Positions 1 through 64,000 of a DNA stretch of 64,000 bases are shown piece after piece. The first letter of the stretch is position 1, and every line of letters starts with the position of its first letter. Both the position numbers and the translations under genes were made by a program. The notes beneath the pieces are model-generated. The model worked only from the letters and a program-made list of their open reading frames with translations. It was not told the DNA's origin and did no database searches. The DNA is taken from contig NZ_JAAJTJ010000001.1 of the NCBI RefSeq assembly GCF_011030405.1, positions 62,001 to 126,000 on the forward strand, in the 5' to 3' direction. Source of the stretch: Parapedobacter sp. SGR-10 (GTDB lineage: Bacteria > Bacteroidota > Bacteroidia > Sphingobacteriales > Sphingobacteriaceae).

Positions 1-2
1 GT

Positions 3-584
3 ACATTGCTCGTCACGTCTTCGAAAATATGGAGAGGAAGCTTTTATGTGGATATGCAGGAGATCGCCCATACATTTTTTTATCTAATCACACTGTTTTT
101 AGCTTGGGAGCTATCTGTACGTGTATGGGTAAACAGGGGTGTCTTATCCTATCGCGGGGCGTATCATTCTGCCAAAATATATCCTTCTGTAGAATCTACG
201 GAAGAAGACAAGCCTGATAATGACGGTTTCACATCCGAACAGAAACATGAGTATAAGCGTAGCGTAGAGTTATTTATTCAAAAGAAAGGTTTTGCCGATC
301 CTAAGCTCAATAGGGATAAGTTTATCGAAAAAACCAAAATACCATCCAGGCATCTAGGATCTTTTCTGCACAATACGTACGGTAAGGGATTTTCAGCGTT
401 CATCAATAAGCTTCGCGTGGACTATGCGGCCGAAGAATTGGGCAAGAGTGATTTCGAAGGTACCATTGATGATCTGGGACTGGCCTGTGGCTTTCGTTCA
501 AGAGCTTCCTTTTATCGCAATTTTACAGCCGAATTCGGCTGTTCACCGTTGGAATACAGAACGAACAATCTGGTGATGGGGTGA
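3..584 (+). CDS. AraC-family transcriptional regulator with membrane N-terminus (5' end outside window)
   Basis: The last ~110 residues form an AraC/XylS-type double helix-turn-helix domain: a first helix-turn-helix around KFIEKTKIPSRHLGSFL and the second around DLGLACGFRSRASFYRNFTAEFGCSPLEYR, which fits the family signature. Ahead of it is a hydrophobic stretch (TFFYLITLFLAWEL) and a charged linker, so this is probably the membrane-anchored type with a sensor region further upstream. The frame is open to the window edge and the first possible start here is only a TTG, so I treat the gene as truncated by the window. Target genes cannot be told. It ends at TGA just before a repeat-rich gap. 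Confidence 0.8.
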   Translation, partial: TLLVTSSKIWRGSFYVDMQEIAHTFFYLITLFLAWELSVRVWVNRGVLSYRGAYHSAKIYPSVESTEEDKPDNDGFTSEQKHEYKRSVELFIQKKGFADPKLNRDKFIEKTKIPSRHLGSFLHNTYGKGFSAFINKLRVDYAAEELGKSDFEGTIDDLGLACGFRSRASFYRNFTAEFGCSPLEYRTNNLVMG

Positions 585-744
585 TGAGATTTTGATTGAC
601 GATTTTTGATTGGGGATTGACGAGGGGCGGGTGCGGGATGTTGAAATTCCAAGGCTGGCGTACGAACCACGAAACAAGGTAGAGATGCAATGCATTGCGT
701 CTCTACAAGTAAAGGGGTAGCGATAAAAAAACACAAACAGATTT
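585..744. other. Repeat-bearing intergenic gap
   Basis: No gene is visible. The first part repeats the phrase GATTTTTGATTG and close variants two to three times, and the second part holds a 28-bp palindromic repeat at 679-706 listed separately. Confidence 0.6.
679..706. repeat. Palindromic repeat, GTAGAGACGC family (copy 1)
   Basis: A 28-bp near-perfect palindrome with arms GTAGAGATGCAATG and CATTGCGTCTCTAC. The same unit recurs at 2342-2366, 12224-12251, 23376-23403 and 49993-50020 in this window. Confidence 0.85.
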
Positions 745-745
745 C

Positions 746-774
746 TTGCTTTTCCAATTAAAATCCTATTTTTG
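746..774 (+). promoter_or_regulatory. Promoter of tRNA-Leu (Bacteroidota type)
   Basis: TATTTTTG at 767-774 matches the Bacteroidota -7 element TAnnTTTG, and TTG at 746-748 lies about 18 bp upstream in the position of the -33 element. The tRNA begins 36 bp downstream. Confidence 0.6.
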
Positions 775-810
775 CGAGACGTTAGCAAAACATATTTGTG
801 CGTAGGTGCT

Positions 811-897
811 GCCCGGATGGCGAAATTGGTAAACGTTGCGGTCTCAGAAGCCGTTGGGAATTGTCCCTTGAGAGTTCGAGTCTCTCTCCGGGCACCA
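811..897 (+). tRNA. tRNA-Leu (anticodon CAG)
   Basis: A class II tRNA with a long variable arm. The acceptor stem pairs 811-817 (GCCCGGA) with 887-893 (TCCGGGC); the discriminator is A894 and CCA is encoded (895-897). The anticodon loop CTCAGAA is 843-849 with anticodon CAG at 845-847, so it reads CUG. The T arm contains GTTCGAGTC. It is preceded by a TAnnTTTG promoter and followed at once by a long hairpin. Confidence 0.95.
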
Positions 898-899
898 GT

Positions 900-947
900 A
901 AAGAGAAAGGCCCGACAGATTTTAAAATCTGTCGGGCCTTTCTCTTT
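900..947. terminator. Bidirectional terminator hairpin
   Basis: A perfect inverted repeat of two 24-base arms (900-923 and 924-947) with an A-rich left end and T-rich right end. It can end transcription of tRNA-Leu from the left and of greA from the right. Confidence 0.85.
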
Positions 948-1009
948 ATCGAATTCATAGTGTGTTATTGAGCGGTTATGGCGTCCGCTCATAACCTTCA
1001 AGAACCGCG

Positions 1010-1483
1010 TTAGCGTGAGATCTCTAAAATCTCGAATTCCAATTCACCTGCAGGTACATTGACTTTAGCAATGTCTCCCACAGATTTGCCCAACAACCCT
1101 TGCGCAATAGGAGATTTGACCGAAATCTTTCCTGCTTTGAGGTCTGCCTCGGTCTCCGATACCAGCTGATATTTCATTTCGGCACCGTTCTTTACATTTT
1201 TTATGCGTACGATGGATAGCGCCAATACTTTGGAGCTATCCAATTTTGATTCATCGATAAGACGGGCACTCGCCAAGACTTCTTCCAGCTTTGCGATCTT
1301 GGCTTCGTGCAAGCCTTGTGCTTCCTTTGCCGCATCGTACTCTGCATTTTCCGAAAGGTCCCCCTTATCTCTTGCTTCAGCAATTGCATTGGCAATTTTA
1401 GCCCGGCCTTCCGTTTTCAAGTACTGCAATTCTTCCTTCAGTTTTGCTAGACCTTCTTCTGTGTAATACGTTACTTCTGCCAT
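1010..1483 (-). CDS. greA: Transcription elongation factor GreA
   Basis: A 157-residue protein of normal GreA length. The N-terminal half (about 1-75) is the antiparallel coiled coil with the typical YYTEEGLAKLKEEL start and the NAIAEARDKGDLSENAEY stretch, whose acidic residues enter the RNA polymerase secondary channel and help cleave backtracked RNA. The C-terminal half is the FKBP-like globular domain ending in ELEFEILEIS. It is cytoplasmic and a single-gene unit, with hairpin terminators on both sides (900-947 and 1538-1580). The start is ATG at 1483. Confidence 0.97.
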   Translation of the reverse strand: MAEVTYYTEEGLAKLKEELQYLKTEGRAKIANAIAEARDKGDLSENAEYDAAKEAQGLHEAKIAKLEEVLASARLIDESKLDSSKVLALSIVRIKNVKNGAEMKYQLVSETEADLKAGKISVKSPIAQGLLGKSVGDIAKVNVPAGELEFEILEISR

Positions 1484-1525
1484 AATTATTAATACTTAAC
1501 TTAACCTTTTTTAACACTAAATTTT

Positions 1526-1580
1526 AAACAAAAAAGAAACAAGACCACATACCCCCGTATGCGAGGGATGCGGTCTTGTT
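1526..1580 (-). terminator. Intrinsic terminator after the response regulator
   Basis: The arms AACAAGACCACAT (1538-1550) and ATGCGGTCTTGTT (1568-1580) form a hairpin. Read on the minus strand it is followed by a run rich in T (1526-1537), so it ends the unit containing the response regulator at 1631-2323. Confidence 0.8.
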
Positions 1581-1630
1581 CGTTACTTACGAAGATAAGT
1601 TAATTATCTGATATATCCAAATTATAGTCG

Positions 1631-2323
1631 TTATTCCTCATCCACAAACTTATACCCCAATCCCCGAACAGTCTGTAGATACATTGGTTTATCCGGGTTT
1701 TGCTCTATCTTCTTGCGCAACCGCACCACGTGCATGTCGAGTGTACGGGTATTTACATTGGAGCTATATCCCCAGACGACTTCCATCAATTCTTCCCGGG
1801 TAATCTCACGACCCATATTCTGCAGAAAATGCAGCAGGATCCGATTCTCTAATATGGTCAACTCGATCTTTTTGCCATCACGTACCAAGGAATGGATATT
1901 GGGATGATGTTCTGTATCGCCGAAAGTGTACACATCTTTTCCGTTCTTCGGAACAAAAAAGCGCACCTTATTTTCGATCATAGCGACCAAGAGGTCCATA
2001 TTGAACGGCTTCGTAATATAGTCCGTCACCCCATAGCTGTACGCATCGATCTTGTCTACATCCTGGGATTTGGCGGTCATCATGATAATGATATTTTCAA
2101 ATCCTCCCTTGCGCAATGCTTGACACACCTCTATCCCCTCTTTGCCAGGCAGCATCCAATCCAACAGCACAATATCCGGCGTTTTTTCAAATATCATCTG
2201 CTCAGCTTCATCGCCGTTGCCGCTTTGTATCACATTATAGCCTTCGGTCTGCAACCTATGACTGATCAAAAATCTTAGGTTTTCATCGTCTTCTACGACT
2301 GCGATTGTTATTTCTTTGTCCAT
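1631..2323 (-). CDS. OmpR/PhoB-family response regulator
   Basis: A 230-residue protein with an N-terminal receiver domain (1-120) and a C-terminal winged-helix DNA-binding domain (about 130-228). The acidic pocket E11-D12-D13, phosphoacceptor D55 (in VLLDWMLPG), T83 and K105 are all present. The DNA-binding part carries LTILENRILLHFLQN and ends in the usual QTVRGLGYKF. It is the third gene of a leftward unit with the sensor kinase at 2372-4036, from which it is separated by 48 bp containing a palindromic repeat. Kinase phosphorylation of D55 is expected to control DNA binding; the targets are unknown. Confidence 0.95.
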   Translation of the reverse strand: MDKEITIAVVEDDENLRFLISHRLQTEGYNVIQSGNGDEAEQMIFEKTPDIVLLDWMLPGKEGIEVCQALRKGGFENIIIMMTAKSQDVDKIDAYSYGVTDYITKPFNMDLLVAMIENKVRFFVPKNGKDVYTFGDTEHHPNIHSLVRDGKKIELTILENRILLHFLQNMGREITREELMEVVWGYSSNVNTRTLDMHVVRLRKKIEQNPDKPMYLQTVRGLGYKFVDEE

Positions 2324-2341
2324 AATGTTTTTTTTATCATA

Positions 2342-2366
2342 TAGAGACGCAATGCTTGCGTCTCTA
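2342..2366. repeat. Palindromic repeat, GTAGAGACGC family (copy 2)
   Basis: Arms TAGAGACGCAA and TTGCGTCTCTA around a 3-base centre. It lies in the 48-bp space between the kinase and response-regulator genes, so it is probably transcribed with them. Confidence 0.85.
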
Positions 2367-2371
2367 CGATT

Positions 2372-4036
2372 TTATTTATCCAATGGAAATATCAATGTAA
2401 ATACCGTACCCTTGCCTATCTGGCTCTCTACCTTGATCTCCCCTCGCATGAATTCCGTAATCTCCTTACAGAATGCTAGTCCCAGCCCTATACTGCCTTG
2501 TTGATTGAACTGGTTCTTGACACGATAAAACTTCTTAAAGATACTATTAAATTCTTTTTTATCTATACCGATCCCTTGATCTTTGAACTCAATAACAAAA
2601 TTTTTTTTGTTTTGTTCAACTTTAATATCCAAGACTTTCCTGTCTGGTGGTGAATATTTATACGCATTGTCGATCAAGTTCTGAAAAACGCTGTTCAACA
2701 GCACAGGGTCAGCGAACATCTCTTGTGTGGCATTGGTAGAAAACTCTACCTTGAAATCCGGGTATTTAAGCTTGGTTGCATCGATGAGACGCTGACAGAA
2801 CTCATTTATAGCGATATACTCTCCATTGAATTTCAACGACTTATTTTCAATCTGTGCAAAGGAAAGTAACTTGTTCATCAAGTTGTTCAGCTTGTCCGCC
2901 TCCTGATCCAATATACGGCCATACATCTCCCGTTCTCCATCCGAAATATTGTCCGCACTTCGGATATTATTTCCCGCAATCTTGATCACGCTTACCGGAG
3001 TCTTGAACTCATGCGTCAGATTATTAATAAAATCGTACTGCAATTGATACAACCGACTGTTGATCATTGCATTACGGTAAATCATATAGACAAAGGCCAG
3101 CAATATCAAGTAGATAAAGACCAATCCGCTGATCACAGGAAAAAAACGTTTGTTGATGTTATTGGAGATAAAATGGTTGGATGAATCGAATTGTAATTTA
3201 AATTCGGACAAGGCCCCCGGTAGAGGTAGCTCTGTCGTCAGATAGGGTGCATGATCACTCACGGTCTGATCCACCACAGGCCGGATACTGATATTCTCAT
3301 AAAGATCCGGATATTTGTTCGTGATCCGCAATTTGCGGGGGTCGATATCAAAGACAAACAAATCATGGTTATAAGTCATGATCGGCAAATGGTCACGATT
3401 CATAAGATCCTGATAGAGGATAAGGTCCGAAGTACGAGGGATATTCAGATAGGACACCTTACCCGGCTGTACGCCATAAAAGACTTTATAATAATCCAGA
3501 TCGGCCAGATGCAACGAATCGGGAGACCGATCGAGATAACTAAGCAGCTTCAGCATCATATTGTTGAAATCTTCTGATATCTTTCCCCTTTTGTCTGCAG
3601 ACTGCATATCCCGAGTCAACTTGTACTCCTTATTGAGTGCATAACGAATCTTCGATTTCACCAAAACATTTAGGTTCTTGGCCTTCAAACCCTCACCTAT
3701 CGAATCCTTATTGGTCAACAGGATATCATAAAAGGTAATATCGCTGACAAAAGGATATTTCCTTAGGAAGACGTTGGAAATATCCGTAGCCTGTACCGAA
3801 TCGATATAACCTTGATAATAGGATATCTCAGGGATCTTTTCGGTAAAGAATTCATTGAACTGTTGTATAGACTCGTCAAAAATTTCGACCTTCTTGTTAT
3901 TGAATTCAGTCTCGACAAAATTGATCGTCATGATACGGGCAAAATAAACAGCGACGGCAAAAAGTATGGTCACCAATAGCGAAAACGCTATCAGCAATCC
4001 CCAATTTTTCCGATATCGCAGATTGTATTGCCGCAT
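2372..4036 (-). CDS. Membrane sensor histidine kinase
   Basis: A 554-residue inner-membrane kinase. One membrane helix lies at about 13-33 and a second at 300-320, enclosing a periplasmic sensor region of roughly 265 residues that I cannot match to a known domain. The dimerisation domain has H342 in NNLTHEFKTPVSVIK. The catalytic domain has the N box (NLIDNAYKYSP), the G1 box (DQGIGID) and the G2 box (GSIGLGLAFCK). Its ATG overlaps the stop codon of the upstream S9-like lipoprotein (TAATG), so the two are translationally coupled, and the response regulator follows. The lipoprotein is thus a candidate co-sensor. Confidence 0.95.
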   Translation of the reverse strand: MRQYNLRYRKNWGLLIAFSLLVTILFAVAVYFARIMTINFVETEFNNKKVEIFDESIQQFNEFFTEKIPEISYYQGYIDSVQATDISNVFLRKYPFVSDITFYDILLTNKDSIGEGLKAKNLNVLVKSKIRYALNKEYKLTRDMQSADKRGKISEDFNNMMLKLLSYLDRSPDSLHLADLDYYKVFYGVQPGKVSYLNIPRTSDLILYQDLMNRDHLPIMTYNHDLFVFDIDPRKLRITNKYPDLYENISIRPVVDQTVSDHAPYLTTELPLPGALSEFKLQFDSSNHFISNNINKRFFPVISGLVFIYLILLAFVYMIYRNAMINSRLYQLQYDFINNLTHEFKTPVSVIKIAGNNIRSADNISDGEREMYGRILDQEADKLNNLMNKLLSFAQIENKSLKFNGEYIAINEFCQRLIDATKLKYPDFKVEFSTNATQEMFADPVLLNSVFQNLIDNAYKYSPPDRKVLDIKVEQNKKNFVIEFKDQGIGIDKKEFNSIFKKFYRVKNQFNQQGSIGLGLAFCKEITEFMRGEIKVESQIGKGTVFTLIFPLDK

Positions 4037-5928
4037 TATTTAAGGTGAACAGCCAGGAACTGTTCGATTTCTTGGTAGTAAATGATGATATTTTCCTCTC
4101 GGCGGAACCGTTTGCCCTCATCCTTGTTATAGATATACCGCACTGGGATATTGTTGTTTTTGACCCGTTGTACAAATTGATTGACATCCGTCGTACTGTT
4201 GAACCTATCCTTGCCTCCCTGGAAAATCAACAAAGGCGTCCTCACCTTTTCGGCATGAAACAATGGAGATATAGCTTTGAACAGTTCGGATTCTTTCTGA
4301 GGATCACCTATAATGCGATGGTACAGGGAGATATACGATTGGTAATAAGGTGGCAACTCCCTAAAATAAGTAAAGAGATTGGTGTACCCCGAAGAAGAAA
4401 TGGCACATTTATACAATGTAGGACTGAAACAGGTGGCATATAGTGCCGAGTACCCCCCAAAACCGGTCCCCATGATGGCAATGCGTTTTGGATCCGCTAT
4501 ACCTTCATTGATCAGCCAAGTCACCCCATCGTTGATATCACTCTGTATCTTTCCTCCCCATTGTTTGAATCCGGCTGTATAAAACTCCTTGCCGAAGCCT
4601 GTGGAACCGCGATAGTTTATTTGAAAGACCAAATAACCACGATTTGCCAAAAACTGCACCTCTGAATTGAAACCCCATACATCCCTACGGTTAGGCCCAT
4701 CGTGCACCAATACGACAACGGGGTATTCTCCTTGCTTCTTTTGGGGATAGGTCATAAAACCATGAATGGTCTTCCCATCCCGGGCATTGAACGTCACACG
4801 TTCCATCTTAGAGAGCGTCTTGCCAGCCAAAGAAGGATTCTGTGCGGACAATTCGACAATCGTATCCTTTAGCTTGTGATAATAGTAAATACTGCCCGGA
4901 TTGATATCGCTGTAGGCTTTGAAGACAACCGCTTGAAAAAGGCTGTCTACATCGACTATATCAATGGTGTACCCCTCAAAATCACCGGTGATTCTATTGT
5001 ATATCTTTGCCAGTTCGGGATCGTGGACCACTGTTTTCTTCTTTTCGTCAAACACAGAACTATACAGAGCCATTTTGGTGCCAAAAGAATATCCTTCCCT
5101 ATTGACATCATAATTTGGATCTGCATGCAATACCTCCAGTTCCTCCCCCTGCTGCAGATCAAGTTTTACCAAGGCCAATTTGTCCCTATTAAGATTAGAT
5201 AGCGCATATACCTGGTCTTTGCGATCTTTCACAGGCCCCAGAAATATTATCCGTGACGAGGGATCTGTCTGGAAAGCCATACGGTAGTCCTGGTCTTCTT
5301 CATCACGATACCACAACGTTTCCTGAACACTATCGGTAGACATGGCTAAACGGATTTTTCCATCATAAGAGGCATACCAAGACATAAATCCCTGCTCATT
5401 CTGCTCGACAAGAATTGGCCCAGATCCATCCATCGGAATTCTATATAAGTCAAATACAGATGAATCCCGCATATTCATCATGGCCAATAAATGCCCGTTG
5501 GTAGATTTTGCCGGAGATACCCATCGCAATTTGGCCATCAGCGGTTTCATCAGCGGAGCCTCTTTCTCCGTGTGGACATCGATCGTAAAGAGGCGAACAC
5601 TGTCATCGGGCGACTGGCTATTGGAATAGACTAAGGTATCATTATTAGCCCAAAAGAAATACTGCACATTCATGTGATCCTGATAGGTCAACTGCTTGGA
5701 CAAGCGCGCATCTTCGAGATGAAGAACAAAAATATTGCGACAATGTTCGTCCATGCCGATATAGGCAAGTTGTTTGCCATCCGGCGAAAGCTTAAAACTG
5801 GACTTATCCGGTTTTTCAAAAAAATCTTCAATGGGTATCTGTGAAGAACCGTTCTTTTTGCCCGTACACGACCATGCCATTCCCAGGATAAAACATAGCA
5901 GCAAACATGTATATCTATTCAACCTCAT
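4036..5928 (-). CDS. S9 prolyl-oligopeptidase-like lipoprotein lacking the catalytic Ser and His
   Basis: A 630-residue protein with a lipoprotein signal (lipobox ending MAWSC, Cys21). Residues ~30-360 look like a beta-propeller (KLSPDGKQLAYIGMD, repeated Trp/Tyr-rich blades) and ~380-630 like the S9 alpha/beta-hydrolase domain (GFMTYPQKKQGEYPVVVLVHDGP, NYRGSTGFGKEFY). The nucleophile motif GxSxGG is replaced by GTGFGG, with Gly at 489, and the usual catalytic His position reads DEGKRF, with Lys at 606; Asp574 remains. The DNA reads clearly at both places. It is therefore probably a non-catalytic member exported to the envelope. Its stop overlaps the start of the sensor kinase, suggesting a sensing role. 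Confidence 0.88.
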   Translation of the reverse strand: MRLNRYTCLLLCFILGMAWSCTGKKNGSSQIPIEDFFEKPDKSSFKLSPDGKQLAYIGMDEHCRNIFVLHLEDARLSKQLTYQDHMNVQYFFWANNDTLVYSNSQSPDDSVRLFTIDVHTEKEAPLMKPLMAKLRWVSPAKSTNGHLLAMMNMRDSSVFDLYRIPMDGSGPILVEQNEQGFMSWYASYDGKIRLAMSTDSVQETLWYRDEEDQDYRMAFQTDPSSRIIFLGPVKDRKDQVYALSNLNRDKLALVKLDLQQGEELEVLHADPNYDVNREGYSFGTKMALYSSVFDEKKKTVVHDPELAKIYNRITGDFEGYTIDIVDVDSLFQAVVFKAYSDINPGSIYYYHKLKDTIVELSAQNPSLAGKTLSKMERVTFNARDGKTIHGFMTYPQKKQGEYPVVVLVHDGPNRRDVWGFNSEVQFLANRGYLVFQINYRGSTGFGKEFYTAGFKQWGGKIQSDINDGVTWLINEGIADPKRIAIMGTGFGGYSALYATCFSPTLYKCAISSSGYTNLFTYFRELPPYYQSYISLYHRIIGDPQKESELFKAISPLFHAEKVRTPLLIFQGGKDRFNSTTDVNQFVQRVKNNNIPVRYIYNKDEGKRFRREENIIIYYQEIEQFLAVHLK

Positions 5929-6035
5929 CTTGTTAGCCTCTTGAATTCAAAGATTAGAATTTTTTAACATTTAATTGTCTTTGCAACCTTATTTTTACAC
6001 CGGAGAGAAAAATGATATAAAGTTAGTGTTCTCTT

Positions 6036-6080
6036 GTCATCCCGACAGCTTGTCCCGAAAGCATTCGGGAATAGGAGGGA
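6036..6080. repeat. Fragment of the GTCATCCCGA-type interspersed repeat
   Basis: The stretch beginning GTCATCCCGACAG and containing TCCCGAAAGCATTCGGGA resembles one end of the longer repeats at 37776-37897, 37915-38006 and 51594-51676. It sits in the gap between the divergent genes starting at 5928 and 6163. Confidence 0.5.
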
Positions 6081-6162
6081 TCTAGTTACATCCTTAACTT
6101 AATGACATTGTTCGTGCGCCAGCGCGGGGAGAGTTAAATAAATTATTTCATATCTTAGCGCC

Positions 6163-6450
6163 ATGTATCTGTATAACATTTCTGTCATTGTAGAAGAAAA
6201 GTCACACGCATCCCTGTTGGATTGGGTGAAAAAAGAATGGCTACCGAAAGTGCAACTGGATGTGAAGCTGCTCAGGATGCTGCATAGCCCACACGAAGGG
6301 CACACGTACTGCATACAGCTTGTCATGGACACCGAGCAGGATATCCAGGCTTTTCATGTGGACTATCTTCAAATTTTACAACAACACATTTCTACCCAAC
6401 ATGCTGACAAAGCTTTTCTTTTTGACAGTATAATGGAATATTTGGAATAG
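6163..6450 (+). CDS. DUF4286 family protein
   Basis: A 95-residue cytoplasmic protein that begins MYLYNISVIVEE and ends FDSIMEYLE. The pattern NISVIVEE, HASLLDWVKKEWLP and CIQLVMD matches the small DUF4286 family common in Bacteroidota, which has a ferredoxin-like pattern of alternating strands and helices. Function is unknown. It stands alone between oppositely oriented genes. Confidence 0.8.
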   Translation: MYLYNISVIVEEKSHASLLDWVKKEWLPKVQLDVKLLRMLHSPHEGHTYCIQLVMDTEQDIQAFHVDYLQILQQHISTQHADKAFLFDSIMEYLE

Positions 6451-6517
6451 AATGCACGACAAATATCCAAATCAAGCACAAGTGTCTGCCTGATTACCGT
6501 CAGGCAGGCTTTCTAGA

Positions 6518-6919
6518 CTATACTACCTTTCCCTCTTTTCCTGCAGCCAAATTAGGGTTAAACGACACCTTGGGCGACAGATAATGCAACAGTATCAGTC
6601 TGGAGTATCGGTAGTTGAAAGGTGCAAAAACCAGTATAGTAAAAAATAAAACCCCTGTGTACACCCATGGCGAATCACTTTTGGTCAACCATGCCGTAAT
6701 CAATGCCGAGACGAGCACCTGTCCTACAGAAAAAGCATAGCTCACATACATAGCGGCATAGAAATAACCGGGTTCGATCTCGAATTTGAATCCACAATGG
6801 GGACAGTTTTCATACATTTTCTGTCTTTTCAATCCATATACACGCCCTTCGAACATATTGCCCGTACGACATTTGGGACATTTGGAATGTAAAACTGCCT
6901 GGAATTTTGAAAGAGCCAT
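6518..6919 (-). CDS. DUF983 family membrane protein with two zinc-knuckle-like CxxC pairs
   Basis: A 133-residue protein. The N-terminus carries CPKC and, after a short linker, CPHCGF, a pair of CxxC motifs like a zinc ribbon. Two or three hydrophobic segments follow (YAAMYVSYAFSVGQVLVSALITAWL and VYTGVLFFTILVFAPF). This is the DUF983 arrangement. Members are often found near respiratory genes but their role is not established. A small cysteine-pair membrane protein lies upstream at 6990-7250 on the same strand. Confidence 0.85.
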   Translation of the reverse strand: MALSKFQAVLHSKCPKCRTGNMFEGRVYGLKRQKMYENCPHCGFKFEIEPGYFYAAMYVSYAFSVGQVLVSALITAWLTKSDSPWVYTGVLFFTILVFAPFNYRYSRLILLHYLSPKVSFNPNLAAGKEGKVV

Positions 6920-6989
6920 AATAATAAAGTGGTAAAAGTTATGAGGGTTATGATTGTTATGGGGCCATGGCTTCCTTCACTTTCATAAC

Positions 6990-7250
6990 CTATAAAACAG
7001 ATGATTTCGTTTCTTTATGACGGAATTTGACATACCAAAGCACACCTATTCCTGCCCCAATAAGAAAAGGCATGGACAACAAAAACAAGATACCGCTATT
7101 CAGTCCTTTGCCTTGGGTATTTTCTCCTTTGGTACTGTTCTCCGCATTCAACGAACACATCGCACATTGTGCTTTGGAAGCATTCGGCAACACCATGTAG
7201 GACAACAACAGCATGACAAAAGTGGATATGATAAAACGGATTGTTTTCAT
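6990..7250 (-). CDS. Small membrane protein with CAMC motif, function unknown
   Basis: An 86-residue protein with an N-terminal signal or anchor (IISTFVMLLLSYMVLP), then SKAQCAMCSLNAENS, a polar spacer, and a C-terminal membrane helix (GILFLLSMPFLIGAGIGVLWYV). The CxxC pair would be on the outer face of the membrane if the first segment is a cleaved signal peptide. I recognise it as a recurrent small protein of Bacteroidota but not its function. It lies 70 bp upstream of the DUF983 gene on the same strand, so the two may be co-transcribed. Confidence 0.7.
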   Translation of the reverse strand: MKTIRFIISTFVMLLLSYMVLPNASKAQCAMCSLNAENSTKGENTQGKGLNSGILFLLSMPFLIGAGIGVLWYVKFRHKETKSSVL

Positions 7251-7309
7251 CTTACAAAGATACGATTTTAAAAACTCATTTCTATGTCAAAAGAGATAGA
7301 CTCATGCTA

Positions 7310-7365
7310 GCGCACGAATCATTTCGTGTGCTTGACTAGTAAGGCACACGAACGGATTCGTGCGC
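7310..7365. repeat. Inverted repeat of GCGCACGAAT type
   Basis: Two 22-bp arms, GCGCACGAAT...CGTGTGC (7310-7331) and GCACACGAAC...CGTGCGC (7344-7365), are near-perfect reverse complements. Partial matches to the same sequence (TTCGTGCGCCAG and similar) occur near 6112-6124 and 46398-46422. Confidence 0.7.
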
Positions 7366-7381
7366 CAGCTACAACGACGTG

Positions 7382-8071
7382 CTATAGCAACACATTGAAC
7401 TTCTCCCAAAATCCATCAACAGGCAGCGGAGCTTCGATTTTCATTTTTTCATTTTTGATGGGATGTTCAAATTCCAATGCACGGGAATGCAGACAGATCG
7501 TACGCCGCATCGATCCTCTGGGATAACCGTATTTGTTATCACCCACAATGGGGCATCCCATATAGCTCAATTGGCTCCTTATCTGATGGGTACGCCCTGT
7601 CAACGGTTTAATCTTTAAAAGGTAATAACCATTTAGCTGGCCTATGACTTCGTAATCCAATTCGGCAAAACTTCCATTCTTCACTTCCCTATCATATGCC
7701 TTGGTGATCATTTTCTTTCGGTCACGCAACAACCAATTCTGCAATTTACCCGAAGATTGAGGTGGTCTGTCCTTGACGACGGCCAAATATGTTTTTTGAA
7801 CCTTCCGATCGTGGAATAGCCGGTTCATACGATCCAGCCCTTTGCTCGTCTTGGCTAAGAGGAGCATGCCGCTTACCGGTCTATCCAGCCGATGAATAAC
7901 ACCTACAAATGCACTGTTGGGCTTATTGTATTTATGGGCCAGATACGCGGCAACCATTTCCTCGACAGAACGGTCTCCCGACGGATCCACCTGTACGATG
8001 TCTCCCGCCCGTTTGTTGATGGCAATCAAATGATTGTCCTCAAATAAAACGTCATTGTCAGAAATATCCAT
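7382..8071 (-). CDS. RluA-family RNA pseudouridine synthase
   Basis: A 229-residue cytoplasmic enzyme that converts uridine to pseudouridine in structured RNA. The catalytic motif reads GVIHRLDRPVSGMLLLAKT, with the active-site Asp in HRLDRPVSG. The later RluA signatures KPLTGRTHQIRSQL and PIVGDNKYG are present. There is no S4 domain at the N-terminus, so it is the short RluA type, and the exact target uridine cannot be read from sequence. The frame extends to a TTG at 8086, but ATG at 8071 (MDISDNDVLF) fits family starts better. It lies just downstream of the Mla operon. Confidence 0.88.
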   Translation of the reverse strand: MDISDNDVLFEDNHLIAINKRAGDIVQVDPSGDRSVEEMVAAYLAHKYNKPNSAFVGVIHRLDRPVSGMLLLAKTSKGLDRMNRLFHDRKVQKTYLAVVKDRPPQSSGKLQNWLLRDRKKMITKAYDREVKNGSFAELDYEVIGQLNGYYLLKIKPLTGRTHQIRSQLSYMGCPIVGDNKYGYPRGSMRRTICLHSRALEFEHPIKNEKMKIEAPLPVDGFWEKFNVLL

Positions 8072-8103
8072 TCCTATAATGTACAATCTTTGCGAACAAC
8101 TGT

Positions 8104-9102
8104 TTATTGCAGGGAAAGAGAATCCTTTGCCCTTTTAGCTTCTTCTTTCGCCCTCTTTTTAAAGAAGCCTCTCAATAGAAAATTGCTCTGCAGCGCTTCC
8201 ATATTTTCATCCAGCTTATGCGTACTGGTGTTGAGATTTTTCAATATCTGCTTGATTTCGGCAGCTGCGGCCGGGTCGTTGGTCAATACGCCTACAGCGT
8301 TGTTCTTTTCATTGAGACGTTCGGTCACCTGATTAAGATTGGCCATCATGGCGTTGGCTTCTTTCGTAATATCATTTAGCTGATTGGCCGATTGACGAAA
8401 ACTTGCAAAGACAGCTGTGTCTGTGGTCAGATCATGGATCAACCCCTGATCACTGTTGAGCCGGTTTGACAAAGCGACCATATTGTTCATTGTTTTTTGG
8501 ACATCAACCATGATTTGGGTCAATGAGGCTGTGGTTTGCCGCAAGTTACTAGCGATAGCGTCATCTGTCAACAAGGCTCCTACCGTACCTTTTCCTTCCA
8601 CCATCTGTGCCGATAGTGTGGCAAAATTTTTGGTGATTTCCTTGAGGTTATCCCCATTTTCCTGAAACAGTGACATCATCTGCTCCATCCCCCCTCCTGG
8701 TCCCGACCTGACCTCATCTCCGTCTTCTATAGATGGGAAGCTCTCCGTACCGCCTACCAAGCTGATAATTGCATTTCCGATCAATCCGTCCGAACCTAAG
8801 GTGGCTACTACATCCTTACGGATGAATGAACTGGACTTTTCTTCAATACTCATCACTACACGCACATTTTCTACATCTTCAAAGCCTATCTCTTTGATGA
8901 TACCCACCTTGACACCCGAAAACCAGACATTATTGCCCACCTTAAGCCCCTTCACATCCTTGAAATGCGTGCTTACCAAGACATTCTTGCTGAATTTATT
9001 TTGTTGCGTCCCCAACACCAATATTCCTGCCACCAATATAACCAGTCCTACCAGCACAAAAAGACCGACAATAATAGAACGTTTATTTTCTTTCATGTTC
9101 AT
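8104..9102 (-). CDS. mlaD: MlaD-family MCE-domain protein, phospholipid/lipid transport
   Basis: A 332-residue protein with one N-terminal membrane helix (IIVGLFVLVGLVILVAGILVLG), an MCE domain in the periplasm (about 40-120, STHFKDVKGLKVGNNVWFSGVKVGIIKEI) and a long helical C-terminal region with repeated Asn/Leu-rich heptads. It is the substrate-binding piece of an Mla-type ABC transporter that moves phospholipids between the membranes. It is third in the leftward order mlaE, mlaF, mlaD, but a 190-bp gap with a repeat separates it from mlaF. AGG lies 5 bases before the ATG at 9102, which supports this start. Confidence 0.92.
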   Translation of the reverse strand: MNMKENKRSIIVGLFVLVGLVILVAGILVLGTQQNKFSKNVLVSTHFKDVKGLKVGNNVWFSGVKVGIIKEIGFEDVENVRVVMSIEEKSSSFIRKDVVATLGSDGLIGNAIISLVGGTESFPSIEDGDEVRSGPGGGMEQMMSLFQENGDNLKEITKNFATLSAQMVEGKGTVGALLTDDAIASNLRQTTASLTQIMVDVQKTMNNMVALSNRLNSDQGLIHDLTTDTAVFASFRQSANQLNDITKEANAMMANLNQVTERLNEKNNAVGVLTNDPAAAAEIKQILKNLNTSTHKLDENMEALQSNFLLRGFFKKRAKEEAKRAKDSLSLQ

Positions 9103-9141
9103 CGTAACCTAATTTTCTTCTTTTAGTAAATGACATTTTTT

Positions 9142-9274
9142 AACCACATAGGATTTATAGCTAACATAATCCATTGAAAGGGAAGCATAACTACACATAG
9201 CACCCGACTGGTCGGGTGACTATGGTGTTTCTTATGTCTCCTTAGACTATGTATTACTATATAGCTATGTGGTT
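9142..9274. repeat. MITE-like repeat with AACCACATAG ends (copy 1)
   Basis: A 133-bp unit bounded by AACCACATAG and CTATGTGGTT in inverted orientation. An internal hairpin (CATAGCACCCGAC with GTCGGGTGACTATG, about 9197-9225) lies inside. A second copy is at 48669-48835. It occupies the mlaF-mlaD gap. Confidence 0.75.
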
Positions 9275-9292
9275 TCATTTTTTGCCATATTG

Positions 9293-10072
9293 TTAGTTTT
9301 CTTCTGTAAAATTGTAATCGTAAAATGGTTTGACGCGCGCATCGTCCGTATCAAATATGTCTTCAAATGTACCCTGTCGCTCAAACTTGCCATCCAACAG
9401 CATCACAATACGATCGCCGACCATCTTGGCACAGGCCAAATCGTGGGTGATGATGATGGAGGAGGTATTGTACCTTTCCTGCACTTCGTTGATCAGCCCA
9501 TTGATATCCAGACAGGTAATAGGATCCAGCCCAGCTGTAGGCTCGTCGTACAACATGATATCCGGACGCAGAATGAGTGTGCGTGCGATACCTATACGCT
9601 TGCGCTGTCCTCCCGACAGTTCGGATGGCATCTGGTTGATCGTCTGTAGCAAGCCGACGCCATCCAGTACATCCTCGACCTCTTTGTTTATCTCCATCCG
9701 TGTGAGGTTACGTTTGTTTCGTACCAAGGGAAATTCAAGGTTCTCCCGAACGGTCATACTGTCATACAAGGCACTGTTTTGAAAAGAAAAACCTATACGC
9801 TGACGCAATGCCCGCAATTCCCTATCGTTCAACTGGTTGACAACCTGCCCCAACACATCGATCTCCCCAGCATCAGGCTTCAAAAGACCGGTAATCAATT
9901 TGATAAGGACAGACTTACCTGTCCCTGACCTACCCAAAACCACGAGGTTTTCCCGATCATACAGCTTAAGGTCTACACCACGCAGGACATGCAGATCACC
10001 GAATGATTTGCTGACACCACGAACGTCAATCACCACCTCATCGTAGTTGATATCTACCTTACTCTTTATCAT
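9293..10072 (-). CDS. mlaF: MlaF-type ABC transporter ATPase
   Basis: A 259-residue ABC ATPase. Walker A is GRSGTGKS (47-54), the signature is ELSGGQRKR, and Walker B is IMLYDEPTAGLDP. The Ser-rich Walker A and the QRKRIGIART form are typical of the Mla/Ttg2 group. It powers lipid movement by the permease encoded immediately upstream (10069-10860); the two genes overlap by 4 bases (ATGA), so translation is coupled. Confidence 0.95.
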   Translation of the reverse strand: MIKSKVDINYDEVVIDVRGVSKSFGDLHVLRGVDLKLYDRENLVVLGRSGTGKSVLIKLITGLLKPDAGEIDVLGQVVNQLNDRELRALRQRIGFSFQNSALYDSMTVRENLEFPLVRNKRNLTRMEINKEVEDVLDGVGLLQTINQMPSELSGGQRKRIGIARTLILRPDIMLYDEPTAGLDPITCLDINGLINEVQERYNTSSIIITHDLACAKMVGDRIVMLLDGKFERQGTFEDIFDTDDARVKPFYDYNFTEEN

Positions 10073-10860
10073 ACTCCGGTAATTAAAGGTGTAACAAAGC
10101 CCAGTAAAAGGACGATCAGAAGTTCTTCGATAAATATGATAAACATGGATGCGACTACGGCACTATTGGCTGCCTTACCCACGCCTTCGGTACCCTTCGA
10201 AGAATAATAACCCGAATAGCAGCTTACAAAACCTAGTGTAAAACCAAACACCACAGCTCGCAATACCATCGCAAACACATCTATCATACCGATTTTATCA
10301 AAAACCTGTGTATAAAAACTCAATAAGCTCAATTGGTCATTTGCAATAATGCTCAAATACCCCCCGAACAAACCTATAGCGGCTATATAAAAGCAAAGAA
10401 TAGGTATCATAATAGTCGTAGCTATAATACGGCTAACGATCAAAAATTTGAAAGGATTAGTACCCGAAACTTCCATCGCATCGATCTGTTCGGTCACATT
10501 CATAGAGCTCAATTCAGCACCGATCTGCGAACCTACTTTCCCGGAGGCGATCAAAGCTGTGACCAATGGTGCCAAAGCACGGACAATAGCGATCGATATC
10601 AATGCCGGCAGCCAAGACGTTGCGCCGAAATCTTCCAACGAGGGCCTAGACTGCTTGGTAAATACAAAGCCAACGATAAAACCTGTCAGACTGATCAGGG
10701 GAAATGATTTCCACCCTACTTCGTAACACTGGCGTATGATTTCTTTAAACTCATATGGAGGGCTCACCAATTCACGGAAGAACCGCATAAGGAAGCTATG
10801 CAACCTAGCAAATTCCAACAGTAAGTTTGTTATTTTCTTTCCCATTAAGGCTTCGTTCAA
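10069..10860 (-). CDS. mlaE: MlaE-type ABC transporter permease
   Basis: A 263-residue inner membrane protein with about five or six membrane segments and the MlaE family pattern (GWKSFPLISLTGFIVGFVFTKQSRPSL, ELSSMNVTEQIDAMEVSGTNPFKFLIVSRIIA). The sequence GSQIGAELSSMNVTEQIDAM is characteristic. It is first in the mlaE-mlaF-mlaD order. A TACCTTTG -7-like element lies on the minus strand at 10897-10904, some 40 bp upstream of the ATG. Confidence 0.94.
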   Translation of the reverse strand: MNEALMGKKITNLLLEFARLHSFLMRFFRELVSPPYEFKEIIRQCYEVGWKSFPLISLTGFIVGFVFTKQSRPSLEDFGATSWLPALISIAIVRALAPLVTALIASGKVGSQIGAELSSMNVTEQIDAMEVSGTNPFKFLIVSRIIATTIMIPILCFYIAAIGLFGGYLSIIANDQLSLLSFYTQVFDKIGMIDVFAMVLRAVVFGFTLGFVSCYSGYYSSKGTEGVGKAANSAVVASMFIIFIEELLIVLLLGFVTPLITGV

Positions 10861-10896
10861 ATATCGTTATCCGTACCCCTTATCCTAAAATCTTGG

Positions 10897-10904
10897 CAAA
10901 GGTA
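10897..10904 (-). promoter_or_regulatory. Probable -7 promoter element of the mla operon
   Basis: TACCTTTG on the minus strand matches TAnnTTTG. No clear -33 TTG is visible at the expected distance, so only the -7 element is claimed. Confidence 0.45.
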
Positions 10905-11224
10905 CAAATTTTTTGTCTAGTAGGCAGGGATATCATACGCTGCAGAGCAACCGCATCAAAAAGAAGCCCCAGAGGGGCGAACCTTATGGTAACCGCAAGC
11001 AACCCCACATCCAAGCTCCATAGAGCCTGTTCCGATTAAGCGACCATACCATAAGGTCATCCCTACGAGATTTGATATAGAGATGACGGCTTTTTACCGA
11101 AAGGGCATGCCCACGGCATTTCTCATGGCTGTAGTATGACCTATATCATATGACCGCTTCCATTGTACCCCCCCCTTACCTTATTAAGGTTTTGCGTTTT
11201 GACGACAAGGTACAGCTTTTGCGC
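10905..11224. other. Gene-free gap with degenerate interspersed repeats
   Basis: No convincing coding frame. It holds a small hairpin (GCCCCAGAGGGGC, about 10965-10980) and a 10-bp inverted pair ACCTTATGGT/ACCATAAGGT (10981-10990 and 11048-11057), a pattern like interspersed repeats of Bacteroidota. A C-run (CCCCCCCC) lies near 11168. Confidence 0.5.
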
Positions 11225-12106
11225 CTACTGCATATCAAACAAGTGCTTCTCCGCATGGTAGGAAGAACGCACCAATGGCCCGGACTCGACATACTTGAAG
11301 CCCATTTGTAAACCTATTTCTTTATACTTCTCAAACTGAGCGGGAGAGATCCAATCGATCACAGGATGATGGGCTTTTGTAGGTTGTAGATACTGTCCTA
11401 AAGTGATAATATGTACACCCACATCATACAGATCCTGCATCGCTTCGACAACATCTTCTTCGGTTTCGCCTAGACCGAGCATAATTCCCGATTTTGTACG
11501 CAATCCGGCTTCCGAAATACGACGTAAACATTCCAGCGACCGATCGTATTTAGCCTGTATACGTACCTCACGGGTCAGTCTCCTCACGGTTTCAAGATTG
11601 TGCGACACGACCTCGGGGCGTACGGCCAACACCCTGTCCAGATTATCCCATTGCCCTTTGAAATCAGGGATCAGCGTTTCCAAAGTGGTTTCGGGACTCT
11701 CCCGACGTATAGCCAATATAGTTTCTGCCCAGATCGTAGAACCTCCGTCTTTGAGATCATCCCGGTCTACGGAAGTGATCACACAGTGTTTGACTTGCAT
11801 CAGCTTGACCGACTGCGCCACACGATTAGGCTCGTCCATATCTACGGGCAGAGGTCTACCCGTCGCTACTGCACAAAATGAACATGATCGCGTACAGATA
11901 TTGCCCAGGATCATAAAAGTCGCCGTACCTGCACCCCAACATTCTCCCATATTGGGACAGTTGCCGCTCTCACAGATAGTATGGAGCTTGTGCTCATCCA
12001 CAAGGTTGCGCACATGACGGTACTCTTTGCCAACGGGCAGTTTCACGCGCAACCAATCCGGCTTACGCTGTGTCTGATGAGCAGGTATTACGGGAAGTTC
12101 AATCAT
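11225..12106 (-). CDS. lipA: Lipoyl synthase
   Basis: A 293-residue radical-SAM enzyme that inserts two sulfurs into protein-bound octanoyl groups to make lipoyl cofactors. The auxiliary cluster motif is [12 protein letters not shown] and the radical-SAM motif is CTRSCSFC; the C-terminal RSSYHAE motif that ligates the auxiliary cluster is present ([12 protein letters not shown]). The frame extends 20 residues further upstream, but ATG at 12106 ([20 protein letters not shown]) gives a normal length. It is monocistronic; lpd at 20945 encodes a user of the same cofactor system. Confidence 0.97.
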
Positions 12107-12176
12107 AATGCAAAGGTAAGGATATTTCGGATATGATGTAGCCTTAATGTGTTGGTTGAATATCATTTTGTAACAG

Positions 12177-12207
12177 AACCTGCCAGGTTTTTGAAAACCT
12201 GGCAGGT
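12177..12207. repeat. Palindromic hairpin ahead of lipA
   Basis: ACCTGCCAGGTTTT and GAAAACCTGGCAGGT form a nearly perfect hairpin in the gap between lipA and the barrel protein gene. It is followed directly by a GTAGAGACGC-family repeat, and it may be an interspersed repeat rather than a control site. Confidence 0.6.
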
Positions 12208-12223
12208 CTAGAATTCTTCGGCA

Positions 12224-12251
12224 GTAGAGACGTAAGATCTTACGTCTCTAC
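12224..12251. repeat. Palindromic repeat, GTAGAGACGC family (copy 3)
   Basis: A perfect 28-bp palindrome with arms GTAGAGACGTAAGA and TCTTACGTCTCTAC. The centre differs from the other copies but stays palindromic, which indicates selection for pairing or origin by a self-complementary mechanism. Confidence 0.85.
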
Positions 12252-12257
12252 GATCTG

Positions 12258-12290
12258 ACAAAAAAAGCCCCTTGCAATAAACAAGGGGCT
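12258..12290 (-). terminator. Intrinsic terminator of the barrel protein gene
   Basis: AGCCCCTTG (12266-12274) pairs with CAAGGGGCT (12282-12290); on the minus strand the stem is followed by a run of T. It lies 25 bp after the stop of the gene at 12315-13028. Confidence 0.9.
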
Positions 12291-12314
12291 TCAAAAATTA
12301 TTTTTTTAATTCAA

Positions 12315-13028
12315 TTAGAATTGGAAACCAATACCAAATGACAATACACGGTTTGACACCTTGTAACCGTCAACTTTTTCAGGATTTAAATCAGTCAACC
12401 CCAACCCATATCCGGCATTGATCAAGAAACCATTGGCCAATTTAAAGCCAGCCAAGAAATTGATACCTGCCTCAAAAGCTTTCATATCCTTGTCATCACC
12501 GCTTCCAAATTTAAGTTTTTCGTCTCCTTTACCCGTTTCATCATCAGTAACGGCCTCTCCATTAATAGTCAATTTATTATCCCACTTATCTTTTCCACTG
12601 ATAGCAAATCCTGCATAAGGGCCTGCTCCTAAGAATACAGATCCCGAAGGTCCAACAGGGATAGAATAAACCGCATTCACCGGAATTTCGACAGACATCA
12701 CATTTCTTGTGCTTTTTGTAGAGTATGCGTAAGTATCACCCATAATTTCCTCCGAGCCCGTAAGTGAAACTTTTTGTCCTTTGCCTTGCAAGGATATTCC
12801 CGGTTGGATAGAAAAATTCGGAGCTACAGGTATATCAGCATAACCCGTGATGTAGAAAGACGGGTTAAGTTTGACACCATCTTCTTCTTCATCATCCTCA
12901 TCTCCAGCTGGAGCCTTGTAAGCATACTTGCCCAAGTTCAAACCTCCTTTAACCCCATAACTAACTTGTGCCTGAGCACCTGCGGCCAACAAAAATGCTG
13001 CACCTAATGATAGTAAAATTTTTTTCAT
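12315..13028 (-). CDS. Outer membrane beta-barrel protein, PorT-like (tandem paralog 1)
   Basis: A 237-residue exported protein. A signal peptide (MKKILLSLGAAFLLAAGAQAQ) is followed by alternating strands rich in Gly and aromatic residues, and the chain ends in an aromatic residue (LSFGIGFQF), which is the usual barrel insertion signal. It matches the outer membrane beta-barrel (OMP_b-brl_2, PorT-like) family. It has an acidic insertion (DEDDEEEDG) near residue 45. Two close paralogs follow at 13158 and 13877 with the same signal peptide, the same GISLQGKG motif and the same end. Specific role unknown. Confidence 0.85.
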   Translation of the reverse strand: MKKILLSLGAAFLLAAGAQAQVSYGVKGGLNLGKYAYKAPAGDEDDEEEDGVKLNPSFYITGYADIPVAPNFSIQPGISLQGKGQKVSLTGSEEIMGDTYAYSTKSTRNVMSVEIPVNAVYSIPVGPSGSVFLGAGPYAGFAISGKDKWDNKLTINGEAVTDDETGKGDEKLKFGSGDDKDMKAFEAGINFLAGFKLANGFLINAGYGLGLTDLNPEKVDGYKVSNRVLSFGIGFQF

Positions 13029-13157
13029 AACATCTATTTTTTTAAAATTTCAATAAAAATTGACTAAATGTCTGTAAAACAATCCATATATACAAATTAT
13101 TTTACGAAAATCAACAAAAATACCGCAAAAGCGGTATATAATTTTAAAGCTCCACAC

Positions 13158-13802
13158 CTAGAATTGGAAACCAATTCCAAAAGACAGTACACGATTGGAA
13201 AATTTAAGGCCGGTATCGTCACTTGGTGAAAGATTGGTCAATCCCAAATTATACCCCGCATTGACCAAAAAGCCATTGGCCAATTTGAAACCAACCAGAA
13301 AATTGATGCCTGCATCAAAGGGTTTCATGCTCTTGTCGGCACCTGAGAATTTAATTTTTTCATCAAGGGAATCTGAATCTTCATCTGTTTGTAACGTCCA
13401 TTTGTACCGTCCACTGATAGCGTAACCTGCATACGGACCTCCTCCCAAAAATACCGATCCCACATCAGCCACAGGAATATAATACACCACATTCACGGGA
13501 ATCTCAACAGATATCACATTTCTGGTCTCTTTTTCAGAATACCCTTCTTCTACATAGGAAAATTTGTCTCCTTTACCCTGCAAGGAAATCCCGGGCTGAA
13601 CGGAAACATTGGTAGCTACAAACAGATCTGCATATCCCGTAAGGTAAAACGAGGGGTTCATCTTGATATGATCCTCCACATTTTCTTGCACATTGGAATA
13701 CTTGCCCAGATTGACTCCGGCCTTAATGCCATAACCTACTTGTGCCTGTACACCTACAGCTGACAAAAATGCGACACCTAATGCCAGTAAGAGTTTTTTC
13801 AT
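13158..13802 (-). CDS. Outer membrane beta-barrel protein, PorT-like (tandem paralog 2)
   Basis: A 214-residue paralog of the genes on both sides. Signal peptide MKKLLLALGVAFLSAVGVQAQ, shared motifs VSVQPGISLQGKGDKF and SVFLGGGPYAGYAISG, and the aromatic C-terminus VLSFGIGFQF. The frame could start three codons earlier (13811) but both paralogs begin with MKK, so I place the start at 13802. It is closest to the protein at 12315 and shares the same C-terminal strand almost word for word. Confidence 0.83.
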   Translation of the reverse strand: MKKLLLALGVAFLSAVGVQAQVGYGIKAGVNLGKYSNVQENVEDHIKMNPSFYLTGYADLFVATNVSVQPGISLQGKGDKFSYVEEGYSEKETRNVISVEIPVNVVYYIPVADVGSVFLGGGPYAGYAISGRYKWTLQTDEDSDSLDEKIKFSGADKSMKPFDAGINFLVGFKLANGFLVNAGYNLGLTNLSPSDDTGLKFSNRVLSFGIGFQF

Positions 13803-13825
13803 GCAGTCCATAGGGGATAAAATTC

Positions 13826-13861
13826 CATAAAACGATTTACATTCGCAAATCGTTTTATGGA
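13826..13861 (-). terminator. Terminator-like hairpin between tandem barrel genes
   Basis: CCATAAAACGATTT pairs with AAATCGTTTTATGG around a short loop. On the minus strand it follows the gene at 13877-14524 and leads into T-rich sequence. Confidence 0.7.
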
Positions 13862-13876
13862 ACTCGGCCTTTTTAT

Positions 13877-14524
13877 TTAGAATTCGAAACCTAAGCCCAC
13901 TGAAAATCCTCTGTTTTTGATATCATCCGAAAAACTCTTGGCACCTGCAATATTAGTCAATCCTAAGCCATAATTTGCATTCAGAAGCAGGCCATTTCCC
14001 AGTTTGAATCCGGCTAGGAAATTGACACCAAAGTCTGTTCCTTTCAGCTCCTCATCCTTACCAAAAGAAAACTCATTCAATGTATTGGACGATCCATCGC
14101 CGCTGCCATCTCTACTGTTGACTTTGTTTTTACCACTCAAACCAAAACCAACGTAAGGACCTGCACCGATAAACACATTGCCTAGTCCTACAGGAAATTT
14201 ACCCACAAAATTGACCGGTACTTCCAACCACATTGTATTTTGGGATACGTCGTATGTAGTACCGCCAAATTTGACTTCTGCAAACTTAGCTCCTTTTCCT
14301 TGCAAGGATACGCCGGGTTGGAGATAAAGGCCCGGGGCTATTGGCGCATCCAGATACCCTGTCACATGAAACCCCACCGTAGACTTGGTATCCGACAGTT
14401 CATCCGAGCTACCATAGCTGTACGACGGAAAATTAACACCTGCCTTCAAACCGAAGCCTGTCTGCGCTTGCGCTCCCGCCACTAGCAGGAAAGCTGCGCC
14501 CAATGTAAGTACAATTTTTTTCAT
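13877..14524 (-). CDS. Outer membrane beta-barrel protein, PorT-like (tandem paralog 3)
   Basis: A 215-residue paralog with signal peptide MKKIVLTLGAAFLLVAGAQAQ, the motif LYLQPGVSLQGKGAKF and the C-terminus RGFSVGLGFEF. It is the most diverged of the three. The frame extends to 14557, but ATG at 14524 gives the signal peptide shared with the paralogs. It has its own terminator, so each tandem copy appears to be a separate unit. Confidence 0.83.
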   Translation of the reverse strand: MKKIVLTLGAAFLLVAGAQAQTGFGLKAGVNFPSYSYGSSDELSDTKSTVGFHVTGYLDAPIAPGLYLQPGVSLQGKGAKFAEVKFGGTTYDVSQNTMWLEVPVNFVGKFPVGLGNVFIGAGPYVGFGLSGKNKVNSRDGSGDGSSNTLNEFSFGKDEELKGTDFGVNFLAGFKLGNGLLLNANYGLGLTNIAGAKSFSDDIKNRGFSVGLGFEF

Positions 14525-14614
14525 ACTATTATTCACTTGTTTTGTATCACAATGCAAGTATCAGACCAAAAAATATTAAAAAGGCTTAAATATATGTTTA
14601 GATGACTTTTGCGA

Positions 14615-14666
14615 AGACTTCGGAAGTTTACCTTTAATCTTTTCATATTTTTAACTTCCGAAGTCT
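14615..14666. repeat. Inverted repeat AGACTTCGGAAGTT
   Basis: Perfect 14-bp arms at 14615-14628 and 14653-14666, in the gap between the barrel gene and tRNA-Cys. A related inverted repeat (GACTTCCGGAGTTTT) occurs at 53195-53226. Confidence 0.7.
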
Positions 14667-14678
14667 ACAATAATATTT

Positions 14679-14710
14679 TTTGTATTTATAAAAATTAAGC
14701 ATTACTTTTG
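14679..14710 (+). promoter_or_regulatory. Promoter of tRNA-Cys
   Basis: TTTG at 14679-14682 (-33) and TACTTTTG at 14703-14710 (-7, TAnnTTTG) are 20 bp apart, an excellent match to the Bacteroidota housekeeping promoter. The tRNA begins 20 bp downstream. Confidence 0.75.
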
Positions 14711-14729
14711 CATTCCCTCTAGGGGAAAG

Positions 14730-14800
14730 GGTCGGATGGCCGAGTGGCTAGGCAGAGGTCTGCAAAACCTCCCACAGCGGTTCGAATCCGCTTCCGACCT
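14730..14800 (+). tRNA. tRNA-Cys (anticodon GCA)
   Basis: The acceptor stem pairs GGTCGGA (14730-14736) with TCCGACC (14793-14799). The anticodon loop CTGCAAA has GCA at 14762-14764. The T loop has GGTTCGAATCC. CCA is not encoded. A conserved 59-codon gene follows 46 bp downstream and is probably on the same transcript. Confidence 0.95.
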
Positions 14801-14846
14801 CGTTTTTTGGACAAAGGGGCATATTAAAAAAATATTAAATAATACC

Positions 14847-15026
14847 ATGGGAGTTACACGTTTAAAAAGAAAAGATAGAAGAAACAAGACTACTGCACGT
14901 CTTGAAGTTCAGTTTTTGAAATTGGGACGCAACGTAGAGTTGGGCTCACGGTCAAAATTATCGAAAGATAGTCAGATTGTGAAAAATAATGCAATCTTGG
15001 ACAAATTGACAACAGAAACAAAATAA
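14847..15026 (+). CDS. Small conserved basic protein, function unknown
   Basis: A 59-residue, very basic protein beginning MGVTRLKRKDRRNKTTARL and ending ILDKLTTETK. I recognise this as a short protein recurring in Sphingobacteriales just downstream of tRNA-Cys, but I know of no assigned role. The open frame runs back through the tRNA to 14736, but that part is RNA gene; ATG at 14847 is the sensible start. A good intrinsic terminator follows at 15050. The composition would suit binding RNA or ribosomes, which is only a guess. Confidence 0.7.
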   Translation: MGVTRLKRKDRRNKTTARLEVQFLKLGRNVELGSRSKLSKDSQIVKNNAILDKLTTETK

Positions 15027-15049
15027 GTCTGTTTTTCTAAAAAAGGAAT

Positions 15050-15082
15050 AAAAGGATTTGCGAGAGCAAGTCCTTTTTTTGT
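15050..15082 (+). terminator. Intrinsic terminator of the tRNA-Cys unit
   Basis: AAAAGGATTTGC pairs with GCAAGTCCTTTT around GAGA, followed by a run of T. Confidence 0.9.
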
Positions 15083-15096
15083 TTCAATTATAACAA

Positions 15097-15160
15097 CTTG
15101 CGTCGGCCCCCAGGTTCTTGGCAGTTCCTGTGGGATCGGGAGCCGAGCAAGCTGTATTTT
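15097..15160 (+). other. Compact multi-stem hairpin followed by T-run
   Basis: CTTGCGTCGGC (15097-15107) pairs with GCCGAGCAAG (15142-15151); inside, CCCCCAGG can pair with CCTGTGGG. A T-run follows. It may be an orphan terminator, an interspersed repeat or part of a small RNA; nothing decides between these. Confidence 0.35.
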
Positions 15161-15295
15161 TTATACATGTTCGTGTCGTACCGAACGAGCTTTTTTCATC
15201 TCCTCTTACAAAGATAATCAACAACTTGAAATACACAAATTATTGGGAAAATATTTTTGTAGCTTATTTGCGCAAATAATTTCTCAATTTGTTAT

Positions 15296-15772
15296 GTGCA
15301 CGACATCAACAAACATATACTCTCCGGCATTGGAGCCTTCCTCCGCCAAAGAAGAGAAGAACTGTCTTACTCACAAAGAGATGTCGCCAATATGACAGGA
15401 CTTACAGTCAATAGTATTTCTGCAATTGAAAAAGGTAAAAATTTTTCCATGAACAGTTTCTTGTTGATATGTCGTGCCCTGCAAGTCCAACCCAAACAGG
15501 TCTTCAAAGAAAATATAGACCTTACTCCCTTGTACAACCTCCCTCCCGAATCGAGAAAAAGGATAGAAACAACAAAGAAGTTAAATTATCTGGTCAATAA
15601 CACGGATTTTTTTCAAAGTCCCAAACGTGTTTCCGAAGTGTTGGAGGAGCTCGATTCGGACAAGCGTGAGAGCAACAAATTTTCAGTTTATCTGACAGGC
15701 TACTGTAAGGAAGGAGCTTTAGAATATATCAGAGAAGGCAATATCAAGAAGTATAAGAAAAAAGGGAAGTAA
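15296..15772 (+). CDS. XRE-family helix-turn-helix regulator
   Basis: A 158-residue protein. Residues 9-65 are a Cro/C1-type helix-turn-helix (FLRQRREELSYSQRDVANMTGLTVNSISAIEKGKN...LLICRALQV). The C-terminal half is charged and ends in a Lys-rich tail (IKKYKKKGK). The layout recalls the antitoxin or regulator ahead of HipA-type kinases, but no kinase gene follows; the neighbour at 15780 is rdgB on the other strand. The start is GTG at 15296; the overlapping ATG at 15294 is in another frame. Confidence 0.8.
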   Translation: MHDINKHILSGIGAFLRQRREELSYSQRDVANMTGLTVNSISAIEKGKNFSMNSFLLICRALQVQPKQVFKENIDLTPLYNLPPESRKRIETTKKLNYLVNNTDFFQSPKRVSEVLEELDSDKRESNKFSVYLTGYCKEGALEYIREGNIKKYKKKGK

Positions 15773-15779
15773 AACTCTA

Positions 15780-16364
15780 CTACCCCTTCGACACTTCCTT
15801 TAAAAATGCAGCCAATTGTTGTACGGCAACAGCTCGATGGCTGATCTTATTTTTCTCTTCGGCAGACATCTCGGCAAAAGTCTTATCGTATCCATCGGGG
15901 ATAAATATAGGATCATATCCAAACCCTTGTTCGCCTCGCCTCTCCATGATAATACGTCCTTCTATCGCACCCTCAAAAAAATATTGTTCCCCATTCAATA
16001 ACAAAGAAATCACGGTCTTAAAACGTGCTGTACGATCTTCCTTTCTCGCTAATCTTTCCAAGACAAGATCAATATTCTTCTCCATGTCCCGCGAACCGGA
16101 ATACCTTGCTGAATACACACCGGGCTCTCCGTTCAAGGCATCAACTTCCAGACCGGAATCATCGCCAAAACAATCGACATTGTATTTTGAGAATAAGTAA
16201 TCCGTCTTTTGCCGGGCATTGTCCCGAAAAGTATGACCGGTCTCCGGGATATCATCATGACAACCGATGTCGTCCAGCGATTTTATCCTAAACCTGTCTC
16301 CTACAATGGCTTGTACTTCCTCCAGCTTATGGGCGTTATTCGTTGCAAAAACTAAATCAAGCAT
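15780..16364 (-). CDS. rdgB: XTP/dITP diphosphatase (RdgB/HAM1 family)
   Basis: A 194-residue enzyme that removes deaminated purine nucleotides (dITP, XTP) from the pool as monophosphates. Signatures: LVFATNNAHKLEEVQAI at the N-terminus (SxNxxK-like phosphate site), DDSGLEVDALNGEPGVYSARYSG in the middle, and GQ/EQGFGYDPIFIPDG with AEMSAEEKNKISHRA near the end. Length and motif order are normal. The downstream convergent neighbour is the XRE regulator, 7 bp away. Confidence 0.96.
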   Translation of the reverse strand: MLDLVFATNNAHKLEEVQAIVGDRFRIKSLDDIGCHDDIPETGHTFRDNARQKTDYLFSKYNVDCFGDDSGLEVDALNGEPGVYSARYSGSRDMEKNIDLVLERLARKEDRTARFKTVISLLLNGEQYFFEGAIEGRIIMERRGEQGFGYDPIFIPDGYDKTFAEMSAEEKNKISHRAVAVQQLAAFLKEVSKG

Positions 16365-16388
16365 AATTTAATTATGAATGGTTAATGG

Positions 16389-16754
16389 TTAATGACTTTT
16401 TGCGATGTTAGCTTTAGCTGTTTTTATGATCGCTGTAATCAATTTAATTATTTCAACTGCATTGCTGTTCATACTTTCAAATTGATCACTTGTCAAGTAA
16501 CCTGTTTCTTTTAACAGTTCTAACCAATAAATAGTTTCATTGATCTCTTTTTGGGCAATGCTCATTTTATGTTTAAAATCTACTTTTGACTCTGCATGTT
16601 CTGCTTCACGAACCATTGCTCCTACGCTCGTACCCGAACGAAGCAATTGTTTACTTAAAACAAACTCTTTTTTCTGCTCACACAAATACTGGTACAGTTT
16701 CACAACCCGAACTGCAAATCCAAAACTGAGATTTTTAATGACATTATCCCGCAT
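16389..16754 (-). CDS. Four-helix bundle protein (23S rRNA intervening-sequence protein family)
   Basis: A 121-residue helical protein with the family pattern SFGFAVRVVKLYQYL, SKQLLRSGTSVGAMVREAEHAES, DFKHKMSIAQKEINETIYWLELLKE. Members were first seen inside intervening sequences of 23S rRNA, but free-standing copies like this one are common in Bacteroidota and of unknown role. It is flanked on both sides by short AT-rich repeats of the type TTAATGGTTAATG, a frequent setting for this family and a hint of mobility. Confidence 0.85.
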   Translation of the reverse strand: MRDNVIKNLSFGFAVRVVKLYQYLCEQKKEFVLSKQLLRSGTSVGAMVREAEHAESKVDFKHKMSIAQKEINETIYWLELLKETGYLTSDQFESMNSNAVEIIKLITAIIKTAKANIAKSH

Positions 16755-16828
16755 AGTGATAATTGTTAATGGTTAGTTGTTAATTGTAAATATCTCGCAT
16801 CTCATCATTAATCATTAACCATCAAGCA

Positions 16829-17380
16829 TTAACCATTATTAATAAAAGCCTTAAACTCTGTCCAGAATAGCTTTTTCTTGTTGACATCAGCAAACATCTC
16901 TTCAAAAGAAAAAGTATTAAACACAGTAGCCACTTTGCCCCGCATATACGAATTGTGTGCGATATGGGGCAATTTCAGCGAAGCTGGCTCTACCCCCAAT
17001 AAGGTGATTTTTTTCGGTTGAAAAAAATCCATGATACGTTTGAAGTCATTGGGGTTCAGGGGATTGGCCAGATTGACCACGGCCACATTCTGCAATGTCA
17101 ATTGCAATGCTCCTATGGTCTTGACAAAAGCATCTTCGGCCTGCGGCGAAAAATAAGGATAATCCGGATAACGAAGGATAAATAAAACCCCTGTACCCTT
17201 GTCTCCCTGATATACAAACTCCTCTTGCGGCACAGGGGCTTGAACAGAGGGATCCTGTACCGTTCCAAGACTGTTATCCTTTACTTCATCATTATTCTGC
17301 ACAGAAAAACCTGTCGTGAAAATCGTTTCCGACATTAAGGCCTGTAAAGCTACCAGGTGATTTGTAGACAGATTATCCAT
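16829..17380 (-). CDS. Conserved protein of unknown function
   Basis: A 183-residue protein that I do not recognise securely. The N-terminal 60 residues are polar and probably flexible (DNSLGTVQDPSVQAPVPQEE); from about 65 a compact alpha/beta region follows (GVLFILRYPDYPYFSPQAEDAFVKTIGAL, KKITLLGVEPASLKLP, FNTFSFEEMFADVNKKKLFWTEFKAFI). There is no signal peptide or membrane helix. The ordered part has a general look of the small uracil-glycosylase-like or polymerase-accessory folds found next to replication genes in this phylum, but I cannot support a name. It lies downstream of the deoxyhypusine-synthase-like gene. Confidence 0.6.
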   Translation of the reverse strand: MDNLSTNHLVALQALMSETIFTTGFSVQNNDEVKDNSLGTVQDPSVQAPVPQEEFVYQGDKGTGVLFILRYPDYPYFSPQAEDAFVKTIGALQLTLQNVAVVNLANPLNPNDFKRIMDFFQPKKITLLGVEPASLKLPHIAHNSYMRGKVATVFNTFSFEEMFADVNKKKLFWTEFKAFINNG

Positions 17381-17431
17381 TTTTCTTTGATTGATAAAGG
17401 ATTAAAGAGCAAGGACTATTGGATCAAGGAG

Positions 17432-17520
17432 CAAGGATTGTTGGATTAAAGATGTCATATAGCCTTTTGTCCTTGTTCTTTGCTCCTTTCGTCCTTAATC
17501 TAAAAGTCCAACAATCCTTG
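17432..17520. repeat. Long inverted repeat between genes
   Basis: CAAGGATTGTTGGA (17432-17445) and TCCAACAATCCTTG (17507-17520) are perfect complements, with further weaker pairing inside (AAAGAGCAAG-type words against CTTGTTCTTTG). It lies between two leftward genes and may act as a processing or attenuation hairpin. Confidence 0.6.
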
Positions 17521-17532
17521 TTCCAAAAAGTA

Positions 17533-18522
17533 TTACTGTCCCAAAATCCAAGCAAACACCAAAGGTGCAACGATGGTCGCATCAGACTCGATCACAAACT
17601 TAGGTGTATCGATATCCAATTTCCCCCAGGTGATCTTCTCATTGGGTACCGCTCCCGAATACGAACCATAAGAGGTTGTTGAATCGGAGATCTGACAGAA
17701 ATACGCCCAGAAAGGCACGTCTTCCCATTCCAGATCCTGGTACATCATCGGCACGACACAGATCGGAAAATCCCCCGATATACCTCCTGCAATCTGGAAA
17801 AACCCTACTCCCTTCCCTCCTGAGTTCTCACGATACCACTCCGTCAGATAGATCATATACTCGATACCGGATTTTACGGTAGAAGCCTTCAACTTGCCTT
17901 TGATCACATTGGAAGCAAAGATATTTCCGGTAGTCGAATCTTCCCATCCCGGACATACGATAGGTAGGTTCTTCTCTGCCGCAGCCACGATCCACGAATC
18001 TTTCGGATCGATTTCATAGTACTGTTCCAATACTCCCGAATTGACCACTTGATATAAAAATTCGTGTGGTAAATAACGCTCTCCTTTTGCTTCAGCAGCA
18101 TGCCATACATCTTCCAAATGCTTTTGAAGACGCCGAAAAGCCTCTTCTTCCGGAATACAGGTATCTGTCACACGATTATAATGTTGATCCAATAACTCAC
18201 GTTCTTGTTCAGGGGTCAAGTCACGGTAATTGGGCACACGCTTGTAATGCGAATGTGCGACCAGATTCATGACATCTTCCTCTAGGTTGGCTCCTGTACA
18301 GGATATGATATGCACCTTATCTTGGCGGATCATTTCAGCCAGGGAAATGCCCAACTCGGCTGTGGACATTGCTCCCCCTAAAGAGATGAGCATCTTGCCC
18401 CCCTCCAAGAGATGTGTTTCATAGCCCTTTGCTGCATCTACCAACGCAGCAGCATTAAAATGAAGGTAATTCTTCTCCAAAAACTGAGATATAGGTCCTT
18501 TTTGTGTACTCATATTGTTCAT
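17533..18522 (-). CDS. Deoxyhypusine synthase-like protein
   Basis: A 329-residue protein of the deoxyhypusine synthase/homospermidine synthase-like family. NAD-binding features (MLISLGGAMSTAELGISLAEMIR, SCTGANLEEDV) and the region carrying the active-site Lys (NEKITWGKLD, Lys301) are conserved, as is GGGISGDFP-like AGGISGDFPI. Bacteria lack the eIF5A substrate, so the enzyme probably transfers the aminobutyl group of spermidine or a similar polyamine to a small acceptor. The exact product cannot be read. It has a TACCTTTG -7-like element at 18539-18546. Confidence 0.85.
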   Translation of the reverse strand: MNNMSTQKGPISQFLEKNYLHFNAAALVDAAKGYETHLLEGGKMLISLGGAMSTAELGISLAEMIRQDKVHIISCTGANLEEDVMNLVAHSHYKRVPNYRDLTPEQERELLDQHYNRVTDTCIPEEEAFRRLQKHLEDVWHAAEAKGERYLPHEFLYQVVNSGVLEQYYEIDPKDSWIVAAAEKNLPIVCPGWEDSTTGNIFASNVIKGKLKASTVKSGIEYMIYLTEWYRENSGGKGVGFFQIAGGISGDFPICVVPMMYQDLEWEDVPFWAYFCQISDSTTSYGSYSGAVPNEKITWGKLDIDTPKFVIESDATIVAPLVFAWILGQ

Positions 18523-18538
18523 CTTTTAACAAGTGTCA

Positions 18539-18546
18539 CAAAGGTA
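18539..18546 (-). promoter_or_regulatory. Probable -7 element of the deoxyhypusine-synthase-like gene
   Basis: TACCTTTG on the minus strand, 17 bp before the ATG at 18522. No clear -33 element is visible. Confidence 0.5.
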
Positions 18547-18809
18547 CTGAATATATCCGAATTCCTAAGTAGGCATAAGGACCACTACGTTTATACTTGC
18601 GCCAGAAAAGGGTTTCCTGCGGAGAGTATTTCGTTGTTTGGGTGCTATCACAAATTGGGTGTAGGCATACCTGCTTTATGAAAATATCCATATACTAAGC
18701 CCTAAATGTAAAAAACATATTACACAAGAATATTTTTATACTAAGTCCTGCAATACCACGTTATAAAGGTAATTCATAATTTAGGTTAATAATTGGTTAG
18801 TTAAGAAAT
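18547..18809 (+). ncRNA. Possible small RNA ending in an orphan terminator
   Basis: No gene on the plus strand lies upstream for almost 3 kb, yet a strong plus-strand terminator stands at 18810-18838. The stretch before it has no coding frame but holds a duplicated phrase (TATACTAAG-CCT twice, near 18692 and 18738) and a TATACTTG sequence near 18592 that could be a weak -7 element. A transcript of roughly 200-240 bases would fit. This is inference from the terminator only. Confidence 0.3.
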
Positions 18810-18838
18810 CCCGAAGTTCCCCGCTTCGGGTTTTTTTT
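18810..18838 (+). terminator. Plus-strand intrinsic terminator with no upstream gene
   Basis: CCCGAAG pairs with CTTCGGG, followed by eight T. The T-run exists only on the plus-strand side. Confidence 0.85.
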
Positions 18839-18891
18839 ACAAAACAATTTTCCATCTCATTAGTTAGCATTAAACAACACACTAACTACAG

Positions 18892-19092
18892 GTGGAAAAC
18901 AGACGAAAAAGAAATAAAAGATTGTTAACAGCAGGTATATCCATTATTGTCGGACTTACACTGATGCGATTGGCCTGGATCGTCATCGACCAACGATGGG
19001 CAACGGCTATCATTGTAAGTGGTTCTATCCTGTTTTTAGGAGGAGTCGTATTCTTCGCTCTCACTTTTTTCAACAGAAAAACCCGATATTAA
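18892..19092 (+). CDS. Small two-helix membrane protein, function unknown
   Basis: A 66-residue frame with a basic N-terminus (MENRRKRNKRLL) and two hydrophobic helices (AGISIIVGLTLMRLAWIVI and AIIVSGSILFLGGVVFFALTFF), ending in NRKTRY. Start is GTG at 18892. The positive-inside pattern makes it a believable inner-membrane protein, but no homolog is known to me. It lies just upstream of the TPP riboswitch. Confidence 0.5.
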   Translation: MENRRKRNKRLLTAGISIIVGLTLMRLAWIVIDQRWATAIIVSGSILFLGGVVFFALTFFNRKTRY

Positions 19093-19146
19093 AAAAATAT
19101 TATTTTTTTCTGAACCTTTTTCAATCTGGCGCGTCCTTATTATACA

Positions 19147-19228
19147 AGTGCAAGGGGTGCTTAATTTTTAGGCTGAGAAAAAACCCTTATTACCTGAACT
19201 GGATAATGCCAGCGTAGGAAAATGCATT
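19147..19228 (+). promoter_or_regulatory. TPP (thiamine pyrophosphate) riboswitch aptamer
   Basis: The THI-box core is clear: AGGGGTGCT (19153-19161), GGCTGAGA (19171-19178), ACCCTT (19183-19188) and ACCTGAACTGGATAATGCC with AGCGTAGG (19192-19218). P1 can form between AGTGCA (19147-19152) and TGCATT (19223-19228). The CTGAGA loop that holds the pyrimidine ring and the second arm that holds the diphosphate are both intact. A strong intrinsic terminator follows at 19255. The next gene is the NAD(P)HX repair gene, not a thiamine gene. Confidence 0.93.
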
Positions 19229-19254
19229 TTATATAATATTACACTATATTATAG

Positions 19255-19288
19255 AACTCTGCTTCCATATGGAAGCAGAGTTTTTTTA
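19255..19288 (+). terminator. Terminator following the TPP aptamer
   Basis: AACTCTGCTTCC (19255-19266) pairs perfectly with GGAAGCAGAGTT (19271-19282), followed by T. I see no upstream segment able to act as an antiterminator. Confidence 0.92.
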
Positions 19289-19301
19289 TCCTGCTTTTTT
19301 G

Positions 19302-19309
19302 TACCTTTA
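19302..19309 (+). promoter_or_regulatory. Possible separate -7 element for the NAD(P)HX repair gene
   Basis: TACCTTTA differs from TAnnTTTG at one base and lies 33 bp before the ATG, downstream of the riboswitch terminator. If real, the gene would be independent of the riboswitch. Confidence 0.35.
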
Positions 19310-19341
19310 CCGTAAAGGTTTTTAAATCAGAAACTAGACGC

Positions 19342-20862
19342 ATGAAAATCCTGTCAGCAGCCCAAATGAAACAGGCTGATGCTCAAACCATCACAGGCCA
19401 GCACATCACCTCTTTGGATTTGATGGAAAGGGCCTCAAATGCTATTTTCGAACAGCTGACAGCAGATTTCAAAGACTTCAAGGGTAGCTTCACTATACTT
19501 TGCGGCGCAGGAAACAACGGCGGGGATGGTCTTGCTTTGGCCCGCATGCTATACAATGTCAATTTCTCTGTACGGGTATTTCTTTTAAGACACGATAAGT
19601 ATTCTGTCGACAACCACAGCAACCAGCTCCGCCTGTCCGAACTCGGTATTCCGATCGAACAGTTTGATCTTTCCACAGTATTCTATTTTCCCGAGAACAC
19701 GACTATTGTGGACTGCCTTTTTGGTTATGGGCTGACAAGACCGTTGGATACCGATTGGGCGTATATCATCCAACAGATCAATGAACAGCCTTCCCCTGTC
19801 ATTTCTATCGACCTCCCTTCCGGACTATTGGCCGATCAACACACAGACGCACGACATCCGATCGTCAAGGCTCATCTGACGTATACCTTCCATTGTCCCA
19901 AACTGGCTTTGCTATTGCCGGAGAATGCCCCCTACTCGGGTCAATTTAAAATATTGGACATTGGACTGGAAGAGACATTCATCCACGAATTGCCGACGGC
20001 ATACATCTACAGTGAGAAAAAAGAGATTGTTCAATTTGTACCTCCAGCCCAAAAATATGCACATAAGGGCACATATGGCCATGCCTTGATCGCAGGGGGA
20101 AGCTATGGAAAAATCGGTGCTACCGTCCTAAGCAGCAAGGCATCCCTCAGGACTGGCTGTGGGCTGGTCACCACATATATTCCTCGATGTGGCTACAGTA
20201 TATTGCAGAGTACCTTTCCCGAAGCCATGGTAATGACAGATCCCGATCATGATGCCCTGTCCACCTTCCCCAAAGACCTCTCTCCTTTTGATGCCATTGG
20301 TGTAGGTATAGGTATGGGAACATCCGAACAAAGCCAACATGCATTGAAAGCCCTTCTACAAGCCTTCACAAAAATGGAGAAAGTACCTGCTCTGGTATTG
20401 GATGCCGACGCACTCAACATCCTTTCGCTACATCCGGAATGGCTCTCCTCTATACCATCAAAAAGCATCTTGACCCCACATCCCAAAGAGCTGCAACGGC
20501 TGATCGGCCCTTGGGAAAACGATTTTGACAAACTCCAAAAAGCAAAGGCTTTTTCTACACAATATGATTTGATCACCTTGATCAAGGGAGCCCATACCGC
20601 TGTTATTTGCCCGAATGGTCAAATCCATTTTAATGCCACCGGAAATTGGGGGATGGCGACCGCAGGGAGTGGGGATGTGCTCACAGGTGTCCTCACCTCC
20701 CTACTGGCACAAGGGCTACAGCCGGAGCATGCTGCCATCACTGGCGTTTTCCTCCACGGCCTCGCCGGAGATATTGCCACACAACACCTCCATCCCAAAA
20801 GCCTGATCGCTTCGGATCTGATTGCTCATCTGTCTGATGCCTGGGGAGCGATAGCGGGGTGA
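19342..20862 (+). CDS. nnr: Bifunctional NAD(P)H-hydrate epimerase / ADP-dependent dehydratase
   Basis: A 506-residue two-domain repair enzyme. The N-terminal YjeF-type epimerase (about 1-215) has CGAGNNGGDGLALAR and CLFGYGLTRPLD; the C-terminal ribokinase-like dehydratase (about 225-505) has GTYGHALIAGGSYGKIGATVL, VLDADALN, TPHPKELQRL and the anion hole MATAGSGDVLTG. Together they convert damaged R- and S-NAD(P)HX back to NAD(P)H. It is the first gene after a TPP riboswitch and terminator, which is unexpected because the enzyme is not part of thiamine metabolism. Confidence 0.95.
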   Translation: MKILSAAQMKQADAQTITGQHITSLDLMERASNAIFEQLTADFKDFKGSFTILCGAGNNGGDGLALARMLYNVNFSVRVFLLRHDKYSVDNHSNQLRLSELGIPIEQFDLSTVFYFPENTTIVDCLFGYGLTRPLDTDWAYIIQQINEQPSPVISIDLPSGLLADQHTDARHPIVKAHLTYTFHCPKLALLLPENAPYSGQFKILDIGLEETFIHELPTAYIYSEKKEIVQFVPPAQKYAHKGTYGHALIAGGSYGKIGATVLSSKASLRTGCGLVTTYIPRCGYSILQSTFPEAMVMTDPDHDALSTFPKDLSPFDAIGVGIGMGTSEQSQHALKALLQAFTKMEKVPALVLDADALNILSLHPEWLSSIPSKSILTPHPKELQRLIGPWENDFDKLQKAKAFSTQYDLITLIKGAHTAVICPNGQIHFNATGNWGMATAGSGDVLTGVLTSLLAQGLQPEHAAITGVFLHGLAGDIATQHLHPKSLIASDLIAHLSDAWGAIAG

Positions 20863-20901
20863 ATAATAGAGAAATGAATTCGGTCAACCAAAAAAAAAAT
20901 G

Positions 20902-20909
20902 TATTTTTG
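20902..20909 (+). promoter_or_regulatory. -7 promoter element of lpd
   Basis: TATTTTTG matches TAnnTTTG and lies 36 bp before the lpd start; the -33 position is poorly defined. Confidence 0.5.
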
Positions 20910-20944
20910 GCTATTCATTGTTTAAAATTAAATACAGAAAATAT

Positions 20945-22333
20945 ATGAACTACGACATCATCGTGATTGGAAGTGGCCCAGGCGGTTACGTTGCGGCTAT
21001 TCGTGCAGCTCAATTAGGTTTTAAGACGGCCGTTGTAGAGCGGGAAGCCCTAGGCGGTATCTGCTTAAACTGGGGATGTATCCCGACAAAAGCTTTATTG
21101 AAAAGTGCGCAAGTATTCGAATATTTGAATCATGCTGAAGAATATGGCATCAAAGTACAAGGTGGAGAAGCCGATTTTGGTGCTATCGTCAAAAGAAGTC
21201 GTGGTGTAGCAGAAGGCATGAGCAAAGGCATACAGTTCTTGATGAAAAAGAACAAGATCGATGTCATCATGGGCACTGCAAAAATCAAAAAAGGAGGAAA
21301 GGTAGAAGTCAAAGGAGCCGATGGCAGTAGCAAAGAATATACGGCCAAGCACACTATCCTCGCGACAGGTGCACGCTCCAGAGAGTTACCCAACCTGCCA
21401 CAGGACGGTAAGAAAATCATCGGATATCGCCAGGCAATGAACCTGCCTGCTCAACCCAAATCGATGGTAGTCGTTGGATCGGGAGCCATAGGTGTAGAAT
21501 TCGCCTATTTTTACAATGCCATAGGCACGAAAGTCACCATCGTCGAATTTATGGACAGGATAGTACCCGTAGAGGACGAAGAAGTATCCAAACAACTGGA
21601 AAAATCCCTTAAAAAAATCGGCATCGATATCCTGACCAAATCGGAAGTACAATCGGTCGATACAAAAGGAGCCCTTTCCAAAGTCAATATCAAAACGGCA
21701 AAAGGTACCGAAGTAATCGAGGCTGAGGTCGTGCTATCGGCGGTAGGTATCACCCCGAATATTGAAAATCTAGGCTTAGAGGAAGTCGGCGTGAAGACTG
21801 ACAAAGGACGTATATTGGTCGATGATTTCTACAAAACAAATATCGATGGTGTATACGCAATAGGAGATATCGTCAAGGGGCAAGCCCTGGCACACGTAGC
21901 CTCGGCAGAAGGCATCACCTGTGTAGAAAAAATCAAAGGATTGCACGTGGAACCAATTAACTACAACAATATTCCCGGCTGTACATACTGTTCACCAGAG
22001 ATCGCTTCTGTAGGGTATACCGAAAAAGCAGCTCGTGAAGCCGGTTATGAAGTCAAAGTTGGAAAATTCCCGTTCTCCGCATCCGGAAAAGCTTCGGCAG
22101 CTGGCGCCAAAGATGGTTTTGTGAAGGTTATCTTTGATGCCAAATACGGTGAGTTTTTGGGTGCACACATGATCGGTGCCAACGTGACAGAGATGATCGC
22201 CGAAGTCGTCGTCGCCCGCAAACTGGAAACTACTGGTCACGAAATCATCAAATCCGTACACCCTCACCCCACCATGAGCGAAGCTGTCATGGAAGCGGCC
22301 GCAGACGCTTACGGAGAAGTGATCCATCTATAA
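20945..22333 (+). CDS. lpd: Dihydrolipoyl dehydrogenase (E3)
   Basis: A 462-residue FAD enzyme that reoxidises dihydrolipoamide of the 2-oxoacid dehydrogenase and glycine cleavage complexes using NAD+. It has the FAD site IVIGSGPGGYVAAIRA, the redox-active disulfide GGICLNWGCIPTK, the NAD site VVGSGAIGVEFAYF and the C-terminal active site HPHPTMSEAVMEA. The frame could begin at 20918, but ATG at 20945 (MNYDIIVIGSG) is the family start. It is monocistronic, with a TAnnTTTG element upstream and a long hairpin terminator after it. Confidence 0.97.
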   Translation: MNYDIIVIGSGPGGYVAAIRAAQLGFKTAVVEREALGGICLNWGCIPTKALLKSAQVFEYLNHAEEYGIKVQGGEADFGAIVKRSRGVAEGMSKGIQFLMKKNKIDVIMGTAKIKKGGKVEVKGADGSSKEYTAKHTILATGARSRELPNLPQDGKKIIGYRQAMNLPAQPKSMVVVGSGAIGVEFAYFYNAIGTKVTIVEFMDRIVPVEDEEVSKQLEKSLKKIGIDILTKSEVQSVDTKGALSKVNIKTAKGTEVIEAEVVLSAVGITPNIENLGLEEVGVKTDKGRILVDDFYKTNIDGVYAIGDIVKGQALAHVASAEGITCVEKIKGLHVEPINYNNIPGCTYCSPEIASVGYTEKAAREAGYEVKVGKFPFSASGKASAAGAKDGFVKVIFDAKYGEFLGAHMIGANVTEMIAEVVVARKLETTGHEIIKSVHPHPTMSEAVMEAAADAYGEVIHL

Positions 22334-22347
22334 GAATAAAAAACTGT

Positions 22348-22395
22348 ATCATAACAACAATAATGGCGGATTTGAAATCCGCCATTATTGTTATG
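22348..22395. terminator. Bidirectional terminator between lpd and pirin genes
   Basis: ATAATGGCGGATTT pairs with AAATCCGCCATTAT, and the flanks extend the stem with AT pairs. It separates convergent genes. Confidence 0.9.
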
Positions 22396-22434
22396 GATAT
22401 ATACAAACCAACAACCCAGAACCATTAACTAATA

Positions 22435-23307
22435 TCAATACCCCGGCAACGGAACATAGCCCCTGTCTCCCGGCACTGAAGGAAATTCTCTGTCAATCCA
22501 TTTCTGTTTTGCTTCTGCAATAGTATCTTTGCTTGTAGCAACAAAATTCCAATAAATAAACCTTTCTTCCGGGAAAGGCTCTCCTCCAAAAATATAAACC
22601 GTTGTTCCGACGTTCATCGTAAATGAACATAAGTGAGCATCTCTGGTAATCAGGATTTGCTTTGGTCCATATGTATAGCCGTTGCTTTCTATCTCTCCCT
22701 CCAATATATACAAGCCGCTTTCTCCGTATAATTCCCCACGGATATCGATAAAAGCTTCTTGGGAAGATTTGATTTCGATCATGTACAACCTGCTGTACAC
22801 AGGCACAGGCGATTTACGTCCAAAGGCCTCCCCTGCGATCAACTTGTACGACACGCCGTCCTCTTCCCACGAAGGGATATCATCCGCTTCGGTATGGTGA
22901 AATTCGGGATCCATAAATTCCAACTCCTTGGGCAAAGCGACCCAAATCTGCAATCCATGCAGAAATTTATCTTTTTGGCGTAGATATTCGGGCGTACGTT
23001 CTGAGTGTACGACTCCCCGGCCCGCTGTCATCCAATTGACGGCACCCGGCTTGATCTCCATGGCAGACCCTATGCTATCCCGATGAAAAATAGATCCTTC
23101 AAACAGATAAGTTAATGTGGAAAGACCAATATGGGGATGCGGACCTACGTCCAGATTCTCGTGATCCGCTAGACAAGCCGGCCCCATATGATCGATAAAC
23201 ACAAAAGGACCGATATGCCTTTTCTGTCGAAAAGGCAATAAGCGACCAACCAAAAAATTCCCGATATTGGCAGCGGTTTCTTCACGGATAAAATCGATGT
23301 TTGACAT
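22435..23307 (-). CDS. Pirin family protein
   Basis: A 290-residue double cupin. The N-terminal metal site is carried by DHMGPACLADHENLDVGPHPHIGLSTLTYLFEG, with the His-His-Glu set of pirins, and GRGVVHSERTPE belongs to the same cupin. The C-terminal cupin is more degenerate (LYGESGLYILEGEIE). Some pirins oxidise quercetin and others bind regulators, so no specific reaction is claimed. The TACGAC start region has no signal peptide, so it is cytoplasmic. It lies beside the oxidase-I-like membrane protein on the same strand. Confidence 0.9.
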   Translation of the reverse strand: MSNIDFIREETAANIGNFLVGRLLPFRQKRHIGPFVFIDHMGPACLADHENLDVGPHPHIGLSTLTYLFEGSIFHRDSIGSAMEIKPGAVNWMTAGRGVVHSERTPEYLRQKDKFLHGLQIWVALPKELEFMDPEFHHTEADDIPSWEEDGVSYKLIAGEAFGRKSPVPVYSRLYMIEIKSSQEAFIDIRGELYGESGLYILEGEIESNGYTYGPKQILITRDAHLCSFTMNVGTTVYIFGGEPFPEERFIYWNFVATSKDTIAEAKQKWIDREFPSVPGDRGYVPLPGY

Positions 23308-23365
23308 AGCGATGGCGTATATTGAACTTGTCCTCTAAAGTTACGAAAAAATAAGATAAGTTTTG

Positions 23366-24634
23366 TCATTCTCTTGTAGAGACATTGCATGCAGCGTCTC
23401 CACTATTTCGTGCCACAGCAACGCACAAAAAAACAAGCGCTACAAGCATCACTCCCGCCGCTACAGCCAGCGCTATAGGAATATGAGGCACGTAGACTCC
23501 TACCATACCGCCTACACCTTGTATCATGAGTAGAAGCTCATTCAAGATCACCCCGACGACAAATGCTGTAACCGAAAACCCGGCCAAACGTATTCTGGAA
23601 AAGATTCCTGTTTGAAAAGCAAAAGCTAGCAAAAACAACGTAATCACACCCAACAAAACAAGATGAAGATACCCGACGACAATGGGTCGAAAACTATACG
23701 CCAACACGCTCAACGAAGGGATGACAGAAAAAGTCTGTAACAGAAATTTAATACTTGCCGCAAGAGCTACTGCACACAGTAAACCCTTGACCAAGGAAGA
23801 AGATAACAAAGACCTTATTCTCGGCAATTGCCGAGAGATCGCCCAAATCCACATTGCCCAAGCCAACAATTGGAGAATGACCACTACCACCAGCAGCACA
23901 TATAGCCACATCGGCAAATTATACCACAGGATAGACAACATATATGCCGGAATACACGCCCAGGAAAATACACGGCACACCAACTTTCCGATAGGCAAAA
24001 CAATGCCCTGCCGCGCCAGCCAATGATTGGCCAGCCCCATACACATAAAGAAAAACCAGCCATTGTACTGAAAGTGGAGGAAAAAATACACTGCCGCCAA
24101 TTGTTGCCGTGTATCCACACTTCCGGTTTTTTGCAGATAGGCCAGATAGAATGTGCCTACCGACGAAAGCACCAAAAACAGTAATGCTGATCGAAACCAA
24201 CGTTGCACCGTAAGGTTCAGTTCTGATACACGTATATCACGCCACGCCATATAAGCAAATACATAAGAGAGCAATATGCACAACGTTGAAAAACAAATCG
24301 AATATGTGCCATACCCTTGATAAGCAAATGTCGCCAACATGCCATAGGCAACAAGAAGGTTTCCAAAAAGCAAAAACTGGTACTTTCCGGGCAATCTCTC
24401 TTTCCTACTTTTATCATGGACGACCATGACCAACAATAACATAAGTGCATGGGAAATCCATCCCGAAAAAGCAAAATGCGAATGGGCATGCATGATATGC
24501 TTCTGGTCGACAAATGCCAAAGGCAGCAGTACTTTGAGCCGCATCAATACTCCAAAACTGGCCACTACCAATAGGTTGACAACACCTAAGACCATCCATC
24601 GCTTTACCGTAAAGTAGTTTATAATACTATTCAT
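23366..24634 (-). CDS. Polytopic membrane protein related to oxidase subunit I / NnrS
   Basis: A 422-residue protein with about twelve membrane helices. It has His-rich helix motifs HIMHAHSHFAFSGW and FFLHFQYNGWFFF that recall the heme-binding helices of heme-copper oxidase subunit I and of NnrS. Only the general fold is supported; a full set of heme and copper ligands is not evident. It lies beside the Crp/Fnr gene that faces the nos cluster, and a distant relative stands at 34336, on the far side of the cluster, so a role with nitrogen oxides is likely. Its last 12 codons lie in a palindromic repeat. Confidence 0.65.
   Translation of the reverse strand: MNSIINYFTVKRWMVLGVVNLLVVASFGVLMRLKVLLPLAFVDQKHIMHAHSHFAFSGWISHALMLLLVMVVHDKSRKERLPGKYQFLLFGNLLVAYGMLATFAYQGYGTYSICFSTLCILLSYVFAYMAWRDIRVSELNLTVQRWFRSALLFLVLSSVGTFYLAYLQKTGSVDTRQQLAAVYFFLHFQYNGWFFFMCMGLANHWLARQGIVLPIGKLVCRVFSWACIPAYMLSILWYNLPMWLYVLLVVVVILQLLAWAMWIWAISRQLPRIRSLLSSSLVKGLLCAVALAASIKFLLQTFSVIPSLSVLAYSFRPIVVGYLHLVLLGVITLFLLAFAFQTGIFSRIRLAGFSVTAFVVGVILNELLLMIQGVGGMVGVYVPHIPIALAVAAGVMLVALVFLCVAVARNSGDAACNVSTRE
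23376..23403. repeat. Palindromic repeat, GTAGAGACGC family (copy 4), inside a gene end
   Basis: Diverged palindrome GTAGAGACATTGCA and TGCAGCGTCTCCAC. It overlaps the final codons and stop of the membrane protein at 23366-24634, so the repeat supplies the C-terminal residues GDAACNVSTRE. Confidence 0.75.
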
Positions 24635-24737
24635 TAAAGTTTGATATGTTGTCCCAAATAGTACATCTTTTTTTCTTAACCAGGTAGGAGTACGAGGGTG
24701 TCTAAGTAATTATGCGGTTTTTCAAACACGATCCAAA

Positions 24738-25355
24738 TCAATCCGTATGTATCCCATCGGCAGGAACAAAGACCTTTCCTTTTATAATACTCAGTTTATC
24801 TTCTTTTTCCATTTGTTTAATGGTACGGATAATGGTTTCCACACGTAGCCCTGTCATGTTGGCCAACTGCTGACGTGTCATCATCAATCGGTTACAATCC
24901 TGACATATCAACTTACCCTGCTGGTTGAAATACTGAATCAAGCTTTTTATGATCTCTTCTGGATTATTATTGGACAGCAGATTGGTCAGCATAAATTTGA
25001 AGCGAAGGTCCTTGACCAAAGATTCGGTAAACTTGAAATGTATTTCGGGGTACTGTCTCAGCAACGTATGAAATGTAGGAATAGACAAACGCAACATCGT
25101 GCAAGGCGAGTCTGCGATAGCACTGGCTTCATACACACCACCATCAAAGAGCGGAAATTCGCCAAAGCTCTCTCCTGGATAGACGACCTTGTGCAATACC
25201 TCCCTACCGTCGTCCGTCAGACTACACCAGCGCACCCGACCGGAGGTCAGCTGATAGTAAAACGAAGCGGCAGAACCCTCATTAAAAATAACATCTCCAG
25301 AATCTACCTTACGATAGGTAGCTCCTTTTTCTAAAAGTAAATTTATGGGAATCAT
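24738..25355 (-). CDS. Crp/Fnr-family transcriptional regulator
   Basis: A 205-residue protein with an N-terminal cyclic-nucleotide-type beta roll (about 15-120, VDSGDVIFNEGSAASFYYQLTSG, GESFGEFPLFDG) and a C-terminal winged helix-turn-helix (about 150-200, MMTRQQLANMTGLRVETIIRTIKQM). There is no cysteine set at the N-terminus for an Fnr-type iron-sulfur cluster, so it is nearer the Dnr/NnrR type. It is divergent from the cytochrome c-nosZ cluster and is the obvious candidate regulator of it, sensing nitric oxide or redox state. Confidence 0.92.
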   Translation of the reverse strand: MIPINLLLEKGATYRKVDSGDVIFNEGSAASFYYQLTSGRVRWCSLTDDGREVLHKVVYPGESFGEFPLFDGGVYEASAIADSPCTMLRLSIPTFHTLLRQYPEIHFKFTESLVKDLRFKFMLTNLLSNNNPEEIIKSLIQYFNQQGKLICQDCNRLMMTRQQLANMTGLRVETIIRTIKQMEKEDKLSIIKGKVFVPADGIHTD

Positions 25356-25544
25356 AACATTCTTCCTGTTAAGGTATTATACATAATAGATAAAGACAAA
25401 ATTATCCTTTTTTACATCCTATTACTACTGACTATCATCACTATTCTATATGACAAGTATCATTAAACACCTAATAAACTGAAAAACAGACACATAAAGA
25501 GAACAAATTAAAGAGATAATTGTTTTTATGATTAAACGCATAAA

Positions 25545-25571
25545 CAAGTGTAGCACTTGAAAATAAATTTG
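25545..25571 (+). promoter_or_regulatory. Candidate Crp/Fnr operator and -7 element upstream of the nos cluster
   Basis: A perfect dyad CAAGTG-TAG-CACTTG (25545-25559) is followed 4 bp later by TAAATTTG (25564-25571), a match to the -7 element TAnnTTTG. No -33 element is evident, as expected for an activated promoter. It lies in the gap between the Crp/Fnr gene and the cytochrome c gene. Confidence 0.5.
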
Positions 25572-25621
25572 CAGTAATAAGTACAAACAGAAGAGAGAAC
25601 AAACAGTAAACACATTATTCT

Positions 25622-25683
25622 GATGAAACCTGCATGAATTGCCATTTGACAAAAGGATGTGAACAATTCATGTAAGCTTCATC
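25622..25683 (+). promoter_or_regulatory. Long imperfect inverted repeat in the nos leader
   Basis: GATGAAACCTGCATGAATTG (25622-25641) matches the complement of 25664-25683 at about 16 of 20 positions, with a 22-base loop. It lies 26 bp before the cytochrome c start and could be an mRNA hairpin or a second operator. Confidence 0.5.
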
Positions 25684-25709
25684 ACCATTAAAAAAAACAA
25701 ATTATTCTG

Positions 25710-26177
25710 ATGAAAAAGTTAATTATTTTTTTCGCAATCGGCATATTCATTTATGCCTGTTCGAACAACAGCAACCAAAACAGCAGCACGAGTTCCAGAA
25801 ATTCGTCTTCTAAGGCTACAACAAGCGACTATGATCCCAAAAGAGGAGAAGGAAAGCACGATAAGGTCGAATTGGGGGACAAATTGGACGCTAAGATGGC
25901 CGAAGAAGGAAAAACTATTGCCAATCTCAAATGTGCAAGTTGCCACAAGTACACAGACGAAAAGCTCGTCGGACCAGGATGGGCAGGTGTGAGCAACAAG
26001 CACCAACCGGAATGGATCATGAACTTCATCACCAATCCGGATCCAATGATCGACAAGGACCCTGAGTTGCAAGCTCAGCTAGAGATCTGTCTGGTTCGTA
26101 TGCCGAACCAAAATCTTTCGGATGATGACGCACGTAAAATATTGGAATTCATGCGGCAAAATGATGGTGTGAAATGA
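25710..26177 (+). CDS. Cytochrome c lipoprotein of the nos cluster
   Basis: A 155-residue lipoprotein (lipobox IYAC, Cys17) with a Ser/Asn-rich linker (20-40) and one class I cytochrome c domain. Heme attachment is CASCH (75-79) and the likely Met ligand is in VRMPNQNL (Met131). In clade II nos clusters a small c-type cytochrome commonly stands beside nosZ as electron donor. It is first in the rightward unit and 117 bp upstream of nosZ, so delivery of electrons to NosZ is the natural inference. Confidence 0.92.
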   Translation: MKKLIIFFAIGIFIYACSNNSNQNSSTSSRNSSSKATTSDYDPKRGEGKHDKVELGDKLDAKMAEEGKTIANLKCASCHKYTDEKLVGPGWAGVSNKHQPEWIMNFITNPDPMIDKDPELQAQLEICLVRMPNQNLSDDDARKILEFMRQNDGVK

Positions 26178-26294
26178 TTCGAAATAAAAAGTAAAGATAG
26201 TGACGATAGTTATACAGTTATGAAATGAACATCATTTCTGTAACCCATTTCACTTCATACCTTTAAAAATAAAAAACCCTTAAACTATTATCAT

Positions 26295-28271
26295 ATGAAT
26301 CTAAAACGACACCTGATGTGGGTTACGGCCGTAGCTGTTGCAGCCACATCTTTCCAAGCCTGCAAGCCCAGAGGGGCAGGTAGTGCCGTAGCAGGCAATG
26401 CTGCCGAACGAACATACGTTCCACCAGGGCAGTACGACGAGTTCTATAATTTTGTATCGGGAGGATTCAGTGGACAGATGAGTGTCTATGGACTTCCTAG
26501 CGGGCGCTTGTTTCGTGTGATTCCCGTTTTCTCGGTAGATCCAGAGAAAGGATGGGGATTCAGCGAAGAGACCAAACCTATGTTGCAGACCTCACATGGC
26601 TTTGTGCCTTGGGATGACCTCCACCATATCGAAGCTTCCTTTACCGATGGAATGCCCGATGGCAAGTGGATGTTTGCCAACTCCAATAACACCCCTCGTC
26701 TGGCCCGAATCAATTTAAAGACCTACCGCACAGATGAGATCATTGAGATCCCCAACACAGGAGGAAACCACTGTTCACCATTCACCACAGAAAATTCAGA
26801 GTACGTTATTGCAGCTACACGTTTCAGTGTACCACCAGATGGACCCGAAAGCGATGTACCTATTAGTTCTTACAAAGAAAATTTCAAAGGGCACGTTAGT
26901 TTTGTGAGTGTAGACAAAGAAACCGGTGAATTTGACATCGCATTCCAATTGAAAACTCCAGGCGTAAACTTTGATTTGTCCAGCGCCGGTAAAGGCGTAT
27001 CCAACGGATGGCTTTTCATGAGTTGCTACAACACCGAGCAGGCCCACACACTATTGGAAGTCAATGCTTCCAAAAACGACAAGGACTTTATCATGGCGAT
27101 CAATTGGAAGAAAGCCGAAGAGTATGTCAAAGCGGGAAGAGGAAAAAAACAAACGAATGTACGCTATGCCCACAACAAATGGGATGAGCATACGCATTCA
27201 GCCACCCACGAAATCAAAACAGAGGTTACCGTACTGGACGTGACAGAGTTTGACGATTTGGTGTACCTGATCCCATGTCCGAAATCCCCTCACGGAACCG
27301 ATGTCAGTCCTACAGGCGAATATATCGTAGGTAGTGGAAAATTGGCCGCGCTTATCCCGGTATTCAGTTTCGAAAAATTCCAAAAAGCCATTGCAAACAA
27401 AGATTTTGAAGGCGAACGCTACGACGGTGTTCCGGTCATCAAATACGAATCCGCACTGCACGGTGAAGTCCAAAAGCCAGGCTTAGGCCCATTGCACACT
27501 GAGTTTGACGACAAAGGAAATGCTTATACCTCATTCTTTGTCTCTTCCGAAGTCGTTAAATGGCGTATCAAAGATCTGGAAATCCTCGACAGACAGCCTA
27601 CATATTACTCTGTAGGACACTTGATGGTCGCCGGAGGAAATTCCAAAAAACCGTATGGCAAATATTTGGTAGCATACAACAAGATCACGAAAGACCGCTT
27701 CTTACCTACCGGGCCAGAGCTTTGCCACAGTGCACAGTTATTTGACATCAGTGGAGACAAAATGGAACTTTTGTTGGATTTTCCAACTATTGGTGAGCCG
27801 CATTACGCGCAGGCTGTGCCGGCCGATCTATTGATGGACAAATCATTGCAAATTTACGACATCAATGCCAACAAGCACCCCCACAAAACCAATGGTGAGA
27901 GCGAAGCAAAGGTCGAGCGCAATGGCAACACTGTACGCGTGTACATGACCACCATCCGTTCGCACATTACGCCCGACGTGATCGAAGGTATACAGCTAGG
28001 CGATGAGGTTTATTTCCACGTGACCAACATAGAACAAGACTGGGATATGCCACATGGATTTGCTATCAAGGGAGCAAACAATTCTGAACTGCTTGTGATG
28101 CCGGGCGAAACCACTACATTGAAATGGGTACCCGATCGTGTAGGTATATTCCCATTCTACTGTACAGACTTCTGTTCAGCACTGCACCAGGAGATGTCCG
28201 GATATGTCAGGGTCTCTCCTAAAGGAAGCAACGTGCCGATCTCAAGCTACACAGGCGAAAAGGCAGAATAA
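26295..28271 (+). CDS. nosZ: Nitrous oxide reductase, clade II (Sec-type)
   Basis: A 658-residue periplasmic enzyme that reduces N2O to N2. The N-terminus has a Sec/lipoprotein-like signal (ATSFQAC, Cys23) and no twin-arginine motif, as in clade II. The propeller carries the CuZ histidines, among them DDLHHIEASFTDG (H110, H111), CSPFTTENSEY and the GPLHTEFDD stretch. The C-terminal cupredoxin domain holds the CuA set CTDFCSALHQEM (C623, C627, H631, M634) and DMPHGF. Maturation needs copper; nosL, nosD, nosF and nosY follow in order, and a copper-uptake-like operon lies at 36.7-42.8 kb. Confidence 0.97.
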   Translation: MNLKRHLMWVTAVAVAATSFQACKPRGAGSAVAGNAAERTYVPPGQYDEFYNFVSGGFSGQMSVYGLPSGRLFRVIPVFSVDPEKGWGFSEETKPMLQTSHGFVPWDDLHHIEASFTDGMPDGKWMFANSNNTPRLARINLKTYRTDEIIEIPNTGGNHCSPFTTENSEYVIAATRFSVPPDGPESDVPISSYKENFKGHVSFVSVDKETGEFDIAFQLKTPGVNFDLSSAGKGVSNGWLFMSCYNTEQAHTLLEVNASKNDKDFIMAINWKKAEEYVKAGRGKKQTNVRYAHNKWDEHTHSATHEIKTEVTVLDVTEFDDLVYLIPCPKSPHGTDVSPTGEYIVGSGKLAALIPVFSFEKFQKAIANKDFEGERYDGVPVIKYESALHGEVQKPGLGPLHTEFDDKGNAYTSFFVSSEVVKWRIKDLEILDRQPTYYSVGHLMVAGGNSKKPYGKYLVAYNKITKDRFLPTGPELCHSAQLFDISGDKMELLLDFPTIGEPHYAQAVPADLLMDKSLQIYDINANKHPHKTNGESEAKVERNGNTVRVYMTTIRSHITPDVIEGIQLGDEVYFHVTNIEQDWDMPHGFAIKGANNSELLVMPGETTTLKWVPDRVGIFPFYCTDFCSALHQEMSGYVRVSPKGSNVPISSYTGEKAE

Positions 28272-28357
28272 ATCAGCATTTAGGCTGTAGGGATTAAGCT
28301 ATAGGCTAAATAACGCTTAAAGCCTAATGCTTACAGCTTACATTAAACAAATAAGAA

Positions 28358-28960
28358 GTGAAAAATTCAAGCCCCATATCATCCACCAACCGCCTCTTGC
28401 TTATACTCTGTAGTATAGCACTATTGGCTGTCATTTTTCTGCCCATTTGGCGCATCGAACTGGATGCAGCCCAATATCCGGAAGGACTGGAACTACAGAT
28501 ATACAGCAATAAGCTAGCCGGTCAAGTGGATATCATCAATGGGCTCAATCACTACATCGGCATGAAGACGCTTCATGCCGATGATTTCATCGAATTCACA
28601 GTTCTTCCTTACATTATAGGCTTCTTTGTCTTGGCTTTCTTGGGTGTAGCACTAAGCAGAAAGAGGAAATTTGTCTATGTCCTGTTTGGTGCATTTTTAC
28701 TGTTTGGTATTGTCGCTATGGTTGATTTTTACCGGTGGCTGTACAATTACGGTCACGACCTCGACCCTAACGCACCTATTATCGTGCCCGGCATGGCCTA
28801 TCAGCCTCCGCTCATCGGCTTTAAGCAGTTGCTCAATTTTGGCGCTTTCTCGATTCCCGATTTAGGCGGCTGGATGTTTATAGCTGTCGGCGTTATCTTG
28901 GCCTATTGTACATGGAATGAGTTCAGACGTGCAAAGAAGCGAAACCTTTCGCAAGTTTAG
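28358..28960 (+). CDS. Membrane protein of the clade II nos cluster (NosB-like position)
   Basis: A 200-residue protein with about four membrane helices (LLLILCSIALLAVIFLPIW, FTVLPYIIGFFVLAFLGVAL, YVLFGAFLLFGIVAMVDFYRW, GGWMFIAVGVILAYC). It lies between nosZ and nosL, where clade II clusters carry a poorly studied membrane protein. A conserved polar part (LNHYIGMKTLHADDF, NYGHDLDPNAPI) sits outside the helices and has His residues that might bind metal. The start is GTG at 28358. Its last codons and stop overlap the left end of a TIR-type repeat at 28950. Confidence 0.75.
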   Translation: MKNSSPISSTNRLLLILCSIALLAVIFLPIWRIELDAAQYPEGLELQIYSNKLAGQVDIINGLNHYIGMKTLHADDFIEFTVLPYIIGFFVLAFLGVALSRKRKFVYVLFGAFLLFGIVAMVDFYRWLYNYGHDLDPNAPIIVPGMAYQPPLIGFKQLLNFGAFSIPDLGGWMFIAVGVILAYCTWNEFRRAKKRNLSQV

Positions 28961-29090
28961 CAAAGCGTAACTTGTGAAGGGATATAAAACAAGTTTACGA
29001 CTTGTTGAAAAGATCGGTCTTACAGCTAAGTTAAAAATTTAGCTTATCTCTACTCACAAGTTATCCCGACAAGTCAGAGTAAACTTGCGA
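28950..29090. repeat. Repeat with terminal inverted TCGCAAGTTTA ends
   Basis: A 141-bp element whose ends, TCGCAAGTTTA and TAAACTTGCGA, are perfect 11-bp inverted repeats. Its left end overlaps the 3' end of the preceding gene. Another copy is at 47381-47482 and a left-end fragment at 46362-46390. Confidence 0.8.
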
Positions 29091-29170
29091 GAGAAAAATA
29101 GTCATTATCAAAAAACTATAGTCATAAGCATAGGCCTCTTGCCTATAGCTTAAAGCAAAAAACAACACAG

Positions 29171-29623
29171 ATGAGAAACAACACACTTTTTTTTAGCACA
29201 ATCGGTTTTGTTGTCTTTTCCCTTTTTCTGGGATTGCAAGCCTGCACGAGTACTGCTGGCCCAAAGCCCATCAAATACGGTAAAGACCAGTGCGTCTACT
29301 GCAAGATGACCGTCAGTGATCCCCGCTTCGGCACACAGCTGCAAACCAAAAAAGGCCGGGTGTACAACTTTGACGATGTACAGTGTATGATTGCCTTCGT
29401 CAAAGAAAGCCAAGTTAAAAAAGAGGATGTAGCAGCTTTCTATCTGCCCGACTTTGTCAGCAACGAGCTACTCCCGGCAGAAGACCTCTATTACCTCCAT
29501 AGCGAAGGACTCAAAAGTCCTATGCGCGGAGATATAGCCGCTTTTGCGGATAAGGAAGCTATGGAAAAAGCAAGGAAAGAGCTGGGAGGCACACCACTAT
29601 CCTGGAACGACCTATGGAACTAA
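29171..29623 (+). CDS. nosL: NosL copper-binding lipoprotein
   Basis: A 150-residue lipoprotein (lipobox LQAC, Cys19 or so) that serves as copper chaperone for NosZ maturation. The family signature is present: IKYGKDQCVYCKMTVSDPRFGTQL, with the CVYCKM cluster expected to bind Cu(I), then GRVYNFDDVQCM and the later LPDF and GDIAAF stretches. It is anchored on the periplasmic side of a membrane. The position between nosZ and nosD is standard for the cluster. Confidence 0.95.
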   Translation: MRNNTLFFSTIGFVVFSLFLGLQACTSTAGPKPIKYGKDQCVYCKMTVSDPRFGTQLQTKKGRVYNFDDVQCMIAFVKESQVKKEDVAAFYLPDFVSNELLPAEDLYYLHSEGLKSPMRGDIAAFADKEAMEKARKELGGTPLSWNDLWN

Positions 29624-29635
29624 CAAAGTCACGCT

Positions 29636-30886
29636 ATGAATCATTTTCTATTTTTCATATTGAATCTAAATGTGTGTTTATCGATGGTAGTCGGCATGTC
29701 TCATGCCGCTACCATTCATGTAGGCAAGACACACGCTTTCAAATCCATCCACTCCGCCATTGCAAAAGCCAATGCCGGAGATACCATCCTGGTTCATAGC
29801 GGCCTTTATCAAGAAGGCAATATCAACATCGACAAAAGACTCACCCTGATCGGTATTGACCATCCTGTCATTGATGGAAAAAAAGAATACGAACCCATCT
29901 CCATACGGGTTGAAGGTGTCACGGTAAAGGGATTTACCATCCAGAACTCCGGGCATTCTTCGATGAATGACATTGCTGGCATCAAAATCTACAATACGAA
30001 CAACGTTACCATTACAGACAACATTCTGGACGACAATTTTTTCGGCATATATGCACAAGAGTCCAGGAACTGCCATATCGAAAACAACCGCCTTCGGGCA
30101 TATGGAAAAGCCGAGCACTTCGTCGGCAACGGTATCCATGCCTGGAAGAGCGACAGCATAACCATTGTCGGCAACGAAATCATGGGGCACCGTGACGGTA
30201 TCTACCTGGAGTTTGTGACCCACACCGAGGTGGACAGCAATCTCTCCCAAAACAACCTGCGCTACGGTCTCCACTTCATGTTTTCGCACGACAACAGCTA
30301 CCTGTACAATACCTTCACGTCCAATGGCGCCGGTGTGGCCGTGATGTACACCGACCGCGTGCGGATGGAGCACAATGTCTTCAACGAGAACTGGGGCGAT
30401 TCAGCCTATGGCCTACTGCTCAAAGACATCAGGGATAGCCACATACAGCACAATGTCTTTGCCAAGAACACCACCGCCATCTACATGGAAGGCAGCAACC
30501 GGATACAGATGCTCGACAACAGGTTCGAAAACAACGGTTGGGCCATCAAGATATTTTCCAGCTGCATGAACAATACACTGAGCAGAAACAGCTTTATCCA
30601 AAATACATTTGACATCGCGACAAACGGCGGCAGAATGACCAACCGCTTTGAAGAAAACTACTGGGACAAATACGAAGGCTATGATCTCGACAAGGACGGT
30701 ATCGGCGATGTGCCTCACCATCCGGTCAGCCTTTTCTCCATATTGGTCGAACGATACCCCTCTATGATGTTGCTCTTCCGCAGTTTTATGGTTACCTTGT
30801 TTGATCGTAGCGAAAAGTTGATTCCTTCATTGACACCCGAACATCTGAAGGACGACAAACCGCTCATGAAATCTGCTATAATATGA
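29636..30886 (+). CDS. nosD: NosD periplasmic copper-maturation protein
   Basis: A 416-residue exported protein. A signal peptide (LFFILNLNVCLSMVVGMSHA) precedes a right-handed beta-helix made of repeated rungs (NVTITDNILDDNFFGIYAQESRN, HNVFNENWGDSAYGLLLKDIRDSHIQHN), as in NosD. With the ATPase NosF and the permease NosY it delivers sulfur, and with NosL copper, to the CuZ site. Its 3' end overlaps nosF by 4 bases (ATGA). Confidence 0.96.
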   Translation: MNHFLFFILNLNVCLSMVVGMSHAATIHVGKTHAFKSIHSAIAKANAGDTILVHSGLYQEGNINIDKRLTLIGIDHPVIDGKKEYEPISIRVEGVTVKGFTIQNSGHSSMNDIAGIKIYNTNNVTITDNILDDNFFGIYAQESRNCHIENNRLRAYGKAEHFVGNGIHAWKSDSITIVGNEIMGHRDGIYLEFVTHTEVDSNLSQNNLRYGLHFMFSHDNSYLYNTFTSNGAGVAVMYTDRVRMEHNVFNENWGDSAYGLLLKDIRDSHIQHNVFAKNTTAIYMEGSNRIQMLDNRFENNGWAIKIFSSCMNNTLSRNSFIQNTFDIATNGGRMTNRFEENYWDKYEGYDLDKDGIGDVPHHPVSLFSILVERYPSMMLLFRSFMVTLFDRSEKLIPSLTPEHLKDDKPLMKSAII

Positions 30887-31620
30887 TTGAAATAAAACAA
30901 CTATCGAAGCATTTTGGCAAACTACAGGTACTCCGGGAAATCGATTTATCTCTGGAAGGAGGGCAATGTATATCTCTGATAGGGCCAAATGGCAGTGGCA
31001 AGACAACATTGATCAAATCCATCCTTGGTATGGTCATCCCCAGTTCGGGAACTATACATTTTGAAGGAAAAAATATCAGCCGCGAGTGGGCATACCGCAA
31101 TGACATAGGCTACATGCCACAGATAGGCGAATACCCCGAAAACATGAGTATAGGCCAAGTCTTGGATATGATGAAGGATATCCGCAAAATACCGGAAAAT
31201 CTTCTGGATACCGAGCTGTATGAAAAGTTTGAGCTCGACAAGATGCTGGACAAGCGTATGCGTACGCTATCCGGTGGTACCCGCCAAAAAGTGAGTGCCT
31301 GCCTTGCATTTATGTTCAGTCCCAAAGTCCTGATCCTCGATGAACCGACGGCCGGATTGGATCCCGTGGCGACCGAGATATTGAAAGATAAAATCATAGA
31401 CGAGAAGCACAAAAACAAACTTATCATGATCACTTCCCATGTACTCAGTGACCTCGATGATCTCGTCTCGCAGATCATATACATGCAGGATGGAAGGGTC
31501 ATGTTTCACAAATCTCTTGTCGAGCTAAAGGTCGACACAGGCACAAACAAACTGTCCAAAGCCATTGCCCACATCATGTCTCTCAAACAAGAACTTTCAA
31601 AAGAAACGATATATGAGTAA
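30883..31620 (+). CDS. nosF: NosF ABC transporter ATPase
   Basis: A 245-residue ABC ATPase. Walker A is GPNGSGKT (34-41), the signature region is MRTLSGGTRQKVSACLAF, and Walker B is VLILDEPTAGLDP. It pairs with NosY to energise assembly of the copper-sulfur site of NosZ. Overlaps of 4 bases with nosD and 8 bases with nosY show tight translational coupling. Confidence 0.96.
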   Translation: MIEIKQLSKHFGKLQVLREIDLSLEGGQCISLIGPNGSGKTTLIKSILGMVIPSSGTIHFEGKNISREWAYRNDIGYMPQIGEYPENMSIGQVLDMMKDIRKIPENLLDTELYEKFELDKMLDKRMRTLSGGTRQKVSACLAFMFSPKVLILDEPTAGLDPVATEILKDKIIDEKHKNKLIMITSHVLSDLDDLVSQIIYMQDGRVMFHKSLVELKVDTGTNKLSKAIAHIMSLKQELSKETIYE

Positions 31621-32383
31621 AAAGATCATCAAATACGTCATTACGGATCTGCTGCGCAACCGCACGGTATTGCTCTACACATTGGTTCTCCTTGCCTTGT
31701 CCCTGGGGGTATTCCTGATGGAGGACAACATCGACAAAGGTATAGCCAGTATGCTCAATATTGTTCTCTTTGTCGTGCCGTTGGTCAGTATTGTCTTCTC
31801 GACGATATATCTGTACAACAGCTCGGAGTTCATCGGCCTGCTGGTCAGTCAACCGCTCAAAAGGCAAAGTATCTGGCTGAGCATAGCTGTCGGTTTGGGT
31901 GTGATGATGGCATTTGCTTTCTTTGTCGGTATAGGGGTACCCACATTGATCTTTGCCTACAGTGCCTCAGGTCTCATGTTGATCGTAGCCGGGTTATTGC
32001 TCTCCGTGATATTCGTTTCCCTAGCCATGTGGACAGCCGTGTATATACGGGACAAATCCAAAGGTATAGGACTGGCCATTATCCTATGGCTTTATTTTGC
32101 GCTGATCTTCGATGCCATACTGCTGTTCCTGCTCTTTCAGTTTGCCGATTATCCTATCGAAAACATTATGGTAGCCATATCTATGCTCAACCCCATAGAC
32201 ATTAGCCGCATATTGGTATTGTTGGAGATAGACCTCTCTGCCATGATGGGATATACCGGTGCTATTTTCCGTGATTTCTTCGGAACTGGAGGTGGCATGT
32301 TCGTGACATTAGGTGTCATGTTGCTTTGGTTTGCGGTGCCGCTATGGCTGTCCAACCGTTATTTTAAGAAGAAGGACTTATAG
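31613..32383 (+). CDS. nosY: NosY ABC transporter permease
   Basis: A 256-residue inner-membrane protein with six helices, starting MSKKIIKYVITDLLRNRTVLLY and with the NosY landmarks FIGLLVSQPLKR and SMLNPIDISRILVLLEID. The long frame begins at 31565, but ATG at 31613, inside the last codons of nosF, gives the family start. It completes the NosFY transporter. A gap of 188 bp without genes follows. Confidence 0.95.
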   Translation: MSKKIIKYVITDLLRNRTVLLYTLVLLALSLGVFLMEDNIDKGIASMLNIVLFVVPLVSIVFSTIYLYNSSEFIGLLVSQPLKRQSIWLSIAVGLGVMMAFAFFVGIGVPTLIFAYSASGLMLIVAGLLLSVIFVSLAMWTAVYIRDKSKGIGLAIILWLYFALIFDAILLFLLFQFADYPIENIMVAISMLNPIDISRILVLLEIDLSAMMGYTGAIFRDFFGTGGGMFVTLGVMLLWFAVPLWLSNRYFKKKDL

Positions 32384-32571
32384 TCCTTTCACTTGTCACA
32401 GGCTTAAGCCTCCGTGGCAAATGAACAAAACTGACATCATTCTGACAGCTTTTACCCGCATTATGCGCGCGCGCATAAAACACACTTTGCATAGCCTGTA
32501 AATTTGTATATACCGCACGAGGAAAGTCGGGAAATTACATAATTTATACACTACATTAAAATACAAAAGCC
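32384..32571. other. Gap between nosY and the iron-sulfur repair gene, with a -7-like element
   Basis: No gene. TAAATTTG at 32499-32506 matches the -7 consensus and could start transcription of the ric operon. A GCGCGCGCGC run (32465-32474) sits upstream. Confidence 0.4.
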
Positions 32572-33492
32572 ATGATAAAAACAGCTCAATTAGATGTCAC
32601 GAAAATCGAACCACGGTTGAAACACCCTACCATTTTTGAACATTTCGATGCACTCGTCCAGGGCGAAGAATTCGAGATATTGAACGACCATGACCCCAAG
32701 CCGCTTTACTATCAGCTTTTGGGCGAACGTGGCAATATATTTACCTGGGAATACCTGGAAAATGGCCCGCAATGTTGGCGCGTACGCATCGCTAAACCTG
32801 CCGATGAAAATGCGGAGACTGTCGGTTCCATTGCCGCCAAAGATATCCGCAAAGCCGAAGTATTCAAAAAACTGGGTATAGACTTTTGTTGTGGCGGCAA
32901 AAAATCCCTTAAACAAGCTGCCGAATCCGTAGGTATAAGCGAAGTCGAGCTGAAAAACCATTTGTCCCAAGCCGAAAATATCCAAAGCAATGCCGCCCAC
33001 GATTTTGACAGTTGGGATCTTGGCTTTCTGGCGGACTATATCTACAATGTACATCATAAGTATGTACGTGAACAAGGCCCGATCATCGAGCAATTGGCCG
33101 ACAAGGTCGCTATGCGCCACGGCTCCGAGCACCATGAGCTGTTCCACCTCGCCGAAGGCATGCATGCTTTTATGGCCGATCTGTATGCTCACTTGAAAAC
33201 CGAAGAAGAAAGACTTTTTCCCATCGTCAAAAAACTGGCTTCAGGCGAAAAGGCCGATACACCGGAGGTGAAAAGTACCATTTCGGCCATGGAGGAAGAG
33301 CACGAAAGTGCAGGCGAAGAACTGCGCCAGTTCCGTATCTTGACCCAGGACTACAAATTGCCGCCAAATGCCTGCAATTCGTACACCTACCTGTTTGAAA
33401 AGATAAAGGAGTTCGAAAACGACCTGTTCCAACATATCCATTTGGAAAACAATGTGCTCTTTCCAAAGGCCATTGCGCTTCATCAAAACTAA
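32572..33492 (+). CDS. ric: RIC/ScdA-type di-iron protein with an N-terminal DUF2249 domain
   Basis: A 306-residue cytoplasmic protein that repairs iron-sulfur clusters damaged by nitric oxide or peroxide. The N-terminal part (1-75) is a DUF2249-type domain (GEEFEILNDHDPKPLYYQL); the middle has the ScdA_N motif FKKLGIDFCCGGKKSLKQA; the C-terminal hemerythrin-like domain carries the di-iron ligands in YIYNVHHKYVREQ, HHELFHLAEGMHAFMADLYAHLKTEEERLFP and HIHLENNVLFP. Its place after nosY fits protection during denitrification. Confidence 0.92.
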   Translation: MIKTAQLDVTKIEPRLKHPTIFEHFDALVQGEEFEILNDHDPKPLYYQLLGERGNIFTWEYLENGPQCWRVRIAKPADENAETVGSIAAKDIRKAEVFKKLGIDFCCGGKKSLKQAAESVGISEVELKNHLSQAENIQSNAAHDFDSWDLGFLADYIYNVHHKYVREQGPIIEQLADKVAMRHGSEHHELFHLAEGMHAFMADLYAHLKTEEERLFPIVKKLASGEKADTPEVKSTISAMEEEHESAGEELRQFRILTQDYKLPPNACNSYTYLFEKIKEFENDLFQHIHLENNVLFPKAIALHQN

Positions 33493-33507
33493 AAAAGCGT
33501 CGATATC

Positions 33508-34320
33508 ATGATACCTATAGATCCACATACCAAGATTTCGGCACTGATCAAGGCCAATGAAAAAAGCATTGACGCCATCGCATCGCTTGCCAAACCCTTG
33601 CAAAAGCTGAAAAATCCTTTGTTGCGCCGTATCATGGCCTCCCGGGTCACCATTGCGGAAGCGGCATCTATCGGTGAATGTACGGTAGCCGATTTCAAAC
33701 GCGTGCTGGAACCCTTAGGATTCGAAATGAACATCAGAGAAGATCAAAACCAGGCCGAGATCCTTACGAAACCGGCCTGGCTATCGGACGATATCCCTTG
33801 CACGACGCTCGATGTCCGCCAAACCATTGCCGATGGCCACGATCCATTGAAGGAGATCAATCAAAGCTATCATCAATTGGCCCAGGGACACATATTGTGT
33901 ATCGTCAATACGTTCATTCCCTATCCGCTGATCAAGCTATTGGAAGGCAAGGGAGCCCAGACATTTGTCGAGGCCATCGGCGAGCAGGAATATCGCACCT
34001 ATTTTCTCAAAGAAACTGTTGCAGTACCCTCCCACTCATCCTCTAGTATATCTACGTTGGGACTGTCAGATTTTGAAGCTATATTGGATAAATATGCAGA
34101 CAAAGATATCATCCGTCTCGATGTGCGCGAACTGCCCATGCCACAGCCTATGGAGACCATCTTGGAGACCCTACCCGGCATCGGTACAGGACAGGTACTC
34201 TTTGTCAACCACAAGCGCGTTCCGCTTCACCTGCTGGAAGAAATGGAAGAATATGATTACAAAATCCATATATGTGAAGTTGCTGAAGGTGACGTACGGT
34301 TGTTGATCTATCGATCCTAA
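33508..34320 (+). CDS. Protein with two DUF2249 domains
   Basis: A 270-residue cytoplasmic protein. The N-terminal ~70 residues resemble a DUF1858-like helical domain (HTKISALIKANEKSIDAIASLA). Two repeats of the DUF2249 fold follow, CTTLDVRQTIADGHDPLKEINQSYHQLAQGHILCIVNTFIPYPLIKLLEGKG and RLDVRELPMPQPMETILETLPGIGTGQVLFVNHKRVPLHLLEEME. DUF2249 also forms the start of the neighbouring RIC protein. Members gather in denitrification loci, but the molecular role is not established. Confidence 0.85.
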   Translation: MIPIDPHTKISALIKANEKSIDAIASLAKPLQKLKNPLLRRIMASRVTIAEAASIGECTVADFKRVLEPLGFEMNIREDQNQAEILTKPAWLSDDIPCTTLDVRQTIADGHDPLKEINQSYHQLAQGHILCIVNTFIPYPLIKLLEGKGAQTFVEAIGEQEYRTYFLKETVAVPSHSSSSISTLGLSDFEAILDKYADKDIIRLDVRELPMPQPMETILETLPGIGTGQVLFVNHKRVPLHLLEEMEEYDYKIHICEVAEGDVRLLIYRS

Positions 34321-34335
34321 AACTAAGAAAAGACC

Positions 34336-35625
34336 ATGGCAGACATATTTGTGAACAAGGCCCCAAAAGAACTCGCTGTCATTCCATTTTATGCGACGGC
34401 GGCCGTCTTCTTTTTATTGCTCAGTCTTTTGCTCTGTTTTTCGGCCCGTGAGCTTACCGGTCACTATTTCAATCCACATATTTTAGCTATCGTACATACG
34501 GCCGCATTGGGCTGGGGCACGATGATCATCTTTGGTGCAGCTTATCAATTGCTGCCTGTCATCTGCGAACAGGAGCTATTCAGTACGCGGCTAGCTTTCC
34601 TATCCTACCTTTTATTGACGGCAGGGAGCATCGGGCTGATTGTCTGCTTTTGGATATTTGATACAGGATGGGCCATGATTGTTTCCGGCTCGGCCGTGGT
34701 GCTGAGCAGTTACCTCTACGCCTTCAATATCTACAAAACTGCCAATGATACCAATCGGTCGCAGATACATCAAAACTTTCTGCTCATCTCAGCTTTTTGG
34801 CTCTGTTTTACGACAACGGTCGGATTGTTGCTGACCATCAACCTCAGCTATAATTTCATTCCCCGAAATCATTTGGACATCTTAAAATTGCATGCCCATG
34901 CAGGTATTGCCGGTTGGTTTTTGCAGTTGATATGTGGCGTGGGTGCCAAACTCATCCCCATGTTCCTGTTGGGAAAATCAAAAAGAAACTGGCTATTGCA
35001 TACCGCCTTGATCCTGCAAAACCTGGGACTTATCGCCTTTTTGGCCGATGGTTATTTCAATCCTATGCATGTACGGATGTACTTCTATGCACTGTTGGTC
35101 TTTCTGGGAACCCTATGTTGGCTACTCTATATTATCGATGCCTACCGCCATCGTGCACGCAAGAAAGCCGATACATTGATGCGGCACACACTCATTTCCC
35201 TGGTCGCACAAGGACTTGCTTTTGGTGTGATCCCGATCATGCTTTCAAACCATCAAACCAAATGGACAGCGCTGTACGGCACATTGATATTCCTCGGATG
35301 GATCACAGGCATTATCCTCGGCAAAACGTTCAAGACCTTGCCATTCATCGTATGGAACAAACGATACAAAAATCTGAACGGAACGGCCAAGATCCCCATG
35401 CCAAAGCATCTCTATAACGAAAACCTTATCCAGTACCAGTACTATGCTTATATTGGTACTATAGTATTGACATGTCTGGGCATCGTAGTGGATCACCGTC
35501 TGACGATACAGACCGCAGCGATACTATGGATTGTCATAGCTTTGGTATATGGCTATAATGTGTTTCGGATCGTTTTTCATCAGAATAAATCGTTTTTAAA
35601 AGGCGATGAAGCTTGCGTGATCTGA
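34336..35625 (+). CDS. Polytopic membrane protein related to oxidase subunit I / NnrS
   Basis: A 429-residue protein with about twelve membrane helices. His-containing motifs HILAIVHTAALGWGTMIIFGAAYQLLPV and LKLHAHAGIAGWFLQLICGVGAKLIPM resemble NnrS and the heme-binding helices of heme-copper oxidases. It is a distant relative of the protein at 23366. NnrS proteins are heme-copper membrane proteins induced in denitrifiers and linked to nitric oxide tolerance, so this role is likely but not shown. It follows the RIC and DUF2249 genes closely (15 bp), so it belongs to that operon. Confidence 0.7.
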   Translation: MADIFVNKAPKELAVIPFYATAAVFFLLLSLLLCFSARELTGHYFNPHILAIVHTAALGWGTMIIFGAAYQLLPVICEQELFSTRLAFLSYLLLTAGSIGLIVCFWIFDTGWAMIVSGSAVVLSSYLYAFNIYKTANDTNRSQIHQNFLLISAFWLCFTTTVGLLLTINLSYNFIPRNHLDILKLHAHAGIAGWFLQLICGVGAKLIPMFLLGKSKRNWLLHTALILQNLGLIAFLADGYFNPMHVRMYFYALLVFLGTLCWLLYIIDAYRHRARKKADTLMRHTLISLVAQGLAFGVIPIMLSNHQTKWTALYGTLIFLGWITGIILGKTFKTLPFIVWNKRYKNLNGTAKIPMPKHLYNENLIQYQYYAYIGTIVLTCLGIVVDHRLTIQTAAILWIVIALVYGYNVFRIVFHQNKSFLKGDEACVI

Positions 35626-35684
35626 TTATTCATATACTTTTTAGAGTGGCAGCTCATACAGGTTTCATAAAACCACTATAGATT

Positions 35685-36014
35685 ATGGAAATAAAGCTGA
35701 ATAACCCGTATGCACAGGAGGAACTCAAAGCACAGGTGGCACTGATGCAGGTCATCGATCCTGAGCTCAACGTCAATATTGTCGATCTCGGATTGGTGTA
35801 TGGCGTTGATTTTTCCACAGAAGGCCAAATTATTGTCCGAATGACCTTATCTACGCCGCATTGTCCGATGGGTGATGCCATTGAACAGGGTGTGTTGAAT
35901 GTACTACGGCAAACCTTTCCCGACAGGACACCTTCCATCCAACTTGTATGGGAACCCGAATGGAATTTCAATATGATTTCCGAAGCCGGGAAAGAACAGT
36001 TGAATTTACTTTAA
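35685..36014 (+). CDS. MIP18/DUF59-family iron-sulfur assembly protein
   Basis: A 109-residue cytoplasmic protein with the family core DPELNVNIVDLGLVYGVDF and MTLSTPHCPMGDAIEQGVLNVL; the single Cys in PHCPMG is the conserved one. Relatives (SufT, PaaD-like, MIP18) assist iron-sulfur cluster transfer. It is last in the rightward operon with RIC, DUF2249 and NnrS-like genes, which fits repair of damaged clusters. Confidence 0.88.
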   Translation: MEIKLNNPYAQEELKAQVALMQVIDPELNVNIVDLGLVYGVDFSTEGQIIVRMTLSTPHCPMGDAIEQGVLNVLRQTFPDRTPSIQLVWEPEWNFNMISEAGKEQLNLL

Positions 36015-36069
36015 GTCGGTATCCCAGAAAAAACTGATTTATTAGACATGTTCACTTTCGTGTAGAGAG

Positions 36070-36662
36070 GAAACGAAGGTATAAATCATACAGTTCTTGT
36101 CCTTGGGCCGGACGGGCCCTTCATTTTTGTCTTGACACAAAAACGAAGCAAAAAAGTCAAGACTCTGTGCACCCTGTTCAAGCCGCCACGCTCCACTACG
36201 GAAGCACCTTTTGAGGTCTCCAACGCACAATTCCCGCCCAAAGACTGAAAAGGCTTGCATTGTGCCAGCTGTCCGTCATCAAGACCGTCGCTCCACGGGC
36301 TTGCTCTCCATGCCGCACAAGGTCGATGATAGGTATTGCTTTCTACCTCACCCAGCAAATAACGTACTGATGTGCAGGTAAAGCTAACCGTTGTGGACTG
36401 CGCCCGTCCATTTCACCAGCAGCGGTAAGAATAGCCCTGCAACGGGAGGCTTTGTGGTGGGTTGCCCCTAGCTCTGTCCAGTTTTGTTGATGGATTGGTG
36501 GGCAATGGCCCTAGGGAGACAAAACCAAGGGTAGCAGTTGCAGGGCTATTGAGCGTCGGAATTGTGTGAAAAGATGCCTTGGAATGGGCAAAAGGTTTTG
36601 GTCCTTTTGCCTCACAAAAGGACTAGGCCTGTCCGGCCATGAGGACGGACAGGTAGCGGGAG
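36070..36662 (+). repeat. Long structured intergenic element (copy A)
   Basis: A non-coding block of about 590 bp. Reverse-complementing 59215-59860 gives the same sequence over its whole length, with patches of high identity (for example CCATTTCACCAGC, ATAGCCCTGCAACGGGAGG, GGATTGGTGGGCAA). It contains stems such as GGGCC/GGCCC (36105-36119), GTCTTGAC/GTCAAGAC (36128-36163), AATAGCCCTGCAAC/GTTGCAGGGCTATT (36430-36550) and GTCCTTTTG/CAAAAGGAC (36601-36623). Copy B has different bases at the first, second and last of these but still pairs. It lies between convergent genes. Confidence 0.85.
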
Positions 36663-36730
36663 AGAAAAAATACAAATCATCGATTAAATTAAACCTTCGT
36701 TTATTCTTAATATCAAAAAAAATTCTCTCC

Positions 36731-37753
36731 TTATTTCCCTACAAATTCTCTGTCACTCAATGTCTTGATAAAAGAAATAATATCTTCTTTTTCCTGTTCG
36801 GTCATTGGTATCCTATTGCCATTATCTTTCAAAATGGGGTCAAGGTTATCCGCCTCCAAAACGCCAGTGTCAAAATAATCCAAAACAGCTCTCAATGTCG
36901 GAAACTGGCCAAAGCTGCCATAGGGCGCCGTGTATTCGGCATTCCGCAAAGAAGGTACCCTAAAACTCATGTAGTCCGCAGGAACTCCTGTCACCCTGGC
37001 ACGCCCTGCCTCTTCTGTACTCGGGTTGACAGGAAAGCCTACATTGCGAAAACTTTGGTCGGTAAACAGTTCTGTACCGTGACAGCTCGCACATTTTATT
37101 GTAAACGTTTGATAGCCCCGTGCTTCACTTTCCGTAAATACTTCACCTTCATTTCGTTTGACCTTATCGTACTTGCTGTTGGCCGAGACCAGCGTATATT
37201 CATACTGCGCAATACTCCGATAAATACGGTCTGGCGTAATATTTTCATCACCAAATGCTTTTCTGAACAACTCCTTATATTCATGGCCATCACTGATTTT
37301 TCCGATAACTTCCACAATAGAAGAATTCATCTCTTCGTGCGTGATGATCGGCACCAATGGCTGATTTTCCAAACGTAGCTTACTGCCGTCCCAATTATAA
37401 AATTTCATAAACGCCAGATTCTGAATAGGTGGCGTATTCCGAAGCCCGACCCGGCCATAAACCCCCACAGCCTGCACCTCATTGTCCGCAAAAGCATTGC
37501 CCCGATTGTGGCAACTGGCACAGGAAATCATATTATTGGTGCTGAATTTCTTTTCGTGGAAAAGCCTTTCGCCCAGTTCCACACCGTATTTTGTGGGTTT
37601 ATTTTCGTTTACCGCAGTGTTTAAGGACGGAAAGCCCATGGGTATATGCAATGGAATTTCGGGATTGTCATATGGCATCTGCTCAATATCATCCTCTCTG
37701 TTGCAGGATAGCAACAGCAAGAAGATGGATAATATGATGAGTACCTTTTTCAT
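36731..37753 (-). CDS. Di-heme peroxidase-like lipoprotein, MauG/MbnH type
   Basis: A 340-residue lipoprotein (lipobox LLSC, Cys17) with two heme-binding motifs, CASCH at 78-82 and CASCH at 221-225, in the order and spacing of the cytochrome c peroxidase/MauG family. It is last in a leftward operon directly after an MbnP-like gene; MbnH-MbnP is a known pair in which the di-heme enzyme converts a Trp of MbnP to kynurenine. That pairing, rather than peroxide removal, is my preferred role. A 272-bp gap with two interspersed repeats separates the two genes. Confidence 0.85.
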   Translation of the reverse strand: MKKVLIILSIFLLLLSCNREDDIEQMPYDNPEIPLHIPMGFPSLNTAVNENKPTKYGVELGERLFHEKKFSTNNMISCASCHNRGNAFADNEVQAVGVYGRVGLRNTPPIQNLAFMKFYNWDGSKLRLENQPLVPIITHEEMNSSIVEVIGKISDGHEYKELFRKAFGDENITPDRIYRSIAQYEYTLVSANSKYDKVKRNEGEVFTESEARGYQTFTIKCASCHGTELFTDQSFRNVGFPVNPSTEEAGRARVTGVPADYMSFRVPSLRNAEYTAPYGSFGQFPTLRAVLDYFDTGVLEADNLDPILKDNGNRIPMTEQEKEDIISFIKTLSDREFVGK

Positions 37754-37775
37754 ATATAATACAAGTTCCTTGCGC

Positions 37776-37897
37776 CGTCATTTCGATGAGGAGGTACGAC
37801 GAAGAGAAATCTATGGCTGGAAAGAAAGTTATCTTGTGTCCTCAGATTCCTCCTCGTACCTCCCCGAATGCTTTCGGGGCAAGCTCTCGGAATGACG
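37776..37897. repeat. Interspersed repeat with CGTCATTTCG / CGGAATGACG ends
   Basis: About 120 bp with inverted ends (CGTCATTTCGA and TCGGAATGACG) and inner complementary arms (GAGGAGGTACGA with TCGTACCTCC; CCCCGAATGCTTTCGGGG). This is a common type of Bacteroidota intergenic repeat. It lies inside the copper operon between the MbnH-like and MbnP-like genes. Confidence 0.7.
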
Positions 37898-37914
37898 ATA
37901 TAGTTTTCTTTTTT

Positions 37915-38006
37915 GTCATCCCGACTTTGGAGAGCCTGTCCGAACATTGGAAGATCTGCAATGTAACCTTTCATACGACAGATCCCTCGGCAAGCTTCGG
38001 GATGAC
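37915..38006. repeat. Interspersed repeat with GTCATCCCGA / TCGGGATGAC ends
   Basis: About 92 bp with inverted ends GTCATCCCGA and TCGGGATGAC. It directly follows the repeat at 37776-37897. Confidence 0.7.
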
Positions 38007-38025
38007 AATTGGATGTTACTATTTA

Positions 38026-38889
38026 TTAATTCTCTACACTACCGATAGAAAACATGCCCGAGATATCACTTGTCCCGTTTCCACCGATATTATCCACAAA
38101 TTTTACCATATTTTCCATGCTACTATGATAACTCGGGGTTGTCGCATTGCCTCCAACCAAAACCATTGTGTTACTTTTTCCACTCAGGAGTTTATCAAAA
38201 TCGGCATTGATCGTGATCTTAGGCGTATTTTTGCCGACAACCGCATTATTAGGAAGGACCAAGGCGATATCCCGATAGGCGTCTACACCTTGTGTATAGG
38301 TATCTGGATCACCCTCAGTTCCATCCACGGTACTCCCGGTATGAATAGACATAGACTTGTTATCCACATCATAAAAACCTTCGATTTTGGTAAAACGATA
38401 ACCGGTTGCCCATTGCCACATCATTTCGGTATCATTAGCTCCGGCCTCGGCATAGAATTTAGGGAATTTGACCTCATCCAACGTGTTGAGTTCCCACTTC
38501 ACACCCAGACCGAATTTGATCTGCCTGTATTCTCCTACGGGAATATTGCTGAGCACATAGTCCAAGGTCTGCGGTTTTGCATGGTTTACGACGGTCGCTC
38601 CTTTGTCCAGATCATTGATATGATACGGAAACTCACCTCCGTCCGCTTTGACGAGGCGGATGTTACTGATCACATACTTCAATTCTGAAAAGCGGTGTAC
38701 CTGCCCCTCGACAGACGTGTTCACCGTGGCCGTAGTCGAGGCAGCATCCCCGAGTACGATAGTTGTATTTTTGAAAGTATTGTTGAAATGCAATGTGATA
38801 TTGTTGGCAACAGGGTTCTCGTCCTTTTCACAGGATGCCAATACCGATACCATTGCCAATAGAAAGAAATATTTTGTTAATGTTTTCAT
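38026..38889 (-). CDS. MbnP-like copper-binding lipoprotein
   Basis: A 287-residue lipoprotein (lipobox LASC, Cys20) with the MbnP family pattern: LHFNNTFKN near the N-terminus, FSELKYVISNIRLV, MMWQWATGYRFTKIEGFY and later MSIHTGS. In MbnP a conserved Trp is oxidised to kynurenine by its di-heme partner and the protein binds Cu(I); W158 and W160 in MWQW are the candidates here, with H183 in a likely copper-site motif. The frame extends to 38961, but ATG at 38889 gives a normal signal. It lies between an HCDGxC gene and the MbnH-like gene. Confidence 0.82.
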   Translation of the reverse strand: MKTLTKYFFLLAMVSVLASCEKDENPVANNITLHFNNTFKNTTIVLGDAASTTATVNTSVEGQVHRFSELKYVISNIRLVKADGGEFPYHINDLDKGATVVNHAKPQTLDYVLSNIPVGEYRQIKFGLGVKWELNTLDEVKFPKFYAEAGANDTEMMWQWATGYRFTKIEGFYDVDNKSMSIHTGSTVDGTEGDPDTYTQGVDAYRDIALVLPNNAVVGKNTPKITINADFDKLLSGKSNTMVLVGGNATTPSYHSSMENMVKFVDNIGGNGTSDISGMFSIGSVEN

Positions 38890-38953
38890 GGATTTATTAT
38901 TTGATTGTGTTTTCTGATTTAGTGACCTATTTGAATAAAACTTTGATAGTAAA

Positions 38954-39319
38954 TCAGACAATCGGTGGCGGCACGAAGATTTCGCGACAGGGCTCCCTAT
39001 AGCAAATCTCCTGATAACGCGGCATAATACTACTTATGTCAACCGTTATATTTCTCGCCTCAAACCTGTGGAATGAAATGGGCAACATATCTACTTTAGG
39101 ATACATAGCGGCAGGGGCCGAATCCGAACTTCCGGATTTCTGCAACTGTTTTTTCAAGAAGCACGTACCGTCACAATGCAGTTCTGGCCTGTCTTTGTTA
39201 ACACAAAATTTCTGTTCGATGATCTCCTGATTGAGTTTGAAGTGCATCACGATAATTGCCTGCTGAAAGCCGATCAGCAAGGATAATACCATCAATAACA
39301 CACTAACAGGTTTTTTCAT
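38954..39319 (-). CDS. Small exported HCDGxC protein, candidate copper binder (copy 2)
   Basis: A 121-residue protein with an N-terminal hydrophobic segment (VSVLLMVLSLLIGFQQAIIVM) and the motif CVNKDRPELHCDGTC (39-53), that is C-x9-C-x3-C with an adjacent His. Further cysteines are at 106 and 111, and the chain ends in FVPPPIV. The protein at 42402 has the same motif and a similar Pro-rich end. The Cys/His set and the setting among copper-type genes suggest metal binding outside the cytoplasm; no function is established. Its ATG is 4 bp after the receptor stop codon. Confidence 0.78.
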   Translation of the reverse strand: MKKPVSVLLMVLSLLIGFQQAIIVMHFKLNQEIIEQKFCVNKDRPELHCDGTCFLKKQLQKSGSSDSAPAAMYPKVDMLPISFHRFEARNITVDISSIMPRYQEICYREPCREIFVPPPIV

Positions 39320-39323
39320 CTTT

Positions 39324-41315
39324 CTAGAAGCTGAATTTTAACGAAGTGAAAATATTGCGCCCCATCCTTGGGATATTGCCCCAATCTGCATAGGTACTGT
39401 AATGCTCGTTGAACAGGTTTTCTGCCCCAGTCTGCAAAACCATTTTATAGTTTTTAAAGCTGAATGTATAATCCGCGGAGATATTCCACACCGTATAGGC
39501 CGGTGTCTGATCCTCGCCATATTCAGGACTGTAATTCCGCTGTGCGAGGTCACCGTTTACAGCAGTACGAACACCAAACTGCCTGTGCATAAAATAAAGT
39601 GATGTCTGGTAGCTCAACGGACGGATGAAAGGTAAGTTCCCGTTTTTGTCGTCCGTTGCCCGGGCATAGGTAAGCGTTCCCTTCCAATGCAGGTGTTGCA
39701 GTATATCGTAATTGGCATTCAGTGCCAGATTGAAAAGCTTAGCGTGATCCAAGGAAGTGTATCCCTTCACCCCGACCGATTGATAGTTCATCGGGCTGCC
39801 CAAACTCAAAATCTGACCAACGATATAATGCTGTATATGGAAATAGTTTGCTTTAGCTTCTATACCCATTCGCTTATTTTTGAACCCTGCACTTGCATTG
39901 GCCTCATAGGAAATCTCGTTTTTCAGATCAGGATTTCCGATGTAGTCGTAGCGGTCAAAACTGTTGTAGATATAATATCCATACCCCTCCGAAACCGATG
40001 GTGCTCTATGCCCGTAACCTGTTCCGACAGAAAAATCAAATTGATTTATATGCAGTTGATAACTGGTATGCAAGCCGGGCAACACCCTATTTTTTTCCTG
40101 TGGTGTGCCGGGATGGAAGATCCAGTTGAACTCCACATATTTGGAATGGTTGTAATTCCAGCCCAAAGATCCGCCGAAATTCAATCGGCTCCTTTCCGAA
40201 ATATCCCATGCATTATTCATCGAAAGCCCTGCAAAGCGGGTCGTGACCCAGGGCCAGCTATAGGCAAACATCGTTTTCTTGCTCCGGTCTTGCGGATACA
40301 TCGTCATCTCCGCGATGGAGAGGTTGTCGTAAGCGTTCAGCTGGATTTCGGACGAATAATCGTCCTTCTTCAGATGGACCTTGGACACTAGCCCGTAGGT
40401 AGTACTCCAACCCGGCATATCCATATGGACAAGATTTTCAGGACGTGTGGTGTCATCCATATAGTGTTCAACAGCGTTGAAATAAATCTTGCTATCCCAG
40501 ACCCGCAGCAACCCATCTTCAAACAGCTGTTTGTAGGATGCCGATGTAATGATCGCACGCGAGAGCCACAGATCCATGGGGAGTGCCGGAAAGCCTACAT
40601 CTTTGGCTTTATCATAGATCGCATCTATACGCACGGAGGAGAGCGGACTGGTCTTGTAGGCCAATCCTAGGGAAGTGTTAAATTTGTTGTACTGTGAATG
40701 GTCGATCTCCCTGTCTTTTCCGTCATAATAATTGCCCGCCTTACGGAATGAAATACTACCGTCTGCCACAAACCTATCGTCGGAATAAGAAACGTTGCCG
40801 AGGTTGAAATACTGCCTGTTGTTAAATTCAAATCCGGTCTGGTACGCCCCACCCCATTTCTTTTCCATACCGAATGGAGTACTTTTCCTCCTGAGGTCTA
40901 TACTTCCGGCCACGGTCGCACCATGTAGGCTACCTTCCTGACCGGAAGTAATGTCTATGGTCGCCAGGTTATTGCTTTCGACATACGAGGTGATTGGGTC
41001 CATTTTGTCGGTACAGGCACCAAATACGTGCATTCCGTCTATCGTGAGCGTAGAGCGTTCCGTACTCATGTTGTTGAGCAAAGGCTCCCAAGCATATGCA
41101 CCCCGCTTGATAAAACTGATATTGTCGGACGATGCCAAAAACTCATCCACCGAAACCGCCATTTTCATGTCTGTCTCGATCTTGCGCTTGGCAATAGCTG
41201 TCACGGTCACCTCGTCCAGCCGTTTGGTGCTGTCGCTGTGCACATGTCTATGTTGGGCTTGTACATTCATTCCCAAAGAAAGGACCAAAAAGGAAATGCT
41301 TATCTTTTTTATCAT
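39324..41315 (-). CDS. TonB-dependent receptor, OprC/NosA-like (copper)
   Basis: A 663-residue outer membrane receptor with a signal peptide (ISFLVLSLGMNVQA), a His-rich start (QHRHVHSD), a plug domain (VTVTAIAKRK, SGQEGSLHGATVAGSIDLR) and a 22-strand barrel ending in an aromatic residue (FTSLKFSF). The plug contains CTDKM (C101, M105), a CxxxM motif, and the barrel HYM (H284, M286), an HxM motif; these are the copper-ligand motifs known in OprC. A further HMDM follows at 297-300. The start at 41315 is placed 1 bp after the stop of the FixH-like gene; the frame extends 10 codons more. Confidence 0.88.
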   Translation of the reverse strand: MIKKISISFLVLSLGMNVQAQHRHVHSDSTKRLDEVTVTAIAKRKIETDMKMAVSVDEFLASSDNISFIKRGAYAWEPLLNNMSTERSTLTIDGMHVFGACTDKMDPITSYVESNNLATIDITSGQEGSLHGATVAGSIDLRRKSTPFGMEKKWGGAYQTGFEFNNRQYFNLGNVSYSDDRFVADGSISFRKAGNYYDGKDREIDHSQYNKFNTSLGLAYKTSPLSSVRIDAIYDKAKDVGFPALPMDLWLSRAIITSASYKQLFEDGLLRVWDSKIYFNAVEHYMDDTTRPENLVHMDMPGWSTTYGLVSKVHLKKDDYSSEIQLNAYDNLSIAEMTMYPQDRSKKTMFAYSWPWVTTRFAGLSMNNAWDISERSRLNFGGSLGWNYNHSKYVEFNWIFHPGTPQEKNRVLPGLHTSYQLHINQFDFSVGTGYGHRAPSVSEGYGYYIYNSFDRYDYIGNPDLKNEISYEANASAGFKNKRMGIEAKANYFHIQHYIVGQILSLGSPMNYQSVGVKGYTSLDHAKLFNLALNANYDILQHLHWKGTLTYARATDDKNGNLPFIRPLSYQTSLYFMHRQFGVRTAVNGDLAQRNYSPEYGEDQTPAYTVWNISADYTFSFKNYKMVLQTGAENLFNEHYSTYADWGNIPRMGRNIFTSLKFSF

Positions 41316-41316
41316 C

Positions 41317-42243
41317 TTAGAACAAAATATCGATATGTAATTCACTTTTCACGCCCTCCACACCGGGTGTAAAGTCCGTGGGCACTATAGTACCTTTCAG
41401 TATCTGCCCCTGTTGGTTCAATAGGATAAAGTTCAACGTCCAGTTTCCCGTCATGGTGTAATTCACGACCCCGTGGTACAAACCATCGTTTTGCTGTGTC
41501 AGATCTTTATTGTTTTCGGAGGAATGGTTGCCCATGGAAGGTTCGGGCATCCGTGGGTCTAACTGTAAGGTATAACCGCTCACCTCGGTGTACGAAAACT
41601 GCGAGGCATCGGGAAAATCTCCGGATGGCGGGTCGGTCGGCTTGTTGTATCTGTAAATTCCGGCAATCAGTTCATGCTCGCCAACTTTGGGTTTTTGCGG
41701 TGCCACCAAAGCGATGAAGTACTGCTCATCGTCCTTTCCGACAAATGCCGTCATATTTAGGTTTTTATTGACCTGCTCTTTAATAGAAATATCCTGCTTT
41801 GCCGTATGGGTTTGCCCTGCAATGGTGAAGCTGATGTAAAGCTCCCAGCTTCGCCCCGAACTGCTTTCATCCGTAAACACCGCATATCCCCAATAATAAC
41901 TGTCATCCGTTCCATGCACTAAGTCGTATCGATGAGGGCAAGAGGACTGACCGCCGTCGGCACTGGTCATGACAGGTAAAAAGGTCACCGCCGAAGCACT
42001 TATCTCTTCGTTGGTCTGGCCATTCGTAATCTTTAGACGGATTTCATTGTAGCCCTTATAGAACGTTCCGTTCAAGGCTTCAATATTGACTTCATAACCA
42101 TCGCTATGTATGGTATAAGCCTCTTTAAACTCATGGTACTCGGTAACTACCGTATCTATTTCCCCTTCGTAATCCGTTTTTTCTTTGGTACAAGACACCA
42201 CCGCAAAGCATAATGCAGTGAGAAAAAATAGTAGTTTTTTCAT
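41317..42243 (-). CDS. FixH/YtkA-like lipoprotein
   Basis: A 308-residue lipoprotein (lipobox VVSC, Cys18) with two immunoglobulin-like halves. The second half has the YtkA/FixH-type pattern LDPRMPEPSMGNHSSENN followed by GLYHGVVNYTMTGNWTLNFILL, with Met and His in a loop typical of copper-binding members. The first half has a weaker version (FLPVMTS, CPHRYDLVHG). It lies upstream of the OprC-like receptor with 1 bp between stop and start, so it is probably its partner on the outer-membrane side. Confidence 0.78.
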   Translation of the reverse strand: MKKLLFFLTALCFAVVSCTKEKTDYEGEIDTVVTEYHEFKEAYTIHSDGYEVNIEALNGTFYKGYNEIRLKITNGQTNEEISASAVTFLPVMTSADGGQSSCPHRYDLVHGTDDSYYWGYAVFTDESSSGRSWELYISFTIAGQTHTAKQDISIKEQVNKNLNMTAFVGKDDEQYFIALVAPQKPKVGEHELIAGIYRYNKPTDPPSGDFPDASQFSYTEVSGYTLQLDPRMPEPSMGNHSSENNKDLTQQNDGLYHGVVNYTMTGNWTLNFILLNQQGQILKGTIVPTDFTPGVEGVKSELHIDILF

Positions 42244-42401
42244 CTGAGATGAATTATTAATCCAATATTTCGTGAAAACTTATTTGAAATGAATGTAGCA
42301 AGCATGATCAATTTCGATCTCGTATCACCACCAAAGCGATAGACGAAAATTCCATTAAAAATCTGTCAAGCCGAAACTAAGCTACATCCAATCGGTATGG
42401 A

Positions 42402-42770
42402 CTAACTGATCGGAGGGCGGAATATGGGGGTATTGTAGTTAAATCTGTAATCAATCAGATAAGGCGAAAAAGGTTTGTCGAGGGGTTCTTCATTGGGCCG
42501 GTATAGGGTCAATACAGGACGCTCCTTATGCACATAAAGCGCACTGTATTCATATACCAAAAGATTCTTTTTCGTCTCCTCTTTCTCTTTTTCCCTGATT
42601 TTCTTCATCAGCACACACTGACCATCACAATGGAGCTGAGGTTTGTCCTTGTTGATACACATTGCAATGTAGTCGGGCAGGTGTATCTGATATTCTACGG
42701 CCATGATACTGCGATAAAATGATTGCAGTGTCAAAGCGAGCAATAGAATATATGTACAAAGAGTTCTCAA
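42402..42770 (-). CDS. Small exported HCDGxC protein, candidate copper binder (copy 1)
   Basis: The first gene of the leftward operon. After a signal or anchor segment (TLCTYILLLALTLQSFY) it carries CINKDKPQLHCDGQC, the same C-x9-C-x3-C layout as the protein at 38954, then a Lys/Glu-rich stretch and a Pro-rich end (FRPPIS). The frame is open to a TTG at 42806 (134 residues), with a GTG at 42803. A TACCTTTG -7 element covers 42804-42811, which would make those starts untranscribed, so I favour TTG at 42770; this choice is uncertain. Confidence 0.72.
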   Translation of the reverse strand: MRTLCTYILLLALTLQSFYRSIMAVEYQIHLPDYIAMCINKDKPQLHCDGQCVLMKKIREKEKEETKKNLLVYEYSALYVHKERPVLTLYRPNEEPLDKPFSPYLIDYRFNYNTPIFRPPIS

Positions 42771-42803
42771 AACTTTCTGGTTCTTATCGTAATTAACCTT
42801 CAC

Positions 42804-42811
42804 CAAAGGTA
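42804..42811 (-). promoter_or_regulatory. Probable -7 element of the copper operon
   Basis: TACCTTTG on the minus strand matches TAnnTTTG. It overlaps the longest possible start of the first gene, so it bears on start choice. Confidence 0.5.
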
Positions 42812-42994
42812 CAGAAAGAATCCATCATAAAAATAACAGATGTCACTTTTTTTAGAAATACCTAATTCATGTTGTCATCCCAAAAATATAATATTTTAAG
42901 ATTGTCCGATCGTTAATAAGGAGCAAGAACCCTATAGTCTAAAAAATTATTTCCTTTTGTGCTTGCGGTCATAAAATAAAGAAGGGTTCACGTT

Positions 42995-43002
42995 TATATT
43001 TG
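42995..43002 (+). promoter_or_regulatory. Probable -7 element of the nrdD operon
   Basis: TATATTTG matches TAnnTTTG and lies 48 bp before the nrdD start. No good -33 is evident. Confidence 0.45.
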
Positions 43003-43050
43003 TTAGAGCCTGTTAGCAAACAACAAATCACCCCTTAATACGACAAAACC

Positions 43051-45153
43051 ATGGAAAAATACGTAATCAAGAGAAATGGAAACTACGAACCGCTGCTGCC
43101 CTACAAAATCCAGGACGCCATCGACAAAGGTTTCAAAAGTGTGGCTTACCCCATCGATGACCGTGTGTACGAGAAAGTTTTGCGAGACCTGAGAAACCAA
43201 GATACTTGGAGCGTGGAAGAAATCCAAAACGCCATCGAACGCCACCTGTATGAACTGGGTTATTTCGAAGTCATGAGATCCTTCATGCTATATCGGCACA
43301 CCCGCAAGTTGCAACGTGAACACATCGACGGTTTTAACGATGACACCACCTATGTGGACAGCAGCCAGACCGTCGAAGAATATATACACCAGATCGACTG
43401 GCGCATCAATGCCAATGCCAACACCTCCTATTCCAATGCCGGATTGATCAACAATACCGCCGGAAAGATCATTGCCAACTATTGGCTGGACAAGGTGTAC
43501 AGCAAGGAAGAAGGCTATGCACACCGCAATGGAGACCTCCATATCCACGACTTGGACTGCCTCACGGGATATTGTGCCGGATGGAGCCTCAGGGTACTGC
43601 TGGACGAAGGATTCAACGGGGTCCGTGGACGTGTGGAAAGCCGCCCTCCATCACACTTTAGGGAGGCTTTGGGACAGATGGCCAACTTTTTAGGGATCCT
43701 TCAAAGTGAATGGGCAGGTGCACAAGCGTTCAGCTCTTTTGATACGTACCTCGCACCTTATGTATTCAAGGACAAACTGGACTACACAGCAGTGCTCAAG
43801 GCCGTACGCAGTTTTGTCTACAACCTCAATGTACCGGCCCGGTGGGGACAATCACCTTTTACCAACATCACCCTGGACTGGAACGTGCCACAGGATCTGC
43901 AAGAACAGATGCCCACACGAGGAGGACAGCACCTATTCAAAAATCTACAAGACGCCGAACTGCTCCTCGAAGCACAACAACGGGGTGTACAACAGCTCGA
44001 AGACCTCTGCTATCGCCATTTCCAACACGAAATGGACATGATCAACAAAGCCTATTATACCGTCATGACGGAAGGCGATGCCAATGGGCAACCGTTTACC
44101 TTTCCCATCCCAACGGTCAATATCACCGAGGATTTTGATTGGCAAAGCGAAAATGCACAACTCCTGTTCGAGAATACGGCCAAGATAGGCTCTTCCTATT
44201 TCCAAAACTTTATCGGTAGCCAATACATTCTGGATGAAAATGGCCAAAAGGTCGAAAACCCCGACGCCTACAAACCCAATGCTGTACGTAGCATGTGCTG
44301 CCGGTTGCAGTTGGACCTACGCGAGCTGCTCAAACGAGGCAACGGCCTATTCGGCAGTGCCGAAATGACCGGAAGCATCGGCGTAGTAACGATCAATATG
44401 GCCCGACTGGGCTACCTCTACAAAGGTCGGGAGCAGCAGCTGATCGAGCGTTTGGATCAGTTGCTGTTGCTGGCCAAGTCTACCTTGGAAAAAAAACGAA
44501 GATTCATACAGCAGATGTACGACAATGGGCTATTCCCCTATACCAAACGCTACCTGCCCCATTTCCGCAATCACTTCTCGACCATCGGTGTCAATGGCAT
44601 GAACGAAATGATACGTAATTTTACCGATGATCAGGAGAACATGATCACCGAATGGGGCAAAACCTTCGCTTCCGATATGCTCGATCATATCCGTACGCGG
44701 CTCCGTGAATTCCAAGAAGAAACGGGCAATCTCTACAACCTCGAGGCTACACCTGCCGAGGGGACGACCTATCGTTTTGCCAAAGAAGACAAAAAACGGT
44801 TTTCGGACATCCTGCAAGCCGGTGAGGATGAAAATATCTATTATACCAACAGTTCGCAGATACCCGTGGACCATACGGACGATCCCTTCGAGGCACTGTT
44901 GCTACAGGATCAACTGCAATGTAAGTACACCGGAGGCACTGTTCTGCACCTCTACATGAGCGAGCGTATCAGTACGCCCGATGCCTGCCGGGAATTCGTA
45001 CGTACCGTCCTCTCCAACTTTAAACTACCGTATATTACCGTCACACCTGTATTCAGCATCTGCCCCGTGCATGGCTACCTCAATGGCGAGCACGAATACT
45101 GCCCACAATGCGACGATATCATTGTCTCAAACCACTCAAATATAAATACATGA
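43051..45153 (+). CDS. nrdD: Anaerobic ribonucleoside-triphosphate reductase, catalytic part without glycyl-radical domain
   Basis: A 700-residue protein. An ATP-cone lies at 1-90 (KYVIKRNGNYEPLLPYKIQDAIDKGF), then the reductase barrel with HDLDCLTGYCAGWSL, the conserved SMCCRLQLDLREL and MTGSIGVVTINMARLGY. It ends with the zinc site CPVH...CPQC (C671, H674, C684, C687) and stops 13 residues later. The usual last ~60 residues with the radical Gly are missing and are encoded instead by a separate gene at 45472-45648. Class III enzymes make deoxynucleotides without oxygen and need this radical. Confidence 0.93.
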   Translation: MEKYVIKRNGNYEPLLPYKIQDAIDKGFKSVAYPIDDRVYEKVLRDLRNQDTWSVEEIQNAIERHLYELGYFEVMRSFMLYRHTRKLQREHIDGFNDDTTYVDSSQTVEEYIHQIDWRINANANTSYSNAGLINNTAGKIIANYWLDKVYSKEEGYAHRNGDLHIHDLDCLTGYCAGWSLRVLLDEGFNGVRGRVESRPPSHFREALGQMANFLGILQSEWAGAQAFSSFDTYLAPYVFKDKLDYTAVLKAVRSFVYNLNVPARWGQSPFTNITLDWNVPQDLQEQMPTRGGQHLFKNLQDAELLLEAQQRGVQQLEDLCYRHFQHEMDMINKAYYTVMTEGDANGQPFTFPIPTVNITEDFDWQSENAQLLFENTAKIGSSYFQNFIGSQYILDENGQKVENPDAYKPNAVRSMCCRLQLDLRELLKRGNGLFGSAEMTGSIGVVTINMARLGYLYKGREQQLIERLDQLLLLAKSTLEKKRRFIQQMYDNGLFPYTKRYLPHFRNHFSTIGVNGMNEMIRNFTDDQENMITEWGKTFASDMLDHIRTRLREFQEETGNLYNLEATPAEGTTYRFAKEDKKRFSDILQAGEDENIYYTNSSQIPVDHTDDPFEALLLQDQLQCKYTGGTVLHLYMSERISTPDACREFVRTVLSNFKLPYITVTPVFSICPVHGYLNGEHEYCPQCDDIIVSNHSNINT

Positions 45154-45476
45154 TACAAGAAGAACACGTCATACAGATAGAACGCATGCTACATTACACG
45201 ATGTGTTTGCACGGGCTTTGTTAAATGCTATCCCTCTCTGGAGAGGGGCGTGGAAGGCAAAGGGCTGGATTGGGAGAGGGAAAATTTTCAAAATTCTGAA
45301 AATAAGCCACTTGAGTAACATCCTCCCCCTACCCCCTCAAAGAGGGGGACAACGTTCTACAAAGGCAATTCGAGAACAAAGTTGTAGAACAAACAACAAG
45401 AGGACATACACAATGACAAAAAACTTTTTTGTTATGTATTAAGTCAAAAATAAACACTCAAATATAAATACATGAT
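45133..45476 (+). repeat. Two 22-bp direct repeats flanking a 300-bp insert at the end of nrdD
   Basis: An identical 22-bp sequence starting CACTCAAATATAAATACATG occurs at 45133-45154, where it contains the nrdD stop codon, and at 45455-45476, where it contains the start of the glycyl-radical gene. The insert holds a short remnant frame (45150-45224) whose ERML matches the start of the intact small gene, a CCCTCTCTGGAGAGGGG-type interspersed repeat (about 45230-45355) and a GTTCTACAA/TTGTAGAAC hairpin (45354-45391). Confidence 0.85.
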
Positions 45477-45648
45477 GATTACAAACACCACAGAACGTAT
45501 GCTGATCTTGCAGCAAAATCAGCAACAACGCAGCAAATGCCTGGTTTACACACGTGTAATGGGCTATCACAGACCGGTCGAAAGCTTTAACATCGGCAAA
45601 AAGGGCGAGCATCGCCAACGCACACACTTTAAAGAAAAGTATGCCTAA
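45472..45648 (+). CDS. Free-standing glycyl-radical domain of class III ribonucleotide reductase
   Basis: A 58-residue protein. Its core, CLVYTRVMGYHRPVESFNIG, is the C-terminal glycyl-radical motif of NrdD (RVxGYxxPVxxFNxGK); Gly31 would carry the radical. The N-terminal 22 residues are Gln/Asn-rich and may dock onto NrdD. It supplies exactly the part missing from the 700-residue NrdD upstream. Its stop overlaps the nrdG start by 8 bases, so it is coupled to the activase. A second ATG lies at 45475. Confidence 0.9.
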   Translation: MMITNTTERMLILQQNQQQRSKCLVYTRVMGYHRPVESFNIGKKGEHRQRTHFKEKYA

Positions 45649-46318
45649 GCCTATTTATAGCATTACACCGTTCACCATGCTGGACTATCCAAACCATACA
45701 GCCTGCATCCTCTGGTTTGCGGGCTGTAATATGCGTTGCGTGTACTGCTATAATCCAGACATTGTGCTGGGCAAAGGAAAGCTTTCTATTGGGGAGGCGA
45801 CACAGTTTCTCCGATCCCGCCAAAACCTCCTGCAAGGAGTTGTATTCAGCGGCGGGGAATGCACCCTGCACCCCTCACTGGTCTCGTTGGCCCGAGAGGC
45901 CAAGGCAATGGGTTATCTGGTCAAGGTCGATACCAACGGAACAAGGCCCAAGATGTTGGAAAAAATGCTATCTGAAAAGCTTATAGATTACATAGCCTTG
46001 GATTTCAAGGGTATCGGAAAACAACATGAAGCTATCACGGTATCCAAGACCTTCCACACCTTTGCCAAGACTTTAGCTTTGCTGCAGCATTCAGCCATTC
46101 CTTTTGAGATAAGGACCACCTGGCATGAGGCACTCTATTCCAGAGAAGATATCGGACAGATGGTTCAATATCTGGAAGAGCATAGCTATCAAGGGGAATA
46201 TTTTATCCAATACTTCCGCAATGATGTGCCCACGCTTGAGCAATTGCCTTATCATGCTTCGAGGTTGGATGCCGCCGAATTGTCTACCGCAGATATCCAG
46301 GTGAAGATAAGGGGATGA
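45641..46318 (+). CDS. nrdG: Anaerobic ribonucleotide reductase activating enzyme
   Basis: A 225-residue radical-SAM protein with CNMRCVYC (CxxxCxxC) binding the [4Fe-4S] cluster, VVFSGGECTLHPSL and VKVDTNG. It generates the glycyl radical on NrdD from S-adenosylmethionine. It is 8 bases into the end of the small glycyl-radical gene, which supports that this gene makes its substrate. The length suits the NrdG2-like activases, with an extended C-terminus compared with the E. coli 154-residue form. Confidence 0.92.
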   Translation: MPKPIYSITPFTMLDYPNHTACILWFAGCNMRCVYCYNPDIVLGKGKLSIGEATQFLRSRQNLLQGVVFSGGECTLHPSLVSLAREAKAMGYLVKVDTNGTRPKMLEKMLSEKLIDYIALDFKGIGKQHEAITVSKTFHTFAKTLALLQHSAIPFEIRTTWHEALYSREDIGQMVQYLEEHSYQGEYFIQYFRNDVPTLEQLPYHASRLDAAELSTADIQVKIRG

Positions 46319-46361
46319 GTTTTAATTTTATTGGTACACGGCCATTCAAGCATCCTACCTG

Positions 46362-46390
46362 TCGCAAGTTTACCAAAGGGTAACTTGTGA
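46362..46390. repeat. Fragment of the TCGCAAGTTTA repeat
   Basis: TCGCAAGTTTACC followed by GGGTAACTTGTGA matches the left end of the element at 28950-29090 (TCGCAAGTTTAGC...GCGTAACTTGTGA), including a small inner hairpin. Confidence 0.65.
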
Positions 46391-46506
46391 CCATTCAAGC
46401 ACACGCGGCACGCGTGCGCCAGTGTCGGTTAGACGCTTGCGCCTGTAGAGATACAACATTTTGAAAACACGTATCTTATCGGTATTTTTGTTTTAAATCT
46501 CTTTTT

Positions 46507-46716
46507 ATGACACAGGTTACCTTACATATCGACAATAAAAAAAAATGGGCCGCTATTAAGACTATCTTAGAAGCTATGGATATCACCTATGACGCACAGG
46601 AGTCTGTAAAAGAAATCACAAAGAAGGAACAAGCACTCGTAGAACGTGCGGAAGCCGATGTTACTGAAGGTCGTTTACACCATTTTACATCCCATCGTGA
46701 GATACTAGGTCGCTAG
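46507..46716 (+). CDS. DUF2683-like small protein, possible antitoxin
   Basis: A 69-residue protein starting MTQVTLHIDNKKKWAAIKTILEAMDITYD, the pattern of short antitoxin-like proteins of Bacteroidota (DUF2683 type), with a charged C-terminus (EGRLHHFTSHREIL). No full toxin gene follows. A short frame from 46733 (starting MIKKIEYTDTYKISFLI) may be the decayed start of a RelE-like partner, but purE ends within it. Confidence in the family is modest. Confidence 0.6.
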   Translation: MTQVTLHIDNKKKWAAIKTILEAMDITYDAQESVKEITKKEQALVERAEADVTEGRLHHFTSHREILGR

Positions 46717-46784
46717 TGCATACCATTTCATGATCAAGAAAATCGAATATACCGACACCTATAAAATTAGCTTTCTCATACAAA

Positions 46785-47294
46785 CTAAAACCGCATTCTT
46801 TCCACTTCTGCCGCCGTTTCCTCTACCTTCTCACGAAGACCTTCCTTAAAGCGGAGAATATTGTTGGCTATGGTTTCGTCGGTAGTACCGATGATCTGTG
46901 CCGCCAGTATACCGGCGTTCTTTGCGGCATTCAAGGCTACGGTCGCCACAGGGATACCATTGGGCATCTGCAAGATAGACAGTACCGAATCCCAACCATC
47001 GATCGAATTGGAAGACTTGACGGGCACTCCGATCACGGGCAAGTGGGTAATGGATGCCACCATACCGGGCAAATGCGCCGCCCCCCCGGCCCCGGCGATA
47101 ATGACTTTCAGACCTCTGGAGGCTGCTTGTTCGGCATAGTCAAACATTCGTTGTGGTGTGCGGTGGGCCGACACGATGGTCACTTCAAAGCCCACACCCA
47201 ACTCTTTCAATACTTCCACGGCATCCTGCATGACCGGAAGGTCTGATTTGCTTCCCATGATGATGCCGACCTGAATTTTATTTTCTGTATTCAT
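46785..47294 (-). CDS. purE: N5-carboxyaminoimidazole ribonucleotide mutase
   Basis: A 169-residue enzyme of purine synthesis that converts N5-CAIR to CAIR. Class I PurE features: VGIIMGSKSDLPVM at the N-terminus, SAHRTPQRMFDYA, IAGAGGAAHLPGMVASITHLPVIGVPV and the SILQMPNGIPVATVAL stretch. The frame is open for 30 more residues upstream, but ATG at 47294 is the family start. It pairs with purK at 47497, with a 102-bp repeat between them. Confidence 0.96.
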   Translation of the reverse strand: MNTENKIQVGIIMGSKSDLPVMQDAVEVLKELGVGFEVTIVSAHRTPQRMFDYAEQAASRGLKVIIAGAGGAAHLPGMVASITHLPVIGVPVKSSNSIDGWDSVLSILQMPNGIPVATVALNAAKNAGILAAQIIGTTDETIANNILRFKEGLREKVEETAAEVERMRF

Positions 47295-47380
47295 CTTTGT
47301 TTTTCTTATGAATGCTCTTCCTCTTTCAAGTTTAGCGGGCTGTCCGTAAGGCAGAACGTGCAACTTGGAAGCATAAAAAA

Positions 47381-47482
47381 GCAAGTTTATAACTTGCTAT
47401 GTTCAATATGTATCTGCTAAGTTGAAAACTTAGCTTATAACCTGCCACAAGTTATCCCGATAAATCGGAACTAAACTTGCGA
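47381..47482. repeat. Repeat with terminal inverted GCAAGTTTA ends
   Basis: A 102-bp relative of the element at 28950-29090. It shares the inner words AACTTAGCTTAT and CACAAGTTATCCCGA. It lies between purE and purK. Confidence 0.75.
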
Positions 47483-47496
47483 CAGCAACTGAGGAT

Positions 47497-48639
47497 TTAC
47501 GCTATCACCTTCAATATTTCCTGTACTTTGCGGGCATTGGCAATAGCCGTTTCCCGATCATGGTGCACGACGCACACATGCCCCATCTTGCGGAAAGGCT
47601 TCGTATATTTCTTGCCGTAAAGGTGTACATATACCCCATCCAATCCCAACACCTCTTCTACACCTTCGTATTTGGCCAGGCCTTCGTATCCATCCTCACC
47701 CAATAGGTTGATCATGACGGCATTGGCCCGGGCCTCGGTATTGCCCAATGGCAGATTGAAGATAGCCCGCAGGTGCTGTCCGAACTGGGACGTATAATTG
47801 CCTTCGATCGTATGGTGTCCCGAATTGTGCGGACGTGGAGCCAACTCATTGACCAGTATCTCTCCCTCCTTGGTCAAGAACATCTCGACAGCCAATAATC
47901 CGACGATCTGCAAGTCATTGGCAATTTTTTTAGCCAATTCTTCCGCCTGCTGCTGGATCTCAAAGCTATAGGTCGAGGGTGAGATCAAGAATTCCACCAG
48001 ATTGGCCTGTGCATTGAATTCCATTTCGACCATCGGAAAGGTCTTGACTTCTCCCCGATCGTTGCGCGCCACGATCACGGCAATCTCTTTTTCAAAATCC
48101 ACGATCTCTTCGACCAGGCTAGGTTCTTCAAAGGCTGTCGCTAGGTCTTCCGAAGTACGGATCATTTTCACCCCCTTGCCATCGTATCCGTCCCTACGCA
48201 ATTTTTGCACATAGGGCAGTCGGAGCGAGGTATTGGCCAGTGCCTCCTTATTCGACATCAGCTGGAATGCCGCAGTAGGGATATCGTTTTGCTTAAAGAA
48301 CTGCTTCTGCAAGCCTTTGTCCTGGATGAGACGGATCACCCTGGACTGTGGGTATACCAGCACGCCTTCGTCTTCCAATCTTTCCAAGGCATCGACATTG
48401 ACTTTTTCAATTTCGATGGTGATCATGTCCAGTCCCTTGCCAAAATTGTACACGGTATCGTAGTCGCCCAATGAACCACATTCGAAGTGGTTGCACAGCT
48501 TACGACAGGGTGCATTTTTGTCCGGATCCAGGATATGGATATTGACATTGTAATTAATCGCTTCCTGGATCAGCATACGTCCCAATTGACCGCCGCCAAG
48601 AATACCTAATTGCAACTCACCATAAAAATCTTTTGCCAT
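47497..48639 (-). CDS. purK: N5-carboxyaminoimidazole ribonucleotide synthase
   Basis: A 380-residue ATP-grasp enzyme that makes N5-CAIR from AIR, bicarbonate and ATP. It has LGILGGGQLGRMLIQEAINY at the N-terminus, the ATP-grasp loop KLRRDGYDGKGVKMIR, and VEMFLTKEGEILVNELAPRPHNSGHHTIEG with the metal-binding Glu and Asn. It is directly upstream of purE on the same strand; the products act in sequence. Confidence 0.97.
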   Translation of the reverse strand: MAKDFYGELQLGILGGGQLGRMLIQEAINYNVNIHILDPDKNAPCRKLCNHFECGSLGDYDTVYNFGKGLDMITIEIEKVNVDALERLEDEGVLVYPQSRVIRLIQDKGLQKQFFKQNDIPTAAFQLMSNKEALANTSLRLPYVQKLRRDGYDGKGVKMIRTSEDLATAFEEPSLVEEIVDFEKEIAVIVARNDRGEVKTFPMVEMEFNAQANLVEFLISPSTYSFEIQQQAEELAKKIANDLQIVGLLAVEMFLTKEGEILVNELAPRPHNSGHHTIEGNYTSQFGQHLRAIFNLPLGNTEARANAVMINLLGEDGYEGLAKYEGVEEVLGLDGVYVHLYGKKYTKPFRKMGHVCVVHHDRETAIANARKVQEILKVIA

Positions 48640-48668
48640 AATTATTATTGACCTTTCTTTATCTTTTT

Positions 48669-48835
48669 AACCACATAGGAACATAGTTTTTTCTATCTCC
48701 AGTTTTATATTTAAGGCTCTTTGAGCTTTACAATAGATCAGCATAGTCTACTATGTGAGAAATACATTTCCTTTGCATAACTCCTTGGTCTATTTATAAA
48801 TATTTTTCTATGTCTCTATGTGGTTTTACTTATCA
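48669..48835. repeat. MITE-like repeat with AACCACATAG ends (copy 2)
   Basis: A 167-bp unit bounded by AACCACATAG and CTATGTGGTT. The ends match copy 1 at 9142-9274. It lies just after nuoB and before purK. Confidence 0.75.
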
Positions 48836-48861
48836 CAAGGTATTAAAAACTACTCTGATTT

Positions 48862-49368
48862 TTATACCTCCTCTTCCTCAAAATACTTTTGATGGAGGAT
48901 ATGTTCTTTTTCTATTATTTTTTGTAATTCCAAAAAAGCGCCGATCAGTGCTTCAGGTCTCGGTGGACAGCCCTGTACATACACATCGACCGGAATGATC
49001 TTGTCCACACCTTTGACGACATGATAACCATGCTGCCAGTATGGCCCTCCGCAATTGGAACAGGAACCCATCGAGATCACGTACCTCGGCTCGGGCATCT
49101 GTTCGTACAGTGTCCGTATCCTGTCCGCCATCTTGAAGGTCACCGTACCCGCCACGATCATGACATCGGACTGCCTCGGCGACGGGCGTGGAAAAACCCC
49201 AAGCCTATCCAGATCGTATGTCGCCGCCATGGCTCCCATCATCTCGATGGCACAGCAGGCTATACCGAAACTGACGGGCCACATCGACGATAGCCTCGCC
49301 CAGTTCAACAGGTCATCGATCTTGGCTATGACCACACCATCCGATTTCAACTGCTGCTCGATACTCAT
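48862..49368 (-). CDS. nuoB: NADH-quinone oxidoreductase subunit B
   Basis: A 168-residue subunit that carries iron-sulfur cluster N2, the last one before quinone. Cluster ligands are seen in [22 protein letters not shown] and [13 protein letters not shown]. It overlaps nuoA by 4 bases (ATGA). Unlike the usual order, no nuoC follows: a repeat and purK lie downstream, and the remaining complex I genes are not in the window. Confidence 0.96.
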
Positions 49369-49961
49369 GCGTTTGGACTTTTGAATTTAGGCCGGAACCC
49401 TAATTTTGGTTTCGGGGCAGGATCGGCCTGCGATACAGGCTGCGATTCCTCTTCCTCTGCTATACGCTTATAATCCCTTATGGGATAGGTTTTGTTGTTC
49501 AACTGTTCGTACACCGAAGCCGGGATCGCTACATCCGTCGTCGGAACGACATGTGTCGTCTTCACCCAGTTCAGGTATCCCTTTTTCCAGACATAGACCA
49601 ATCCCAATACCAGAATAACGATGAAGATGGCCATTTCAATCAGCGTAAACCATCCCCAACGTGCATCCGCCGCGATAAATTCCTTATTGCCAAATACCGT
49701 CGCCCACGGGAATACAAAGATCAGCTCTACGTCAAACAACAGGAAAATAAGGGCGATGACATAAAAACGAGGGTTGAACTGTGTCCAGGATGATCCTGTA
49801 GGCTCTTCACCACATTCGTATGTACTTAATTTGATAGGGTTAGGTTTTTTAGGAGACAGCACTTTCGCCAGTAACATGGTCACGCATACCAATAGGACTC
49901 CTATTACTCCGATCAAGAGAATGTGTCCATAAGCTGATAACTGCGCGGGATGGTCGTCCAT
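49365..49961 (-). CDS. nuoA: NADH-quinone oxidoreductase subunit A
   Basis: A 198-residue membrane subunit with three helices and the family motifs [44 protein letters not shown]. It is longer than typical NuoA (about 120-130 residues) because of a polar C-terminal extension of roughly 65 residues ([20 protein letters not shown]...[15 protein letters not shown]) predicted to lie outside the membrane. It is first in an isolated nuoA-nuoB pair. Confidence 0.95.
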
Positions 49962-49992
49962 GTTACAAAATTAAGAATTATTTTTTTAATCC

Positions 49993-50020
49993 GTAGAGAC
50001 GCAACGCATTGCGTCTCTAC
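49993..50020. repeat. Palindromic repeat, GTAGAGACGC family (copy 5)
   Basis: Arms GTAGAGACGCAACG and CATTGCGTCTCTAC form a 28-bp palindrome with a mismatched centre. It sits 10 bp beyond the ffh stop codon and may also end its transcript. Confidence 0.85.
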
Positions 50021-50029
50021 AAAAATATT

Positions 50030-51373
50030 CTAAAAAGGTTTGCCCGGCATTTTGGGCATATTGCGCATCATCTTGGCCGCCATCGCAGGATTGGACATCT
50101 GCTTCATGACCTTGCGCATGTCCATAAATTGTTTCAGTAGCTTGTTGACCTCGTTGATATCCGTACCCGAGCCTTTGGCGATACGCATCCTTCTCTTTTG
50201 GTCGATGGCATCGGGGTTTTCACGTTCGAAAGGTGTCATCGAATCGATGATGGCCTCGATGGGCTTGAAGGCATCGTCCTCGATCTCCACATCCTTCAAG
50301 GCCTTGCCGGCTCCGGGGATCATGCCGACCAAGTCTTTCATATTACCCATCTTTTTGATCTGTTGGATCTGGGATCTGAAGTCGTTGAAATCAAATTTGT
50401 TCTTACGAATCTTCCGTTGCAGTTCAGCGGCCTGCTTCTCGTCAAACTGCTGCTGCGCACGCTCGACCAAGGAGACCACGTCACCCATGCCGAGGATACG
50501 GGAAGCCATACGGTCGGGATGAAATACATCGAGGGCATCCATTTTCTCGCCCGTACCGATAAATTTGATCGGCTTGTTGACCACCGACTTGATCGATAGC
50601 GCCGCACCACCACGGGTATCACCATCCAATTTGGTCAGTACGACTCCGGTAAAGTCCAGTCTATCGTTAAAGGCCTTCGCCGTATTGACCGCATCCTGAC
50701 CTGTCATTGAGTCGACGACAAATAGGATTTCATGGGGCTGTGTTGCTTCTTTTACAGCCGATATCTCGGTCATCAATGCTTCATCGATTGCCAAGCGTCC
50801 GGCGGTATCAATGATGACGACATTGTTGCCGTTACGTTTTCCTTCTTCTACACCTGCTCTGGCAATAGCAATCGGATCGGTAGACTCCCTGTCCACATAG
50901 ACCGGGACACCGACCTGCTCGCCCAAGATCTGCAACTGATCGATCGCCGCAGGACGGTACACATCGCCCGCCACCAACAAGGGTTTCTTGCCTTTCTTAT
51001 CTTTTAAGAAATTGGCCAGCTTGCCCGTAAAGGTTGTTTTACCCGCACCGTTGAGCCCCGCGATCAAGATCACCGTTGGATTTTTGGACAAGTCCAATTC
51101 GTTTACCTCTCCTCCCATCAATGCCGTCAGTTCATCGTTCATGATCTTGGTCAGCAACTGACCGGGAGATATACTGGTCAATACATTCTGGCCCAACGCT
51201 TTTTGCTTGACCTCGTCCGTAAAGGTTTTGGCCGTTTTATAATTCACGTCGGCATCCAACAGGGCCTTGCGAATTTCTTTCATCGTCTCTGCGACGTTGA
51301 TTTCGGTAATATTTCCTTGTCCTTTTAATACCTTAAAGGCTCTATCCAGCTTGTCCTGAAGATTTGAAAACAT
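50030..51373 (-). CDS. ffh: Signal recognition particle protein Ffh
   Basis: A 447-residue GTPase that binds signal sequences and SRP RNA. N domain (MFSNLQDKLDRAFKVLKGQGNITE), G domain with the P loop GLNGAGKTTFTGKLA, DTAGRLAID, TKLDGDTRGGAALS and FIGTGEKMDALD, then the Met-rich M domain ending KLLKQFMDMRKVMKQMSNPAMAAKMMRNMPKMPGKPF. Length and order are normal. It is monocistronic. Confidence 0.98.
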   Translation of the reverse strand: MFSNLQDKLDRAFKVLKGQGNITEINVAETMKEIRKALLDADVNYKTAKTFTDEVKQKALGQNVLTSISPGQLLTKIMNDELTALMGGEVNELDLSKNPTVILIAGLNGAGKTTFTGKLANFLKDKKGKKPLLVAGDVYRPAAIDQLQILGEQVGVPVYVDRESTDPIAIARAGVEEGKRNGNNVVIIDTAGRLAIDEALMTEISAVKEATQPHEILFVVDSMTGQDAVNTAKAFNDRLDFTGVVLTKLDGDTRGGAALSIKSVVNKPIKFIGTGEKMDALDVFHPDRMASRILGMGDVVSLVERAQQQFDEKQAAELQRKIRKNKFDFNDFRSQIQQIKKMGNMKDLVGMIPGAGKALKDVEIEDDAFKPIEAIIDSMTPFERENPDAIDQKRRMRIAKGSGTDINEVNKLLKQFMDMRKVMKQMSNPAMAAKMMRNMPKMPGKPF

Positions 51374-51716
51374 GTTTTATTCTTGTCTTTTATTGTCAAA
51401 CTACAAACTTAGATAAAAATGCTGTTGCATGCAATTATAATCACGCATATATAAAAGCATTTTTATCGTTCTCTCCTCAGCCATTGAAAAATACTTTATA
51501 GAGGAAAAATACAAATTTACAGGGAATGTTGGATTTATTATTTATTATGGGTTGTAAAGAAGGTGTCTAAAAAGGATTGTTAAACTGTTTATTTTGTCAT
51601 ACTGAGGCTTACCGAAGTATCTAAACACTTGTAAATCTGTATAGTTTCAGATCCTTCACTTCGTTCAGGATGACAAAAAGGGTAACATTCGCACTTTAGG
51701 GACACCTCCTTTACAA
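51374..51716. other. Gap between ffh and the TlpA-like gene
   Basis: No gene is visible. It contains an interspersed repeat at 51594-51676 with TTGTCATACTGAGG and CAGGATGACAA ends, of the same broad class as those at 37776-38006, and AT-rich sequence at 51400-51480 upstream of ffh that should hold its promoter. Confidence 0.5.
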
Positions 51717-53171
51717 TTACAACAACTTATCCAGGATCGTCCGTATACGGTCATCCGAAGGTCTGGGCGCATTAGCGTCGACGATTTGGCCTTTGTCGTC
51801 CAACAGGACAAAGCGCGGTATCTGCAGAATGTTGAAGGCCTGCGAGATCTGTTTGTTATTGGCGGCATCCAGCCAGACCTGTATACCTTCCAGTTTCTCT
51901 TTGCGCACAAAATCTATCCACTTTTGCCGATCCCTTTCCCTATCCATCGATATACTGACAAAGACGATTTTTTTGTCTGCATAGTCATGTTCCAGTTTTT
52001 TCAGCGATGGGATCTCCTGTATACAGGGTCCGCACCAGGTGGCCCAAAAATCAATATAGATATACTTGCCTTTCCAATTGTCAAAGGTGAAGGTGTTGCC
52101 AGCAGTATCCTGCAAGGCGACCAAAGGAGCCGGATTGCCTTCGAGCATTCCTTCCATAGCCTTGTATTTTTCCTTTACCTTTTTGGCTATATCACGATAT
52201 GGGGACGAAGCACCAAATTTCTCATATAGTTTTCTCTTGAAATTGGTCCGTAAAGCAAAGGCATAATATTCGTACAAGGGCCTACCGGAAAGTTTTTCTG
52301 CCACAAAATCAAAATAATCTTCCTGCGAACCGGATATCCGATACGATTCTTTCAGGAAATAATCCAGAAAATAAAAATAGCCTATACCCTTCTCTTCTTT
52401 GGCTTTGTCCACTTTTACATCCGACAGAAAGCCGTAGTAGTCCTGTCCTGCCGTGAAGCTTTCCTTGCGGTAGCTGCTACGCATCGACGGGTATAGTAGC
52501 CTCGCCATGACCGCATCCGTATATATAGCCCATTCGCTGACATGCTTCAAGTGCTTGTCCATTTTATGTTCTCTGGCAAACTGTGCCAGGAACTGCGCTC
52601 TCTCCACCCTTCTCTCCTCCACATAGGCCTGGTATTGTACGGCATCATAGTTTACATAGCCAAAGTAATTTTTCAGGTGCTTATCCTCATATCGGTTGAA
52701 GCGCCAATCCTCCTCATTCAGATAGTAGCTGTCGGCACTGTTTTTTCCGGTGATGTGCAGTGTTTTGGAGATATCTCCGATAGTTGCCTCGACATGTTGC
52801 TTAGCCTTTGGCTTGAGGTAGAGATAGATCATATCGCTACGTCTGGTCGTGGTCGTGATCGTTGTATCCCGGCCATCTCCCTTGGTTAGGGTAAACTTCT
52901 CCTCAACAGGCATAGGCGTATCTCCCAATATCAAAAAGGCCCTGGCAGGCCCTGAAATTTCGATGTCAAAACGAAATTCTCCGTCTGCTCCCACCTCCAC
53001 TTCTTGTTTTTGCAAGCCGCTCAATAAGGTATACTCCTGATAGCTCAGCGACACCACACCACCTTTGAAATTAGTAAGCTTTCCCGTGACGGTGGTTTTC
53101 CCTTTGGCGGCATAGGTTGTGCCTACAGCGGCCAAAAGCCATAAAAACAACAGCAAAAATTTTCTCTGCAT
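51717..53171 (-). CDS. TlpA-like thiol-disulfide protein of a SusC/SusD locus
   Basis: A 484-residue exported protein. A signal peptide (KFLLLFLWLLAAVGTTYA) precedes a DUF4369-like N-terminal domain (about 20-120, VTGKLTNFKGGVVSLSYQEYT), a helical middle region and a thioredoxin domain with WATWCGPC (Cys380 and Cys383) and IPRFVLLDDKGQIV. Such TlpA-like proteins are common partners of SusC/SusD loci and are thought to act as periplasmic disulfide reductases. It lies after the susD gene with a hairpin between them. A start at 53180 is possible but ATG at 53171 is closer to the signal peptide. Confidence 0.88.
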   Translation of the reverse strand: MQRKFLLLFLWLLAAVGTTYAAKGKTTVTGKLTNFKGGVVSLSYQEYTLLSGLQKQEVEVGADGEFRFDIEISGPARAFLILGDTPMPVEEKFTLTKGDGRDTTITTTTRRSDMIYLYLKPKAKQHVEATIGDISKTLHITGKNSADSYYLNEEDWRFNRYEDKHLKNYFGYVNYDAVQYQAYVEERRVERAQFLAQFAREHKMDKHLKHVSEWAIYTDAVMARLLYPSMRSSYRKESFTAGQDYYGFLSDVKVDKAKEEKGIGYFYFLDYFLKESYRISGSQEDYFDFVAEKLSGRPLYEYYAFALRTNFKRKLYEKFGASSPYRDIAKKVKEKYKAMEGMLEGNPAPLVALQDTAGNTFTFDNWKGKYIYIDFWATWCGPCIQEIPSLKKLEHDYADKKIVFVSISMDRERDRQKWIDFVRKEKLEGIQVWLDAANNKQISQAFNILQIPRFVLLDDKGQIVDANAPRPSDDRIRTILDKLL

Positions 53172-53194
53172 CATAATCAAATCTTTTATAAGAA

Positions 53195-53226
53195 GACTTC
53201 CGGAGTTTTTGAAAACTCCGGAAGTC
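53195..53226 (-). terminator. Hairpin between the susD-like and TlpA-like genes
   Basis: GACTTCCGGAGTTTT and AAAACTCCGGAAGTC are perfect 15-bp arms with a 2-base loop. It could reduce read-through from susD into the TlpA-like gene. A related inverted repeat is at 14615-14666. Confidence 0.6.
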
Positions 53227-53234
53227 TCGCAAGC

Positions 53235-54656
53235 CTATAAATTCGGGTTAGACAATACTGCACTCTCCGGTAGTGGCAAGTAGATGGCACTGGACTGCCA
53301 GGTCGGCTTGAGTGCCGGAAGGATATCATCCGCCCGGGTTTTCCCAGCCGATCCGGTGGTACTTGGCCAACGTCGCAGATCGTACCAACGGTGTCCCCAT
53401 TCTGCAAACAGCTCTACGCGACGTTCCTGTTCGACCGCCTCCCGTACGGCATTGTCATCATTGCCCAAGGATAGTGGTGTCAGTCCCGCGCGTTGGCGTA
53501 TCTCGTTGAGATCATCCTCTGCATCACTGTACTTTTCCTGGTTGTATCGTGCCTCGGCACGAATCAGGTACTGCTCACCTAGCCGCAGCACCATAGTATA
53601 TTCCGCTATGGGTGTGACCGCAAAGCGAGCCTTGTATTTATACGGATATTTATGCGTAGTACCTGTCGTTGTCGTGATCTTACCTACCCAATTCTCATGG
53701 CGTTCGTCTCCAGGCTCAAAAGCATCGTAAAGATAACCGGGAATCAAACGGAAAAGAACCGTACCCGTCTCCAGATTGGCGGGTATGATCAGGAAGCCTT
53801 CCCATGTATTGCGTCCTCCCGCTGTATTGACGGCCTGAATCTGCCAGATAGCCTCATCGCTGTTTCTCAAAAAGACATCGTTCATATCTGCCGTAGGCAT
53901 CAGCTTGTACAGTGGATTGTTGATGACTTCGGTCGCTTCGATCTCCGCCAGATCCCACTTCTTTGTATAGAGATAGGCACGGGCCAAGAGTGCCGTCGCT
54001 GCTCCTTTATTTGGACGAATACGTTCACCTCCTACATTTACCTTTTCTCCGCTTGGGTACGCGTCAAAGAGCTTACTCTTGGCGTCCTTCAGGTCGTCGA
54101 TGATCGCATCGTACACCTCAGCTTCGGACGAGCGGCCCTTGACATTGTTTTCCGCCACATTGGTACCCAATATCAACGGGACATCCCCAAAATTGTTGAC
54201 CAAATAGAAGTAGCAGAAAGCCCTTAAGAATTTGGCTTCTCCGATCAGTTGGCTTTTGACCTCCGGTGACAAAGCCGTAGAAGCCTCTAACCCCTCTATA
54301 CACATATTGGCCTGTGCAATGTATTGATAAGGTTGTGACCAAAGTGTACTCACGTACTGGTTGGACGGCAATACCGCATTATTTTTAAATTCGTCATAAA
54401 TAGCATATTGAGCTGCATATGCAAACTCATCTGCCTCCATGGCCGGCAGGATCATCGACAGGACATTGGCAAATTGGTAATTCAACTGGTTCATACGTGA
54501 GAACACACCTGTCACCGATGCCGTGGCGGCTTTGTCATCTGAAAAGGCCAAATCTGCGGCAACCTCATCCTTGGGCACACCCACATCCAAAAAACTCTCG
54601 CAAGCGCCAAGCCCTAGACTCATACAGGCAAGCGCGATATATTTAAAGAATCTCAT
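53235..54656 (-). CDS. SusD/RagB-family nutrient-binding lipoprotein
   Basis: A 473-residue outer-membrane lipoprotein (lipobox LGAC, Cys19) with the SusD pattern FLDVGVPKDEVAADLAFSDDKAATASVTGVF, helices of tetratricopeptide type (FLRAFCYFYLVNNFGDVPLIL, KGAATALLARAYLYTKKWDLAEIEA) and RVELFAEWGHRWYDLRRW near the C-terminus. It binds the substrate over the SusC channel encoded immediately upstream. Nothing here tells what the substrate is: no glycoside hydrolase is in the locus. Confidence 0.95.
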   Translation of the reverse strand: MRFFKYIALACMSLGLGACESFLDVGVPKDEVAADLAFSDDKAATASVTGVFSRMNQLNYQFANVLSMILPAMEADEFAYAAQYAIYDEFKNNAVLPSNQYVSTLWSQPYQYIAQANMCIEGLEASTALSPEVKSQLIGEAKFLRAFCYFYLVNNFGDVPLILGTNVAENNVKGRSSEAEVYDAIIDDLKDAKSKLFDAYPSGEKVNVGGERIRPNKGAATALLARAYLYTKKWDLAEIEATEVINNPLYKLMPTADMNDVFLRNSDEAIWQIQAVNTAGGRNTWEGFLIIPANLETGTVLFRLIPGYLYDAFEPGDERHENWVGKITTTTGTTHKYPYKYKARFAVTPIAEYTMVLRLGEQYLIRAEARYNQEKYSDAEDDLNEIRQRAGLTPLSLGNDDNAVREAVEQERRVELFAEWGHRWYDLRRWPSTTGSAGKTRADDILPALKPTWQSSAIYLPLPESAVLSNPNL

Positions 54657-54671
54657 ATCTAATCAATTTTT

Positions 54672-57600
54672 TTAATACGTAAAACGAATACCCAATGTAT
54701 AATACCGCAATGGTGGCATGACTCGTCCCCTTGTTTCAGGATCAAAGCCATCGTACTTGGTGAAAGTCAGAAGATTCTGACCTTGCCCATATAGACTGAT
54801 ACGTTGCGTCTTAAGCATAGGCAATAGAGAGGTAAAATCATAGCTCAGCATCACATTTTTCAGCCGGATATAAGAAGCATCTCCCCATAGTGCATCCGAA
54901 TGGCGGTAATACGTATTGTAAGTACTATACGCCTCATCTGCCGAAGTGGATGCTGACCTCGGAATATCCGTGATCTGATCGGCTTGCTTCCACCGGTCAC
55001 GGACAGAAACATCAAAGTTGGACATAATCCCCAATGCCGATGATGCCATATAACCGTAGTTGAGCATTTCTCCCTCCTGTTTGACAAACTGAAGCAAGAA
55101 GCTAAGGTTAAAATTCTTATACGTCAAACTGTTGTTCAGACCACCAAAAAACTTTGGTAGGCGTGTCCCCATTACGTACATATCATCCAGTTCGGGATTG
55201 AGCTCTCCATCGCCGCTCACATCTTCAAACTGTGCGATACCGGTCTGTGAGTCTACGCCGGTAAACTTATAACCGTACACGCTCTCCATGGGATATCCTA
55301 CCGCATAACCCTCCCTTTCATAGGGCTCAAAAGATTCTAATCCCGGATAAGCGAGCAGCTTGCTGGTAGAAACCGTCAGGTTAGCGGATGTATTCCATTC
55401 AAAGTCATTGTTTTTGACATTGATCGATCGCACTTCAAATTCCCATCCCCTGTTCTGAACAATACCGGGTAAGTTGGCGGTATAACCTTCAAAACCTGTC
55501 TGAGGCGATAATTTGCGCGTGATAAGCTGGTTGTCTGTCTTATTGAGGTAACGGTTCACATTCAATGTCAGCCTATTGTTCAAGAACCCCAATTCCAATC
55601 CGATTTCTAGCTTACGTGTTGTTTCCCAACTGTAGAGCGGATTGGCGACACGTGTCGGATAGAGCCCCGATACACCATCGTATGCATAGGTATTGAAACT
55701 CCATGTATCCATAAATCCATAATCACCGATCTGGTCGTTTCCGGTCACACCGTAGCTCCCACGCAATTTACCGAAACTCAGGAAAGATGGGTTATCTCGA
55801 AGAAAGCTCTCTTCGGTGAATACCCAGGCTGCACCTACCGAACCAAAATTGCCTACCCGACGATCCGGTCCGAAACGCGAAGAACCGTCCCTTCTGAACG
55901 TACCGTTGACGATATATTTATTTTCCCAATTGTAGGTTGCCCTCGCAAAGCCTGCCTGGTATCTGTATTTGCTATAACGCATAGCTTCAGAGCGTACCTC
56001 GACCGCCGCATCGATATTATTGAGCTGCGCGTCCAGTGTAAAATCTTCCCCTATGAAATAGTTGCCATCATTCACGCCCTGCTGCCAGGTCATCCCAGCC
56101 AACAGGTCCAGTGTACCTTTGCCCAATTGCAGGGTATAATTTGCCTGCGGCTCGATACTATACGAGGCATACGATCCGTTGCCCACATGCGATGTACTGA
56201 CCGCGCCTGCAGTCGGATTGAAGGAAGCCAACGGAAGCATCCTCAACTGATTGAGCGTCGTATTGTTGTAGCCGATCGTAGCCGATAGATTCAGATTTTG
56301 GATCGGGCTGTAACGTACTGTACCACTGGTTAATAAGGTATTATTGCGCGTTTCCTGCTTGCGCAATAACAGCGCGTAGGGGTTTTGTAGATTGCCATAC
56401 CAATACAGCGATCCGTCGGCATTGTAGATCGGCATATTGGGTGGTAGATCATAATATTGGCTGATGTCTGTCGCCATACCATTGTTGAAGTCTCCTGTAT
56501 AATTGGCCGTAGCTGCTACAGAGAATTTGCCATCGGCCGAGTTGTGGTTGACGCTCAGCATACCGGAGCCTTTTTTGTAGCCATTATCCCCCGGTTGTAC
56601 AGTCGTTTCGTTCCGTAGCGTACCGCTCAGCAGAAAATTGGTCGTCTCCGACCCCCCGCCTATGGATACATTCGCTTCGGTTACTTTTGCTGTACCGCCC
56701 ATCATCTTTTTCTGCCAGTTCTGATCCAGGTTCTGATCCCATTCGAACAGGTCCGGTAGATCCGGGTCAGGGGTAGCACCCGAATTTTGAAAAGCCTCTC
56801 TTCTTAGCTCCAGGTATTCGGCCGTAGGCAACATATCAACCATATTGGTGACCTTGCCCCCACCTGTATAGGCATTGAAATTCACACGCGTATTGCCTGC
56901 CGTACCTTTCTTGGTGGTGATCAAGATCACGCCATTGGCACCGCGAGAACCATAGATGGCCGTGGCATCGGCATCTTTGAGTACGTCGATGCGCTCGATA
57001 TCGCTTGGATTGATTCCCGCTATAGGGCTGTGATTGCCATTGTCCCCCGTAAACATAGTGAGCGATTCGGAAAAGAAAGGTACCCCATCGACGATGTACA
57101 AAGGTGCACTGCTCGCATCGATAGAGTTTATCCCACGCAACCGCACATTGAAGGATGATCCGGGCAAGCCGTTACTGGAATTGATATCCAGACCGGCGAT
57201 CTGACCTTGCAATGCTTCCAACACGTTGTTGACCGGCGCACGGGACAATTCTGCGCTCGTGATGCTCGACGTAGAGCCTGTACTGACGCGCTTGCTCGTC
57301 GTACCGTATGCGATGACCGTCACCGCATCGAGGTTTCCGAAATCCGAGGCGAGGATGATGTCTTGCATATCCCTTGTATATTCGATCTCCTGTGTCTGGT
57401 AGCCTACAGACGAAATGGTCAAGGTCACCGGACCTTCTTCTTTGACCACAAATACCCCTTCCTGATCTGTCGAAGTCACTTTGGAAGTACCTTTTATCCG
57501 TACCGTCACACCTGCAATCGGCTTGCCTTCCTCGCTGAGGATACGCCCGCGACGTTGCTGCTGTGCCGTGACCGACAGGGTCTCCGTCTTTGCCGGATGA

Positions 57601-57926
57601 CTTTGGGCTGCACTTCTTTTTTTGATGATCACGGTTTTGCCGACCTGTTGGTATTCGAGGTTTGTATGTTCCAATAGATCGTCCAAGATCATGGCTACAT
57701 TTGCACTACGATGATCCACACGGGACTGCTTATAGCTGTTGACATCACTGCTCACATAGGTGAACCGGATGTTTGTCTGTTTTTCCAACTGTTTCAAAGC
57801 ATCCTTTAGGGATATCGTACCTGAAGGCAATGAAGCCTTTATCCCGGCCAGGTTCTGGGCCGTCGAACTGGCTGCTACGACTGTAGCAAACCATGTCAAT
57901 AATATTGCTAACGAGGATATTTTCAT
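54672..57926 (-). CDS. SusC/RagA-family TonB-dependent receptor with STN domain
   Basis: A 1084-residue outer-membrane receptor. After the signal peptide comes an STN domain (about 40-100, SLKDALKQLEKQTNIRFTYV) that contacts a FecR-type anti-sigma factor, a carboxypeptidase-like domain (RGRILSEEGKPIAGVTVRIKG), the plug (ALQGQIAGLDINSSNGLPGSSFNVRLRGINSI, VDGVPFFSE) and a barrel ending YYTLGIRFTY. The frame extends 13 codons further; ATG at 57926 has AGGAG 9 bases before it. It works with the SusD gene downstream, under control of the FecR gene upstream. Confidence 0.96.
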   Translation of the reverse strand: MKISSLAILLTWFATVVAASSTAQNLAGIKASLPSGTISLKDALKQLEKQTNIRFTYVSSDVNSYKQSRVDHRSANVAMILDDLLEHTNLEYQQVGKTVIIKKRSAAQSHPAKTETLSVTAQQQRRGRILSEEGKPIAGVTVRIKGTSKVTSTDQEGVFVVKEEGPVTLTISSVGYQTQEIEYTRDMQDIILASDFGNLDAVTVIAYGTTSKRVSTGSTSSITSAELSRAPVNNVLEALQGQIAGLDINSSNGLPGSSFNVRLRGINSIDASSAPLYIVDGVPFFSESLTMFTGDNGNHSPIAGINPSDIERIDVLKDADATAIYGSRGANGVILITTKKGTAGNTRVNFNAYTGGGKVTNMVDMLPTAEYLELRREAFQNSGATPDPDLPDLFEWDQNLDQNWQKKMMGGTAKVTEANVSIGGGSETTNFLLSGTLRNETTVQPGDNGYKKGSGMLSVNHNSADGKFSVAATANYTGDFNNGMATDISQYYDLPPNMPIYNADGSLYWYGNLQNPYALLLRKQETRNNTLLTSGTVRYSPIQNLNLSATIGYNNTTLNQLRMLPLASFNPTAGAVSTSHVGNGSYASYSIEPQANYTLQLGKGTLDLLAGMTWQQGVNDGNYFIGEDFTLDAQLNNIDAAVEVRSEAMRYSKYRYQAGFARATYNWENKYIVNGTFRRDGSSRFGPDRRVGNFGSVGAAWVFTEESFLRDNPSFLSFGKLRGSYGVTGNDQIGDYGFMDTWSFNTYAYDGVSGLYPTRVANPLYSWETTRKLEIGLELGFLNNRLTLNVNRYLNKTDNQLITRKLSPQTGFEGYTANLPGIVQNRGWEFEVRSINVKNNDFEWNTSANLTVSTSKLLAYPGLESFEPYEREGYAVGYPMESVYGYKFTGVDSQTGIAQFEDVSGDGELNPELDDMYVMGTRLPKFFGGLNNSLTYKNFNLSFLLQFVKQEGEMLNYGYMASSALGIMSNFDVSVRDRWKQADQITDIPRSASTSADEAYSTYNTYYRHSDALWGDASYIRLKNVMLSYDFTSLLPMLKTQRISLYGQGQNLLTFTKYDGFDPETRGRVMPPLRYYTLGIRFTY

Positions 57927-58011
57927 TAATAATCTCCTATTGCACTTGTTTAGGATTAAATGCATAATTTTGAAAATGATTTAGTATAACGTAATCTGTT
58001 TATTGAATCCT

Positions 58012-58043
58012 GAAGTCATCTCGGGGACCAGCCGAGGTGGCTT
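58012..58043 (-). terminator. Hairpin between fecR and susC
   Basis: AAGCCACCTCGG can pair with CCGAGATGACTT (two G-U pairs), read on the minus strand. It may serve to separate expression of the anti-sigma gene from the receptor genes. Confidence 0.5.
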
Positions 58044-58097
58044 TCTTTATTTTTATGTGTCTGATTTACTTCATAAGCTGTTTTTTACATTGTTAGG

Positions 58098-59117
58098 TTA
58101 AAAAATTATATAGTTATTTCCTTCTTTCTTGAAATCGGTATCCGTCAATGTCGTCAGGATCTCCAGCACATAGGAGGGATCACTATCTTTCAGTACGGAC
58201 ATCGTGATGACCTTGTCGCCCAGAGACGTATGTTGCAGCTGTATGGAGAGCCTATAAAAACGCTCCAGATCGGCGATGATAGAAGAGATGGATTCGTCCT
58301 CATATTCCAAGTACCCTTCTGTCCAACTGCCGGCTATTTTATTTTTCAGCTCCTTGCCTTTGATCGCAGGTATGATGGCAGTCGGTACGAGCGGAACCCG
58401 CAATTCCTGGTTCTTGACCAATGTAGCCAGGATTTCGCTCTGCTTGCTTACCATGACCTTGCCACTCTTGACCGTGACCAATATATCCTTCATCCCCGGA
58501 TACGCTTTGATATTGAACTTGGTGCCCAACACCTTGGTCTGTATATCGCCCGTATGCACGACAAAGGGCCAGTCTTCGGCCCGCTCGACTTCAAAATAGG
58601 CTTCGCCTATCAAGGTCACCTCCCGGGGCTGGCCTTTCTTGAATTGCTGCGGATACTCCAGTCTGGAAGAAGAGTTGATCCACACTTTGCTCCCATCATC
58701 CAAGATCAGCACTTTGTTTTCGTCCTTCGCCACACTATTGATGATCCGTACATGCTCTTCGGGTTTATGCTCTTTAGACTGCTGTCCGTAGAAAAATCCC
58801 AATAGCAACATGGCTACACAAGCAGCCATACCGACATATATTTTTAGCGTACGACCGGATGGTTTTCTGGGTTGATCAGAGGATCGACGGTCACTCTCCG
58901 TCGCAAACTCCGAAAAATCCAACAGCTTACCATTATGATCCACATAGGTCAGAGAAGGGTCTTGCCGCTTAAGTTCTTCGTACAGTTCTTTTATCAACAC
59001 GGCCAGGTCCTCGTCGTACCTGGCGGATTGGATCACCGCAAATAGCTCATCCAGCTCCGGACGGGTCGATCTATTGTAAAAATACTGCCGCAGTAAATAG
59101 TTAATTCTTTCTTTCAT
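58098..59117 (-). CDS. FecR-family anti-sigma factor
   Basis: A 339-residue inner-membrane protein. The cytoplasmic part (1-95) binds the sigma factor, one membrane helix follows (YVGMAACVAMLLLGFFYG), and the periplasmic part is a FecR domain (VLILDDGSKVWINSSSRLEYP, REVTLIGEAYFEVERAEDWPFVVHTGDIQTKVLGTKFNIKAYP) and a C-terminal DUF4974-like domain that meets the STN domain of the receptor. It precedes susC and susD on the same strand. Its partner sigma gene is divergent at 60054. Confidence 0.94.
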   Translation of the reverse strand: MKERINYLLRQYFYNRSTRPELDELFAVIQSARYDEDLAVLIKELYEELKRQDPSLTYVDHNGKLLDFSEFATESDRRSSDQPRKPSGRTLKIYVGMAACVAMLLLGFFYGQQSKEHKPEEHVRIINSVAKDENKVLILDDGSKVWINSSSRLEYPQQFKKGQPREVTLIGEAYFEVERAEDWPFVVHTGDIQTKVLGTKFNIKAYPGMKDILVTVKSGKVMVSKQSEILATLVKNQELRVPLVPTAIIPAIKGKELKNKIAGSWTEGYLEYEDESISSIIADLERFYRLSIQLQHTSLGDKVITMSVLKDSDPSYVLEILTTLTDTDFKKEGNNYIIF

Positions 59118-59214
59118 CTTGTCATCTATACTAAAGACGAAGCTCGAAAGGGGATGTCCTATTGGGGTGGGGGATTTTTTTTTGAAATAATTGAAGGTAT
59201 AATTTAGGCACTTT

Positions 59215-59860
59215 CGTTCCGCTCATTGGCCGCGGGGGCCTAGTCCTTGGAAAGCACCCAAGGACCAAGGTGCTGTGTCCATTTCAAGGCATCTTGTCGC
59301 TTAATCCCGACGCTCAATAGCCCTGCAACTGCTGCCCTGGGTTTTGTCTCCCTAGCGCCTTTGCCCACCAATCCATCGACAAAACTGAACAGAGCTATGG
59401 GCAACCCTTCCCACAATCCTCCCGTTGCAGGGCTATTCTTCCCGATGCTGGTGAAATGGACGGTTCGCTATTCACAATGAAACTGCTTTACTTGCAGGTC
59501 AATACGTTTCTTGCACTAAAACGCATAGCCGGCAGTAACTTAGGACGACCTTGATTCATTTGGACAGCAAGCCCGTGGAGATCCCGTCTTGACGGCCTTA
59601 CATTTTTGCAGTATGCAAGCTATACACAGTCCAGAGCGGAGGTTTGTGTGTTGGAGACCTTGTATGGCGCTTCGGGAATGGAACGTGGCGGCTGGAACAA
59701 ATTAAGCAAAGTCTTGCTCTTTGCTTACTTTGGAGCAAACCAACCTGAGCGAAGCGAAAGCATGTGTGCCTATGAAAACAAACACGAACACATAACTAAG
59801 TCGCCATGCGCCGGCGACAGAGGCGCATTAAAAAATTGTATAATTTATTCCTTCATTTTA
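59215..59860 (-). repeat. Long structured intergenic element (copy B)
   Basis: A non-coding block of about 640 bp that, reverse-complemented, aligns along its length with 36070-36662. Its own stems are TGCGCC/GGCGCA (59800-59830 region), TTGCTC/GAGCAA (59714-59740), AATAGCCCTGCAAC/GTTGCAGGGCTATT (59316-59438) and GTCCTTGG/CCAAGGAC (59240-59266). It fills most of the gap between fecR and the ECF sigma gene. The ends on both copies read GAAGG-ATAAAT-ATACA at one side. Confidence 0.85.
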
Positions 59861-59913
59861 TATGAACAGCTTCAAATAATCTACTAATATTATAGACTTT
59901 AAATTACATTCTT

Positions 59914-59921
59914 TATATTTG
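59914..59921 (+). promoter_or_regulatory. Possible -7 element of the ECF sigma gene
   Basis: TATATTTG matches TAnnTTTG, 140 bp before the start. A second weaker one (ATATTTG) follows at 59924-59930. The -33 element is not evident. Confidence 0.4.
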
Positions 59922-60053
59922 TCATATTTGCATGAAAAACCTGAAAAAAATAATTCCATGGCAAGGAATTTGGAAAAAGGCGTGATAATGCAAAATTATG
60001 CGTAGATTTATTTTGTGTTAACAGACCATGACGCGAAGATAAGATAACAAAAC

Positions 60054-60626
60054 ATGAAGGCCAAAGGTATTGACATACGTACGAATACGGATTTCCACAC
60101 TTCGGGCGATAGCCGGACAGCGGAGGAGTCCTTGCGTCTTCTGTTCAACGATATATTTCTTTCGTACGAAAAGTCCCTTTTCAAGCTTGCGCTCCACCTG
60201 ACAAAAGATAAACACATCGCCCGAGATATCGTGCACGATGTGTTCATGAAATTGTGGGAGATACGGTCTCAGCTTCATGAGATCAAATCCGTCGAATCGT
60301 TCCTATTTATCCTCACCCGCAACAAAGTGATGGACCACCTGCGCAAAGTTTCATCGGACACGCGGCTCAAGCAGGCCATCTGGGAATCCATGCAGCAGGT
60401 CGTCGTCGAGCAGGACAATAGCCTTGAAGAAAAAGAGTTTCATGCACAGCTCCAACAGGCTATCGACCGATTGCCCCCGCAGCGCAAGACCATCTATCTG
60501 ATGCGGGACGAGGGCTACAACTACAACGAGATAGCCAACAAGCTTCATATCTCCCGCCACACGGTCAAGAACCAGATCAGTGCGGCCCTGGCTTCGATAC
60601 GGAGACTGATCAACGGCTTACATTAG
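60054..60626 (+). CDS. ECF sigma factor, FecI type
   Basis: A 190-residue RNA polymerase sigma-70 family protein. Sigma region 2 lies at about 25-95 (YEKSLFKLALHLTKDKHIARDIVHDVFMKLWEIRSQL, FLFILTRNKVMDHLRK) and region 4 at about 125-185 (RLPPQRKTIYLMRDEGYNYNEIANKLHISRHTVKNQISAALASIRR). It probably controls the fecR-susC-susD locus when the receptor signals. It is divergent from fecR, not upstream of it on the same strand as usual, and the long element lies between. Confidence 0.93.
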   Translation: MKAKGIDIRTNTDFHTSGDSRTAEESLRLLFNDIFLSYEKSLFKLALHLTKDKHIARDIVHDVFMKLWEIRSQLHEIKSVESFLFILTRNKVMDHLRKVSSDTRLKQAIWESMQQVVVEQDNSLEEKEFHAQLQQAIDRLPPQRKTIYLMRDEGYNYNEIANKLHISRHTVKNQISAALASIRRLINGLH

Positions 60627-60672
60627 CACATCCTTCGCCGTGGTCGTATATGGCCTGGCCCCGTATATACCC

Positions 60673-61860
60673 TTACTTATATTCTTCCGCCATGGGTACA
60701 AAAGCCGGCAATGAACCGTAGTATTGACGCAATAAAAACCTATATGGATCTACCCCGTGATGGAAATATTTTGGAGCATCCTTGAAATAATCTCCATAAG
60801 CTGCGTTTGCAGATAATACAATAGGGACACCGGGCCGCACAAAGTAAGTCGTCGGAACAACCTGTGGCAACTTCATTTCCGGAAGCGACCTATGTATAAT
60901 ATCCCCTAGATATCGACCTAAATATTTCTGGTAAGCATCCGAAGATTGTTTTGCTTTCCTTCTCATTTTTTTGAATGCACTTTTCAGCACCAATCTTTTG
61001 AAAAGAGGAAGATCGTCAAAACGTTGCATCAGATTGAGAATCGGGTTCGGTTCGTTCATGTCTATATCGACCTGCTGGGTTGTAAAGGGCATTTCGGGGA
61101 TAGGATCTGCGGTGTTGACTATACTGAAGCTCCATTGGGAGCGATTGGCATTATCGTAGTCGTACGCAAAATACATGTTCCCCATCTTCGGCGGAGCGCT
61201 TGCATAGGTTTTTACGTGTATGTCTCTGTATATCCCCTTTTTGCGCAATTGCATCAGCCAGGCGCTGACATAGTACGATATCGCCCCACCCTGCGAATGT
61301 CCTCCGATGAGGTAGCCACGATACCCACGTGCATACAGTTCATCTATCAGTGGCCGTAAGTCTTGCGCCAGATACGCAAAGCCTATCAAGAACCCCGCAT
61401 GCACGGCCGCCCGCGGATCGTCTGCAAGCTGATAGTCGAATGTCTTGTCTTGCCCGAGCGTGATCGTACCCTGGGCAGGCACCATGGCGCAATAAAAATC
61501 TTCGAGTATAGAGCCCATATTGGCAGTCGTGCCACGTAGCATGATCACTACCGTCGAATCTTGCCTTATCCAAAGGTCTGCGGAGTTGTCCAGTCCCACA
61601 CTCGCCGAGCGGTAATGAATGGTATAACCATCGACAAAACCCAAGAATTCATTCGTTCGCACCGTATCCAAGAATGCAAAATTAAGTTTAAAAATATCTT
61701 CGCACTCACTGGCGTCAAAGCCAGGCTTCAAGTTGGGCGGCTGTGCATACGTACCTAACGATAATAATGTATAGAGTAGCATACATAGCACCATCGATGC
61801 GTACCCATGCAGCCTGCGTTCAAAACTACTTTTCATCGGATAATCTGAGGTCTTCATCAT
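60673..61860 (-). CDS. Exported lipase-like (class 3) alpha/beta-hydrolase
   Basis: A 395-residue protein with a signal peptide after a basic start (MKSSFERRLHGYASMVLCMLLYTLLSLGTYAQ). The hydrolase region has the nucleophile elbow GHSQGG (family GxSxG), preceded by VHAGFLIGFAYLAQDLRPLIDEL and the oxyanion-type VVIMLRGT, as in class 3 lipases; TYASAPPKMGNMYFAYDY follows. The substrate is unknown. ATG at 61860 is preferred to the TTG at 61890 that opens the longer frame; a start at 61836 would also give the signal peptide. Confidence 0.85.
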   Translation of the reverse strand: MMKTSDYPMKSSFERRLHGYASMVLCMLLYTLLSLGTYAQPPNLKPGFDASECEDIFKLNFAFLDTVRTNEFLGFVDGYTIHYRSASVGLDNSADLWIRQDSTVVIMLRGTTANMGSILEDFYCAMVPAQGTITLGQDKTFDYQLADDPRAAVHAGFLIGFAYLAQDLRPLIDELYARGYRGYLIGGHSQGGAISYYVSAWLMQLRKKGIYRDIHVKTYASAPPKMGNMYFAYDYDNANRSQWSFSIVNTADPIPEMPFTTQQVDIDMNEPNPILNLMQRFDDLPLFKRLVLKSAFKKMRRKAKQSSDAYQKYLGRYLGDIIHRSLPEMKLPQVVPTTYFVRPGVPIVLSANAAYGDYFKDAPKYFHHGVDPYRFLLRQYYGSLPAFVPMAEEYK

Positions 61861-61994
61861 CAAAGTATTAACATTATTTTTAGTGATCAATGGTTTGACG
61901 GCTTCACTGGCAAGCGCAATACCAAGGTTTGGATACCGTGTTGCAGTCTGACGACCGTATCCCTCCTCCGCATACGAGAGCTGTGTCGCCTTTT

Positions 61995-63812
61995 TTATTT
62001 TTCGCTGTCATCGGTTTTCGGCATGTCAAGGGCAGAGCCATCGCGCACAGCGCGGAAGTGGGGGGACAGGAGCTCGATGCCCGCTTCGTGGAATACGTCG
62101 AGTATATTTTTGTGCAGCTCCGAGTAGATCAGCGCCTGCCGGTGCGGGTTGCGCGTATAGGCATTGACCTGATAGGTCACGTAGAAGTCGTCCAGGCTGG
62201 TCTGCAGGATGAAGGGCTCCGGTTGTTTCTCCAGGAACTCCACCCTGTCGCAGGCCTGTCGGGCGAGCTCGTGCACCCGTGCCCACGGTATCTCGTAGGC
62301 CATCGTGATATGGGTATAGACGATGAGCGGATTTTCTTCGACATCCATGCTGTAGTTGATCGTATGGCTGTTCATGACCTGCGAATTAGGGATCGAGATC
62401 ACCTCATTCTTGGTGGTGCGTATACGTGTGACGAGCAGGCTCTTTTCGATGATATCGCCAGTTACCTCACCGATCTTGATACGGTCACCGACCGAAAAAG
62501 GCCGCATATAGGTCAGCACCAAACCTGCCACGATATTGCCCAGTGCTCCGGCCGACCCGAAGGTAAAGAGCACGCCGATGAAGACTGATACCCCCTTGAA
62601 TATAGGCGATTCGGATCCCGGCAGATACGGAAAGATCACGATCAATAAAAAAGCGAACAAAAGGACACGCAGGATCTGATAGGTTGGCATTGCCCATTCG
62701 CGGTAGAATCCGGGGATGCTCAGCACACCTTCGTGCAGCTCCGTGGCAAAGAAACGCAGCGCTTTGAGGAGGTACCTGAAGATAAAGCATATCACGACGA
62801 TGGTGATCAAGTTGGGGAGATAGCCCAAAATGGCCTTGACGACGTCTTTGAGCGGCTTGATGAAGTAGCCTAGCAGGATGGGCGCATACCCCTCGGTACT
62901 GGGAAATAGGTTGAGCAGCACCGGAAGCGCCAGATATACCGAAGTCAGGATGAGTATCCACTGTAGCACGTGTAGGATGGTCCAGAAAAACTTGACCTGC
63001 TGATTGGGAGAGACGAGTTCATACCCCTTTATTTTGAATCCGGTGAAAATCCTGTTGCGCGAGGCAAGCAGCCGACGTTTGATCCAACCGATCATCTTTC
63101 CTATACCAATGATGATGAGCGTGACCGTCAGGATGATGAGGCAGGCAAAGGCGATCCCCGAGGCGAGTCTCTTGAGGCTCGTCTCCTCTCTATACCCGTC
63201 GATGCTTTCTTTTATCTTCGTGAAGTAGTCTCGGGCCAGCTGCTCGGTGGAGACATCGGCCCACATCGCTTCGTGCTCGTCCACACTGGCGATCATCTGG
63301 TCATTCCAGAATACGACCCAATTGTTTTCCTGATGAGACAGTGTCAGCGAGTCGGGCTCAAATTTGTAGTTTTCGGCCAGTGACCGGATACGGGATTCGA
63401 TAGATGCCGCCCTTTCTCTAGGGCTATAGCTACCTACGTAGGTGTATATTCGAAACAGTGTATCGCGAAAAGGTGCAACCGGAGTACCACTGTTCAGCGA
63501 CCGTAGTGAGTCTACAGTTCGCTTGCGCTTGGCGTACAGGATAGAGTCGCGGCTCCTGAGGACATTGATCTCAGCGAGTAGCTTCTGTTTTTCCTGGCGC
63601 TCGCTCATCTTGACCGAGAGCAATTGTTCCTCCAGCGCGCGCCGCTGTATAGAGTCCTCCCGCTGCTGCTGCCTGATATCAAACAGGTCTTGGGCTTGAG
63701 CCGATATCTTGTCTGCCGTATCTATGCGCGCAGTGGTGTCCCGCCCCTGAGGCAGGCCCTGTACACTGCACAATAACAGTATCGTGACGAATATAGCATG
63801 TATGGCGACCAT
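61995..63812 (-). CDS. MscS-family mechanosensitive channel with long periplasmic N-terminus
   Basis: A 605-residue protein. A signal segment (VAIHAIFVTILLLCSVQG) leads into a coiled-coil-like region (residues ~30-110, rich in Gln, Arg and Ser), then several membrane helices (AFACLIILTVTLIIIGIG, WILILTSVYLALPVLLNL) and the MscS pore and beta domains (GSAGALGNIVAGLVLTYMRPFSVGDRIKIGEVTGDIIEKSLLVTRIRTTKNEVISIPNSQVMNSHTINYS). It relieves osmotic pressure. ATG at 63812 is preferred; the longer frame to 63920 runs through a palindromic repeat. Confidence 0.92.
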   Translation of the reverse strand: MVAIHAIFVTILLLCSVQGLPQGRDTTARIDTADKISAQAQDLFDIRQQQREDSIQRRALEEQLLSVKMSERQEKQKLLAEINVLRSRDSILYAKRKRTVDSLRSLNSGTPVAPFRDTLFRIYTYVGSYSPRERAASIESRIRSLAENYKFEPDSLTLSHQENNWVVFWNDQMIASVDEHEAMWADVSTEQLARDYFTKIKESIDGYREETSLKRLASGIAFACLIILTVTLIIIGIGKMIGWIKRRLLASRNRIFTGFKIKGYELVSPNQQVKFFWTILHVLQWILILTSVYLALPVLLNLFPSTEGYAPILLGYFIKPLKDVVKAILGYLPNLITIVVICFIFRYLLKALRFFATELHEGVLSIPGFYREWAMPTYQILRVLLFAFLLIVIFPYLPGSESPIFKGVSVFIGVLFTFGSAGALGNIVAGLVLTYMRPFSVGDRIKIGEVTGDIIEKSLLVTRIRTTKNEVISIPNSQVMNSHTINYSMDVEENPLIVYTHITMAYEIPWARVHELARQACDRVEFLEKQPEPFILQTSLDDFYVTYQVNAYTRNPHRQALIYSELHKNILDVFHEAGIELLSPHFRAVRDGSALDMPKTDDSEK

Positions 63813-63893
63813 CCTTTGTGCTGTTGTTTCAAGGCTAAACTTAGCTAAATTTGTGTGTATTTGCAATATTGTGATACCACGCGGCAGGACTAA

Positions 63894-63920
63894 TGCCTGC
63901 CTATCGCTACAGGCAGGCAT
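63894..63920. repeat. Palindromic repeat GCCTGCCT...AGGCAGGC
   Basis: TGCCTGCCT and CAGGCAGGCA pair around a short loop. A similar word (CAGGCAGGC) occurs near 6502-6510. It lies upstream of the MscS gene. Confidence 0.65.
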
Positions 63921-64000
63921 CTAAAACTGTTGTTCTGCTGTAAGAGGGTGGAGGGTGGATTGGTCACTCTACCACTGGCTAATGGATACTCATCAACTTG

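Follow-up and report, generated by a model that had tools for sequence, protein, structure and literature searches.

What does the copper-related operon close to nosZ in Parapedobacter sp. SGR-10 do, which enzymes might it serve, and how might it be controlled? The window analysed here is a stretch of 64,000 nt from this strain (contig NZ_JAAJTJ010000001.1, positions 62,001 to 126,000, forward strand), and the operon lies 8.5 kb from nosZ. A first-pass annotation of this DNA had described six genes on the minus strand and read them as a system importing copper for NosZ. An ORF check combined with Pfam searches found all six ORFs, and the spacings of 1 bp (41317 to ATG 41315) and 4 bp (39324 to 39319) given for the receptor gene are correct. 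Our main reading, to which we assign a probability of roughly 0.6, is that these genes constitute a Sphingobacteriaceae copper-acquisition operon that begins with a copper-sensing leader and contains another such leader internally (Table 1). Operon anatomy, conservation of genes and copper ligands, neighboring genes and counts of linkage to nosZ are what we observed; copper transport, ribosome arrest, the direction of control, tryptophan oxidation and supply of NosZ are predicted from them.

Table 1. Positions in the window of the operon's genes, motifs and intergenic gaps
Feature	Position	Strand	Basis
-7 promoter element, Bacteroidota type, TACCTTTG (TAnnTTTG), ahead of the operon	42804..42811	-	read in the sequence
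hcd1, 122-aa candidate copper-sensing leader peptide, TTG start	42402..42770	-	family alignment
CxGxC (CDGQC) codons of hcd1, candidate copper site; invariant C38 upstream	42615..42629	-	invariant alignment columns
Pro-Pro codons of hcd1, candidate arrest site (IFRPP)	42411..42416	-	invariant in orthologues
hcd1-ytkA gap, 158 nt, candidate attenuation region	42244..42401	-	87-543 nt in orthologues
YtkA-like lipoprotein, 308 aa	41317..42243	-	PF13115 and conservation
TonB-dependent receptor with OprC-type copper ligands; ATG 41315, GTG 41345 also open	39324..41315	-	PDB matches
CTDKM codons, receptor CxxxM copper motif	41001..41015	-	aligned with OprC Cys143/Met147
HYM codons, receptor HxM copper motif	40458..40466	-	aligned with OprC His323/Met325
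hcd2, 121-aa second, internal candidate leader, ending EIFVPPPIV	38954..39319	-	same family as hcd1
hcd2-mbnP gap, 64 nt	38890..38953	-	mbnP start ATG 38889
MbnP-like lipoprotein, 287 aa; WQW motif at 38410-38418	38026..38889	-	PF20243
MbnH/MauG-like di-haem enzyme, two CxxCH motifs	36731..37753	-	PF03150, conserved haem motifs

The operon is not a chance arrangement, because the order YtkA-receptor-MbnP-MbnH was kept at all 80 receptor loci found in other genomes. It recurs in Sphingobacteriaceae, Chitinophagaceae and Flavobacteriales. The leading gene hcd1 was present at 78 of these loci, and the contigs of the other two break off there. The internal gene hcd2 was found in 40 of the 80 orthologous operons (with the Pro-Pro in 40/40) and is absent from the other half. 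The copper-uptake part of the first-pass annotation is borne out by the OprC copper ligands of the receptor, by the YtkA and MbnP/MbnH neighbors and by related leaders heading SCO1/PCuAC operons. Judged by these comparisons, the six genes are well supported as a real and widely conserved bacterial copper-uptake operon.

Alignment placed hcd1 and hcd2 in one family, which has only six invariant columns (C38, C48, G50, C52, P119 and P120). In operon and distant copies alike, a C-x9-CxGxC motif is separated by 62-73 residues from a C-terminal Pro-Pro. The motif around the prolines reads [IV]F[HRK]PP or FVPPP. The first-pass annotation had named both products HCDGxC proteins and missed this fixed Pro-Pro, their most distinctive feature. 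Among operon copies, 118/118 have a Pro-Pro near the C-terminal end, as do 73/74 distant ones, compared with about 1.2-1.7% of background ORFs. In hcd1 itself, where an N-terminal hydrophobic helix precedes the cysteine motif and the protein ends in IFRPPIS, the Pro-Pro is kept in 78/78 orthologues and encoded by 15 different codon pairs, and codons vary synonymously among orthologues. Homologues occur across Bacteroidota as the first genes of MbnPH, TonB-receptor and SCO1/PCuAC operons. Neither hcd1 nor hcd2 gave a Pfam match above a cut-off, and placing them in DUF2946 or any other Pfam family found no support.

The first small gene had been given a TTG start at 42806. The gene itself stands, but this start does not, because it falls inside the -7 element TACCTTTG and the conserved start is TTG 42770, 47 codons before CxGxC. 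At 66 of 78 orthologous loci the pattern TAnnTTTG precedes the CxGxC codon by 120-230 nt, in most cases by 171-185 nt, and it was not enriched in the hcd1-ytkA gap of these loci; controls for promoter patterns were simple two-base block shuffles. This gap is long (87-543 nt in orthologues), whereas those at the receptor are 1-4 bp. We found no conserved RNA structure in it, the alignment decaying past the hcd1 stop codon; the terminator scan was below chance, and promoter and terminator patterns were not in excess.

A close parallel is CruR (DUF2946) of the Bordetella pertussis bfrG/crtA operon, an exported protein of 145 aa with a CXXC motif and a C-terminal RAPP, followed by a 162-bp gap (PMC9426467, PMC12914433). 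CruR arrest has been demonstrated in vitro, and its family also stands at the head of OprC, MbnPH, Sco and PCuAC operons. Like CruR, hcd1 is a small exported first ORF with a cysteine copper motif and a C-terminal Pro-Pro, separated by a long gap from genes that include a TonB receptor, and hcd homologues head operons with the same partners. In contrast, hcd proteins carry C-x9-CxGxC instead of CXXC and FxPP instead of RAPP, with 62-73 rather than about 45 residues between the motifs; the window operon also has a second leader inside, and its receptor is OprC-like rather than CrtA-like. Homology between the hcd family and DUF2946 received an hhalign probability of 0.1%, computed from only three DUF2946 sequences. 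DUF2946 genes also precede a copper receptor or MbnP on Pandoraea and Ideonella plasmids. We infer that hcd1 and hcd2 fit the CruR/CutF type of copper-sensing leader peptide without detectable homology to the CruR family; by their sequences they resemble working proteins less than built-in copper sensors, which would stall the ribosome close to their C terminus and thereby switch the uptake genes.

Under this proposal, hcd1 and hcd2 would act as exported leaders. At low copper, the ribosome would stall at the C-terminal [IV]F[HRK]PP or FVPPP and the downstream genes would be on; copper bound to C-x9-CxGxC of the nascent chain would relieve the stall and turn downstream expression off, as in Bordetella CruR. 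Control by hcd1 would gate the whole operon, and hcd2 would separately gate mbnPH. We put forward only tentatively the wider claim that the hcd proteins, a family spanning Bacteroidota and not related to CruR, act as copper-sensing arrest peptides. With 62-73 residues between copper site and arrest point, the site would already have passed the ribosome tunnel and SecYEG, and the nascent chain would sense periplasmic copper during the stall. Against the leader-peptide proposal, arrest has been tested for RAPP and RGPP, from which FxPP differs, and, in another study, arrest was not seen for the majority of the RAPP-like sequences examined; hcd2 is missing from half of the operons, and the gap after hcd1 has no conserved structure. 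For Bacteroidota, no copper-related RAPP/RGPP leader was reported in a survey from 2025. If the wider claim is true, one sensor would be used twice within a single operon and would also head copper-receptor modules inside nos clusters, so that the supply of copper to N2O reduction would be controlled at translation, and Bacteroidota would have a testable, phylum-wide mechanism of copper control. The unannotated hcd family would also gain a specific prediction, namely that altering the prolines or cysteines makes copper control fail.

Alternatively, hcd1 and hcd2 might be ordinary membrane-anchored periplasmic copper chaperones that act once finished, with the Pro-Pro forming part of the binding surface. 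The N-terminal helix and the Cys-rich motif are compatible with such a role, and close relatives show moderate conservation in the middle of hcd1, so a function as protein may remain. Nevertheless, distant homologues share nothing beyond the cysteine motif, the terminal Pro-Pro and the spacing between them, the structure model of hcd1 is confident for the N-terminal helix only, and the genes stand at operon heads. We consider this alternative unlikely, although it survives better than the others.

The receptor gave a weak Plug match in Pfam, and its PDB matches are OprC only. As in OprC/NosA (PMC8610252), it has CxxxM (C111xxxM115) and HxM (H294xM296) ligands, which are invariant in 79 orthologues, but overall identity to OprC is low and the neighboring genes differ. 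The OprC-type ligands suggest that it transports copper, and copper would cross the outer membrane via a Cys-Met-His-Met site of this type. It might instead import haem or a copper chelate (a chalkophore or small organic ligand) rather than ionic copper: its best NCBIfam score came from a haem-family model (91.8 bits), ahead of the copper model TIGR01778 (81 bits, cut-off 472 bits), the haem-receptor cut-offs not being reached either, and CrtA imports chelated copper. However, all four OprC ligands are invariant, whereas CrtA lacks conserved Cys and Met. Uptake of a chelate or haem therefore seems rather improbable.

The predicted envelope steps rest on the three remaining genes. The YtkA-like lipoprotein (PF13115, 33.5 bits) has invariant M232, M237, H240 and M264, and one of its domains resembles H. 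pylori CrdA (PDB 9ll2; TM 0.72 over the target); with this CrdA-like domain it may bind copper and pass it on in the envelope. The MbnP gene passes PF20243 (116.6 bits against a gathering score of 27 bits) but is below the NCBIfam TIGR04052 cut-off (56.7 against 140 bits), and a PDB sequence search gave no meaningful relative. Across 73 sequences its H89 and H207 are invariant, and its W182 and W184 (WxW) are at least 98% conserved. The MbnH-like gene belongs to the di-haem family with two CxxCH motifs (CCP_MauG PF03150, 161.5 bits) and is likewise below its NCBIfam cut-off (TIGR04039, 194.5 against 362.9 bits). Known MbnP/MbnH pairs also combine a di-haem MauG-like enzyme with a WxW partner (PMC3621798), but, unlike those pairs, the window operon has no recognised methanobactin genes beside it. 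A copper-site kynurenine is known from CorA/MopE (PMC3912023). An MbnP tryptophan would probably be oxidised by MbnH to create a copper site, and MbnP would bind copper and pass it on in the envelope.

Dedication of the operon to NosZ, as the first-pass annotation proposed, has some local appeal. The family also has a sister receptor that shares the copper site and comes with a YtkA of its own; in 12 of 18 cases it is no more than 11 kb away from nosZ, frequently in the place that the window operon occupies here. Such YtkA-receptor modules adjoin or sit inside nos clusters, and many of them are accompanied by an hcd-type leader. In congeners, a sister YtkA-receptor pair occupies the slot between a PaaD-like gene and nrdD, which the window operon fills here. 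Orthologues of the operon, however, rarely neighbor nosZ: 7 of the 15 orthologous receptors within the family are in genomes without nosZ, only 2 of the other 8 are near it, and nosZ lies within about 10 kb at just 1 of 80 scanned operon loci. Four genomes carry both, with the sister module next to nosZ and the window-type operon at a distant place. A general link to NosZ was therefore rejected, and dedication, being unsupported for the operon family, appears still less probable than uptake of a chelate or haem. What survives of the original claim is copper uptake and a plausible NosZ role in this genome: because the window operon takes the place of the NosZ-linked module, it probably also feeds NosZ. 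Judging from sequence and gene neighborhood, then, the operon probably imports copper for cuproenzymes in general and, in this genome, substitutes for the NosZ-linked importer. Clade II NosZ, which removes the greenhouse gas N2O, would gain a concrete candidate for its copper importer. Neither the window operon nor the pairing of YtkA and receptor within nos clusters was described in the main text of the open-access papers searched, which is weak evidence of absence.

Least probable of all is that copper prolongs the stall and activates the downstream genes as in CutF, a leader that is likewise small and exported and carries a Cys motif (CxxxC) and terminal prolines, since CutF uses a stem-loop in a short gap to activate a multicopper oxidase, whereas the gap after hcd1 is long and unconserved and copper repression is expected for an import operon. 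CutF-like proteins, many of them from Bacteroidota, were catalogued computationally in 2023 (PMC9973294), and the main text of that catalogue does not describe the hcd family or the window operon. Both hcd1 and hcd2 pass its filter as set out there: fewer than 150 aa, Pro-Pro in the last 15 residues, a same-strand gene downstream within 1 kb and an N-terminal export signal, the last judged from the hydrophobic helix and not by SignalP.

The six minus-strand open reading frames (ORFs) claimed by the first-pass annotation are all present where it placed them. The MbnH-like, MbnP-like and YtkA-like genes score above the Pfam cut-off and the receptor has a weak Plug match, and neither hcd1 nor hcd2, the two small HCDGxC proteins, has an above-cut-off match in Pfam. 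We used the receptor as a query against 84,980 species genomes, and the gene order, whose conservation the annotation had proposed to check, is kept: YtkA-receptor-MbnP-MbnH occurs in that order at 80/80 of the best 80 loci (74-87% identity to the window receptor; Sphingobacterium, Parapedobacter, Olivibacter, Pedobacter, Chitinophagaceae, Flavobacterium, Chryseobacterium and others). Among these loci hcd1 is present in 78, the contigs of the other two ending at that point, and hcd2 in 40.

Two gene starts were corrected, those of MbnP and hcd1. The hcd1 start was moved because the TTG at 42806 is overlapped by a promoter element and because a TTG lies 47 or 48 codons ahead of CxGxC in 10 of 13 listed relatives, the remaining three using other starts. 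In 66 of 78 orthologues a TAnnTTTG element precedes the CxGxC codon by 120-230 nt, in most cases by 171-185 nt.

Positions of features in the window and at other loci (L, locus; G, genome; C, contig)
Feature	Position	Content
nosZ cluster, clade II (Sec)	window 25710-36014	cytochrome, two unassigned proteins where nosL usually lies, nosD, ABC genes; iron-sulfur repair protein (RIC/YtfE), DUF2249 protein; NorB/COX1-like membrane protein, PaaD/SufT-like protein
mbnP-mbnH gap	window 37754-38025	built from a dispersed intergenic repeat, pieces of which recur at about 40 sites in the genome
MbnP gene start, corrected	window 38889	ATG
hcd1 start, corrected	window 42770	TTG
TAnnTTTG element	window 42804-42811	
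nrdD-nrdG	window 43051-46318	anaerobic ribonucleotide reductase, adjoining the operon
L106	G206:C1:3635780-3639145	tandem pair of hcd leader genes before one downstream gene
L115	G006:C21:166000-171800	sole hcd member without C-terminal Pro-Pro; ends NTVLH
L132	G212:C42:1500-7200	distant Bacteroidota genome; hcd-YtkA-receptor, nosD-like gene directly after
L166, Ideonella dechloratans plasmid	1125-6142	DUF2946 (CruR family), then MbnP, TonB receptor

The proteins hcd1 and hcd2 align as a single family in which only C38, C48, G50, C52, P119 and P120 are invariant (37 diverse members). Pro-Pro lies close to the C-terminus in 78/78 hcd1 and 40/40 hcd2 sequences, against a background, for the last 20 residues, of 1.2% of all ORFs and 1.7% of similar-sized ORFs at the same loci. 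This pair is encoded by 15 codon pairs across hcd1 orthologues, and among close relatives 34 of 40 invariant residues have variable codons, which argues that selection acts on the protein. The family profile matches 101 of 247 Bacteroidota genomes (49 of 121 genera). In a set of 74 distinct copies taken from genome stretches, 73 have Pro-Pro near the end; its absence at L115 may reflect a frameshift or the loss of the candidate arrest site in that lineage. Downstream of these copies and on their strand, profiles recognise MbnP and MbnH (24), YtkA and receptor (8) or receptor alone (12); in a tested subset of the 28 profile-unclassified copies, Pfam found TonB receptors, SCO1 and PCuAC downstream. 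A His-rich leader subfamily heads an outer-membrane-protein/SCO1/PCuAC operon at four loci (L125, L126, L144 and L146).

In Bordetella, the exported first ORF CruR has 145 residues, CXXC and a C-terminal RAPP, and is followed by a 162-bp gap and a TonB receptor; when its nascent chain senses copper, arrest is relieved and Rho ends transcription (PMC9426467, PMC12914433). Arrest at Pro-Pro was demonstrated in vitro in a 2025 study. The layout is shared by hcd1, which has 122 residues, an N-terminal helix (the only confident part of its structure model), a Cys motif, FRPP and a 158-nt gap. A promoter-like element precedes hcd1, and such elements are not in excess in the hcd1-ytkA gap (12 of 78, against 19 expected by chance, and thus rarer if anything), which fits hcd1 as a leader. 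CutF has a stem-loop in its gap, whereas our search of the hcd1-ytkA gap for conserved structure found none, a better fit to a Rho-type or other unstructured mechanism than to the CutF stem-loop. The Cys-to-Pro-Pro distance is 62-73 in the 74 distinct copies but 45 in CruR; given the lengths of the tunnel and translocon, this spacing would put the copper site beyond the translocon while the ribosome stalls. The L166 arrangement is a Pseudomonadota counterpart of the window operon.

The CutF-like class is already known: a 2023 study listed 5,334 such proteins, many from Bacteroidota, by criteria that nearly coincide with the features of hcd1 and hcd2 (PMC9973294). Among strict RAPP/RGPP leaders, a 2025 study reported none related to copper in Bacteroidota. 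In the open-access papers searched, no description turned up of the hcd family, of its use twice in one operon or of its nos-cluster placement.

Among solved structures, the only sequence matches to the receptor are OprC entries. C111-TDK-M115 and H294-Y-M296 align with the copper ligands of OprC, four in number: Cys143/Met147 and His323/Met325, respectively (PMC8610252). In 79 orthologues each of the four aligned residues reaches at least 98% conservation, and both motifs also occur in sister receptors. The receptor scores below the NCBIfam copper-receptor cut-off and is therefore called OprC-like in its predicted copper site, not an OprC orthologue. In the YtkA-like protein M232, M237, H240 and M264 are invariant; its model is all beta (mean pLDDT 86). 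One of its domains is similar to CrdA, a copper-resistance protein of H. pylori (target TM 0.72, rmsd 3.5 Å; Foldseek probability 1.00, although the hit ranks only 25th, with E = 2.3e-3). MbnP keeps W182xW184, H89 and H207, and MbnH two CxxCH motifs. The copper site of CorA and MopE combines two His with a kynurenine derived from Trp (PMC3912023), and by analogy the same chemistry may operate in MbnP/MbnH here.

Linkage to nosZ was counted by hand in 151 family genomes, and all such counts are lower bounds because of contig breaks. The proposal that the operon imports copper for NosZ held only in part. Fifteen receptors share at least 65% identity with that of the window. Seven of them belong to genomes that lack nosZ, and at least two of the other eight lie within 15 kb of it (the window's own genome and G352, arranged as at locus L006), which speaks against dedication of window-type receptors to NosZ, although the window operon fills the slot of a nos-linked sister module. 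The sister receptors are 22 related TonB receptors with 31-41% identity; 18 are in nosZ genomes, at least 12 of these within 11 kb of nosZ (about 0.1 expected by chance). Four genomes (G297, G343, G358 and G367) have the sister receptor beside nosZ and a window-type operon elsewhere. At the 13 nos-linked sister loci read (L154, L158 and L169-L179), YtkA and receptor are present in all and an hcd leader in eight, and a common order has PaaD-like-(hcd)-YtkA-receptor-nrdD at its end. The YtkA-receptor block lies within the nos cluster in two genomes (L175, L176). The window operon is flanked by a PaaD-like gene and nrdD, and therefore occupies the sister-module slot, in opposite orientation. Within the Bacteroidota sample, hcd lies within 15 kb of nosZ in at least 5 of about 32 genomes having both, the window's own included. 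In congeners nrdD-nrdG, which adjoins the window operon, is also found flanking nos-linked receptor modules, and this may point to an anaerobiosis island.
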